From contig ONKG01000017.1 of the NCBI GenBank assembly GCA_900318375.1, forward strand, positions 1-41,075: a stretch of DNA of 41,075 nt, read 5' to 3'. The DNA is from an uncultured Lachnospiraceae bacterium (GTDB taxonomy: Bacteria > Bacillota > Clostridia > Lachnospirales > Lachnospiraceae). Under the pieces are notes generated by a model. That model was not told the origin of the DNA and did no database searches. It was given only the letters and a program-made list of their open reading frames with translations. Position 1 is the stretch's first letter. Each line of letters starts with the position of its first letter. Both the position numbers and the translations under genes were made by a program. This document shows positions 1 to 41,075 of the stretch, piece after piece.

Positions 1-2
1 TG

Positions 3-101
3 CTTGCTAACATGGAGAGAACAGGCGCCAAGACCGGTCTTGCAACTCTTTGCATCGGCGGCGGCATGGGCTGCTCCTGCATCGTCAGAGCACTCGACTG
101 A
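3..101 (+). CDS. Acetyl-CoA acetyltransferase (thiolase), C-terminal fragment
   Basis: Only the last 32 codons are inside the window; the gene starts to the left. The frame beginning at base 3 reads a thiolase-like tail with TGLATLCIGGGMGCS followed by CIVRALD and a TGA stop. The CxGGGxG glycine loop near the C-terminus is the conserved thiolase active-site element that holds the second catalytic cysteine. Thiolases condense two acetyl-CoA to acetoacetyl-CoA, the first step of clostridial butyrate formation, or run the reverse reaction. The exact substrate cannot be judged from this fragment. Strong hairpins follow the stop. Confidence 0.85.
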   Translation, partial: LANMERTGAKTGLATLCIGGGMGCSCIVRALD

Positions 102-232
102 TCAAACTGCCTGACGGATATTCCGTCTCCACAGTTTAAAGACCTGCTGATGGATCGGGAACTGTTCATTGATGTTCACTGAATAAAGTGAATGGATCTC
201 AGAAAACAGGCAGGTGAGAGAAGAAACAAAAC

Positions 233-275
233 AGGGCTATTACATTGCTGACAAAATCAGTAATGTAATAGCCCT
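233..275 (+). terminator. Hairpin after thiolase gene
   Basis: Arms of 19 nt (233-251 and 257-275) pair with one mismatch around a short loop, giving a long stem ending in AGGGCT/AGCCCT. There is only a short T stretch after it. It lies about 130 nt downstream of the thiolase stop, so it is a plausible terminator or mRNA 3'-end stabiliser. Confidence 0.6.
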
Positions 276-314
276 TTGCTATAGTATTGATGTTTACTGA
301 ATAATTATAAAGTG

Positions 315-350
315 CGGGATGCCGGGGTCTGCCGGCATCCCGTCTTTTTT
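315..350 (+). terminator. Rho-independent terminator
   Basis: A perfect 11-bp GC-rich stem (CGGGATGCCGG at 315-325 with its complement at 332-342), a 6-nt loop, then TCTTTTTT. This is a textbook intrinsic terminator for plus-strand transcription. It is probably the real end of the thiolase transcript. The stretch 102-410 holds no convincing gene, only these two hairpins and a short direct repeat. Confidence 0.85.
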
Positions 351-410
351 AAGTTAATAAGCAAAAAGATATTGTACGGTGCAGTCTCTATAATTCATTA
401 ATATAAAGGT

Positions 411-779
411 TTAAAAAAATGAGACAAACAGAACCGTCCCTGGTGTCCCAGAAAGGCCGCCGGTTATTTTCAGGATATCCAGTATGTGAAAATGCAGGGT
501 GATATCTCTGTCGGTGAAACTCTTGGTCTTAAATGCCCGGTACAGGGGATTCTCCGGGATTGCGCGGCTGTCCACTGACAGGAATATGCGGCGACCGTTT
601 TCGTCCTGGCCGAACGACATATAATCCCCCAGCCAGCTCTCAACCCGCCGACGCTCATTATCATAGCTTCGGGCACTCTTCTGGGTAAACTCATTGCGGT
701 GCCGGAAACCATATACATAGAAAGACCGGAGATAAGCCTGGATTCTCTTGAAATCTTTAATCAGTTCACTGTAAGCCAT
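411..779 (-). pseudogene. Truncated conserved Lachnospiraceae-type protein ended by a palindromic repeat
   Basis: This is a 122-codon reading frame with an excellent ribosome binding site (AAGGAGGTGAAC just before the ATG at 779). The first ~105 residues look like a real, charged soluble domain (SFYVYGFRHR, RRRVESWLGDYMSFGQD, KSFTDRDITLHFHILDIL). The last ~10 residues (GTPGTVLFVS) are encoded by a copy of the GGGACGGTTCTG repeat found elsewhere in the window, so the original 3' end appears to have been replaced. I recall the N-terminal sequence as the start of a longer clostridial protein of a few hundred residues, but cannot verify that. Function is unknown. It may still be translated because start and RBS are intact. 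Confidence 0.55.
420..450 (-). repeat. REP-like palindromic repeat, copy 1
   Basis: This 31-nt element, on the minus strand, has outer arms TGGGACA and TGTCTCA (one G-U wobble) enclosing a core with AGGGACGGTTCTG. It has the same length and core as the copies at 6946-7018 and 19505-19535. It forms the 3' end of the truncated frame at 411-779. Confidence 0.8.
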
Positions 780-859
780 ATAAGTTCACCTCCTTGGGGA
801 CAAAAACTCTTCCGGCCATGCAGATTACCGGTCTTTCATTCCATTCCGGGTTTAATTAA

Positions 860-900
860 GAGCTGTTGATCAGCTGAGAATCTCAGCTGATCAACAGCTC
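860..900 (-). terminator. Long perfect hairpin, terminator of the dacF-like gene
   Basis: Two perfect 20-nt arms (860-879 and 881-900) surround a single base. On the minus strand the hairpin is followed by TTAATTAAA, and it sits 45 nt beyond the stop of the D,D-carboxypeptidase gene. It could also work for plus-strand transcription. Confidence 0.8.
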
Positions 901-945
901 CTTAAATCTTGCAGTATACCGATTTACTATGAAAGAATATATCTG

Positions 946-3114
946 TTATTTGCTGTTTCTTGAAGAATTTCCTCTTGAAGAGGTGGTAGAGGTGGTATTT
1001 GAAGAACTTCTTCCGGAGGGTCTTCTTACAGAACCGGTTCTGCGGACGGAATCAGTACCTCGTCCCTGATTTGTCCTGCGGCCTGTATTTGAGATTTTTC
1101 CCCGATCAGACCGGTCTGTCCTCTGTCCCGGATCCGTTCTTCTCCCTGTGCCTGTCCTTCGGTCGTAGGTGCGGTAGCGCACAGAATCGGCTTCGGGAGT
1201 ATTTCTGCGGACACTGTTTTCTTCACCGGAAAGGCGGGGTGTCTTTTCGAAATCGTAGGAATCATATGTGTCCGGGCGGGAAGCGTTCTGCCTGTGCGCT
1301 CGCTGTGCGCGGCGCTGCTGTTTTCTGCGGCGCCTGCTCTTCTGTGCAAAATAATCGATTACAAAGAGAATAATGCAGAGAATGAAGGTGAAGGCCAGCA
1401 GCAAAGGCATGAGCAAAAGTATATTCAGGTAAACAGAGCCGTGCGCTCCTGTGTGGACCAGTCCGAAAACAAGAGAGCGGATTCCGTGAACGCTGGTCGG
1501 AACATTGCTGTCAACAGAGGAAATATCCTCCGCGGTTTTGTCTGCAGCATCGCTTCCGGACAGGTCTTTTTTGGTTTCTGCATCGGCAGCTAAAGCTGCG
1601 GGGCGGAATATTACGTTTGCTGTTCCCAGATTATAGTCGTGGAACTTGTACTGTACAAGTCCCAGGACGCGGCTTCCGTCCTCCATGGGGGAGGATGAAA
1701 CAGATGCAGGATTAAAAGCGGAAGCGGTCACATCACCGGAAGAAGAAGGTTCTTCCTGCGCAGCTGTCTTTGCAGCAGTCTGGGCTGCCGTGGTGCCTGC
1801 GGCCGCAGCCTCTTCGGAGGCAGCGGTATTGTCTGTCTCCTCTGTGTCCGGTTGACCGGAGTCTTCAGATCCCTCAGATTTATCAGAATCCTCAGGAGTA
1901 TCAGATTGGTCAGTACTTTCAGTCTGACCGGATTGATCGGATTGATCCGGCTCTGCTTTTTCGTATGGCAGAGCAGTGATTTCAGCGGTCAGATCAGAGA
2001 AGGAAACCGAATTCGGGACCATGAGAGAAGTATCTTCTCTGATATAGAAGAACGGTGTGCTGTCTCCGAAAATATCGGGACCGGAGGAAAGAAAATCCGG
2101 TGATTTCTGGGTAAAACGGGTTTCCGCCTCAGTGACATTGATCTTTTTGAAATTGTCAAACGCGTAATTCAGAAGGTCGATCGTATCATAATACTGATAC
2201 GGGGCTTCTTCGCGCATAATGACACAGACGAGTTTTTTGCCGTCTCTCTCTGCAAAAGAAACCAGTGTCTGACGGGCCTGGTCAGTGTATCCTGTTTTAC
2301 CGCCGACGATGTCATCGCAGGGAATTTCCTGGGTGAGAAAATCATTTGTGTTGAGGATCCAGAAATCATCGGGCTGATTTTCACTGGCCTCGAAATGATA
2401 ATTCATAAGAGAGGTATACTCGACCAGGTCGGGATGCTGATAAATCTCCCTGGCGATCAAAGCCATGTCATATGCGCAGGTATAGTGATCGGAATCGTGA
2501 AGTCCGTTTGTGGTTACGAAATGTGTGTTCCTGCAGCCGAGTTCCGCGGCGCGCTCATTCATGAGATCGACAAAGTCGGATTCTGTTCCTGACACTCTCT
2601 CTCCGAGCGCTACGGCAACTTCGTTGGCCGATGCGACCATAAGACCGCTCAGTGCTTCATCCACCCTGATGGACTCGTTGATATCCATGCCGATATTGGA
2701 ACTGCCCCTCTCAATACCGAAAACGGCGTTTTCCGAAAAGGTGACAGTGTCGGCGGGGTCGAGGTTTTCATAAGCCAGAAGGGCTGTCATCAATTTTGTG
2801 ATGCTTGCCGGATAGAGGTGCTTGTTCATGTTTTTGCCGTAGAGAACGGCACCGCTCTCCGCATCCATGACGACTGCGCCGGCTGCACCGATCGCAGGTC
2901 CCTGCGGCCATTCGGAATCTGTATTTGTCTGAATTGCCTGCTTCTTGTTTCTCTCTAATTCAGCTGCGTAATCCTCAAAGCCTTCTTCTGTGTAAATAGC
3001 GTCATCCTCAACTTTTGCGGCAGCTGTGAGAGGTGTTCCGGCAAGAGTGAGTGAGAGCAGAACGGCAGAAGCAGTCAGTATTTTCTTTTGTAAAAATCTG
3101 TTTTTAAAGATCAT
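946..3114 (-). CDS. D-alanyl-D-alanine carboxypeptidase, DacF-like, with membrane-anchored Arg-rich tail
   Basis: This is a serine-type penicillin-binding protein (peptidase family S11) that trims the terminal D-Ala of peptidoglycan stem peptides outside the membrane. A signal peptide covers about residues 1-33. The three catalytic motifs are intact: SxxK at S104-K107 (SITK), SxN at S162-N164 (SAN) and KTG at 273-275 (KTGYT). At 722 residues it is far longer than usual S11 enzymes (about 380-450). After residue 385 comes an acidic Ser/Asp/Gln/Thr-rich linker, then a second extracytoplasmic stretch. A transmembrane helix follows near residues 570-590, and last a strongly basic tail rich in Arg, Thr, Gly and Ser. 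The tail would be cytoplasmic, an unusual topology for this family. The gene lies downstream of trmB with a 158-nt gap. Confidence 0.92.
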   Translation of the reverse strand: MIFKNRFLQKKILTASAVLLSLTLAGTPLTAAAKVEDDAIYTEEGFEDYAAELERNKKQAIQTNTDSEWPQGPAIGAAGAVVMDAESGAVLYGKNMNKHLYPASITKLMTALLAYENLDPADTVTFSENAVFGIERGSSNIGMDINESIRVDEALSGLMVASANEVAVALGERVSGTESDFVDLMNERAAELGCRNTHFVTTNGLHDSDHYTCAYDMALIAREIYQHPDLVEYTSLMNYHFEASENQPDDFWILNTNDFLTQEIPCDDIVGGKTGYTDQARQTLVSFAERDGKKLVCVIMREEAPYQYYDTIDLLNYAFDNFKKINVTEAETRFTQKSPDFLSSGPDIFGDSTPFFYIREDTSLMVPNSVSFSDLTAEITALPYEKAEPDQSDQSGQTESTDQSDTPEDSDKSEGSEDSGQPDTEETDNTAASEEAAAAGTTAAQTAAKTAAQEEPSSSGDVTASAFNPASVSSSPMEDGSRVLGLVQYKFHDYNLGTANVIFRPAALAADAETKKDLSGSDAADKTAEDISSVDSNVPTSVHGIRSLVFGLVHTGAHGSVYLNILLLMPLLLAFTFILCIILFVIDYFAQKSRRRRKQQRRAQRAHRQNASRPDTYDSYDFEKTPRLSGEENSVRRNTPEADSVRYRTYDRRTGTGRRTDPGQRTDRSDRGKISNTGRRTNQGRGTDSVRRTGSVRRPSGRSSSNTTSTTSSRGNSSRNSK

Positions 3115-3272
3115 ATCCTGTTTCTACTCCGTCTGGATAACATATGGATAACATCTGGACAATAATATTCTGTAACTGAATCGCGCTGCCCCTCCTGAGA
3201 GCGGCATGGTGAAAAATCAGAGTGAAAAACAGAGAGTAATACAACCCTGTACGCCTTGCACGGGAAAATACC

Positions 3273-3917
3273 TTATGCGCGGCGGCGCAGAATATATTTG
3301 CAGATTTTATTTCCTTTTTTGGAGAATTTCTCCTCATATTCTGTCATGATATTGCCGGCATTCATAAGGGGGTCCTTGTGCAGATCGTAGGTGATCTGCG
3401 CGATCTCGAAGACGCTCTGGCCGACTTCCTCTACAGCAAAATCAAACAGTCCGCGGTTGTCTGTCTTGAATTCAATCGTTCCTCCCTGTACGAGAATACG
3501 ATCATAACGACGCAGATATTCAGAGGAAGGAAGGCGGCGTCGGGCGTGTCTTTCTTTGGGCCAGGGATCGGAAAAGTTGAGATAGATCTTGTCAATTTCT
3601 CCTTCTGAAAAATATGTGTTGATCAGCTCGGCGTCTCCGCGGATAAAGATCAGGTTTTTCAGCTGCAGTTCCTCCTGTTTTTCCAGACAGCGCAGGAGAA
3701 CGCTGGAATATTTTTCGATACCTATATAATTGATTTCCGGATGCTCCTGGGCAAGCTGCATGATGAAGCGCCCTTTTCCGGTTCCGATTTCAAGATGCAG
3801 GGGGTGATCATCACCGAAAAAAGATTTCCACTGTCCGCAGTGGTCTTCGGGTTTCTTTACGACCCAGGGGCTTGCCGCGATCATGTCACGGGCACCCGGT
3901 ATGTTTCTTAAACGCAT
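3273..3917 (-). CDS. trmB: tRNA (guanine-N7-)-methyltransferase
   Basis: The 214-aa protein has the full TrmB pattern: a SAM-binding loop HLEIGTGKGRF (about residues 41-51), the family signature NFSDPWPKERHARRR in the middle, and EFKTDN near residue 150. The enzyme makes m7G46 in the variable loop of tRNAs in the cytoplasm. Length is typical for the family. The ATG at 3917 is preceded by an AGGA-like ribosome binding site. It points the same way as the dacF-like gene downstream, but the 158-nt gap leaves co-transcription open. Confidence 0.95.
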   Translation of the reverse strand: MRLRNIPGARDMIAASPWVVKKPEDHCGQWKSFFGDDHPLHLEIGTGKGRFIMQLAQEHPEINYIGIEKYSSVLLRCLEKQEELQLKNLIFIRGDAELINTYFSEGEIDKIYLNFSDPWPKERHARRRLPSSEYLRRYDRILVQGGTIEFKTDNRGLFDFAVEEVGQSVFEIAQITYDLHKDPLMNAGNIMTEYEEKFSKKGNKICKYILRRRA

Positions 3918-4025
3918 ATACGATCCTGTCCTTTTTTATTCTTCAGTGCGAAATACTCGAAGGCGAAAATGCTCGCAGGCGAGTCTTGAATCGCTTTTCT
4001 TTATTCTATAAAGCATTGCATTTCA

Positions 4026-4056
4026 TTGTACCACATTTTACAAGCTGTGTTATAAT
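4026..4056 (+). promoter_or_regulatory. Possible promoter of the lipoprotein gene
   Basis: TTGTAC (4026-4031) and a perfect TATAAT (4051-4056) are separated by 19 nt, longer than the ideal 17. The leader that would follow is structured: GTACT/AGTAC at 4085-4098, and ACAGTTCA at 4098-4105 pairs with TGAACTGT at 4143-4150 around an inner TTCAGGC/GCCTGAA stem. Confidence 0.5.
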
Positions 4057-4193
4057 GTTTCATAGTTTTTTCATATGAGAGCTGTGTACTTAAAAGTACA
4101 GTTCAGGCCCGCCTGAAAGGTGAGATGTATTTCGAGGAGCCGTGAACTGTCCTTGCTTAATTGCTTAATAATGAGGCTGAAAATGAGGTTCAG

Positions 4194-4868
4194 ATGATAA
4201 AACGAATACAATTTTTAATGATTATCCTCTGTTCTTTTTCCCTGATCCTGTTTTCATGCAGGAAAACAAATACCGGAAACACAGATATTGAAATCAAAAT
4301 CAATGAGCAGAAGACAGAAAACGGCGATCTGATACAGATTCCGGAATTTGTCTGTGAAAATGAGGAGATTCAGAAAAATCTGCGTGATCTTGAGAAACAG
4401 ACAAAGGAACTGGAAAGGATAGTAAAAAGAGAAAATAAAAAGGGATCGGAAATACAGATGCGTTCTTATTTGGGCGGATCTGAAAAGTATCCTCAGGTGA
4501 CAGTTGTCTGGTATGTAGAAGAAGAAAACAGCCGCCTGTATAATCTTATGACACTCGGCGCGGATAAGCGGGCAGGGGAGCCGATCACATGTAAGGAGGC
4601 ACTCGAGAGAACGGAACTGAGCGGAGTCGACCTGAGTCTGAAGGTCGGAAAGCTGGAGAAGGAATCCGGTATCAGGGGCGATCTTCAGTCCACGGAAATG
4701 CAGGGATTCAAAATAGGAGAGGATGGGAAAGTAGAAGAAATCTATATGAAACTGACCCTGGTGATCGAAGAGGAGGAGGAAGAGACTGTCGAAGAGCACT
4801 TTTTCTCTTATGTCCTGAAGGATGAGAAGCTCGTAAAACTATCAGACCGGGGATATGATGTCCCGTAA
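4194..4868 (+). CDS. Putative secreted lipoprotein, function unknown
   Basis: Starting at the ATG at 4194 (GAGG just upstream), the protein has 224 residues. It begins with a basic N-terminus, a hydrophobic core and a lipobox LILFSC, so it should be lipid-anchored outside the membrane. An upstream TTG in the same frame would add 11 residues before the signal peptide and is unlikely. The mature part is hydrophilic. It has a Lys/Glu-rich predicted helix (DLEKQTKELERIVKREN), then segments with alternating hydrophobic residues (VTVVWYVEEEN, EIYMKLTLVIEEEEEE, HFFSYVLKDEKLVKLS) that suggest a beta-rich domain. I do not recognise the family. A terminator follows directly. Confidence 0.8.
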   Translation: MIKRIQFLMIILCSFSLILFSCRKTNTGNTDIEIKINEQKTENGDLIQIPEFVCENEEIQKNLRDLEKQTKELERIVKRENKKGSEIQMRSYLGGSEKYPQVTVVWYVEEENSRLYNLMTLGADKRAGEPITCKEALERTELSGVDLSLKVGKLEKESGIRGDLQSTEMQGFKIGEDGKVEEIYMKLTLVIEEEEEETVEEHFFSYVLKDEKLVKLSDRGYDVP

Positions 4869-4904
4869 AATATAACGAAAAATATAAGGTAAAATAATAA
4901 AAGT

Positions 4905-4938
4905 GAGAGGCAGGTATTTGGTTCCTGCCTCTCTTTTG
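4905..4938 (+). terminator. Rho-independent terminator
   Basis: GAGAGGCAGG (4905-4914) pairs perfectly with CCTGCCTCTC (4924-4933), followed by TTTTG. It closes the lipoprotein gene and may also help stop the convergent acyl-CoA ligase transcript. Confidence 0.85.
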
Positions 4939-5067
4939 CTGTGAATGAAAATTAAATTTGAATGAATAAGAAATATGATGAATAAGAAATCTGCTGAGCA
5001 GGAAATCTTTTGAATAATTAATTGCAATAATGAACTGATCAATTATTCCGTGAAGATACAAACAAAA

Positions 5068-6720
5068 TCAGTTGGTTTTGCCGGGCATTTCATTCTCCGC
5101 AGCGACAAGGAAAGCGGCGCCGTATTGTTCACGGAGCTTGGGCTTTTCAATCTTGCCGGTAGGATTTCTGGGAACCTCGGCGAAGATGATCTTGCGGGGT
5201 CTCTTGTAGCGGGGAAGCTTGCGGCAGTAGTTGTTGACCTGCTCTTCTGTGCAGGTGAAGCCTTCCTTGAGCTGAATGATCGCTGTGGCAATCTCGCCGA
5301 GACGCTTATCGGGCAGGCCGATGACAGCGACGTCATTAATCGGCTCAAAAGCGTGCAGGAAGTCTTCGATCTGTACGGGATAAATATTCTCACCGCCGGT
5401 GATAATGACGTCCTTCTTGCGGTCGACGAGGTAGTAGAAACCGTCCTCATCCTGCATGGCCATGTCGCCGGTGTAGAGCCAGCGGTCATCGTCCAGGACC
5501 TCTTTGGAGGCAGAGGGATTATTGTAGTAGCAGATCATGACGCCGGGACCCTTGACGGCGAGCTCTCCGACTTCGCCCTGTTTGACAGGATTGCGGTTCT
5601 CATCCACAATGCGGCATTCCCATTTGTAACCGGGGATACCGATCGCGCCGACCTTGTGGATATTTTCCACACCAAGGTGCACGCAGCCGGGGCCCAGAGA
5701 CTCGGAAAGACCGTAGTTGGTGTCGTATTTGTGGTGGGGGAAGTAATCCAGCCAGTGCTTGATCATGGAAGGCGGAACAGGCTGTGCGCCGATATGCATC
5801 AGTCTCCACTGGTCGAGTTCGTAATCAGCCAGAGAGACGGATCCGTTGTCGATCGCATCCAGAATATCCTGCGCCCATGGAACGAGAAGCCAGACGACTG
5901 TGCAATGTTCCTTGGAGACTGCATCCAGAATGATCTCGGGGGTTGTGCCGCGAAGCAGGACAGCCTTGCCTCCGGATACCAGAGAACCGAACCAGTGCAT
6001 CTTGGCGCCGGTGTGGTAGAGAGGAGGGATGCAGAGGAAGGTGTCATCCTTCTGCTGGCCGTGATGTTTCTGCTCCATGACGGCGGCGTGGGTGATGCCG
6101 CTGTGTTTGTGCAGGATTGCCTTGGGGAAACCTGTCGTACCTGAAGAAAAATAAATCGCGCCGTAGTCGTCTTCTGTGATGTCTACGCTCGGAGCTTTAC
6201 TGGAGTAATTCATTGTCTGGGCGACCAGATCCTCCGCGAAAGAGGGAGTAGAGGGACCAAAGTAGAGAAGAAGCCTGTGATTGGAGATATTGTCCGCGAT
6301 CTCCTCCACACGTCCGATAAACTCCTGTCCGAAAATAAGGATATCCGCTTCCGCGAGATTGACACAGTATTCTATTTCGTCCGCGGAGTAGCGGAAGTTG
6401 AGAGGTACCGCGATTGCCCCTGCTTTGAGGACACCGAAATAGATCGGAAGCCAGTCAAGACAGTTCATCAGAAGAATCGCGACTTTATCGCCCTTTACAA
6501 TGCCGCGCGCGATCAGGAAATTCGCGACACGGTTTGCTTTTTCATCAAAGATGCTCCATGTGATTTCTGTGCGGTAGGGAACTTCGCTCAGCGGCTGGAT
6601 CAGTTCATATTCTTTCCAGGTGGTGAGTTTGGGCACTTTGATTTCGGGATTCAGTTCGACGAGCGCCACGTCGTCAGGATATTCCCTCGCATTTTTTTCC
6701 AGAAAATCGGTAATAAGCAT
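5068..6720 (-). CDS. AMP-dependent acyl-CoA synthetase/ligase
   Basis: This 550-aa protein belongs to the ANL (class I adenylate-forming) superfamily. It activates a carboxylic acid with ATP to an acyl-AMP and transfers it to CoA. The phosphate-binding loop AIYFSSGTTGFPKAI is near residues 188-202. It is followed by the YGLSESLGP motif, the YTGDMAMQDEDGF and VDRKKDVIITGGENIYPVQ hinge region, and a C-terminal GKIEKPKLREQ with the catalytic lysine. Substrate could be a fatty, aromatic or bile acid; sequence alone does not decide. RBS AAAAGGAGA lies before the ATG at 6720. The gene is monocistronic, with its own promoter and palindromic operator candidates upstream. Confidence 0.92.
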   Translation of the reverse strand: MLITDFLEKNAREYPDDVALVELNPEIKVPKLTTWKEYELIQPLSEVPYRTEITWSIFDEKANRVANFLIARGIVKGDKVAILLMNCLDWLPIYFGVLKAGAIAVPLNFRYSADEIEYCVNLAEADILIFGQEFIGRVEEIADNISNHRLLLYFGPSTPSFAEDLVAQTMNYSSKAPSVDITEDDYGAIYFSSGTTGFPKAILHKHSGITHAAVMEQKHHGQQKDDTFLCIPPLYHTGAKMHWFGSLVSGGKAVLLRGTTPEIILDAVSKEHCTVVWLLVPWAQDILDAIDNGSVSLADYELDQWRLMHIGAQPVPPSMIKHWLDYFPHHKYDTNYGLSESLGPGCVHLGVENIHKVGAIGIPGYKWECRIVDENRNPVKQGEVGELAVKGPGVMICYYNNPSASKEVLDDDRWLYTGDMAMQDEDGFYYLVDRKKDVIITGGENIYPVQIEDFLHAFEPINDVAVIGLPDKRLGEIATAIIQLKEGFTCTEEQVNNYCRKLPRYKRPRKIIFAEVPRNPTGKIEKPKLREQYGAAFLVAAENEMPGKTN

Positions 6721-6812
6721 GGTAGACAGTCTCCTTTTAGTGAACGTTTGCAGTTAAGTAAATGTACTTCAGTGTTGAAATTATAAAGATAGTGATACAT
6801 GATCAGCGGCTG

Positions 6813-6832
6813 CACTTTAACAAGTTAAAGTG
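6813..6832. promoter_or_regulatory. Palindromic operator candidate
   Basis: CACTTTAAC-AA-GTTAAAGTG is a perfect 9-bp inverted repeat located between the promoter and start codon of the acyl-CoA ligase gene. A second, shorter dyad, AAAGT-GA-ACTTT (6850-6861), covers the predicted transcription start and shares the TAAAGTG half-site. This layout fits a dimeric repressor, perhaps sensing the acid or its CoA ester. The regulator itself is not in the window. Confidence 0.6.
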
Positions 6833-6865
6833 TAACGCGTTTATGCAATAAAGTGAACTTTTTAT

Positions 6866-6894
6866 ATAATAAGTAGTAAGACCATAATTGTCAA
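6866..6894 (-). promoter_or_regulatory. Sigma-A-type promoter of the acyl-CoA ligase gene
   Basis: On the minus strand, TTGACA (6894-6889) and TATTAT (6871-6866) are separated by exactly 17 nt. It is about 145 nt upstream of the ligase start. This is the closest match to a consensus promoter in the first half of the window. Confidence 0.85.
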
Positions 6895-6945
6895 GGAGTA
6901 CTTGAAAAGAATCTTTGAGATACCTGGTGGGCTTTGTCAGGGCAC

Positions 6946-7018
6946 TGGGACACTGGGGACGGTTCTGATTGTCCCACTTTTTTAAAGTGGGACAATCAGA
7001 ACCGTCCCCAGTGTCCCA
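6946..7018. repeat. REP-like repeat pair, perfect 35-bp inverted repeat
   Basis: Two copies of the 31-nt palindromic element (arms TGGGACA/TGTCCCA, core GGGGACGGTTCTG) face each other. Including adjacent CTTT/AAAG, the arms 6946-6980 and 6984-7018 are perfectly complementary over 35 nt with only TTT between. It lies between the greA stop and the acyl-CoA ligase promoter, so on the minus strand it can act as the greA terminator. The arrangement resembles bacterial BIME/REP pairs. Confidence 0.85.
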
Positions 7019-7069
7019 CCCGGTGTCCTAAAACCTTCTTGTGCTGAAAAAATATGCAATGGCACCGGA

Positions 7070-7573
7070 TCAGAAGCTGCGGAGTTTCGCTTCATCCGCG
7101 GCATCCGTCACACAGATTTTTCTGATCTGTGCCTCATAGCTGTAGCTGTCGCTCACACGCACCATGATCGAGTCGCCGACACGGTGCCCCAGAAGGGCCT
7201 TGCCCATGGGGGATTCGACGCTGATGAAACCGTGGATGGAATCCTGGCGCATTGTGCTCACGATGGTGTAGGTCTCTTCTTCATCATCCTCGGGGACATA
7301 GATGGTGACCGTCTTTCCGACACCGACTTCGTCCTCTGCGGAGGTATCTTCAATGACCCTTGCAGTTTTTATCATTTTCTCCAGAAAACGGATCCTGCTC
7401 TCATTGCGGTTTTTCTCTCTTTTTGCGGCATGATACTCGAAGTTTTCGCTCAGATCTCCGTGTGCCCTGGTTTCTTTGACTTCTTCAAGAAGTTTGGGAC
7501 GCAGGACGAGTTTTCTGTGTTCAATCTCCTGTTCCATTTCCTGAATATCGTTTTCGGTAAGCTTATTGTACAT
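7070..7573 (-). CDS. greA: Transcription elongation factor GreA/GreB family
   Basis: The 167-aa protein has an N-terminal coiled coil carrying the signature RAHGDLSENFEYHAAK, whose acidic tip enters the RNA polymerase secondary channel to stimulate cleavage of backtracked RNA. The C-terminal FKBP-like domain (ESPMGKALLGHRVGD) follows. Length fits the family (about 158-165). RBS GGGAGGAAAT precedes the ATG at 7573. It appears monocistronic, with the large inverted repeat at 6946-7018 beyond its stop. Confidence 0.93.
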   Translation of the reverse strand: MYNKLTENDIQEMEQEIEHRKLVLRPKLLEEVKETRAHGDLSENFEYHAAKREKNRNESRIRFLEKMIKTARVIEDTSAEDEVGVGKTVTIYVPEDDEEETYTIVSTMRQDSIHGFISVESPMGKALLGHRVGDSIMVRVSDSYSYEAQIRKICVTDAADEAKLRSF

Positions 7574-7714
7574 GTTTTATTTCCTCCCGGATTTACCGGA
7601 TGCCTCCATAGATCTTGGCAGGCTTTCCGGCCTTATGTTGATCCGCGTACCTTACAATAATACACAGAATGCTATTTTAGCCGAAATGCATGTTTTTCGC
7701 AAGGAAGCTCTGCC

Positions 7715-7743
7715 TTGCAAAGCATCATGTGTAAAGCTATAAT
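7715..7743 (+). promoter_or_regulatory. Promoter of the PurM-like gene
   Basis: TTGCAA (7715-7720) and TATAAT (7738-7743) are 17 nt apart. The -35 box overlaps the right arm of a small dyad, GCAAGG(7700-7705)/CCTTGC(7713-7718), which could be an operator. Confidence 0.65.
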
Positions 7744-7823
7744 GATGTAGATTCGGACAAAAATGTATTGAATTTGCAAAAGGCTCGCCTACGAGTGCTG
7801 AAAAAAAGAGGGATATCCTAAGA

Positions 7824-8969
7824 ATGGATCTCAGATACGGAAGCGCAGATGAAAATGTCCAAAAGCGATCGATTCAGGACATTATCCTGCATGAGCGGCA
7901 GCGGTTTGAAAAGGAAACACTGAAAAATACAGAAGTTCCGGAATGTGGTTTTAAATCAGGTCGTGAATCAGATTTTGAATCGTTTGAAACGGAACCTTTT
8001 CTGCTTTGTCCGCCGCGCGCCGGAGAACTGGCGGTGATTTCGGCGGTAAACAGACTTGCTGCGAGAGGAATCCGCGCCCGGGTTTTTTCGCCGGTGATCC
8101 TTTTGCCGTCCGGTACGCAGGAGGATGCGCTGCGGGAACTGATGGCGCAAATCTGCAGGGCTGCGTTTGCGGATGGAATAGAAACAGGAGAGGTCAGTGT
8201 CCGGGTGACGGATGCGGTGACGCGTCCGATCGTCATAGGAACGGTCTCGGGAGAGAAATTTATACAGGACAGATGGGAATCTCCGGCAGATCGATATGCA
8301 AGTGACTATTCCGCAAATGATCGATCTGTAAATAATTGTCCCGCAAGTAATCATTCTGCAAATAATCGATCTGCAAGTGATCATTCCGCAAATGATCGAT
8401 CTTCATGCGATATTGTACTTGCAGGTTCCGTCGGCATGGAAGGAACCTATATTCTGGTCTCAGAGCAGTTTGAGCTGCTGCAGAAGAGATTTCCGATGTC
8501 GATCCTTATGCGAATGAAGGGGCTTGGCAGGGAGTTGAGCGTACTGCGGGCTGCGGAGGCGGCAATGAGTTCCTCCGTGTCTGCAATGGTGAGTCCGGGA
8601 GAAGGGGGCTTTTTTGCGGGCCTCTGGGAACTGTCCCGAAAGACCGGCTGCGGGCTTGATATTGATCTGCAGGCAGTGCCCCTTCTGCAGGAGACTGTCG
8701 AGATCACGGACTTTTTCGGAATCAATCCCTATGCCATGCGTTCTGCGGGATGTCTTCTGATCGCTTCCGGGAACGCTGAAAAAACAATACTGTGCCTGCA
8801 GGAGCAGGGCCGCACTGCGGTGAGGATCGGAAAACTGACCGGAAATAAAGAGAAAATCATCCGCAACGGAGAAGAGATCCGGTATCTGGACAGGCCGCAG
8901 ACAGATGCACTCACACAATGGTGCAAAGATCAGGAGAAAGGCCGCAGACAGGATCGACCAGATCCCTGA
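7824..8969 (+). CDS. PurM/AIR synthase-like (HypE/ThiL superfamily) protein with tandem-repeat insert
   Basis: The 381-aa protein has a C-terminal half resembling the AIRS C domain of the PurM/HypE/ThiL/SelD superfamily: SAMVSPGEGGFFAGLWELS, CGLDIDLQAVPLLQET and INPYAMRSAGCLLIASG. The N-terminal half (PRAGELAVISAVNRLAARG) has alternating hydrophobic segments but no clear ATP-binding motif I can name. Residues about 156-195 are eight tandem five-residue repeats, rich in Asp/Asn, Ser and Ala, encoded by 15-bp DNA repeats. Family members bind ATP and make aminated or phosphorylated intermediates; the reaction here is unknown. No hydrogenase genes are nearby, so a Hyp role is not supported. Promoter at 7715-7743. 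Confidence 0.7.
   Translation: MDLRYGSADENVQKRSIQDIILHERQRFEKETLKNTEVPECGFKSGRESDFESFETEPFLLCPPRAGELAVISAVNRLAARGIRARVFSPVILLPSGTQEDALRELMAQICRAAFADGIETGEVSVRVTDAVTRPIVIGTVSGEKFIQDRWESPADRYASDYSANDRSVNNCPASNHSANNRSASDHSANDRSSCDIVLAGSVGMEGTYILVSEQFELLQKRFPMSILMRMKGLGRELSVLRAAEAAMSSSVSAMVSPGEGGFFAGLWELSRKTGCGLDIDLQAVPLLQETVEITDFFGINPYAMRSAGCLLIASGNAEKTILCLQEQGRTAVRIGKLTGNKEKIIRNGEEIRYLDRPQTDALTQWCKDQEKGRRQDRPDP
8289..8408 (+). repeat. 15-bp tandem repeat (8 units) inside the PurM-like gene
   Basis: Eight consecutive degenerate 15-nt units of the type GATCGATCTGCAAGT / GATCATTCCGCAAAT. They are in frame and encode pentapeptides such as DRYAS, DYSAN, DRSVN, NHSAN, NRSAS and DHSAN. The unit length is a multiple of three, so copy-number change would not shift the frame. 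Confidence 0.9.
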
Positions 8970-9044
8970 CCTTGTCTTCTTTTCCTTTCTTTTTTTATTG
9001 ATATATCGTATTTCATTTTCGGAAAATTTTTGGGAGGAAGAAAA

Positions 9045-9536
9045 ATGGATACTTTAAAACAGAAGATACTGACGATCATTGAGAAGAACAGCCGCATTGA
9101 TATGAAAGAGCTGGCAGTACTGCTCGGCACAGGCGAGATTGAAATTATCAATGCCATGCAGGAGATGCAGGATGACGGGATCATCTGCGGATACCACACT
9201 ATGATCGACTGGGAGAAGACCGGTATTGAGCGTGTGACGGCACTGATCGAGGTGCGCGTGACGCCCCAGCGCGGCAAGGGTTTCGATGACATTGCAGAGC
9301 GTATTTACAAGTACCCGGAAGTGGACTGCACATATCTGATTTCCGGCGGCTATGATCTGATGGTCATTCTGGAAGGCAAGACCTTGAAAGAGGTCTCCGG
9401 TTTTGTCACCAATAAGCTGTCTACCCTTGATACGGTCATGAGCACAGCCACACATTTCATCCTCAAGAAATACAAAGATCACGGCACGATCATGGCCAAA
9501 AAACACGAGGACCAGAGAGAAATTGTCTCTCCGTAA
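9045..9536 (+). CDS. Lrp/AsnC family transcriptional regulator
   Basis: The 163-aa protein starts at ATG 9045, chosen because GGGAGGAAG lies 4-12 nt before it; the upstream in-frame ATG at 9030 has no RBS. The N-terminal winged HTH (KILTIIEKNSRIDMKELAVLLG) is followed by an RAM ligand-binding/oligomerisation domain (IERVTALIEVRVTPQRGKGFDD, CTYLISGGYDLMVILEGK). Such proteins sense amino acids and control amino-acid metabolism. The next gene is an aminotransferase 114 nt downstream on the same strand, the likely partner or target. Confidence 0.9.
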   Translation: MDTLKQKILTIIEKNSRIDMKELAVLLGTGEIEIINAMQEMQDDGIICGYHTMIDWEKTGIERVTALIEVRVTPQRGKGFDDIAERIYKYPEVDCTYLISGGYDLMVILEGKTLKEVSGFVTNKLSTLDTVMSTATHFILKKYKDHGTIMAKKHEDQREIVSP

Positions 9537-9650
9537 TCATAGAGAGATTATCGGCAGGGCAGAAGACGGTTGATCGGCCGTCGGATTATAAAAGTGCGGC
9601 GACAGTCTTTTTTCACAAATGAGAAAGCCGCATATATAGAGGTTTATGTT

Positions 9651-10829
9651 ATGGAAAACAGGAAAGTATTATCGGATAAAACTGTCGGCCTGAAGCCGTC
9701 GGGAATCCGCAGGTTTTTTGATCTGGTCAGTGAAATGAAAGACGCCATTTCTCTTGGTGTCGGTGAGCCGGATTTCGATACGCCCTGGCATATCCGCGAT
9801 GAGGGTATCTATTCTCTGGAGAAGGGGCGGACATTCTATACTTCCAACTCGGGTCTTAAGGAGCTCAGGCAGGAAATCTGCACTTACATGAAGCGCACCC
9901 AGGACATAGATTATACATGGGACAAGGAGGTATTTATCACAGTGGGCGGTTCCGAGGCCATCGACCTGATGTTCCGCGCCATGATCAATGAAGGTGACGA
10001 GGTTCTGATCCCGCAGCCTTCCTATGTCTCCTATGAGCCCTGCGCCATCCTCGCGGATGCCGTACCGGTTATTATCAATCTGAAAAATGAAAACAAGTTC
10101 CGCCTGACGCCCGGGGAGCTGGAGGCGGCGATCACTCCCAAGTCCAAGATTCTGGTCCTTCCTTTCCCCAACAACCCGACCGGCGGGATCATGGAAAAAG
10201 AGGATCTGGAGGCAATCCGTGAGATCATCATCAAAAATGATCTCTATGTGCTCTCCGATGAAATTTACGGAGAACTCACCTATACAGGCAAGCCCCATGT
10301 ATCCATCGCTTCCCTGCCCGGCATGAAAGAGCGCACAGTCGTCGTCAACGGTTTCTCCAAGGCCTATGCCATGACAGGCTGGCGTCTGGGTTTTGCCTGC
10401 GGACCGCAGGAGATCATCTCCCAGATGGTCAAGATCCATCAGTATGCCATCATGTGTGCCCCCACGACCAGCCAGTATGCGGCGGTTGAGGCGCTCAGGA
10501 ACGGCGATGAAGATGTCCGTATGATGCGTGAATCCTACAATGAGCGCCGCCGTTTTGTTCTTCACATGCTCAATGAGATGGGAATCCCCTGTTTCGAGCC
10601 TATGGGCGCATTTTATGTGTTCCCCTGCATCAAGGAATTCGGACTTTCCAGCGAAGAGTTTGCCAACCGTCTCCTAGCTGAAGAGAAAGTCGCCATCGTA
10701 CCCGGCACTGCTTTCGGAGACAGCGGTGAGGGATTCTTGAGAATATCCTACGCCTACTCCATTGATAACCTGAGAAAAGCGCTGGACAGACTCTCGCATT
10801 TCGTCGCAAAACTCAGGGAAGAGAAATAA
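9651..10829 (+). CDS. PLP-dependent aminotransferase, class I/II (aspartate aminotransferase-like)
   Basis: This 392-aa enzyme is of fold type I. The start at ATG 9651 gives the standard N-terminus; the longer frame from 9570 adds 27 unlikely residues. The PLP lysine is K237 in NGFSKAYAMTGWRLGF. N175 (FPNNPTGG), D203 and Y206 (LSDEIYGE) and R245 are the expected cofactor and carboxylate contacts. GVGEPDFDTP near residue 36 is typical for subgroup I-gamma transaminases. The specific amino acid is not determinable. Pairing with an Lrp-type regulator suggests control by amino-acid supply. Confidence 0.9.
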   Translation: MENRKVLSDKTVGLKPSGIRRFFDLVSEMKDAISLGVGEPDFDTPWHIRDEGIYSLEKGRTFYTSNSGLKELRQEICTYMKRTQDIDYTWDKEVFITVGGSEAIDLMFRAMINEGDEVLIPQPSYVSYEPCAILADAVPVIINLKNENKFRLTPGELEAAITPKSKILVLPFPNNPTGGIMEKEDLEAIREIIIKNDLYVLSDEIYGELTYTGKPHVSIASLPGMKERTVVVNGFSKAYAMTGWRLGFACGPQEIISQMVKIHQYAIMCAPTTSQYAAVEALRNGDEDVRMMRESYNERRRFVLHMLNEMGIPCFEPMGAFYVFPCIKEFGLSSEEFANRLLAEEKVAIVPGTAFGDSGEGFLRISYAYSIDNLRKALDRLSHFVAKLREEK

Positions 10830-11003
10830 AAGAAAATGAACCGTAAACGCTGGCAGAAAGAGAGGCGTTTGCGAATCTGCCGGCAAGGATTGCTGTGTCC
10901 CTGCCGCAGTCACAAGAGCCCGGCAAACCGGCAGACCGGGAACAATTGAAAAAGCAGTAGTAACAGAAAAACAAAAAACAATAGAATCAACAGGATCACA
11001 AAA

Positions 11004-11045
11004 GTCCTGAGGATATTCAGAATGCGAATATCCTCAGGACTTTTA
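11004..11045 (+). terminator. Rho-independent terminator
   Basis: Perfect 15-bp arms (GTCCTGAGGATATTC at 11004-11018, complement at 11026-11040), a 7-nt loop, then TTTT. It lies 175 nt after the aminotransferase stop and 30 nt before trmL. It overlaps the upstream in-frame ATG at 11022, which supports the later trmL start. The 10830-11003 interval holds only weak hairpins (for example 10850-10883). Confidence 0.8.
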
Positions 11046-11075
11046 CAGGAAATAATCCGGAAGGAAAATACTCAG

Positions 11076-11690
11076 ATGCACATTGTACTGCATGAACCGG
11101 AGATACCCGGAAACACAGGAAACATCGGGCGCAGCTGCGCAGCAACCAACACATCGCTCCACCTGATCGAGCCCCTTGGTTTTTATATTACGGAAAAGGA
11201 ACTGCGGCGCGCAGGCATGGATTACTGGTCACAGCTGGACGTGCACCGCTACAGGGATTACGAGGACTTTCTGCTGGAAAACTTCGGAACTATCTCTCCC
11301 CGACAGGCTCAGCAGGATGGGCTTGAAGGGTTTGGGCTTGAAGATAGAAGAAGAACAGAAAATATAATTGTCACGCCTGCAGCTCCTGATAAAAATATCA
11401 CACGTCCTCCGCGTCTTTGGTACGCCACGACCAAGGCGAAGCGTCTCTACTGCGAAGCGGATTTCGGGCCCGACGACTATATCATGTTCGGCAAGGAGAG
11501 CGCAGGTATTCCCGAAGAGATCCTTGTGGATCACGAAGATAGCTGCATCCGCATTCCAATGGGATTCAATATCCGCTCTCTGAATCTCTCGAACGCAGTG
11601 GCCATTGTTTTGTATGAGGCCCTTCGTCAGAACGGTTTTCCCGGGCTGGAGCGCGAGGGAGAACTGCACAGACTTCAGTGGAAAAACTGA
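11076..11690 (+). CDS. trmL: tRNA (cytidine(34)-2'-O)-methyltransferase
   Basis: This is a SpoU/TrmH-type (SPOUT) methyltransferase that modifies the wobble base of tRNA-Leu. Motifs are MHIVLHEPEIPGNTGNIGRSC at the N-terminus, the knot region IMFGKESAGIPEEIL, and IRIPMGFNIRSLNLSNAVAIVLYE at the C-terminus. The start at 11076 follows GGAAGGAAA and gives 204 residues, compared with about 155-170 for the family. The extra length is a polar insert of roughly 35-40 residues (ISPRQAQQDGLEGFG... ending near TRPPRLWYATTKAK), located before the ATTKAK motif. The insert reads like low-selection sequence. The SPOUT core is intact. Confidence 0.92.
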   Translation: MHIVLHEPEIPGNTGNIGRSCAATNTSLHLIEPLGFYITEKELRRAGMDYWSQLDVHRYRDYEDFLLENFGTISPRQAQQDGLEGFGLEDRRRTENIIVTPAAPDKNITRPPRLWYATTKAKRLYCEADFGPDDYIMFGKESAGIPEEILVDHEDSCIRIPMGFNIRSLNLSNAVAIVLYEALRQNGFPGLEREGELHRLQWKN

Positions 11691-11804
11691 GGAAAAACTA
11701 AAAAACTGTGGAAATCTGAGGAAATATTGAGTACTACGGAAGAAATGCGGAAAAACACAGATGAAAATCTGAGGAATCACTGAAGAAATAAGAAGCGATC
11801 CTGT

Positions 11805-13253
11805 TTATTCTTCCGGTTCTCCCATATCACTGAGAGTATCATTTATCTCCGACCGGCGCAGGGTGAAGGTGAAGGTAGAACCGACGCCTTCGGTGCTGAC
11901 AAGGTTGATATTCTCATCATGGGCGCGGATGATCTCGCGGACGATGGAGAGTCCCAGGCCGGTTCCCTTTTTGTCTTTACCGCGGGAGAGGTCGGTCTTG
12001 TAAAAACGGTCCCAGATCAGACTCTGGTCATTTTTGGGGATTCCGATGCCGCTGTCGCGGACGGAGACAAAGACGGTATCTCCCTTTTCGGTCGTGTCAA
12101 TAGTGACTTCCGAGTCAGTGCGGCTGAACTTCAGGGCGTTGTCCACGAGGTTGTAGAGGACCTGCTGGATTTTTTCCAGGTCCGCATTGACATAAAGTTT
12201 TTTGCCGGTCAGGACCAGAAGGATACGGATTTTCCGGCTGACGCAGGTCTGCTCAAAAGAGGCGGCGACGGATCGTATGACCGCGTTGATATCAAAGTCC
12301 GTCCTCTGCAGGATCATGCCGCCGGTGTTGAGATTGTTGAGTGTGAGAAGTCCGTTGGTCAGTTTGGTGAGGCGGTCTGTCTCTCCCAGGACAACCTTGA
12401 GATAGTGTTCGTATCGTTCCTGAGGGATCGTCCCGTCCAGCATGGCTTCGAGGAAGCCGTGCATGGAGGTGAGGGGTGACCGGAAATCATGGGAAATATT
12501 GGCGATGAACTTTTTCTGATCGTCTTCCGCCCGGGCAATGGTGTCAGCCATGTAACCCAGAGAAGCGGACAGATAGCCTAGTTCGTCCTCCCGTTCAACC
12601 GGAATGTGATAATGCATATTTCCCAGTGCATACTGCTCGGCCGCGGCGATGATATGTTTGAGCGGACGATATACATATTCAGTGAAAAATAAAAGAATGA
12701 TCAGGGAAAGCACCAGAAGGATGATCAGAAGCATGTAGGAAATATTCAGCATGCCGTCTGCATCCTTTTTTATGTTGTCCATGGGCATGTGGATCACTAC
12801 ATAGCCCCGGATTTTGAATTCGCTGGTGATGGGAGCAATGACGCTGAGGACTTCATACTCAAAGGAATCAAAAAAGGTTCCCTTCGTATAATAATTACCC
12901 GCAATGATCGTGGAATCAAAGTTTTCCACAAAGGTTTCCTGCTCGGGGTTCGGGGCATGGCTGGAATTGACAACCATGCGGCCGGACGGATTCAGAAACC
13001 AGATTTCGGTATCCATGTAGGAAGATAGAGCTTCCATCTGCATCTGTACTTCCTCCAGAGAAACCTTGGATTTATACAGCTGCTGAGCATAGGTATCCGA
13101 AATCCGCACGGCTTCTCCGTAGAGAATCCGAGCCTTGTCGCGGACACAGTAATCTGTCGTCAGTCGTGAAATGATCGTTGCGACGGAAAAAAAACCAAAT
13201 ATCCCGAACAGGATATAGGCGAGTATGATCCGGAGATAAAGTGTTTTTTTCAT
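11805..13253 (-). CDS. Sensor histidine kinase with HAMP domain
   Basis: The 482-aa kinase starts at ATG 13253 (MKKTLYLRI); a longer frame to 13295 exists but lacks a credible start. Layout: TM1 (about 6-28), an extracytoplasmic sensor region of about 140 residues, TM2 (LLIILLVLSLIILLFF), HAMP (YRPLKHIIAAAEQYALGN), and HisKA with phosphoacceptor H255 in ISHDFRSPLTSMHGF. The HATPase domain has NLVDNALKFS, DSGIGIPKND and GTGLGLSIV. It phosphorylates the response regulator encoded 122 nt upstream on the same strand. The stimulus is unknown; the periplasmic region shows no named domain I can call. Confidence 0.93.
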   Translation of the reverse strand: MKKTLYLRIILAYILFGIFGFFSVATIISRLTTDYCVRDKARILYGEAVRISDTYAQQLYKSKVSLEEVQMQMEALSSYMDTEIWFLNPSGRMVVNSSHAPNPEQETFVENFDSTIIAGNYYTKGTFFDSFEYEVLSVIAPITSEFKIRGYVVIHMPMDNIKKDADGMLNISYMLLIILLVLSLIILLFFTEYVYRPLKHIIAAAEQYALGNMHYHIPVEREDELGYLSASLGYMADTIARAEDDQKKFIANISHDFRSPLTSMHGFLEAMLDGTIPQERYEHYLKVVLGETDRLTKLTNGLLTLNNLNTGGMILQRTDFDINAVIRSVAASFEQTCVSRKIRILLVLTGKKLYVNADLEKIQQVLYNLVDNALKFSRTDSEVTIDTTEKGDTVFVSVRDSGIGIPKNDQSLIWDRFYKTDLSRGKDKKGTGLGLSIVREIIRAHDENINLVSTEGVGSTFTFTLRRSEINDTLSDMGEPEE

Positions 13254-13375
13254 AGGCAACCCTGTAAAGCGCGGAGCAGGCAATACGCATAACATCTTGC
13301 CGGAAGAAGCGGGAAGATCTGTCAGAAAAGCGGTTAAAAGACTGTTTTTCGAGCTGCTGCAGTCCGGGATGGACT

Positions 13376-14083
13376 CTACTGCATAAGGTCGAATTTATAA
13401 CCGATTCCCCAGATCGTCGAGATTTTCCAGTTCATGCTGCTGCCGGTCTTTTCGCGGATGCGCTTGATGTGGACGTCCACGGTGCGTGTATCGCCGACAT
13501 ATTCATAGCCCCAGATCTGGTCCAGGAGCTGTTCGCGGGTAAATACCCGTCCCGGAGAGGAGGCGAGAAAATAGAACAGTTCCAGTTCCTTGGGGGGCAT
13601 ATCAATATGACTGCCGTTGAAAGTGACGGAATAGTTGGTCAGGTTGATGGTCAGATCCGGATAGGAGACAATCTTGTCGGCCGGTTCTGCGGGAACAGAG
13701 GATGCTGCAGGGACTTTATAGCGGCGGAGAACAGCCTTGACCCTTGCGACAAGCTCCTTGGAATCAAAGGGCTTTTCCATATAGTCGTCGGCGCCCAGCT
13801 CGAGCCCCAGCACTTTGTCAAATACCTCTCCCTTGGCGGAGAGCATGATGATGGGGGTGTCTGAAGAGGCGCGCACTTCGCGGCAGACCTGATATCCGTC
13901 GATTCCGGGCAGCATCAGGTCCAGCAGGATCAGGTTCGGCTGATACGTTTTCACTGCCCTCAGAGCGGATTCGCCGTCGCCGACGATCTGCGTGTCAAAG
14001 CATTCCTTAGCCAGATAAAGACTGATCAGTTCTGCGATATTACTGTCGTCATCTACAATAAGAACTTTGTTTTTTGCTACCAT
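13376..14083 (-). CDS. OmpR/PhoB-family response regulator
   Basis: The 235-aa protein has a receiver domain with acidic pocket DDD (11-13), phosphoacceptor D55 (LLDLMLPG), T/S at LSAKG and the conserved K in EKPFD. The C-terminal winged-helix DNA-binding domain includes PPKELELFYFLASSPGRVFTREQLLDQIWG and VDVHIKRIREKTG. It is first in the two-gene operon with the histidine kinase. Targets are unknown. Confidence 0.94.
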   Translation of the reverse strand: MVAKNKVLIVDDDSNIAELISLYLAKECFDTQIVGDGESALRAVKTYQPNLILLDLMLPGIDGYQVCREVRASSDTPIIMLSAKGEVFDKVLGLELGADDYMEKPFDSKELVARVKAVLRRYKVPAASSVPAEPADKIVSYPDLTINLTNYSVTFNGSHIDMPPKELELFYFLASSPGRVFTREQLLDQIWGYEYVGDTRTVDVHIKRIREKTGSSMNWKISTIWGIGYKFDLMQ

Positions 14084-14226
14084 TTTTTTTCCTTTGTTTC
14101 AAAAGATCATGTACAGGCCCGGTTCCCTGCGGAGCATGGGATGACACGGGCAAAGATGCATTTATTCAGGAAATCATTCAGGACTTATCCGCGGAATTTT
14201 CGCGGTCAGGCATAAATCCGAATTTC

Positions 14227-14301
14227 CTTTGGCTTTTTTTTCTTTGGCTTATCTTTCTTTGGCTTATTTTTCTTTAGCTTATCTTTCTTTGGCTTATCCT
14301 T
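14227..14301. repeat. 15-bp tandem repeat at the 3' end of mutS2
   Basis: Five 15-nt units of CTTTGGCTTATCTTT with few changes. The array overlaps the mutS2 stop. Read on the minus strand in the mutS2 frame, the three middle units and the last one each carry a TAA (TAA GCC AAA GAA AGA), so the stop codon is reiterated. Confidence 0.9.
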
Positions 14302-16864
14302 TGAGAGTAACAATTGTCACGCCGGCATCGCCCTCTCCGAAGTCTCCGATGCGGTAAGACTTGATCCACTTCTGTTTTCGCAGGTACTGGTGGACGGCAT
14401 TGCGCAGGGCACCGGTGCCTTTTCCATGTACAATGCGGACACTCTGCAGATGGGAGACGCGGGCTTCATCCAGATATTTGTCGAGTTTCCAGATGGCGTC
14501 GTCTGTTGTAAGACCCAGGAGGTTGAGTTCCGGGGAGACGGAAGAGCCGCGGGAAAGATCCATGTCCCTGCCTGAAGAAGCTGCCTTGTCGGCGTCACGG
14601 AAGGCACGTTTGATGGCGCTGCCGGACTGTTTTTCGGCAGAACCTGCATCTCCGACGGGATTGCCGAAAGAGTCTTCGGCGATCAGGCGCAGATCGGAGA
14701 GATCCACCTTGCTTTGGAGGATGCCGCAGCGGACGCTGACTTTGCCGTTCCGGTCGGGGAGGGCGCTGACAGTGCCGGTCAGTCCCATGGAGACAACGCG
14801 GACCTTGTCACCGACATGCAGATCAGAGGCGCGGAGTTTTTTACCCGCGGGAGCGGCCGGCTCACTTTTAAACTTCATGGAAGCGTTCTTTTCGTTGACC
14901 TTGTTGCGGATGGCAGTGCGCGTGCGCTCCATGGAGGAGAGATCTCCGCCCCTTTTGCCGCTCTGGGCAGCTTTTCTGAGGTCGGAAATAGCCTGGTCGG
15001 CTTCCTCCTTGGCTTTGGCGAGAATATCTCTGGCATCTTCGTTGGCCTTCTGCAGAAGCTCTTCCCGGCGCTTTTCAAACTGCTTTTCTTTGTTCTGAAG
15101 AGCTTTCCGTTCTTTTTCCAGCGATGCGCGGATTCGTTCGGATTCTTCCTGTTCCCTGCGCAGCTGCTGACGGGTCTTTTCCAGGTCGGAGAGCAGATCT
15201 TCGAAGTTCTGTGCGTCCTGACTGAGCTGTTCCTTTGCGGTCTCGATGATATAGTTGGGCAGTCCCAGTTTCTGGGAGATCGCGAAGGCATTACTCTTAC
15301 CGGGGATGCCGACCATAAGACGGTAGGTGGGCTGCAGGGTCTCGACATTGAATTCGCAGCTCGCGTTTACGATTCCTTCTGTGCGCATGGCGTAGGCTTT
15401 GAGCTCGGCATAGTGAGTAGTCGCCAGCGTGCGGATCCTGCGTGTGTGACAGAAATTGAGGATGGAGATTGCCAGCGCGGCGCCCTCGGTGGGGTCGGTT
15501 CCTGCGCCGAGTTCATCAAAGAGGCAGAGACACTGACGGTCGACACGGCGGAAAATGTCCACGATGGTCTTCATATGCGAAGAGAATGTTGAGAGGCTCT
15601 GCTCAATACTCTGCTCGTCTCCGATGTCGGCGAAAACCTCGCGGAACAGAGACAGTTCGCTCCTGTCGCCGGCGGGAATATGCAGGCCGGCCATGCCCAT
15701 CAGTTCAAAGAGGCCGACGGTCTTGAGTGTGACCGTCTTGCCGCCCGTGTTGGGGCCGGTGATGATGACCATGTCATAATCAGAGCCAAGCTCGATATCG
15801 ATCGGGACAACTTTTTTCGGATCGATCAAAGGATGACGGCCCTGGCGGATATTAATGTAATATTTGTCATTAAAAACCGGCCGGGAGGCATTCTGCTCCA
15901 TGGCGAGATCCGCGCGGGCAAAAATGAAATCCAGCTGAGTCATATTCTGCGCGTCGTCTTTCAGTTCCATGAGATGGTCGCCGGCTTCGGCGGAAAGAGC
16001 CGCCAGAATCTTTTCAATCTCTTTCTTTTCCTGCAGGGCAAGTTCGCGCAGCTGGTTGTTGAGAGAGACAATGGCGGCAGGCTCTATAAAGAGAGTGGAA
16101 CCGCTGGAAGACTGATCGTGGATGAGCCCGGGAACCTGGGACTTATACTCGGCCTTGACAGGAATGCAGTAGCGGTCGCCGCGCAGGGTGATCACGTTGT
16201 CCTGCAGATAGGCGGAATAGGTGCTGTTGACCATCTTCGCGAGCTGCTGGTGGACCTTGTCTCCGGTCAGCTGCATATCCCGACGCACCTTGCGGAGGGC
16301 GGGGGAGGCATCGTCCGCAACCTGCTCCTCGGAGAGGATGCAGCGGCGGATTTCCGCAGACAGGGCAGGGACCGGATACAGGCAGTCAAAAAGATCAAAA
16401 AGGACATCCGGCTCTTCCTGAACGTCAGAAGAAGGAGAACCGGCAGTGCTGCCGGCTCCTTTTTTTCCGGAATCGGAAGCCGCGTATTTATTGCCTTTTT
16501 TCGCATTCCGGCTCTTGATCTCGGAACGCTCCCCGTCCTTGTTCAGTCCGTAGTGACGGACTCTTCCGACATTGTCCAGAAAGGAGGCCAGCTGCAGAAG
16601 CTCCGGCATGGACAGAGAGGCGCCGACAGACAGGGCTCCGAACATATAGTTGAAATCCCGGTTGTTTCCGAAGGAGATGGAGCCTTTCCGGAAGAGATGG
16701 GACAGCGCGGATTCGGTCTGCGCCTGTGCATGTTCTATTTCAAACAGATTATCCATCGGTCTGAGATCGCGGCACAGCTTTTTGCCCGGCTGTGAGTCCG
16801 CGTGCTCTTCCAGACGTGTAATGATCTTGTCAAATTCTACGATATGGAGTACTTTTTCGTTCAT
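14294..16864 (-). CDS. mutS2: Endonuclease MutS2
   Basis: This 856-aa MutS-family ATPase has Walker A GPNTGGKTVTLKT (about residues 369-381), the switch/Walker B block CLFDELGAGTDPTEGAALA, a long coiled coil (DLEKTRQQLRREQEESERIRA) and a C-terminal Smr nuclease domain (HLQSVRIVHGKGTGALRNAVHQYL). MutS2 acts on recombination intermediates and, in Bacillus, on collided ribosomes. The family is about 780-790 residues. The surplus comes from two polar inserts: one near residues 117-160 (Lys/Ser/Gly rich) and one before the Smr domain (Ser/Asp/Arg rich). Core motifs are intact. Confidence 0.95.
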   Translation of the reverse strand: MNEKVLHIVEFDKIITRLEEHADSQPGKKLCRDLRPMDNLFEIEHAQAQTESALSHLFRKGSISFGNNRDFNYMFGALSVGASLSMPELLQLASFLDNVGRVRHYGLNKDGERSEIKSRNAKKGNKYAASDSGKKGAGSTAGSPSSDVQEEPDVLFDLFDCLYPVPALSAEIRRCILSEEQVADDASPALRKVRRDMQLTGDKVHQQLAKMVNSTYSAYLQDNVITLRGDRYCIPVKAEYKSQVPGLIHDQSSSGSTLFIEPAAIVSLNNQLRELALQEKKEIEKILAALSAEAGDHLMELKDDAQNMTQLDFIFARADLAMEQNASRPVFNDKYYINIRQGRHPLIDPKKVVPIDIELGSDYDMVIITGPNTGGKTVTLKTVGLFELMGMAGLHIPAGDRSELSLFREVFADIGDEQSIEQSLSTFSSHMKTIVDIFRRVDRQCLCLFDELGAGTDPTEGAALAISILNFCHTRRIRTLATTHYAELKAYAMRTEGIVNASCEFNVETLQPTYRLMVGIPGKSNAFAISQKLGLPNYIIETAKEQLSQDAQNFEDLLSDLEKTRQQLRREQEESERIRASLEKERKALQNKEKQFEKRREELLQKANEDARDILAKAKEEADQAISDLRKAAQSGKRGGDLSSMERTRTAIRNKVNEKNASMKFKSEPAAPAGKKLRASDLHVGDKVRVVSMGLTGTVSALPDRNGKVSVRCGILQSKVDLSDLRLIAEDSFGNPVGDAGSAEKQSGSAIKRAFRDADKAASSGRDMDLSRGSSVSPELNLLGLTTDDAIWKLDKYLDEARVSHLQSVRIVHGKGTGALRNAVHQYLRKQKWIKSYRIGDFGEGDAGVTIVTLKG

Positions 16865-16957
16865 ATAGATTACCTGAAAACGCTGATAACGATTAACGCA
16901 GTGTTTACCTGTAATAGTATATCACAGGGGGTGAGAATTTGTCGAAATGTAGTGACT

Positions 16958-17018
16958 CGGACATTGGTGCCGGACATTCACGGGACATTGACGCCGGACA
17001 TTCACGGGACAGTGGCGG
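16958..17018 (+). repeat. GGACATTCACGGGACA-type tandem repeat
   Basis: One partial unit (CGGACATTGGTGC) and two 24-nt units, 16971-16994 and 16995-17018, each starting CGGACATTCACGGGACA. A related array with CGGACA/GGACATTCACGGACA lies at 26545-26592. Both are just upstream of plus-strand genes. Confidence 0.8.
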
Positions 17019-17028
17019 CGGCAGGCCC

Positions 17029-17065
17029 GGGACGCCGGTGAAGACGTCCCGCACTTTTATTTTTT
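17029..17065 (+). terminator. Hairpin with T-rich tail upstream of the HtrA-like gene
   Basis: GGGACG (17029-17034) pairs with CGTCCC (17045-17050), followed by GCACTTTTATTTTTT. It looks like an intrinsic terminator or attenuator positioned before the HtrA-like gene. No upstream plus-strand gene needs it, so it may act in the leader. Confidence 0.45.
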
Positions 17066-17123
17066 CATTCCAAAGAGTATACTTGAATGCAGACATTGCA
17101 ACCAGGTCAGGGAAAGAAGATAT

Positions 17124-18503
17124 ATGGAAGAAAAGAAAAAAAATGATCTGAAGGATAAAACAGTTCTGCAGGATCCGGAGAATATTATAAAAAGTACCGA
17201 GGCGGACACCGAAACGATCGTTGATTTCATGCACGAGGAAATCAAGAAGCGTCCTGTGAATCATAAAAAGATACTGCAGCGTGCGCGCGAGACAATGGTG
17301 ATCGCGGTCCTGTTCGGCACAGTGTCCTGCCTTGTTTTTGCGATCCTGCTGCCGATCATCAACAATGCTCTGAATCCGGGAGAAGAGACGACACAGACGG
17401 TGACCCTTCCGGAGGAGAAACCAAGTGAAGAGCTTACTCCCGAGGACATGGTGGAGAATGACCGGAAAAAGGAAGCCTCCGAAGAGAAGCAAAAACTCAG
17501 CGAGGAGCTGGATGCCCTTCTGGATGAAAAAATAATCGGCGTTGAGCAGTATAAAAGGATCAGCGCATCCCTGCAGAATCTTGCAAAGGAAAATGCCGGC
17601 ATGATCGCGGCGGTTTCGGGAATTACATCGGATACGGACTGGTTCAATGACTCCTATGAGAACAGAGACACGACAGCCGGCCTCGTGACGAAAAAAACAG
17701 ATACCGAGATCTTTATTCTGGTACAAAGCCGGCGGATTGAAGATGCGCAGAAAATATTGGTGACATTCCATGACGGCACAGAGGCGGAAGCTCAGATCAA
17801 GAGCTCAGACAGTATCACCGGACTCTCGGTCCTTTCCGTTCCGGTTTCTTCTGTACCGGCAGCAAACAGGGCGGAGATCAAAGAGGCAGAGCTGGGTACA
17901 TCTGCCAACACAATCCTTACCGGTGCGCCGGTGATCGCAATCGGAAGCCCGACAGGGACGTTGGAATCAGTGATTTACGGAAATGTGACAGGATCCGGCG
18001 AGAGTCTGGAGATCGCGGACAATTATCTCTGCCGCATCACCACAGATATTTACGGAAGCAGTGACGCGACGGGCTTTCTCATCAATCTTGACGGCGAAGT
18101 GGTCGGGATGATCGATATGCGTTACAAGGACAGCAATGTACCCAACATGCTCTGCGGCATCGGAATCTCCGAGCTGCGCCCCATTATTCGGCGGCTGGAA
18201 GAAGGAGGGACCAAGGCATATCTGGGCGTCAGCGGAATCGACGTCACACAGGAAATCAGCGACGCAAACGAAATACCTCTCGGCGTATGGGTAACACATG
18301 TGGAAGAGGATTCTCCGGCTATGGCAGCGGGCATCCAGAAAGGCGATGTCATTACAGGTGTGGGCAAAAATGATATACTTACCATGGCGGGTCTCACTAT
18401 ACAGCTCACGCAGACGGAACCGGGCGAGACGGTGACGCTTCGTATTATGCGCCGTAATGGCGGAAGCTTTGAAGAAATCAAGGTGAGCGTCACTACACAG
18501 TAG
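17124..18503 (+). CDS. HtrA/DegP-like membrane protein with PDZ domain, catalytic triad lost
   Basis: The 459-aa protein has a cytoplasmic N-terminus, one TM helix (about 57-80), a Glu/Lys-rich segment, a trypsin-like beta-barrel region (about 165-355) and a C-terminal PDZ domain (about 365-457; VEEDSPAMAAGIQKGDVITGVG). Alignment by eye to HtrA places R203 where the catalytic His of TNNHV lies (LVQSRRIEDAQK). G233 takes the Asp position of TDLAV (SITGLSVL), and A315 takes the nucleophilic Ser of GNSGG (GSSDATGFLIN). All three residues are changed while the fold-forming residues persist, so this is probably a non-proteolytic adaptor or scaffold. yhaM follows 52 nt later. Confidence 0.85.
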   Translation: MEEKKKNDLKDKTVLQDPENIIKSTEADTETIVDFMHEEIKKRPVNHKKILQRARETMVIAVLFGTVSCLVFAILLPIINNALNPGEETTQTVTLPEEKPSEELTPEDMVENDRKKEASEEKQKLSEELDALLDEKIIGVEQYKRISASLQNLAKENAGMIAAVSGITSDTDWFNDSYENRDTTAGLVTKKTDTEIFILVQSRRIEDAQKILVTFHDGTEAEAQIKSSDSITGLSVLSVPVSSVPAANRAEIKEAELGTSANTILTGAPVIAIGSPTGTLESVIYGNVTGSGESLEIADNYLCRITTDIYGSSDATGFLINLDGEVVGMIDMRYKDSNVPNMLCGIGISELRPIIRRLEEGGTKAYLGVSGIDVTQEISDANEIPLGVWVTHVEEDSPAMAAGIQKGDVITGVGKNDILTMAGLTIQLTQTEPGETVTLRIMRRNGGSFEEIKVSVTTQ

Positions 18504-18555
18504 AACGCAAGGCCTTAAGAATATTTATTACAATTAGAAAGAGAGCAGAAAAATA

Positions 18556-19500
18556 ATGCGTTATATCAGTGAACTGAAGGATGGAAGCAGTGTAAAGGAT
18601 ATTTATCTCTGCAAAAAGAGACAGTCCCTTGTCACAAGAGCCGGAAAGGCTTATGAAACACTGACCTTCCAGGATAAGACCGGTACGATCGACGCTAAGA
18701 TCTGGGATCCCGACAGCATGGGAATCGGAGAATTCGGCGAGATGGATTACGTGGACGTTTCGGGAGAGGTTATCACTTTCCAGGGACATCTGCAGCTCAA
18801 TGTCCGCCGCGCCCGCCTGTGCCACGAAGGTGAGTATGACCCGGCCGACTACCTGCCTGTTTCCGAGCGCAATGTCGACGATATGTACAAGACAATCCTG
18901 AAGTTTGTAGACTCCATTGAAAATCCCTATCTGAAAAAGCTTCTGGAGATGTTTTTTGTAGAGGATAAAGATTTTATCAGGGAATTCAAGCTCTCTTCCG
19001 CGGCAAAATCCGTACACCACGGTTTTATCGGCGGCCTCTGTGAACACACCCTCGGGGTCGCCCAGCTCTGCCACTTCTACTGTAAATGCTACCCGCTCCT
19101 CAAAAGGGACCTCCTCGTCAGCGTCGCCCTTCTGCACGACATCGGCAAGGTACGCGAACTCTCCGCCTTCCCCCGTAATGATTACACGGAAGAGGGACAG
19201 CTCATCGGCCACATTGTCATCGGCTGCGAAATGATCGGCGAAAAGATCAAGGACATCGAAGGCTTCCCGCCCGTCCTTGCGGCAGAAGTGCGCCACTGCA
19301 TTCTCGCCCACCACGGCGAATACGAATTCGGATCCCCCAAGAAACCCGCCATCATCGAGGCCGCAGCTCTCAACTTTGCCGACAACACCGATGCCAAGAT
19401 GGAAATCTTCAAGGAAGCCATTCTGGGAACCACTGTCGGCGAAGGCTGGATCGGCTACCAGAGCTTCCTCTCCACCAACGTGAGAAAGACCACAATCTGA
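18556..19500 (+). CDS. yhaM: 3'-5' exoribonuclease YhaM family
   Basis: The 314-aa protein has an N-terminal OB-fold (about residues 10-90, ETLTFQDKTGTIDAKIWD) and an HD phosphohydrolase domain. HD metal-binding residues are visible in VHHGFIGGLCEHTLGV, LLHDIGKVREL and LAHHGEYEFGSP. YhaM-type enzymes trim 3' ends of mRNA and some DNA in the cytoplasm. Length matches Bacillus YhaM (314). The ATG at 18556 follows GAAAGAGAGCAG. The second half of the gene is markedly C-rich in codon use compared with the first half. Confidence 0.92.
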   Translation: MRYISELKDGSSVKDIYLCKKRQSLVTRAGKAYETLTFQDKTGTIDAKIWDPDSMGIGEFGEMDYVDVSGEVITFQGHLQLNVRRARLCHEGEYDPADYLPVSERNVDDMYKTILKFVDSIENPYLKKLLEMFFVEDKDFIREFKLSSAAKSVHHGFIGGLCEHTLGVAQLCHFYCKCYPLLKRDLLVSVALLHDIGKVRELSAFPRNDYTEEGQLIGHIVIGCEMIGEKIKDIEGFPPVLAAEVRHCILAHHGEYEFGSPKKPAIIEAAALNFADNTDAKMEIFKEAILGTTVGEGWIGYQSFLSTNVRKTTI

Positions 19501-19504
19501 TCAA

Positions 19505-19574
19505 TGAGTCACAAGGGACGGTTCTGACTGACTCATTACCTCTCGAGTCAGGAAAAGACGACCCTGTCTGACGC
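19505..19574. repeat. REP-like repeat pair, copy 3
   Basis: 19505-19535 is a 31-nt element with arms TGAGTCA/TGACTCA around a core containing AAGGGACGGTTCTG. 19544-19574 looks like a decayed inverted second copy (CGAGTCAG ... GACGACCCTG ... CTGAC). The core equals those at 420-450 and 6946-7018, whereas the arms differ in both halves together. Confidence 0.75.
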
Positions 19575-19621
19575 ATCGCCCCATAAACCGGTTTTTGCCA
19601 TAAGAAAAAGGAGGGAAGAAA

Positions 19622-20011
19622 ATGTTTGCATTTGCTCACAACAATTTCAACGTATCCAATCTGGACAGGTCGCTGAAATTCTATCAGGAAGCCCTGGGTC
19701 TGGAAGTGCTCCGCCGCCATGAGGGCAGCGATTACACACAGTGCTGGCTGGGGGACCACGGTGCCTCCATGCACGAACTGGAGCTCACCTGGAACTGGGA
19801 CGAGGAGGATATTCTGGATCTGGGCGATGAATTCCACCTTGCCTTCCGGACGGATGATATGCAGGCAGCCCACGATCTGCACGAAAAAATGGGATGTATT
19901 GTATTTGAGAATAAAAAAAGAGGCATCTATTTTATCGAAGATCCGGACAAGTACTGGATCGAGATCGTCCCGGACAGGAACAATCCAAATACCGTTTACT
20001 GGAAACCCTGA
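19622..20011 (+). CDS. VOC-family protein, lactoylglutathione lyase (glyoxalase I)-like
   Basis: The 129-aa protein is of the vicinal oxygen chelate fold with two beta-alpha-beta-beta-beta modules. The expected metal ligands can be placed at H6 (AHNNFNV), E54 (ELELTW), H72 (EFHLAF) and E114 (YWIEIVP), as in GloA enzymes that convert the methylglyoxal-thiol adduct. The ending DPDKYWIEIVPDRN is typical of GloA. RBS AAAGGAGGGAAG precedes the ATG. It is preceded by the REP-like pair and followed by short AT-rich repeats. Confidence 0.88.
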   Translation: MFAFAHNNFNVSNLDRSLKFYQEALGLEVLRRHEGSDYTQCWLGDHGASMHELELTWNWDEEDILDLGDEFHLAFRTDDMQAAHDLHEKMGCIVFENKKRGIYFIEDPDKYWIEIVPDRNNPNTVYWKP

Positions 20012-20054
20012 TCAAAAACCTGAGCAAATAATTCTGATCAAAAACACCCGAAAT

Positions 20055-20107
20055 AAAGGCTCGATTAAAAAGGCTCGAATAAAAAGGCTCGATTAAATAG
20101 GCTGATC
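20055..20107 (+). repeat. 14-bp tandem repeat
   Basis: Three near-identical units of AAAGGCTCGATTAA (20055-20068, 20069-20082, 20083-20096) and a partial fourth. They lie in the non-coding stretch after the VOC gene. Confidence 0.8.
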
Positions 20108-20198
20108 AGAAAACTCTGATTGAAAAATACTGAATAAAAAACTGAATTACAAAAAGTCTTATCAAAATACAGATCAGGAAGAAAAGACAGATAAAATG

Positions 20199-20252
20199 AC
20201 TCCCTCCCGGGCGGACAGGCGATTTGGAAAAGCCTGTCACCCGGAAGGGAGT
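20199..20252 (+). other. Long GC-rich hairpin
   Basis: ACTCCCTCCCGGGCGGACAG (20199-20218 and on) pairs with the stretch at 20232-20252 over about 20 bp with two or three mismatches. No T-run follows. It lies between the VOC gene and the decayed symporter and could end the VOC transcript. Confidence 0.6.
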
Positions 20253-20290
20253 ATTCATGCGTATACTGATGATCCGGATTTGGCCGGAAC

Positions 20291-21271
20291 GTGAAAATCG
20301 CAGAATCCGGAGTTCCGTCCCCGGAGGACAGAATCCTGAAGGCGTATGCCGATAAATTAGATCAAAGTTATTTTTCCGGTTACAACCGGATCGACCTCAC
20401 TGTGCGGCGGGGAACCGCAGCAGCCATGCGGCCCTGTCTTGCGGGTATGGCAGCAGCCTTTATCTTCTCTGATCCCATCAGATATTATTTCACCGTTTAT
20501 GACGTTCTCACCCTTTCCCATGTTTGTCGTTGCAGTCATTGTCCTGCATTCCATGCGTTATTCAGGCAAGTACTTTGAAAACATGAGGATTGCGATTGAG
20601 ACGGGATATACGCTGTTCTCCAGAATGCTCAGTATAGTCACCTTTACAATGCCTTTTTTCGTTTTTACAGCATTTTTGGACTTTCTGCTCTCCAACGGAT
20701 TTAAGGTAATATATAATCTTCTGGCAATGGTGGTCATATTTATGCTGGGACAGATCGTGATGATTCTGTACTATGCACTCCGGCTGTTCAGAAACAGGAT
20801 TCCCTTGCGGCCGTTTATAAAAAAACTGCTTCCGCTGCTGATTGAAAACTGGAGGATCGGGTCTGCAATTGACGCAGTGCCTTATAACATCAGATACTGT
20901 ATACGTTATTACCGCGTGAAGAGGCAGGATGTCGAGAACGCGCTTCCTGTTCTGGCTCAGATCAATCTGGACGGGAACTGCTTCTGCATCACGCTGGTTT
21001 CTCTTGCCTATATGTTCACGACTATGGAGAGCGTGGATGCGATTACAGTCCTGCTCATTGCAGTAATCATTTTCTTTCTGTCCATGGGCGCTCCCAACCA
21101 GCCGGGCTCTTTCCTGATCGCTTTTGCAATCATCCTGAAGTTTTACAGTCTGCCAATCTGATTGCCCTGGCAATCATCTGCGAAATGTTGTTTGGCGGAT
21201 TTGTGAATACGATCAATGTGGTCGGTGACATCGTCTGTGTCATGAAGCTGAAAAACCGTCCGGAGAAATAA
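20291..21271 (+). pseudogene. Decayed dicarboxylate/amino acid:cation symporter (DAACS family)
   Basis: Three pieces in two frames make one protein. Piece 1, from 20291, reads a hydrophilic N-terminus (ILKAYADKLDQSYFSGYNRI) into AAFIFSDPI. Piece 2, in another frame from about 20500 to 21161, contains most membrane helices, including INLDGN, the counterpart of the NMDGT substrate/sodium motif, and GAPNQPGSFLIAF. A stop at 21159 interrupts it. Piece 3, back in the first frame, gives LIALAIICEMLFGGFVNTIN and ends VMKLKNRPEK with TAA at 21269. At least two frameshifts and probably an internal deletion (the total is shorter than the ~400 residues of the family core) make it non-functional. The repeat-like hairpin 20199-20252 lies just upstream. 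Confidence 0.75.
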
Positions 21272-21326
21272 GCCGCAGCAATCCTGTCATTTTGCAGGAG
21301 TACAGAAAATCAGGCAGGGTTTAAAA

Positions 21327-22202
21327 TCAGTGCCGCCCCGTCTCCTCGGAAAAATCGCTGTAGACTTCGCAGTAACGGCAGGCAAAGGACACAGGTTCAC
21401 CGCCTGCGTAGAGATGTGACACATCGCCGATCCGCCGGGCGCGGAAGAGGGCTGAGCCCTGTTCCCTTTCCTCGGTGAAAAGCTCTGTGACGGAAGATGT
21501 GGGCATGGCCAGATTCTGCCACAGGAAGAATGGACTGGTCTTCCACAGGGCGGAGAGCAGCACGCAGGAGACACCCAGATGGCAGAAGAAAGCCAGGGTC
21601 TCGCGGCTTTCCTGTTCGACACGGTAAAGACCGTTTTCATGCACATATCCGTAGGAAGCCAGCAGCTCGTCGAAGGCAGTAACGACCTGGTCATATCGGG
21701 CGGGCATCTGCGATTTCAGATAGATTTCGGATTCACGCCAGCCGAAAGGATCCATGAGTTCCGGATGCTCCGCGTAGTAGATCTGTCCGATATCCCAGGG
21801 CCGGCGCAGCCGGTACAGACCCGGGGTGCAGACTTCTCCATTTCCGGGAACTTCTCCCTGCGGGAATCCCTTCGCTTCACTTTCTGTGAGACGGCTTTTG
21901 GGAATGCCTGCAGGAGGCTCAGGTTTCACATTGGGATAGGCGGCAAGAAGCTCCGGCGTCCTGTTGAGATCTACCGGCGCGTCAAATTCCTCCAGCCAGT
22001 CCAGTGTCTTCGCAGTCTTACCCGCGGCCTTCATACAGTAGGATGCAGTCTCCTGCGCCCGCCCCAGAGGTGATACGAAACAATGGTCCATCTGCAGAGA
22101 AGGGGCGGCCTGTGCCAGAAGCGCCGCTTCCCGTCTTCCTTTTTCTGTCAATGTATCTGTTGAATAATCCGGCTCCGCATGCCGTATAAATAAGAGTCGC
22201 AT
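21327..22202 (-). CDS. Histidine phosphatase family protein
   Basis: The 291-aa protein, starting at ATG 22202 (RBS GGAGGAATAAAA), has the RHG-type motif LLFIRHAEPDY with nucleophile H8 and the second basic region SPLGRAQETA. A late FFCHLGVSCVLLSALW supplies the second catalytic histidine. Family members include phosphoglycerate mutases and small-molecule phosphatases. It is longer than minimal members (about 200), with an inserted region around NVKPEPPAGIPKSRLTE. The substrate is unknown. The upstream in-frame start at 22247 lacks an RBS. Confidence 0.87.
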   Translation of the reverse strand: MRLLFIRHAEPDYSTDTLTEKGRREAALLAQAAPSLQMDHCFVSPLGRAQETASYCMKAAGKTAKTLDWLEEFDAPVDLNRTPELLAAYPNVKPEPPAGIPKSRLTESEAKGFPQGEVPGNGEVCTPGLYRLRRPWDIGQIYYAEHPELMDPFGWRESEIYLKSQMPARYDQVVTAFDELLASYGYVHENGLYRVEQESRETLAFFCHLGVSCVLLSALWKTSPFFLWQNLAMPTSSVTELFTEEREQGSALFRARRIGDVSHLYAGGEPVSFACRYCEVYSDFSEETGRH

Positions 22203-22302
22203 TTTTATTCCTCCAATGTATTGGAATCTTTTCAGCTTCGTTAACACTCAGCCTGCTCTGCCATTGTATCACAGAAACAGCCCCGGTGTACTGTACATGC
22301 CT

Positions 22303-22330
22303 TTTACAAGAAAAATTGAGTGTGTATAAT
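22303..22330 (+). promoter_or_regulatory. Promoter of the MBL-fold hydrolase gene
   Basis: TTTACA (22303-22308) and TATAAT (22325-22330) with a 16-nt spacer. The leader to the ATG at 22484 is about 145 nt long with no recognisable riboswitch. Confidence 0.65.
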
Positions 22331-22483
22331 AGTCATTACAGCGCCCGCCATCTCCAAGGGCGTGTACTCGTAATATACAGGATAAAAATGCGGCTATATT
22401 GACAGGTACAAACGTATAAAATGTAAAACCGTTTATCGGAGATGGATTTATTGTGCAGCATTTTTCAGTGTAAGAGGACGTAA

Positions 22484-23338
22484 ATGAGAATTATTAATCT
22501 GATCGAAAATACCGAGGGCCGAAGCGGCTGTGCCTATGCGCACGGGCTCTCTTTTTATGTTGAGACAAAAAAACACCGGATGCTGCTGGATCTGGGACCT
22601 TCCGGAGAAATCTTGCAAAATGCGCAGACCCTGGGCATAGACCTTACTAAAGTCGACACGGTCATTTTGAGCCACGGCCATTATGATCATTCCGGAGGCA
22701 TTCTCCCTTTTGCCGGGATCAACGACCGGGCACTGATCTATATGCAGGAGTCTGCAGTGGGAGATTATTTTTCGGACAGGGGAAAATCTGCTCCGGAGCG
22801 CTATGAATATATCGGAATCGACAAGAAAATCGCAAAGCTCCCTCAGGTCCGGTTTTTGCAGGGGGATCACAGAATTGACGATGAACTGGAACTCTTTACG
22901 ATCAAAAACAGGAGCCACAAGCTTCCTTCGTCCAATAAGCGCATTCTGGTCCGAAGGGGAGATCAATTACTATGCGACGATTTTGTCCATGAACAGTTTC
23001 TGGTGATCAGTCAAGGCCCAAAGAAGGTGCTGATGTCCGGCTGTGCCCACAGCGGAATACTGAGCATCATGGACGCATTCTGCGACAAGTACGGGAAAGA
23101 GCCGGATCTGGTTATCAGCGGTTTTCATCTGATGAAAAAAACCGAATACACCAGTGATGAGATTCGGGAGATTGAGGAGATTGCAGGGGAACTGAAGAAA
23201 TATTCCACCCGGTTTATTACATGCCATTGCACAGGCATTCCCGCTTTCGACAGAATGAAAGCGATCATGGGAGATCAGCTGGCATATGTACATTCTGGAG
23301 AGGAGATCGACCTGTCCTTTATCACACAGAATCTGTAG
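22484..23338 (+). CDS. MBL-fold metallohydrolase (COG1237-like)
   Basis: The 284-aa protein carries the metallo-beta-lactamase metal site SHGHYDHSGG (H64, H66, D68, H69), followed by the other ligands in SGCAHSGI and the C-terminal ITCHCTGIPAF. The overall pattern matches COG1237, which includes enzymes annotated as dihydropterin ribofuranosylaminobenzene phosphate synthases, but many clostridial members have no proven role. It sits 63 nt before rlmD on the same strand and may be co-transcribed. Confidence 0.88.
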   Translation: MRIINLIENTEGRSGCAYAHGLSFYVETKKHRMLLDLGPSGEILQNAQTLGIDLTKVDTVILSHGHYDHSGGILPFAGINDRALIYMQESAVGDYFSDRGKSAPERYEYIGIDKKIAKLPQVRFLQGDHRIDDELELFTIKNRSHKLPSSNKRILVRRGDQLLCDDFVHEQFLVISQGPKKVLMSGCAHSGILSIMDAFCDKYGKEPDLVISGFHLMKKTEYTSDEIREIEEIAGELKKYSTRFITCHCTGIPAFDRMKAIMGDQLAYVHSGEEIDLSFITQNL

Positions 23339-23401
23339 AATACGTATGATCTCCAGAGCGGCGGACTTTGACGGCTGCACAGAGATTTAAAGGAAAAATA
23401 C

Positions 23402-25177
23402 ATGAGACGAGCAGCAAACAGAAAAAAACAAAAGAAGCAGGCACCTGACAAAAATCTGCCCTGTCAGAAGAACGACCGCGCCGTGATCAAAATCGAGGAT
23501 ATCGGCAGCGGAGGAGAAGGAATAGGTTTTCTGAAGATTTCAGAACAGCAGCAGGACAGCGATAGAGAGACAAATACAAATGCAAATACAAACACAGCTA
23601 AAGTGACAGATACGCAGATTATTAATACTGCAGAAGCAATAGATTCAGAGGCAGAGAAGGGGAAAAAGAAGCCAGTGAAAAAAGGCTTTGCCATCTTTGT
23701 CAAAGACGCTGTGCCCGGCGACACGATTGAAGTGACCGTCACCAAGGTGACTTCCCGCTATGCCTACGGCCATCTCGACCGCATCCTGGAGCCCTCCCCC
23801 TTCCGAGTGCAACCCCGCTGTCCCATCGCAAAGACCTGCGGCGGCTGCCAGATTCAGGCCCTGGACTACGAAAAGCAGCTTGCCTTCAAGCAGAAAAAAG
23901 TGCGTGAGAACCTTATACGAATTGGCGGCTTTGATGCAGAGAAGATTGATGCAGTCATGCATCCCATTGTGGGTATGGGAGAGCCCTGGCATTACAGAAA
24001 CAAGGAACAGGTTCCTGTTCAGCAGGGCAAATACGGTCCTGTGACAGGCTTCTATGCCAGCCACTCCCACACCGTGATCCCCATGACAGACTGCTACATC
24101 GGCAGCCCTAAAAACAAACAGATCCTGGAGACAGTCCTCAGCTGGATGCAGGCACACAATGTTCCCGCTTACGACGAAGAGACAGGCAAAGGCCTCATCC
24201 GCCACATCCTTATCCGCGATGGGATCTATAGCGGACAGATCATGGTGTGTGTTATCGCCAATGACTATCGTATTCCTTATGAAAAGGAACTCGTGGAGGC
24301 ACTGCGCGGCCTGGAGGGCGTCGCATCCATCGTTCTCAATACAAATACCGAGCGAACCAATGTCATTACCGGCCGTACCCTGCGCACCCTCTGGGGAGCC
24401 GATGATATCGTTGATACCCTGCATATCCATGAAGTGATGCAGAGACCGTCTGCTGCAGGATTGCCTGCCAAAGATCTGAAGGCAGGAGATTCGACAGCAG
24501 GAGGCTCGACATCGGGAGGTTCGACAACAGAAGACTTGGCTAAAAGAGAATCAGCTGAGGGAACTTTAGCCGCAGGAGGCTTGTCCTCTACAGAGTTTAA
24601 GAAGACAGAGGAATCCGTCACCTTCGGAATCTCCCCTCTTTCCTTCTACCAAGTAAATCCCCGCCAGACGGAAAAACTCTACAGCCTGGCCCTCAACTGC
24701 GCCGGCCTGACCGGTAATGAAACAGTCTGGGACCTCTACTGCGGAGTCGGGACAATCTCCCTCTTTATGGCCCGCCATGCAAAGAAGGTCTACGGTGTCG
24801 AGATCATTCCCGAAGCCATCGAAAATGCCAGAATGAACGCGGAGAGGAACGGCATTGAAAATGCCGCATTCTACGTCGGCAAAGCGGAAGAGGTCCTCCC
24901 GAACTATGTGGAAAACCTGAAAGCGCAGGGAATGGATCCGCAGATCGACGTTATCTGCGTTGACCCGCCCCGCAAGGGCTGCGACGATGTATGCATTCAG
25001 ACCATGCTGGAAATCGCCCCCAAGCGCATAGTCTACGTCAGCTGCGACCCCGCCACCCTGGCAAGGGATCTGAAGAAGCTGGCAGAGGGCGGATATAAGC
25101 TGGAATATGTCCAGCCCGTGGATCAGTTCGCGCATACGGTGCATGTTGAGACCGTCTGTCTACTAACACATTCTTGA
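23402..25177 (+). CDS. 23S rRNA (uracil-5-)-methyltransferase RumA/RlmD family
   Basis: The 591-aa class I methyltransferase forms m5U in 23S rRNA using SAM. It has a TRAM-like N-terminus (IKIEDIGSGGEGIGF) and Fe-S cysteines in CPIAKTCGGCQIQAL. The SAM site is VWDLYCGVGTISLFMA. ICVDPPRKGCDD and the catalytic-cysteine motif VYVSCDPATLARDL complete it. Family members are about 450-470 residues. Two inserts explain the excess: a Gln/Thr/Asn-rich one near residues 43-80, and a run of ten pentapeptides near residues 352-401. Active-site motifs are intact. It is the last backbone gene before the mobile region. Confidence 0.92.
   Translation: MRRAANRKKQKKQAPDKNLPCQKNDRAVIKIEDIGSGGEGIGFLKISEQQQDSDRETNTNANTNTAKVTDTQIINTAEAIDSEAEKGKKKPVKKGFAIFVKDAVPGDTIEVTVTKVTSRYAYGHLDRILEPSPFRVQPRCPIAKTCGGCQIQALDYEKQLAFKQKKVRENLIRIGGFDAEKIDAVMHPIVGMGEPWHYRNKEQVPVQQGKYGPVTGFYASHSHTVIPMTDCYIGSPKNKQILETVLSWMQAHNVPAYDEETGKGLIRHILIRDGIYSGQIMVCVIANDYRIPYEKELVEALRGLEGVASIVLNTNTERTNVITGRTLRTLWGADDIVDTLHIHEVMQRPSAAGLPAKDLKAGDSTAGGSTSGGSTTEDLAKRESAEGTLAAGGLSSTEFKKTEESVTFGISPLSFYQVNPRQTEKLYSLALNCAGLTGNETVWDLYCGVGTISLFMARHAKKVYGVEIIPEAIENARMNAERNGIENAAFYVGKAEEVLPNYVENLKAQGMDPQIDVICVDPPRKGCDDVCIQTMLEIAPKRIVYVSCDPATLARDLKKLAEGGYKLEYVQPVDQFAHTVHVETVCLLTHS
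24455..24604 (+). repeat. Degenerate 15-bp repeats (about 10 units) inside rlmD
   Basis: In-frame 15-nt units encode AGLPA, KDLKA, GDSTA, GGSTS, GGSTT, EDLAK, RESAE, GTLAA, GGLSS and TEFKK. The middle three are the most similar at DNA level (GGAGATTCGACAGCA, GGAGGCTCGACATCG, GGAGGTTCGACAACA). Confidence 0.8.
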
Positions 25178-25206
25178 GATTAGGGGCCAGAAAAAGCCTG
25201 AAATAA

Positions 25207-25264
25207 AGGGGTTTCCGTCACCTGGAGCAGATCGTGCTCGGCGTGATGGAACCCCTCTTTTATG
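25207..25264 (+). terminator. Terminator of rlmD
   Basis: AGGGGTTTCCGTCAC (25207-25221) pairs with GTGATGGAACCCCT (25243-25256). An inner GAGCA/TGCTC stem and a CTTTTA tail complete it. It is the last backbone-type feature before the iteron-like repeats. Confidence 0.8.
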
Positions 25265-25299
25265 TCTGCGGGAACTTGTCAAAAATCAGGGTCGTGGCT

Positions 25300-25406
25300 A
25301 CGATTTTACTATTTTTGAAAACGAGACTATGAGATTACTATTTTGCGGAAAACGAGTCAACGATTTTACTATTTTGGGTAGGTCGAGACTATGAGTTTAC
25401 TGATAG
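25300..25406 (+). repeat. Four iteron-like direct repeats
   Basis: Units start at 25300 (ACGATTTTACTATTTT), 25329 (ATGAGATTACTATTTT), 25360 (ACGATTTTACTATTTT) and 25391 (ATGAGTTTACTGATAG). Units 1 and 3 are identical; units 2 and 4 share a GAGACT prefix. Spacing is 29, 31 and 31 bp, close to three helical turns, so bound proteins would sit on one face. They lie between rlmD and the first element gene and may be arm-type integrase/excisionase or replication-initiator sites. Confidence 0.75.
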
Positions 25407-25417
25407 ACAGAAAGAAA

Positions 25418-25455
25418 GCGGCACCGGAGTGATCAGTTCCGATGCCGCCTTTTTT
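25418..25455. terminator. Terminator hairpin next to the sigma-like gene
   Basis: GCGGCACCGGA (25418-25428) pairs with TCCGATGCCGC (25438-25448), with one G-U pair, followed by CTTTTTT on the plus strand and TTTCTTT on the minus strand. It lies four bases beyond the stop of the minus-strand sigma-like gene. Confidence 0.75.
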
Positions 25456-25458
25456 GTC

Positions 25459-26103
25459 TTAACCGTTAATCTTGCGATATTCCTGGCCGATAGCCTTGGC
25501 TTTGGCGATCAGCTGGTAAACGCGAGGCTGGGAGATTTGCAGCTCTGCGGCGATTTCCCTGACGGAATAACCCTGCAGTTCCTTCATCTCAAACGCTCTC
25601 GCAATTCGAGTGTCCTCTGCATCCATCATAGCTTTGATGCCTTCGTACTCCATTTTAGCTCCGACCTGCTCATCCACAGGAGCGTTACCTACCGGTTCGT
25701 ACCCGGTTTCGGCAAGGCCATCCCAGCTGATGATCGGAGCTTGCTTCTTGTCTTTGTAGGGGCAGGTTGCGCAGGAAACGGTGTCTGGGCACTTGATGAA
25801 TGCCTTTCTTTTGCCGGGGATCATGCATCTGACGCTGGCATAGCCACGAGAGTGCTGCGTGTCCAGATAGCGCCACTGGTACTCAGCAAAAGCACGGTTT
25901 TCTGTTTTGAAGAAGAAGACCGTCACCTTGTCGCTGCCGTGGAAGTTGAGCGTCCGGCAATCGCTCCAGGTGATGCCGTAATTGTTGAGGTCTGCCTGAT
26001 CCTTGATTTCGATCGGTGCATCGAACAGGATTTCTCCGTTCGGCCCGATGCTGGTGTTGTGCTTGAATTCGGCCTCAAGCTGAGCTTTCTCAAATCTTGC
26101 CAT
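25459..26103 (-). CDS. Phage/ICE-type protein with sigma-70 region 4-like HTH
   Basis: The 214-aa protein begins MARFEKAQLEAEFK after a GGAGG site. The N-terminal ~130 residues are of unknown fold and carry a cysteine cluster, KCPDTVSCATCPYKDKK, that could bind zinc. The C-terminal 50 residues form a sigma-region-4/RNA-polymerase-type helix-turn-helix (LQGYSVREIAAELQISQPRVYQLIAKAKAIG). Similar proteins occur in clostridial prophages and integrative elements as probable regulators. The RBS is buried in a hairpin (26109-26142), hinting at translational control. Confidence 0.75.
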   Translation of the reverse strand: MARFEKAQLEAEFKHNTSIGPNGEILFDAPIEIKDQADLNNYGITWSDCRTLNFHGSDKVTVFFFKTENRAFAEYQWRYLDTQHSRGYASVRCMIPGKRKAFIKCPDTVSCATCPYKDKKQAPIISWDGLAETGYEPVGNAPVDEQVGAKMEYEGIKAMMDAEDTRIARAFEMKELQGYSVREIAAELQISQPRVYQLIAKAKAIGQEYRKING

Positions 26104-26108
26104 TTAGA

Positions 26109-26142
26109 TTGTCCTCCGTTCGGCTTTGCGAAACGGAGACAA
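26109..26142 (-). promoter_or_regulatory. Hairpin masking the RBS of the sigma-like gene
   Basis: In the minus-strand RNA, the segment containing CGAACGGAGGACAA (26122-26109) can pair almost fully with TTGTCTCCGTTTCG (26142-26129) around a 6-nt loop. The GGAGG is inside the stem. Further dyads follow upstream (26171-26211 and 26210-26228), so the leader is heavily structured. The stretch 26143-26380 otherwise holds no gene I can support. Confidence 0.55.
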
Positions 26143-26380
26143 CCTGTATGGCACGCCAGTCTTTTCATTCGGTCACCTCGTGGGGAATGTCCCCGTTTCT
26201 CGAAGGTGACCAGCAGTTCGCTTGCTGGCTCCAGTCCTATGTTCAACGCCTTCACTGTGACTGCGAAACATTCCTCGTGGCCTTTGAGGAAAGCCTCAGA
26301 TCCGGCAGATGGTTTTTCGTCATATCCAGGACGGTGATTATTAGCAACAGCTCTGTAATACAGCGTTCATAATCTGTTTC

Positions 26381-26409
26381 TTGAATCCTGAGTCGGAACG
26401 ATGTATAAT
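26381..26409 (+). promoter_or_regulatory. Promoter of the defence operon
   Basis: TTGAAT (26381-26386) and TATAAT (26404-26409) are separated by exactly 17 nt. The leader to the NACHT gene is about 210 nt and includes the GGACA repeat array at 26545-26592, which could bind a regulator. Confidence 0.7.
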
Positions 26410-26544
26410 GAGTGGGAATAAGCCGTGTTTGAGCTGATTAAGGCCAAATTCGGAATCCTCTTGCTCACCACCTCTCTGGGCCATGTCTGCTTCAAATCAC
26501 TCTTTCAGTATAGGAAAACTGGTCCAAGTTTTCGGTGACCGCAA

Positions 26545-26592
26545 ATAGGACAATCGCGGACAAACATAGGACATTCACGGACAATACGGACA
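26545..26592 (+). repeat. GGACATTCACGGACA-type repeat array
   Basis: Two 21-nt units, 26545-26565 (ATAGGACAATCGCGGACAAA and one more base) and 26566-26586 (ATAGGACATTCACGGACAAT and one more base), then CGGACA. It resembles the array at 16958-17018. Located between the defence-operon promoter and its first gene. Confidence 0.75.
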
Positions 26593-26626
26593 AAGAAAAA
26601 ACTCCCGTTCTGAGAGGAGATAGAAA

Positions 26627-28981
26627 TTGAGATACTGCGATTTTTGTGCCCCGTTTTATGCACGAGAGCATGGGCTCTGCGGATTAAAGGGGCTGACATC
26701 CCAGAAGAAAATAGGTGAATTCTTTATTAGGGCTGCGCTCGGGGCAAAGGCTGATGAATTCTTGGTGCACTCAGAAGACACTTATCGGAAGTGGTTTACG
26801 GGTGACAGAAACATTGCACCAGAGCTCTGGTCAGAGATATCAGATTCATTTGATGAAATAGGCTTCACCAAGGCTCTTGCGGCAAAAATAAACGACAAGG
26901 CACTCCCCCGCATATTTTCTGCGTACGGGATTACCCTGCCGAAAGGCACTGAGCCTGATAAATATGTGTTTGTCACTGCGCTGACTGAGCAGTTTAAATT
27001 GATCTATTCTGGCAGCGGAGATGGTGATGAGATCCTTGCCTCGGCGTATCATGGTGCCGCTGTACCAGAAGAATTCCCGGAGTATGTAGAGAAATCCTAT
27101 GATAAATTCTCAAAACTAAAGACGCTCCTCTACTCGAATGAGGAACGTCCCTTTGATGAATTCTTCGTATGTAATACGATCCGTACCGAGGAATACTATT
27201 TCCGGAAGAGAATGACCTCCTCCGATAAGGTGATTGAGAATGTCACTTTAGAGAAGATTCTGGAGAAGGCCCGGTATTGTCTGCTCGTTGGAATGGGTGG
27301 CATCGGAAAATCCATGATGATGCGACACCTTTTCTTAGAGTCGATTAAGCAGTATAAAACCACAGGGCTGCTCCCAGTGATGGTAATTCTCCGTGAGTAT
27401 GGCGTTGAGACTGATGACCCTTTTGATCTAATCGTGCGGTCCATCAAACGATTTGATTCGTCCGTTGATAAGAACCTTGTGAACAAGCTGCTCCTTCAGG
27501 GGAAATGCCAGCTGCTCCTCGATGGCCTTGACGAGATTAAGGCCACAGACATGAAGACGTTCCTCTCTCAGCTTGATTATTTTACGGACCAATACCCCAA
27601 TAATCAGATTGTCATTTCAACGCGCCGGTTTTCATCTTTTGTGGGTTTGTCCAGATACAGGATTCTCTGGATGGAGCGCTTCTCCCATGAGCAGGCTCTC
27701 GAACTGGTTGACAAGCTGAAATATCATGAAGAAGAAACCAGACTGAAGGAACGATTCAAGCAGCGGCTGAAGAATGATTTGTTTAAGTCTCATGCTGAGT
27801 TTGCCACAAACCCGCTGCTCCTCACCTTGATGTACATGAACTTCAGGATCTTTACTGACGTTCCGGAGAAGCAGCATAAGTTCTATAAACAGGCTTATGA
27901 AACGCTGCTCCAAAAGCATGATGGCGATAAACTAACACTTACGAGAGCATTCCGAAGTGTGAAAGACACGTCTGACTTTACGGACGTGTTTGCTGAGTTC
28001 TGCGCCAGGTCTTATCGTAAGGGCGATTATGAGTTCGACGACGATAAGTTCAAGTATTATTTTGGGATACTTCACAGTAAAGAAAAACTGGATTCCTCAT
28101 TGATGAAGGTGGACAACTTTAAGTTTGATGCTCTTCACAGCTCATGCCTTATGTACGAGGAAGCCCAGAGAATTCATTTCCTTCATCGGTCATTCCAGGA
28201 ATACTTCTTTGCAGAGTATTATTCCCGACAGGATGATACAACCATGATCAAGCTGGGACTTTCTCTACGGAAGCCCATGCAGACCAGATATGACGAGAGT
28301 GAAGCCTTCAACATGTTGTATGAGCTGGCTTCAGATAAAGTTGAGCGCTTTATTTTCCTCCCACTTCTTGAAGAAATCTATTCCGAGCCGGATAAAGAAA
28401 AGTCATATTGGACTTTTCTGAAGTATGGGTATGCTGAAATTGGGTATACGATTTTTGATAGAAGCATTATCGAAAAGTATTACAAAGGCTTCAGTATTGA
28501 TGGTCGAGGCGACCTGATAAATACACCATCCACTGTTATACTGACCAAGATGCTGCGCATCCTTGGGATTCAGTCAGAGTTCATAAAGGACTATAATGGT
28601 GAGCCCGTCAATTATCCGGAGTTTCAAATCAGCGCTTATCTTGCGCAGGAAATACCGAAGAGAAAGAAAGATGAGAAGCGTAGGCTTTCTGTATTGGCGA
28701 TGCCGATAGAGTTTCTTAGGGATAGGGCAAGGTTCGAAAAGAGTGCACCGTTTGATTTCTCTGATAAAGATGAAAACGGAAACCCGCTGGAAATAGGACA
28801 CGATTTCTCTGTAGATGTTTCTCGAATTATAGAAGAACCGGAGAAATATGCTCGTATTAAGGTCCTGCTGGAGGATGAAAAAACTGAATTAAAGCAAACG
28901 TACCATCGTTTGGAACAGTATTATCTGGAACTGAAAGAAAAGTATAAAGACAGCGATAATTTGGATGACGATGATTTCTGA
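26627..28981 (+). CDS. NACHT-family STAND NTPase (bacterial NLR-like defence protein)
   Basis: The 784-aa protein appears to start at TTG 26627, placed after GAGGAGA. The N-terminal ~190 residues are an unassigned effector or sensor region. It opens with a possible metal site (CDFC near residue 4, another Cys near 18) and contains a DTYRKWFTGDRNIAPELW segment. The NACHT core follows: Walker A LVGMGGIGKSMMMRHL (about 219-234), Walker B QLLLDGLDEI (about 293-302), sensor ISTRRF and a winged-helix/helical part with HFLHRSFQEYFFAEYY, a hallmark of NACHT modules. The C-terminal ~250 residues are helical and charged. Bacterial NACHT proteins sense phage and trigger abortive responses. It heads a seven-gene operon with restriction enzymes. 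Confidence 0.88.
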   Translation: MRYCDFCAPFYAREHGLCGLKGLTSQKKIGEFFIRAALGAKADEFLVHSEDTYRKWFTGDRNIAPELWSEISDSFDEIGFTKALAAKINDKALPRIFSAYGITLPKGTEPDKYVFVTALTEQFKLIYSGSGDGDEILASAYHGAAVPEEFPEYVEKSYDKFSKLKTLLYSNEERPFDEFFVCNTIRTEEYYFRKRMTSSDKVIENVTLEKILEKARYCLLVGMGGIGKSMMMRHLFLESIKQYKTTGLLPVMVILREYGVETDDPFDLIVRSIKRFDSSVDKNLVNKLLLQGKCQLLLDGLDEIKATDMKTFLSQLDYFTDQYPNNQIVISTRRFSSFVGLSRYRILWMERFSHEQALELVDKLKYHEEETRLKERFKQRLKNDLFKSHAEFATNPLLLTLMYMNFRIFTDVPEKQHKFYKQAYETLLQKHDGDKLTLTRAFRSVKDTSDFTDVFAEFCARSYRKGDYEFDDDKFKYYFGILHSKEKLDSSLMKVDNFKFDALHSSCLMYEEAQRIHFLHRSFQEYFFAEYYSRQDDTTMIKLGLSLRKPMQTRYDESEAFNMLYELASDKVERFIFLPLLEEIYSEPDKEKSYWTFLKYGYAEIGYTIFDRSIIEKYYKGFSIDGRGDLINTPSTVILTKMLRILGIQSEFIKDYNGEPVNYPEFQISAYLAQEIPKRKKDEKRRLSVLAMPIEFLRDRARFEKSAPFDFSDKDENGNPLEIGHDFSVDVSRIIEEPEKYARIKVLLEDEKTELKQTYHRLEQYYLELKEKYKDSDNLDDDDF

Positions 28982-29010
28982 TACATGATGAAACCTGGAG
29001 GAGGAAGAAC

Positions 29011-29202
29011 ATGGCTGAAACCGAAAGACTTTATAGCGTAGAAGAAATTGCTAACCATATTGGTGTGAGCAAAGATACGATCCGTGCGTGGGTCAAGAAG
29101 GAGACTATCCCTTTCTATAAGGTTGGAAGACAATACAAATTCAAACTATCTGAAATTGACGAGTGGGTCGCAAGCGGCAAAAGCGCCGATGCAGATAAGT
29201 AA
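29011..29202 (+). CDS. HTH_17/excisionase-family DNA-binding protein
   Basis: The 63-aa MerR-like winged helix reads LYSVEEIANHIGVSKDTIRAWVKKETIPFYKVGRQYKFKLSEIDEW. It covers the entire excisionase-type (helix_turn_helix_17) domain. It has GGAGGAGG before its ATG, 29 nt after the NACHT stop and 17 nt before hsdM. Small HTH proteins of this type often precede hsdM in Firmicutes. It may act as a controller of restriction timing or as an element directionality factor; the operon position favours the former. Confidence 0.88.
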   Translation: MAETERLYSVEEIANHIGVSKDTIRAWVKKETIPFYKVGRQYKFKLSEIDEWVASGKSADADK

Positions 29203-29219
29203 CAAACGGAGGGAAGGAC

Positions 29220-30794
29220 ATGGCGGATAATAAAAAAGAACAAGAGCGGGAGGAACTCCACCGCGCAATATGGGCTATCGCCGATGAACTCCGGGGCGCT
29301 GTCGATGGATGGGACTTTAAGAATTATGTTCTCGGAACAATGTTCTATCGGTATATCTCTGAAAACCTGACAAATTACATTAACCGTGGCGAACAGGCTG
29401 CTGGAAACCTTGATTTTGACTATGCCCGCATGTCAGATGCGGATGCTGAAGAAGCCAGAGAAGGTCTTGTCGAAGAGAAAGGCTTTTTCATTTTGCCGAG
29501 TGAGCTTTTTTGCAATGTTAGGGCACGTGCAAGTTTGGATCCGAACCTAAATGAAACGTTAGAACACGTTTTTCATCATATTGAAGAGTCTGCAAAGGGC
29601 AGCGTTTCAGAGAACAGTTTCTCCGGATTGTTTGATGATTTTGATGTCAACAGCAACAAGCTCGGGAGCACTGTGGCCAAAAGAAATGAACGTTTAGCGA
29701 AGCTACTGGATGGCATCGCTCTTATGAGGCTTGGGTCTGTCGATGAGCATGATATCGATGCTTTTGGCGATGCCTACGAATACCTGATGACGATGTACGC
29801 ATCCAATGCAGGAAAATCTGGTGGCGAGTTCTTCACGCCAGCGGATGTCTCAGAACTATTGACACGTCTTGGTACTGTCGGAAAGAAGAGAGTTAACAAG
29901 GTATATGATCCAGCCTGCGGCTCCGGCTCCCTTCTTTTGAAAGCCCTGAAGGTGCTCGGTAAGGATGCTGTGGTGACTGGATTCTTTGGACAGGAAATCA
30001 ACATTACGACATATAACCTTTGTCGTATCAATATGTTTCTCCATGATGTTGGATTTGATAAGTTTGATGTTGCCTGTGAGGATACTCTGATCAATCCTCA
30101 GCACTGGGACGACGAACCGTTTGAACTAATCGTCTCAAATCCCCCCTATTCAATCAAATGGGCTGGTGATGACAATCCTCTGCTCATCAATGATCCTCGT
30201 TTTGCTCCAGCGGGTGTTTTAGCTCCTAAGAGCAAAGCAGACCTGGCATTCATCATGCATGCACTGTCATGGTTGGCACCCAATGGTACTGCTGCGATTG
30301 TCTGCTTCCCTGGTATCATGTACAGGGGCGGAGCGGAACAGAAAATCAGGAAGTACCTAATAGATAATAACTTCATAGACTGTGTGATCCAGCTGCCGAG
30401 CAACCTGTTCTTTGGCACATCTATCGCTACATGCATTATGGTTATGAAGCGTGGCAAAGCAGATAACAAGGTACTGTTTATTGATGCCACGAATCAATGC
30501 ATAAAGGTGACAAACAACAATAAACTCTTGCCAGAGCATATCGATACTATTGTAGACGCTTTCGCGAAACGAGAAGACATCGAGTACCTATGCAGATTGG
30601 TGGATTACGATGAAGTAAAAAAACAGAACTATAACCTGTCTGTTTCCACCTATGTGGAGCAAGAGGATACCCGAGAAAAGATAGACATTGTCAAGCTCAA
30701 TGCAGAGATAAAAGAGATAGTGGCTCGTGAGCAGATCCTCCGGGATGAGATTGATAAGATCATCTCTGAGATCGAAGGAGGGGAGAACGCATGA
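29220..30794 (+). CDS. hsdM: Type I restriction-modification DNA methyltransferase subunit
   Basis: The 524-aa adenine-N6 methyltransferase has an N-terminal HsdM helical domain (AIWAIADELRGAVDGWDFKNYVLGTMFYRYIS), SAM motif I DPACGSGSLLLKAL (about residue 229) and catalytic NPPYS (about 307-311). It also has SGGEFFTPADVSELL before motif I. It methylates the host recognition sequence and forms the M2S1 core. The C-terminal helix is for HsdS contact. Its stop overlaps the hsdS start by four bases (ATGA), which implies translational coupling. Confidence 0.95.
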   Translation: MADNKKEQEREELHRAIWAIADELRGAVDGWDFKNYVLGTMFYRYISENLTNYINRGEQAAGNLDFDYARMSDADAEEAREGLVEEKGFFILPSELFCNVRARASLDPNLNETLEHVFHHIEESAKGSVSENSFSGLFDDFDVNSNKLGSTVAKRNERLAKLLDGIALMRLGSVDEHDIDAFGDAYEYLMTMYASNAGKSGGEFFTPADVSELLTRLGTVGKKRVNKVYDPACGSGSLLLKALKVLGKDAVVTGFFGQEINITTYNLCRINMFLHDVGFDKFDVACEDTLINPQHWDDEPFELIVSNPPYSIKWAGDDNPLLINDPRFAPAGVLAPKSKADLAFIMHALSWLAPNGTAAIVCFPGIMYRGGAEQKIRKYLIDNNFIDCVIQLPSNLFFGTSIATCIMVMKRGKADNKVLFIDATNQCIKVTNNNKLLPEHIDTIVDAFAKREDIEYLCRLVDYDEVKKQNYNLSVSTYVEQEDTREKIDIVKLNAEIKEIVAREQILRDEIDKIISEIEGGENA

Positions 30795-32020
30795 GTAAAT
30801 TGGACGATCTGATTAGAAAGCTGAGCCCGGACGGGGTGGAGGTTGTACCTCTCTGGTCAGTAACTATCTGGGATAAAAAATTTAATGGTGTTGCACGAGA
30901 AATGCAGCCATCCATTAATCCTCATAAATATTATCTTGCGACTGATTTTAATGAGATTGAGGACGAAAACGGAGATATTCCTTATATCCCTACTGGAATT
31001 ATTGATAAGAAAAGATACACAACTGAAGTAAAAGCAGGGGATTATTTAAGAGAGGGAGAAATTGTTTGTATCCCCTGGGGTGGCACCCCTAATGTTAAAT
31101 ATCATAAAGGCAAATACGTAACAGGAGACAACAGGATTTGCACATCGAATGATACAACAAAACTGGATAACAAGTTTTTATACTATCTACTATCTAATCG
31201 AGTTGATGAGATCACGAGTTATTATAGAGGTGCTGGTATACAGCACCCGAGCATGCAGTCGGTTCTAAGCATGAGAATTCCTGTACCTCATATCGAGGTA
31301 CAGCGTGAAATTGTCCGAATATTGGACAATTTCACGGAGCTTACAGCGGAGCTTACAGCGGAGCTTACAGCAAGAATAAAACAATTAGGCTTCTACCGTG
31401 ATCAATTACTATTACAGGACGGAGAAGATTTTTACTTAGAGAATATTTGTAAGATAGTAGATTGCCCACATACCTCTCCCAAATGGAGAGACTCCGGGAT
31501 TCCTGTAATAAGAAATTTTAACCTTGTCAACGGACAAATTGATACTTCAAAGCTGTTTTATGTTGACGAAGAGGAGTATCAGGCACGGGTGAAAAGAATT
31601 ATTCCTCAAGAAGATGACATTTTGTTTTCCAGAGAAGCTCCTATTGGAAACGTTGGTATAGTTCCTAAGAACTTCACATGCTGCCAAGGACAACGCGTTG
31701 TTTTGCTCAGACCAATCACCGATATTGTTTATCCTCGATTCTTATTGCATGCCTTACAAGGAGGTCTTGTACGCAGTCAAATTGAAAAAGTGGAGAGTAT
31801 TGGAACCACTGTCAGTAACTTTAATATTGCAGATCTCAGAAAACTAATAATTAAAGTACCTGCAATGGAAATCCAAATTAGGATATCGGAAAAGATGGAT
31901 AAGATTGCTTCCTACAGTGTTGATATGAATAATGGTTTGCCAGCGGAGATACATGCGAGACAGAAACAATTCGAGTATTACCGAAATGTACTTCTCAGTT
32001 TTAAGGAAAGGACGGCGTAG
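30791..32020 (+). CDS. hsdS: Type I restriction-modification specificity subunit
   Basis: The 409-aa protein has two target-recognition domains separated by a central conserved helix. The first TRD ends with MRIPVPHIEVQREIVRILDNF, the second with LRKLIIKVPAMEIQIRISEKMD. The spacer contains three ELTA units (residues 183-194) before RIKQLGFYRDQLL, as in type IC systems (EcoR124/EcoDXXI TAEL repeats). There the copy number sets the distance between the two half-sites. The recognition sequence cannot be predicted by eye. Confidence 0.95.
   Translation: MSKLDDLIRKLSPDGVEVVPLWSVTIWDKKFNGVAREMQPSINPHKYYLATDFNEIEDENGDIPYIPTGIIDKKRYTTEVKAGDYLREGEIVCIPWGGTPNVKYHKGKYVTGDNRICTSNDTTKLDNKFLYYLLSNRVDEITSYYRGAGIQHPSMQSVLSMRIPVPHIEVQREIVRILDNFTELTAELTAELTARIKQLGFYRDQLLLQDGEDFYLENICKIVDCPHTSPKWRDSGIPVIRNFNLVNGQIDTSKLFYVDEEEYQARVKRIIPQEDDILFSREAPIGNVGIVPKNFTCCQGQRVVLLRPITDIVYPRFLLHALQGGLVRSQIEKVESIGTTVSNFNIADLRKLIIKVPAMEIQIRISEKMDKIASYSVDMNNGLPAEIHARQKQFEYYRNVLLSFKERTA
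31337..31372 (+). repeat. 12-bp tandem repeat (3 copies) in hsdS spacer
   Basis: GAGCTTACAGCG, GAGCTTACAGCG, GAGCTTACAGCA: three in-frame copies encoding ELTA. Slippage would alter the half-site spacing without breaking the frame. Confidence 0.95.
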
Positions 32021-32023
32021 TAG

Positions 32024-32503
32024 ATGGTTATTAAAGAAAATACAAATATGCTTCTTTTCCGTTTCCGCGATTTTGGAAAGTACAATTTCATAGACACCCA
32101 CCGAGAGTTTATTGAAAAAAATGGCTATGTGTGGCTTTTGAAGATTGGCAAAAAAACAAGCTGTGAGAAGATTTCTGAGATTCAGCGAGAGGGCGGCTGG
32201 ATGATATTGCGCTCACCTAAAGCAGATGGTGGTAAGTCATACATTGTCAAATATGTAGACTACTCAGAGAAGACACCGAAAGATGGAATGTTCCCGAAAT
32301 ATTATGAAGAAGTCATTAATAGTGAGGACTTCTGGGAAGCAACCTGTCAATGGTTTATGATTGATAGAATTAGCTCTTTAAGCGATGAGTCTGCTAAAAC
32401 CTTGGTGATGGCAAAAACAGAAAAACCAATAGATGAGGTTATTGGTGCAACGCGCACAGCTGTTATGTTTGTGAAAAATGTTGCTCCCATAACATTGGAT
32501 TAA
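32024..32503 (+). CDS. Unknown 159-aa protein within the type I R-M operon
   Basis: Three nucleotides separate it from hsdS and twelve from hsdR, so it is embedded in the operon. I do not recognise the family. Seen features: a short N-terminal LLFRFRDFGKYNFIDTHREFI; alternating beta-like segments (GYVWLLKIGKK, GWMILRSPKADGGKSYIVKYVDY); a Trp-containing FWEATCQWFMIDRISSL; and a hydrophobic C-terminus ATRTAVMFVKNVAPITLD. The size and the WLLKIG...MILRSP...YIVKYV pattern could suit a small PUA/EVE- or ASCH-like nucleic-acid-binding fold, which would fit a restriction context, but this is a guess. It has no signal peptide and no TM helix. Confidence 0.8.
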   Translation: MVIKENTNMLLFRFRDFGKYNFIDTHREFIEKNGYVWLLKIGKKTSCEKISEIQREGGWMILRSPKADGGKSYIVKYVDYSEKTPKDGMFPKYYEEVINSEDFWEATCQWFMIDRISSLSDESAKTLVMAKTEKPIDEVIGATRTAVMFVKNVAPITLD

Positions 32504-32515
32504 GGAGGGCGCAGC

Positions 32516-35500
32516 ATGCCGTATTTCAACATAGTCGCAGAGACAAATCAAAACACAGTTGTGACGGAATACGAGCCTGTCAAGGCCCGTTCCGACAGCT
32601 ATCAATCCGAAGCTGCGCTAGAGAAAGAGTTCATACGTCTGCTTGGTGAACAGGGGTATACTTATCTTCCCATTCATTCAGAAGCGGAGCTTATTGCAAA
32701 TCTCCGCGAACGACTGGAAGAATTGAACAAGTATAAGTTTTCAGATACAGAATGGGAGCGTTTCTTTAAAGACAGCATTGCTAATCCAAACGATCACATT
32801 GTGGAGAAGACCCGGAAAATTCAGGAAGACAATATTCAGGTCTTAAAGCGTGATAATAACATGTCAAAGAATATCACGCTCATAGATCGTAAGAACATTC
32901 ATAATAATCGTCTTCAGGTCATTAATCAGTATGTGATCGGTAAGGCCGAAGGTGCCACCTATGACAATCGTTATGATGTGACAATCCTCGTAAACGGACT
33001 TCCACTGATTCATATTGAGCTCAAGCGTCGTGGGGTTGCAATCCGTGAGGCGTTCAATCAGATTGAGCGCTATCAGCGCGATTCCTTCTGGGCAGGCAGT
33101 GGTCTGTTTGAGTACGTGCAGATCTTCGTCATCTCCAACGGGACCAATACCAAGTATTACTCTAACAGTACAAGAAGTAATGCCATCAACGAGGCTAAGA
33201 ACAGAGGCCCGAAGAAAGGAAAGACCAGCAATAGTTTTGAGTTTACTTCGTTCTGGGCTGATGCTAATAACCGTGTGATCCCGGATTTGATCGATTTTAC
33301 GAAGACTTTCTTTGCAAAACATACGCTGCTGAATATCCTGACCAGATACTGCGTTTTTACCTCTGAGAACATGCTTATGGTAATGCGTCCGTATCAGATT
33401 ACAGCAACGGAGCGAATCCTGAACCGGATTGAGATTGCCCATAACTATAAAAAGTACGGTAATATTGCCGCAGGTGGGTATATCTGGCACACGACCGGTT
33501 CCGGCAAAACCCTGACCTCTTTCAAAACCGCTCGACTGGCTACGCAGCTTTCCTTCATCGATAAGGTGCTTTTTGTTGTTGACCGTAAAGATCTGGACTA
33601 CCAGACCATGAAAGAATATGACCGTTTTGAAAAAGGCGCTGCCAACAGCAATACGTCTACTGCTGTGCTTGAGCGACAGCTCCGTGATCCAAAAGCACAT
33701 ATCATAATTACGACTATCCAGAAGCTCTCTACTTTCATTAAGAAGAATAAGGAGCACGAAATTTATAATCGACAGATCGTCATCATTTTCGACGAGTGCC
33801 ACCGGAGCCAGTTTGGCGATATGCATGATGCTATTGTAAGGAGCTTCAAGAAGTACTATATGTTTGGATTTACTGGAACGCCAATCTTCCCTGCAAATGC
33901 AGGAGCGCGTACCAACCCGAAGTATTTCACAACAGAACAGACCTTCGGAGATCAGCTTCACACCTACACAATAGTCGATGCAATCAATGATAAAAACGTA
34001 CTTCCGTTCCGGGTGGATTATATAAAAACGATGGATACCGATGCAGACATTGACGACGAACAGGTCTGGGATATCGATCGCAAGAAAGCATTTGAAGCAT
34101 CGGAGCGTATTACCCTTGTCGCAAACTATATTCTTGACCATTTCGACCAGAAGACTTATCGGGGTGATAAAACCTACGTCTTTAATGCTCTGACGAACAT
34201 TGCTGATGTTGCTTCAGCCGATCGTGGTAAGGTAGAAGAAATTAAGCAGAAACAACGCCTGAGCGGATTTAACTCGATCTTTGCTGTGGCATCAGTTCCG
34301 ATGGCTAAGCTGTATTATGATGAATTCCGTAAGATTATCAAAAACGATCCCACGAAGAACCTAAAGATCGCTGTCATCTACAGTTATGCTGCAAACGAGG
34401 AGGAGATTGATGGAATTCTGGACGAGGAAAACTCAGAAGATACCTCTGCCCTCGACCAGAACTCCCGTGATTTTCTGGAGTCTGCAATCAAAGATTATAA
34501 CGAGATGTTCCATACGAACTACGATACATCCAGTGATAAGTTCCAAAACTACTATAAAGATGTATCCCTTCGTATGAAGAACAAGGAACTGGATCTACTC
34601 ATTGTTGTGAATATGTTCCTGACTGGCTTTGACGCCACTACACTCAATACGTTGTGGGTGGATAAAAATTTGAAAATGCATGGCTTGATACAGGCGTTTA
34701 GTCGTACCAACCGCATTCTGAACAGTATCAAGACATTCGGCAACATAGTCTGTTTCCGCAACCTGCAAAAGAGAGTTGATGCTGCTATCTCCCTGTTCGG
34801 TGATAAGAACGCTGGTGGTATCGTTCTTATGCAGAGCTTTAAGGATTATTACTATGGCTATGATTCTGTCGACGGCGAGCCTCAACCGGGATATGTGGAT
34901 TTGATCGAAGATCTGACCACGAACTTCCCTCTCTCAGAACCGCAGATCATTGGAGAGCAGAATCAAAGAGATTTTATTGCTCTATTTGGCGCTATCCTAA
35001 AAATGCGGAATCTGCTGGTTTCATTCGATGAATTTGCCGGGAAGGAGATCATCTCCGAAAGGGATCTACAGGATTATCTTGGTCGATATCAGGATCTAAG
35101 AGATGAATGGAAGCGTAGACGCGAGAGCGGAGAAAGCACGGATATTATTGATGATATTGTTTTTGAGATAGAACTCATTAAGCAGATCGAGATCAATATC
35201 GACTATATCCTTATGCTGGTGAAGAAGTATCATGATACACATTGCGAGGACAAGGAAGTACTCATCACTATCCGCAAAGCTATTGATGCCAGCCCTGAAC
35301 TCCGTAGCAAGAAACAATTGATTGAGGCTTTCATCTCCGGAATCAACGATGTTGATGATGTGATGAATGAGTGGAATGAATACGTGGCCCAACAGCGTGA
35401 GACTGATCTGAAACAGATCATTCAGGAAGAGAATCTTAAGCCAGAGGAAACCAGGCGCTTCCTTGAAAACGCATTCCGTGAGGGCGAAGTAAAAACAGTC

Positions 35501-35764
35501 GGAACAGATATTGATAAACTGATGCCTCCGGTAAGTCGCTTTGGTGGTGGCAACCGCGCCCAAAAGAAGCAATCGATCATTGAGAAGTTAAAAACCTTTT
35601 TCGAGAAGTATTTCGGAATCGGAAATCGATCCTTTACATCTGATCCTGAAGAACAGGAAGAGGATGACAAGAAAGTTACATATTACGATTTCTCTGCTCC
35701 TCCTATCGGAATGGTCGCTGAGGAACCGGCGCAATATGGCTCAAAGAAAAACGACGGAGAATAA
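32516..35764 (+). CDS. hsdR: Type I restriction endonuclease/translocase subunit
   Basis: The 1082-aa protein has an N-terminal PD-(D/E)xK nuclease (YDVTILVNGLPLIHIELKRRG, with ELK at 168-170), then SF2 translocase motifs. These include Q/Walker A GGYIWHTTGSGKTLTSF (about residue 325), DECHRS (about 426), FGFTGTP, and motif VI QAFSRTNRI. The C-terminal helical region binds the methyltransferase core. Length is standard for HsdR. RBS GGAGGGCGC before the ATG is strong. The complex translocates DNA and cuts when it meets unmodified sites. Confidence 0.96.
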   Translation: MPYFNIVAETNQNTVVTEYEPVKARSDSYQSEAALEKEFIRLLGEQGYTYLPIHSEAELIANLRERLEELNKYKFSDTEWERFFKDSIANPNDHIVEKTRKIQEDNIQVLKRDNNMSKNITLIDRKNIHNNRLQVINQYVIGKAEGATYDNRYDVTILVNGLPLIHIELKRRGVAIREAFNQIERYQRDSFWAGSGLFEYVQIFVISNGTNTKYYSNSTRSNAINEAKNRGPKKGKTSNSFEFTSFWADANNRVIPDLIDFTKTFFAKHTLLNILTRYCVFTSENMLMVMRPYQITATERILNRIEIAHNYKKYGNIAAGGYIWHTTGSGKTLTSFKTARLATQLSFIDKVLFVVDRKDLDYQTMKEYDRFEKGAANSNTSTAVLERQLRDPKAHIIITTIQKLSTFIKKNKEHEIYNRQIVIIFDECHRSQFGDMHDAIVRSFKKYYMFGFTGTPIFPANAGARTNPKYFTTEQTFGDQLHTYTIVDAINDKNVLPFRVDYIKTMDTDADIDDEQVWDIDRKKAFEASERITLVANYILDHFDQKTYRGDKTYVFNALTNIADVASADRGKVEEIKQKQRLSGFNSIFAVASVPMAKLYYDEFRKIIKNDPTKNLKIAVIYSYAANEEEIDGILDEENSEDTSALDQNSRDFLESAIKDYNEMFHTNYDTSSDKFQNYYKDVSLRMKNKELDLLIVVNMFLTGFDATTLNTLWVDKNLKMHGLIQAFSRTNRILNSIKTFGNIVCFRNLQKRVDAAISLFGDKNAGGIVLMQSFKDYYYGYDSVDGEPQPGYVDLIEDLTTNFPLSEPQIIGEQNQRDFIALFGAILKMRNLLVSFDEFAGKEIISERDLQDYLGRYQDLRDEWKRRRESGESTDIIDDIVFEIELIKQIEINIDYILMLVKKYHDTHCEDKEVLITIRKAIDASPELRSKKQLIEAFISGINDVDDVMNEWNEYVAQQRETDLKQIIQEENLKPEETRRFLENAFREGEVKTVGTDIDKLMPPVSRFGGGNRAQKKQSIIEKLKTFFEKYFGIGNRSFTSDPEEQEEDDKKVTYYDFSAPPIGMVAEEPAQYGSKKNDGE

Positions 35765-35776
35765 TGAGGTGGCAGC

Positions 35777-38122
35777 GTGAACAAGATTGATAAAACCGAT
35801 ACACTTACGAAAATCCTGTCGCACAGGCGCTTCACCGTCGATGTATTTCAGCGTGAGTATCGTTGGGGTCGGAAGCAGATTGAACAGATGATATCTGATT
35901 TCCAGGATACTTTCGAGGAATTTTACGATCCTGATAACCATGATACGCCTCTGGAGGTTATGAACTATGGCTACTATTACATGGGCTGTATCATCTGTAC
36001 GGGAGGCTCTCCGAATAAAATCATCGATGGCCAGCAGCGACTCACATCACTGACGCTTTTGCTGATTTATCTGAATAACCTGCAGAAGGAACAGGCAGCA
36101 CAGGGGTTTCGCAGTGTTCAGTTCGATGACATGATCTATGATGATCATTTCGGAACCAAGAGCTTCAACATTGATGTGGATGACCGACAGCTTTGCCTGC
36201 ATGCATTGATCGGCAATGATATGTCCTATCAGCCGGACAATGAGAGCGCACAGAACATGATGGATCGGTATAAGGATATTGCGGACCTCTTCCCTGATGA
36301 GCTTAAGGGTGAGGCACTGGAGTATTTCATTTACTGGCTGAAGGAAAAAGTCCTGCTTCTTGAGATCGATACGCCATCCGAGGATGAAGCCCATACGATC
36401 TTCCTGACGATGAACGATCGGGGACTGAGCCTTAACAGCGCTGAGATGATGAAGGCATACATCATGCAGCAGATCGTTGAGATGGACCGGTATGCTGTTA
36501 ACCACAGATGGCAGGATAACATCAACCGGATCAAGAGCGCTTCCTCATACGATACCAGCGGTGTTGTAAATACGGAGGATGTAGAATTTATCTCGACATG
36601 GCTCCGCGCCAATTACGCGGCCACGCTCCGTGAAGGTAAGCGAGGTGCCAGTGATGAGGACTTTGAACTTCTGGGTGAAAAGTTCCATACTTGGGTGCGT
36701 AGCAACGCAAAGGCCAAGATGGGCTTGAACAAGTCCAGTGATTATAAAACGCTCGTCATGACAGAGATGTCCAAGGTGACGGACCTGTATCTGAAACTCA
36801 AAGAATACAGTAGCACCCTGACAGCTGGTTATGAGGAAGTATTCTACAACGCCAACCGGGATCTGAATTACCAAAATATGCTCATCATCTCTGCTGTGCG
36901 CAGCGACGATTCTGATGAGGATGTAAAACGGAAGATTCAGATGGTGTCGAAGTTCGTCGATATTTTTGCCTCCATCCGTATCTTCAATTTCCGGAAGGTC
37001 AACTGGAATACAAACAAGTATCTGTTATTCCGCGTCATGAAAGACATCCGGAATCAGGACTGCAAATCGGTCGGTATGATACTGGTTAGAGCGCTGCGTC
37101 GTATGGACGCCAGTATCGATGCCATCACGAAGTTCAGCCTGAATCAGTTCTCTGGTAGGTACATGCTACACCTGCTTGCCCGTTTCACTTCCTACGTGAA
37201 TGTCAGAATGGGAAATCCGTCTCAGTTTGATGTCTATGTGGATCGTAAGCGGAAGGGAAATACCTACGATATTGAACATATCCTGCCGGATGATTATGAC
37301 AGCTACAGTGATGAGTTCCCGGATGCTGAAGACTTCCAAACCAGCAGACAGATGATCGGTAACCTGATCATCCTGACCCGGGATAAAAACCGCAGCTATC
37401 AGGCAATGAAATATCAGGAGAAGGTAGGCAAATATGTCGGGGACAATGTTCTGGCGCAGGCTTTGAACAGCACGGCATACGCCAGCAATCCGCAGTTCTT
37501 GGCTGTTGCCAAGGAGTATGGATTTGCACCTATTCCGAAATTCACAAAAGACAGTATCGCAGACCGTGCTAAGATATATCTGCAGATGGCAGCAGATATA
37601 TGGGACCCGGATGCCATCAAAGATATCGCAGGCGGCTGGGAAGAAGAAACTGAGAAGGAGTTTTTCAAGAGCGAGAAGGCGCGTGAATTCACCGTGGAAT
37701 ACTACGAGAAGAGCTGGCCTGATGCACTGAAGTATGGCTTCCTTTCTGCGAACATCGGCGGCACAGGCAAGTTCCTGAAGAACATTCAGGTCGGAGATAT
37801 CGTATACTGCCACATCGCCGGTGCCGGATTCGTCGGAATTGGAGAATGCACAGCAGCGGCAGTACCCATGAAACAGTTTATGGTAACTGTCGATGACACT
37901 GAGGTACCGATCACAGACGTCACCTGGATTGAGGCGGCCTACAAGGCAAAGCTGGATGTCGATAAAGAGATCTTCATCCGGGTAGATTGGAAGAGCTATG
38001 TTCAGGATCAGAAGGATGGTTATTGGGAGAAAGGCATGACCTCCGTACCGATGGTCGCCTATCAACTTTCCGATCAGAGCACACATAAGAAGGTCCGGGA
38101 GCATTTCGGATACAAGAATTAA
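35777..38122 (+). CDS. GmrSD/BrxU-like type IV restriction protein (DUF262-DUF1524) with C-terminal PUA/EVE-like domain
   Basis: The 781-aa protein starts with GTG 35777 after GAGGTGG. The N-terminal DUF262/GmrS nucleotide-hydrolase region has FTVDVFQREYRWGRKQIEQM and IIDGQQRLTSLTLLLIYLN (about 82-100). The middle HNH-type DUF1524/GmrD nuclease has YDIEHILPDDYDSY (EHILP near 500) and RQMIGNLIILTRDKNRSYQ. After about residue 635 comes an extra domain: SWPDALKYGFLSAN, NIQVGDIVYCHIAGAGFVGIGECTA and IFIRVDWKSY. This resembles PUA/EVE-like modified-base readers. GmrSD proteins cut glucosylated hydroxymethylcytosine DNA. The fusion suggests one protein combining modified-base recognition, NTPase and nuclease activity. 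Confidence 0.85.
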   Translation: MNKIDKTDTLTKILSHRRFTVDVFQREYRWGRKQIEQMISDFQDTFEEFYDPDNHDTPLEVMNYGYYYMGCIICTGGSPNKIIDGQQRLTSLTLLLIYLNNLQKEQAAQGFRSVQFDDMIYDDHFGTKSFNIDVDDRQLCLHALIGNDMSYQPDNESAQNMMDRYKDIADLFPDELKGEALEYFIYWLKEKVLLLEIDTPSEDEAHTIFLTMNDRGLSLNSAEMMKAYIMQQIVEMDRYAVNHRWQDNINRIKSASSYDTSGVVNTEDVEFISTWLRANYAATLREGKRGASDEDFELLGEKFHTWVRSNAKAKMGLNKSSDYKTLVMTEMSKVTDLYLKLKEYSSTLTAGYEEVFYNANRDLNYQNMLIISAVRSDDSDEDVKRKIQMVSKFVDIFASIRIFNFRKVNWNTNKYLLFRVMKDIRNQDCKSVGMILVRALRRMDASIDAITKFSLNQFSGRYMLHLLARFTSYVNVRMGNPSQFDVYVDRKRKGNTYDIEHILPDDYDSYSDEFPDAEDFQTSRQMIGNLIILTRDKNRSYQAMKYQEKVGKYVGDNVLAQALNSTAYASNPQFLAVAKEYGFAPIPKFTKDSIADRAKIYLQMAADIWDPDAIKDIAGGWEEETEKEFFKSEKAREFTVEYYEKSWPDALKYGFLSANIGGTGKFLKNIQVGDIVYCHIAGAGFVGIGECTAAAVPMKQFMVTVDDTEVPITDVTWIEAAYKAKLDVDKEIFIRVDWKSYVQDQKDGYWEKGMTSVPMVAYQLSDQSTHKKVREHFGYKN

Positions 38123-38128
38123 GGCGAA

Positions 38129-38171
38129 GGGCAGCACTTACCACCAAGGTAGGCGCTGCCCGTTTTTTATT
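38129..38171. terminator. Bidirectional terminator between defence operon and polymerase gene
   Basis: GGGCAGC (38129-38135) pairs with GCTGCCC (38155-38161), with an inner ACTTACC/GGTAGGC stem, and is followed by GTTTTTTATT on the plus strand. It ends the seven-gene plus-strand operon and also lies at the 3' end of the minus-strand polymerase gene. Confidence 0.85.
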
Positions 38172-40155
38172 GCTTCTGATAAAATCTGCACTCATATCCA
38201 TCGGCCCTGAGCTCGATGCCGGGTATCCACGGCGGGGTCCTCCCCATCTGCTCACAGATCGCATCCAGCGATACCTCCGGGCTGCATTCGATGATGAGCT
38301 CGTCGTGGACGTGCCCGACGATCTGGCTGTAGCTTAAGGTCCGCATGGCATGGGCCAGGATGTCCCGGCTGACCGCCTGCACAATGTTCTCGACAAACTT
38401 CGGACCGTAAGATTCGATCCGGCTCCATTTCTTCTGGGCATCGATTCCCATGTAAGTGACGGACTCACCTCCGAAACGGTTCTCGCCGATCCGGGGCTTC
38501 ACGTAGGCCAGCCTGCGTCCGGAGGGCAGGGTGATAAACAGCATCCCGTTTTTCATCAGAAAGATGATGTCACCAACCTGAGTCTGGGTCCGCATTTGAA
38601 TCGCATCCTTCACAGCGGCATCTACCGCCCACCAGTACTGCGTGATATGCGGGTTGCTGCTGCGCCACATATCTACCAGCGGCTGTAGCTCATCTTCGGT
38701 CAGGCCCATGTCGAGAGCGCCCATAGCTTTGAGGGCACCGACGCTGCCGCCATAGCCGAGGGCCAGCTCAGCGATTTTGCCTTTTTGCCGGAGGTGGCTG
38801 TTCTGGCCATGCTTCTCGACTGGCACACCAAACATCCTGCTGGCACTTTCGCAGTAGATGTCACGGCCCTTGTGAAAGACCTCTGCCCGCCAGGTTTCAC
38901 CGGCAAGGTGGCTCAAAACTCGCGCCTCGATGGCACTGAAGTCACTGACCACAAATTTGTATCCGGGCCTCGGAATGAAGGCGGTCCTGATCAATTCCGA
39001 CAACACACCGGGGACGGAGTCGTACAGCATATCCAACATTTCATAGTCACCGGCCTTCACCAGATCACGAGCCTGCTCCAGATCATCCATGTGATTTTGC
39101 GGCAGGTTTTGCAACTGAATCAGGCGTCCGGCCCATCGGCCACTTCGGTTGGCACCGTAAAACTGAAACATGCCGTGGCAGCGGCCATCGGCGCAGACTG
39201 CGTTTTGCATGGCCTGATACTTACGGACGGAGCTCTTAGCCAGCTGCAGCCGGAGCGAAAGCACCTCGGCCAGATCCTCCGGCGCGGTTTTGATCATGGC
39301 TGCGACATCCTTCTTCCCGAGGCTTTCCACCTCCATGCCGTTCTCTGCCAGATAATCTTTCATCTGTATGACCGAGTTGGGATTGTCCAGCCCGGTCTTT
39401 TTCTGCATCCGGACGGTCAGGTCTGTCTTGGAAAGCTCATCGATCCGCAATGCCTCCCGGACCATGTCCTGATCGATCATGATGCCGCGATCGTTGATCT
39501 GCTGGTCCAGGTGGTATTCATCCCAAACGAAATCCGGCACCGGATAATTCTTCAGACGTTCCTGGATCTGCATCTCCACCTGCACATCGCGCTCATTGTA
39601 TTTTTTGAACAGTTCCCATTTCTCAGGTGCATGCTGCGGCAGGTTCCAGGTCCGGCCACCGTTGCTTTTCGTGGGCTTGCAGGGGCAGCAGAAATACTTG
39701 ATCAGGTCTTTACCTTCCTTCAATTTCTGCTCCTCAAAGCCAAGGACCGCACCGACCTTTTCCAGTCCCAGGGGCAGGCCGTTGTAGGCAGCCCATACCA
39801 GTGTGCACTTCCATGATGCCGGATCGAGATAGTTCTGGACCGGATCGCCGGGGATGCTGTAGGAGCGGAAGTGCTGCGGGTAATTCCTGCGCAGCCAGAC
39901 CGACAGACAGACCCGCTCGAAGCTGGCATTGTAGGCCCACTTCGTCACCCGGTCATCGGAGAGTGCAGCAATGATCTCTTCCGGAACACTATCCCCGCAG
40001 GCGAGATCGTACACGGTGATGGGGCCGTGGTTGATGGACACACCGAACAGCAAAATGGCAAAGTCCGGTGACTCGGCATATTTGTAGGCACCGGATTTTC
40101 CGATGTCGACACTTGATTTCGTCTCAAGGTCTAAAGACAGATTTTTAATTTCCAT
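38167..40155 (-). CDS. Phage-type family A DNA polymerase
   Basis: The 662-aa protein, starting at ATG 40155 after AAAGGAA (the longer frame to 40293 lacks an RBS), has an N-terminal 3'-5' exonuclease-like region. Its ExoI DxE motif is visible in LSLDLETKSS. The polymerase domain has motif A VVSDFSAIEARVLSHLAGE (catalytic D near 403), the finger region KGKIAELALGYGGSVGALKA and motif C VHDELIIE (H/D/E near 618). It is similar in size to polymerases in clostridial prophage replication modules. It is encoded opposite to the adjacent defence operon. Confidence 0.93.
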   Translation of the reverse strand: MEIKNLSLDLETKSSVDIGKSGAYKYAESPDFAILLFGVSINHGPITVYDLACGDSVPEEIIAALSDDRVTKWAYNASFERVCLSVWLRRNYPQHFRSYSIPGDPVQNYLDPASWKCTLVWAAYNGLPLGLEKVGAVLGFEEQKLKEGKDLIKYFCCPCKPTKSNGGRTWNLPQHAPEKWELFKKYNERDVQVEMQIQERLKNYPVPDFVWDEYHLDQQINDRGIMIDQDMVREALRIDELSKTDLTVRMQKKTGLDNPNSVIQMKDYLAENGMEVESLGKKDVAAMIKTAPEDLAEVLSLRLQLAKSSVRKYQAMQNAVCADGRCHGMFQFYGANRSGRWAGRLIQLQNLPQNHMDDLEQARDLVKAGDYEMLDMLYDSVPGVLSELIRTAFIPRPGYKFVVSDFSAIEARVLSHLAGETWRAEVFHKGRDIYCESASRMFGVPVEKHGQNSHLRQKGKIAELALGYGGSVGALKAMGALDMGLTEDELQPLVDMWRSSNPHITQYWWAVDAAVKDAIQMRTQTQVGDIIFLMKNGMLFITLPSGRRLAYVKPRIGENRFGGESVTYMGIDAQKKWSRIESYGPKFVENIVQAVSRDILAHAMRTLSYSQIVGHVHDELIIECSPEVSLDAICEQMGRTPPWIPGIELRADGYECRFYQKQ

Positions 40156-40173
40156 TGGAATTCCTTTCACAAA

Positions 40174-40198
40174 GCGGCAGGGTTTGGAGCCCTGCCGC
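40174..40198 (-). other. Intergenic hairpin in the phage-like operon
   Basis: GCGGCAGGG/CCCTGCCGC, a perfect 9-bp stem with a 7-nt loop, lies between the 66-aa gene and the polymerase RBS. A similar hairpin (40628-40654) lies after the DUF2815-like gene. No T-run follows, so mRNA processing or stabilisation is more likely than termination. Confidence 0.7.
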
Positions 40199-40207
40199 CA
40201 AGCTATA

Positions 40208-40408
40208 TTATTCGGTTGTTTCAGTGCTGGATTCCTCCAGCGCTTTTGCTTTGCGCTCCTTGCGCTCGGCCAGTTTCTTCTTGATACTATCAAAGGCGAT
40301 GCTCACCAGCTCAGCTACCATATAGCCGAGACCGGCACCGCACATGCTACAGAAGCTGATCACGATAATCAGATCCGCCAGATGGCTCAGCGTCATTGTC
40401 GTTTCCAT
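40208..40408 (-). CDS. Small membrane protein (66 aa)
   Basis: The protein has one hydrophobic segment (LADLIIVISFCSMCGAGLGYMVAELV) followed by a Lys/Arg/Glu-rich tail (KKKLAERKERKAKALEESS). Its start overlaps the end of the upstream 88-aa gene by 62 nt, typical of compact phage operons. The function is unknown. Possible alternative start: the second Met (MTLSHL). Confidence 0.65.
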   Translation of the reverse strand: METTMTLSHLADLIIVISFCSMCGAGLGYMVAELVSIAFDSIKKKLAERKERKAKALEESSTETTE

Positions 40409-40613
40409 TGTCTTTTTTCCTCATCTTTCTTCTGCTCTCCGCCCAGGTCTGCAGGCCGGGAAAAAGGTAGAACAGAGCTCTTTTCATCACACCGATGAAC
40501 CACTTCCAGATCCCAGCCATGCACAGAAGCCAGAAGGCAAAGCAGATGCCGGTCAGGGTCCCTCGGACCACCGAATCCATAAACTCATTGATCATCTCTA
40601 CGGTCATTGTCAT
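40347..40613 (-). CDS. Small membrane protein (88 aa)
   Basis: The protein has a hydrophobic stretch (GTLTGICFAFWLLCMAGIWKWFIGVM), a basic segment (ESRRKMRKKDN) and a polar tail. Preceded by GAGGTGAAT before the ATG. It overlaps the 66-aa gene in another frame. Function unknown; holin-like size and topology are possible but the location in a replication module argues against lysis. Confidence 0.65.
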   Translation of the reverse strand: MTMTVEMINEFMDSVVRGTLTGICFAFWLLCMAGIWKWFIGVMKRALFYLFPGLQTWAESRRKMRKKDNGNDNDAEPSGGSDYRDQLL

Positions 40614-40627
40614 TCACCTCGTAAAGA

Positions 40628-40654
40628 GGGCAGCAGGCAGGGAGCCTGCCGCCC
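40628..40654 (-). other. Intergenic hairpin in the phage-like operon
   Basis: GGGC(A)GCAGGC pairs with GCCTGC(C)GCCC. It lies between the DUF2815-like stop and the 88-aa gene and resembles the hairpin at 40174-40198. Confidence 0.65.
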
Positions 40655-40666
40655 AGGTTGTTGTCA

Positions 40667-41074
40667 TCAGGACAGGAAGTCCTCATCGTCATCGTCCAGA
40701 TCGGCGAAGTCGTCCTCAGCACGGCTGTGGTTGATGCTGGCCCTGCCAATGATACCGCTGTACAGCTCGGAGCTGTCCAGGATCGGATTGCGGTCGGCAT
40801 CGACCACCCCCGGTTTCGTGGTGCTGTTGGCGTTCACGAAGTAACTGCCTGCATAGGCTTCGTCGCCCTTGCGCTCCTTGTCGCCATCACGCAGCGGAGT
40901 CTTGATGTCCTCCAGCGCAGGTACGAACTTGCTGCTGCCCTTGAGCTTGGACTGGCCTTCGTCGTAAGCCGCCTGAATCGCAGCGCGGATCTTGGCGATG
41001 GTCACGGTGTCGCTCTTCGGGATAATCAGCGAAACGCTGTACTTCGGGGTGCCGCCACCCAGCGGGGTCTTAGG
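40667..41074 (-). CDS. DUF2815-like phage ssDNA-binding protein, 5' end beyond the window
   Basis: The reading frame is open to the window edge: PKTPLGGGTPKYSVSLIIPK precedes SDTVTIAKIRAAIQAAYDEG, so the Met at 41005 is internal. The sequence VPALEDIKTPLRDGD, YFVNANSTTKPGVVDADRNPIL and the acidic end EDDFADLDDDDEDFLS match my memory of DUF2815 proteins, encoded beside DNA polymerase A in clostridial phages and thought to bind single-stranded DNA. Between GRASIN and HSRAEDD about 35 residues usually present (an aromatic/Asn-Gly-rich stretch) seem to be missing, an in-frame deletion. The acidic tail is typical of SSB-like proteins. Confidence 0.75.
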   Translation of the reverse strand, partial: PKTPLGGGTPKYSVSLIIPKSDTVTIAKIRAAIQAAYDEGQSKLKGSSKFVPALEDIKTPLRDGDKERKGDEAYAGSYFVNANSTTKPGVVDADRNPILDSSELYSGIIGRASINHSRAEDDFADLDDDDEDFLS

Positions 41075-41075
41075 C

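Follow-up and report, generated by a model that had tools for sequence, protein, structure and literature searches.

A NACHT–SNaCT and HTH gene pair ahead of a type I restriction–modification system in a prophage-like element of a Lachnospiraceae bacterium, and its recurrence upstream of other predicted DNA-modification systems

Several described systems resemble parts of the locus reported here; the sources cited were available in part, and the statements on them refer to those parts. The bNACHTs of clade 14 (bNACHT02, 11, and 12) contain SNaCT domains and no discernible effector, and some of them protect E. coli from phage (PMC12169576). PrrC, located in a type I restriction–modification (R-M) operon, responds to a phage that withstands the enzyme by killing (PMC3874165). 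GmrSD/RloF genes are known beside type I R-M (PMC4619093), EVE or ASCH genes occur near type I R-M, and rare EVE–GmrSD fusions have been found (PMC7641849). GmrSD and other nucleases also lie beside BREX, in a paper whose main text is without the word NACHT (PMC12839542).

The window, that is, the whole stretch of DNA analysed, comprises 41,075 nucleotides of an uncultured Lachnospiraceae bacterium (GCA_900318375.1, contig ONKG01000017.1), and its plus strand holds a seven-gene block at 26627-38122 with intergenic gaps of 29, 17, -4, 3, 12, and 12 nt:

26627..28981, plus strand: NACHT–SNaCT14 protein with a TTG start (N-domain ~1-145, NACHT 216-363, SNaCT14 565-779)
29011..29202, plus strand: 63-aa HTH_17/excisionase-type protein (Pfam HTH_17)
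29220..30794, plus strand: HsdM (TIGR00497 at 712 bits; Pfam N6_Mtase and HsdM_N)
30791..32020, plus strand: HsdS (Pfam Methylase_S, two stretches)
32024..32503, plus strand: PUA-like small protein, optional accessory (PF24405 at E 7e-5, under the family cut-off)
32516..35764, plus strand: HsdR with an EcoR124-type C-terminus (Pfam HSDR_N, SWI2_SNF2, and EcoR124_C)
35777..38122, plus strand: GmrSD_N and GmrSD_C protein with a 161-aa C-terminal region, optional accessory (Pfam)

The ORF coordinates, Pfam matches, and motifs bear out the seven genes, their order, and their gaps as given in a preliminary description of this DNA. The NACHT domain of the first protein matches PF05729 at 31 bits (Pfam cut-off 26.7), and Walker A GMGGIGKS and Walker B LLLDGLDE are present. 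Its C-terminal SNaCT matches PF22720 (SNaCT family 14) at 62.1 bits against a cut-off of 27, where the number 14 is that of the Pfam family and need not equal the bNACHT clade number. Sequence searches identified no effector domain in this protein. The type I R-M set consists of HsdM, HsdS with two recognition domains, and HsdR, and the other expected motifs NPPY, DECH, DGQQR, and IEHILP were found in the window proteins. The last protein matches GmrSD_N at 98.0 bits (cut-off 33.2) and GmrSD_C at 44.3 bits (cut-off 23). An EVE-like part had been proposed for this fusion, and the searches do not confirm it: the 161-aa C-terminus has zero Pfam or PDB matches at E<=1, and its sole candidate is PADLOC PDC-S11 (E 8.6e-26). 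No match to the PrrC anticodon nuclease was found for the seven proteins in Pfam or PADLOC (for HsdM and HsdS, among the PADLOC matches listed). Membership of the locus in MADS was rejected under the curated cut-offs, with MAD1 at 60.6 of the required 80 bits and MAD2 at 49.9 of 720.

Like the bNACHTs with SNaCT, the window protein combines NACHT and SNaCT with no recognised effector domain; unlike the bNACHTs cloned as single genes, it is paired with an HTH gene, and its relatives lie ahead of R-M, BREX, or type III-like systems (PMC12169576). EcoprrI–PrrC likewise adds a gene to a type I R-M operon and sets a precedent for the guarding of a restriction enzyme, but PrrC is an embedded anticodon nuclease, whereas the window block is headed by an NLR-like ATPase (PMC3874165). 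The RptR–HsdMS–DarTG–HsdR–M48 island is similar in its small first-gene regulator, type I R-M, hsdS/hsdR cargo, and seven ORFs. In contrast, NACHT is absent from the island as presented in the available text, its cargo is DarTG, and the likeness of the two regulators is one of position (PMC12255303). CapK/CapS are likewise front-end regulators located upstream and common to diverse immune operons; they differ in being a kinase and a repressor reacting to DNA damage, and the available part of the source mentions no NACHT (PMC13373217). The linkage of a type IV-like gene to hsd genes is ordinary, as in GmrSD/RloF–hsd (PMC4619093, PMC7641849), and the window protein differs from the EVE–GmrSD fusions in its C-terminus, which Pfam and PDB leave unmatched at the threshold above (PMC7641849). 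Known already are each part singly, GmrSD beside type I, and cargo with a first-gene regulator in a type I locus. Among the search results listed, with most subscription papers outside the coverage, we recognised no literature in which a single locus combines a NACHT gene with R-M or BREX, and a NACHT–HTH front end common to several kinds of DNA-modification systems was not recognised in print.

The block is bordered by phage-type genes on the opposite strand:

25459..26103, minus strand: phage-type sigma-region-4 protein, left flank (Pfam Sigma70_r4_2)
38167..40293, minus strand: phage family A DNA polymerase (PolA), right flank (ORF as listed; 38167-40155 used in searches)
40667..41005, minus strand: phage Enc34-type ssDNA-binding protein (DUF2815; Pfam), with a run of N just beyond the window

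The GmrSD gene ends 44 bp from the convergent polymerase ORF, and the named-phage matches of this polymerase at 63-70% identity include, among the top ones, phages of Lachnospiraceae, Ruminococcus, and Christensenellales. Beyond the window lie DUF2800-, holin-, and amidase-like ORFs, seen by eye past the run of N, and a pair of large serine recombinases that match Resolvase and Recombinase. The sigma-like, PolA, and DUF2815 flanks, together with these ORFs and the recombinases, therefore mark the seven-gene block as cargo of a prophage-like element, which is probably a remnant. An rlmD-like host gene was seen by eye to the left of the block; the G959 contig stops just beyond its rlmD gene, so it gives no empty-site comparison. 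The source genome is a draft, 82% complete, in 193 contigs. Distant relatives of the sigma-region-4 protein (26-32%) are close to NACHT only in L176 and L098, and related HTHs occur in two phage records classed under 'Ca. Heliusvirales'. A NACHT search gave zero matches in annotated phages at E<=1e-5, and distant matches in 144 plasmid records, none spanning 80% of the query. The preliminary description is silent on the prophage setting, on how widely the NACHT–HTH pair occurs, and on the leader repeats.

The pair of NACHT–SNaCT and 63-aa HTH genes is present upstream of hsdM in the window and in L023/24, L032, L043, L097 (where the NACHT gene is broken), L157, L158, L159, and L176, while in L098 NACHT directly adjoins hsdM and the HTH is absent. 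The proposed linkage of NACHT and HTH to type I R-M thus recurs directly upstream of the same R-M family in other genera. Among HsdR-anchored loci with enough upstream sequence that were not entered via the NACHT search, NACHT was found in 3/55, one of the three being broken. The accessory genes are less regular. Among the compared loci, a PUA-like gene between hsdS and hsdR was seen only in L158 (37%) and G379 (a 101-aa ORF). The gene downstream of hsdR encodes AAA_5 in L043 (with related proteins in L032 and L098), GmrSD_N in L097, DUF4357 in G379, a UvrD-like helicase in L158, and DUF4268 in L176. Distant GmrSD genes (22-32%) follow hsdR in L062, L063, L127, and L142; NACHT was not seen there, and L063 is without upstream sequence. 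The PUA-like and GmrSD genes are, on this comparison, optional. The preliminary description had instead suggested a fixed seven-gene composite, in which these two would be obligate partners. The tight gene spacing in the window fits such a set, but it is disfavoured because no other examined locus has all seven genes and the accessory slots vary, which makes it very improbable.

The same pair was found in viral contigs ahead of other systems. The HTH lies 39-702 bp past the NACHT match in 22/37 viral NACHT loci, some of which were tested under second ids from the HTH scan, and these HTHs show 55-71% identity, whereas the NACHTs are only 29-48% identical to the window NACHT. Besides type I, the pair precedes type III-like, BREX, DUF6079, C5-methylase, and DpnII systems. 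In L164 the pair is followed by type III-like Mod/Res genes and a helicase gene (Pfam), and in L161, L167, and L189 only the same helicase is visible before the contig end. BREX of the BrxA/BrxB/BrxC type follows in L165, L173, L174, and L179, DUF6079 in L170 and L175, a C5 methylase in L168 and L180 (with a HATPase seen in L180), and a DpnII system in L185. Among the proteins behind the pair (36 of 44 listed, 19 loci), the matches were HsdM_N in 5, BrxA in 4, BrxB in 4, Helicase_C/SNF2 in 4, DUF6079 in 2, C5 methylase in 2, and DpnII in 1. By sequence, NACHT–SNaCT with a small HTH is accordingly a recurrent pair upstream of six kinds of putative DNA-modification systems. In L163, L169, and L182, a different, XRE-like small gene was seen by eye in the HTH position.

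These observations may also be explained by a prophage hotspot of unrelated defence genes, which is the main rival: NACHT–HTH and R-M would be independent systems with a common promoter region, carried along jointly but uncoupled. Defence-gene hotspots of P2/P4 phages are known (PMC9122126), and PolA, DUF2815, or DUF2800 is present in the viral contigs at 19/22 NACHT, 20/25 NBR1-type, and 11/26 other HTH loci. Moreover, NACHT lies beside PolA with no R-M in L155 (with the HTH) and L156 (without it), the L155 NACHT (48% identity) being the nearest relative on the tree. By eye, NACHT is without a neighbouring DNA-modification system in these two and in L162, L191, L030, and L033-L037, while the L028 contig ends too early to judge. 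On the other hand, the constant order of NACHT, HTH, and system, and the conservation of the HTH beside a fast-changing NACHT, argue against mere proximity, as does the match of NACHT lineage to system type at the minimum number of changes. Uncoupled neighbours are a possible but rather unlikely explanation.

The match was obtained from a tree of 35 NACHTs, 22 rows of which were labelled with 6 system types. System type changes 5 times on this tree, which is the minimum (and a lower bound, since the tree has open forks), whereas 100 shuffles gave a minimum of 9 and a mean of 12.2. Type I-linked NACHTs form one branch of 11 rows with support 100, which also includes L155 and L156, and the BREX, DUF6079, and C5 rows are each confined to one branch. 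The type III-like rows also share one branch except L189, which sits on a long branch beside the DpnII row. At the sequence level, NACHT lineages track the kind of system. This match fits functional matching and plain co-inheritance alike; system tracking is also expected when cassettes are inherited as units. In the type I loci, median pairwise identity is 33% for NACHT, 34% for HsdS, 72% for HTH, and 81% for both HsdM and HsdR (8-10 loci each, best-hit segments), and the HsdS-like variability of NACHT is as expected of a sensor. NACHT and HsdM identities in these loci are weakly correlated (rho 0.30, p 0.08). L032 has a different N-type inside the type I branch. At the NACHT start of L161 and L189, a short motif was seen by eye that also opens a neighbouring protein (DUF6650 in the L161 contig), and we take it to resemble the amyloid signalling motifs of NLR–effector pairs.

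A survey anchored on the HTH places NACHT in a wider setting. Of the 91 loci that a profile scan gave in viral contigs, 80 were retained, 73 of them with distinct HTH DNA. The gene upstream of the HTH in these 73 is NACHT in 22, NBR1_IG-type in 25, and another in 10, with none in 12 and too short a sequence in 4; the NACHT share is inflated, since the profile was made from HTHs next to NACHT genes, and 21 of these 22 also came up in the NACHT scan. Of 118 proteins listed downstream of the non-NACHT HTHs, 55 had matches, including N6_Mtase in 21, C5 methylase in 9, N6_N4_Mtase in 5, and HamA in 4. In a cellular sample of 245 genomes of the class, the HTH was found at E<=1e-12 in 18, and a NACHT or NBR1-type match was found at 0/18 HTH places in the 17 non-own genomes (14 places with >=2.5 kb upstream). 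Several of these cellular HTH places were seen by eye to start type I, BREX, type III-like, or C5 systems. The HTH is thus frequently the first gene of DNA-modification systems, to which NACHT is an optional addition, observed in these data mainly in prophage-like contigs.

The window contains the following candidate signals:

26381..26409, plus strand: promoter-like TTGAAT-17-TATAAT, 10/12 consensus match, 217 nt ahead of the NACHT start
26414..26422, plus strand: GGGAATAAG, possible single half-site of HTH operator array A (by eye)
26548..26592, plus strand: five GGACA repeats (array B), spaced 10, 11, 10, and 9 nt, ahead of the RBS
38148..38160, plus strand: terminator-like hairpin and T run with a 5-bp stem, found by scan after the last gene, as expected

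The promoter-like site is one of three scan hits scoring 10 of 12, and the scanned region 24000-41075 has 19 such sites against 22.7 +- 5.0 in shuffles, so they are not above chance and the single promoter of the preliminary description is not borne out. Terminator-like sites number 22 against 13.8 +- 4.6 in the same scan; the hairpin after the last gene lies where the preliminary description has its final terminator, and the claimed lack of internal terminators is not borne out, as the scan also lists plus-strand matches within the genes at 28692, 30196, and 33067. These scans leave a single transcript for the seven genes as a candidate.

Tandem similarity in 32 NACHT leaders peaks at lag 10 (z 9.1), and lags 9, 18, and 20-21 are also raised; in a coding control lag 9 is raised too and lag 10 is flat. 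NBR1-type leaders (n=20) give z 6.2 at lag 10, 5.1 at lag 12, and 7.4 at lag 21, and leaders of HTHs with neither gene (n=17) give z 4.4 at lag 10. Array A, defined as two units of TATGAWTWRN, occurs at <=3 mismatches in 17/31 NACHT leaders, 8/17 NACHT-less leaders (in reverse orientation in 7 of them), and 1/20 NBR1-type leaders, and at <=2 mismatches in 12/31, 6/17, and 0/20, respectively. At <=2 mismatches, its density is 1.31 per kb in NACHT leaders vs 0.025 in the rest of the loci, and 1.26 vs 0.007 for the NACHT-less leaders; the array was first noticed in NACHT leaders and finalised after the NACHT-less analysis, so the latter set is a partly independent test. Because the motif also precedes HTHs without NACHT, array A is assigned to the HTH, of which it is probably the operator. 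The window leader has no match to the two-unit array at <=3 mismatches.

In many leaders, array B was seen by eye 35-71 nt upstream of the start codon, with varying words. As a general NACHT operator, GGACA was rejected, as it is limited to leaders of the type-1 N-domain and one NBR1-type leader. The window-type N-domain is also present in NBR1_IG-type proteins of the same slot without NACHT (hhalign probability 98.2%, E 4.5e-14), and nothing significant was found for it in PDB or Pfam. It may be guessed that array B belongs to the N-domain. Such binding is central to the view of NACHT as chiefly a STAND-type transcription regulator, which would control the R-M operon together with the HTH, its N-domain being bound to the repeats near the start codon. 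In agreement with this view are arrays of >=2 GGACA repeats in 8/11 type-1 (window-type) leaders, 0/27 type-2/3, and 1/22 NBR1-type leaders, start-proximal repeats of other words in other leaders (by eye), and the shared N-domain of the NACHT-less NBR1_IG proteins, some of whose loci also have such repeats. However, the word GGACA was picked out visually in the window and related loci, some of the leaders are close kin (L043 and L195/L157), and HTH matches of the N-domain are not significant (HTH_3 in 1/14 members at E 0.072). bNACHT proteins can also defend alone in E. coli, according to the available text (PMC12169576). A chiefly regulatory NACHT is, on balance, improbable.

The reading we favour, though tentatively and with slightly less than even confidence, is defence cargo of a prophage-like element in which an HTH-regulated NACHT is an NLR-type backup of a DNA-modification system. 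It draws on the recurrence of the pair, the match of lineage to system, the sensor-like variability of NACHT, and array A, together with phage defence by some clade 14 bNACHTs and the PrrC precedent. The HTH would likely bind tandem 10-bp repeats near the promoter and set the expression of NACHT and of the system behind it. NACHT may then be an NLR-like second line, inactive while the partner system works; phage block of the partner, or a phage product escaping it, might trigger NACHT, which could stop the infected cell or the phage. We infer this guarding role for DNA-modification systems in general. In the window copy, the type I enzyme presumably cuts unmodified DNA, and GmrSD, perhaps with the PUA-like protein, is assumed to add handling of modified DNA. 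NACHT without R-M, cellular HTHs without NACHT (0/18), the low share of NACHT among HsdR-anchored loci (3/55), the failure of the searches to find an effector domain, and a window leader without two-unit array A were counted against this reading. A bolder version is doubtful, if conceivable: an interchangeable NLR front end in Clostridia prophages (variable N-domain–NACHT–SNaCT, excisionase-type HTH, and two repeat arrays) would regulate and guard a range of unrelated DNA-modification systems, each NACHT lineage being adapted to the system it guards and the N-domain also binding its own leader.

The similar two-gene front end before different systems in other prophages suggests a common add-on, as yet without a name, which might regulate or monitor these systems. 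For most bacterial NACHT proteins the trigger is, to our knowledge, unknown, and a NACHT lineage tied to DNA-modification systems gives a concrete trigger hypothesis, namely partner inhibition or failure. If true, it would account for the regulation and backup of costly restriction systems in prophages, and connect restriction with NLR-type immunity.

At 25 of the 73 viral-contig loci with distinct HTH DNA, the place of the NACHT gene ahead of the HTH gene is taken by a protein of 260-290 aa, which combines a NACHT-type N-terminal domain with an NBR1-like Ig domain.

Upstream of the HTH gene, viral loci L233, L241, L250, L253, L256 and L258: protein with the N-terminal domain and NBR1-like Ig domain

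In three annotated phage records (L294, L295 and L296), two unnamed genes precede the HTH gene, and in one of them an RloC-annotated gene comes next. This arrangement resembles that of loci L228, L229, L230 and L234 in gene layout.

Many contigs carrying the type I family stop slightly upstream of hsdR, within or near hsdS (L045-L049, L056, L058, and others). The cause may be that hsdS is present there in repeated or inverting copies. On another contig of the same genome as the window (L026, 7018-9753), a second, weak PUA-like match (28%) lies about 1.7 kb past a distant HsdM-like match (26%). Toward its right end, the prophage-like element has two large serine recombinases side by side (L027, 5186-8736).

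Two further loci encode NACHT proteins that begin with a GNQTIINIQNM-like motif:

9497-12322, locus L161: NACHT protein with the start motif
9035-12372, locus L189: NACHT protein with the start motif

In both, the motif recurs at the start of the adjoining protein, which is DUF6650 in the L161 contig. Judged by eye, each NACHT protein and its neighbor look like an amyloid-type receptor–effector pair.
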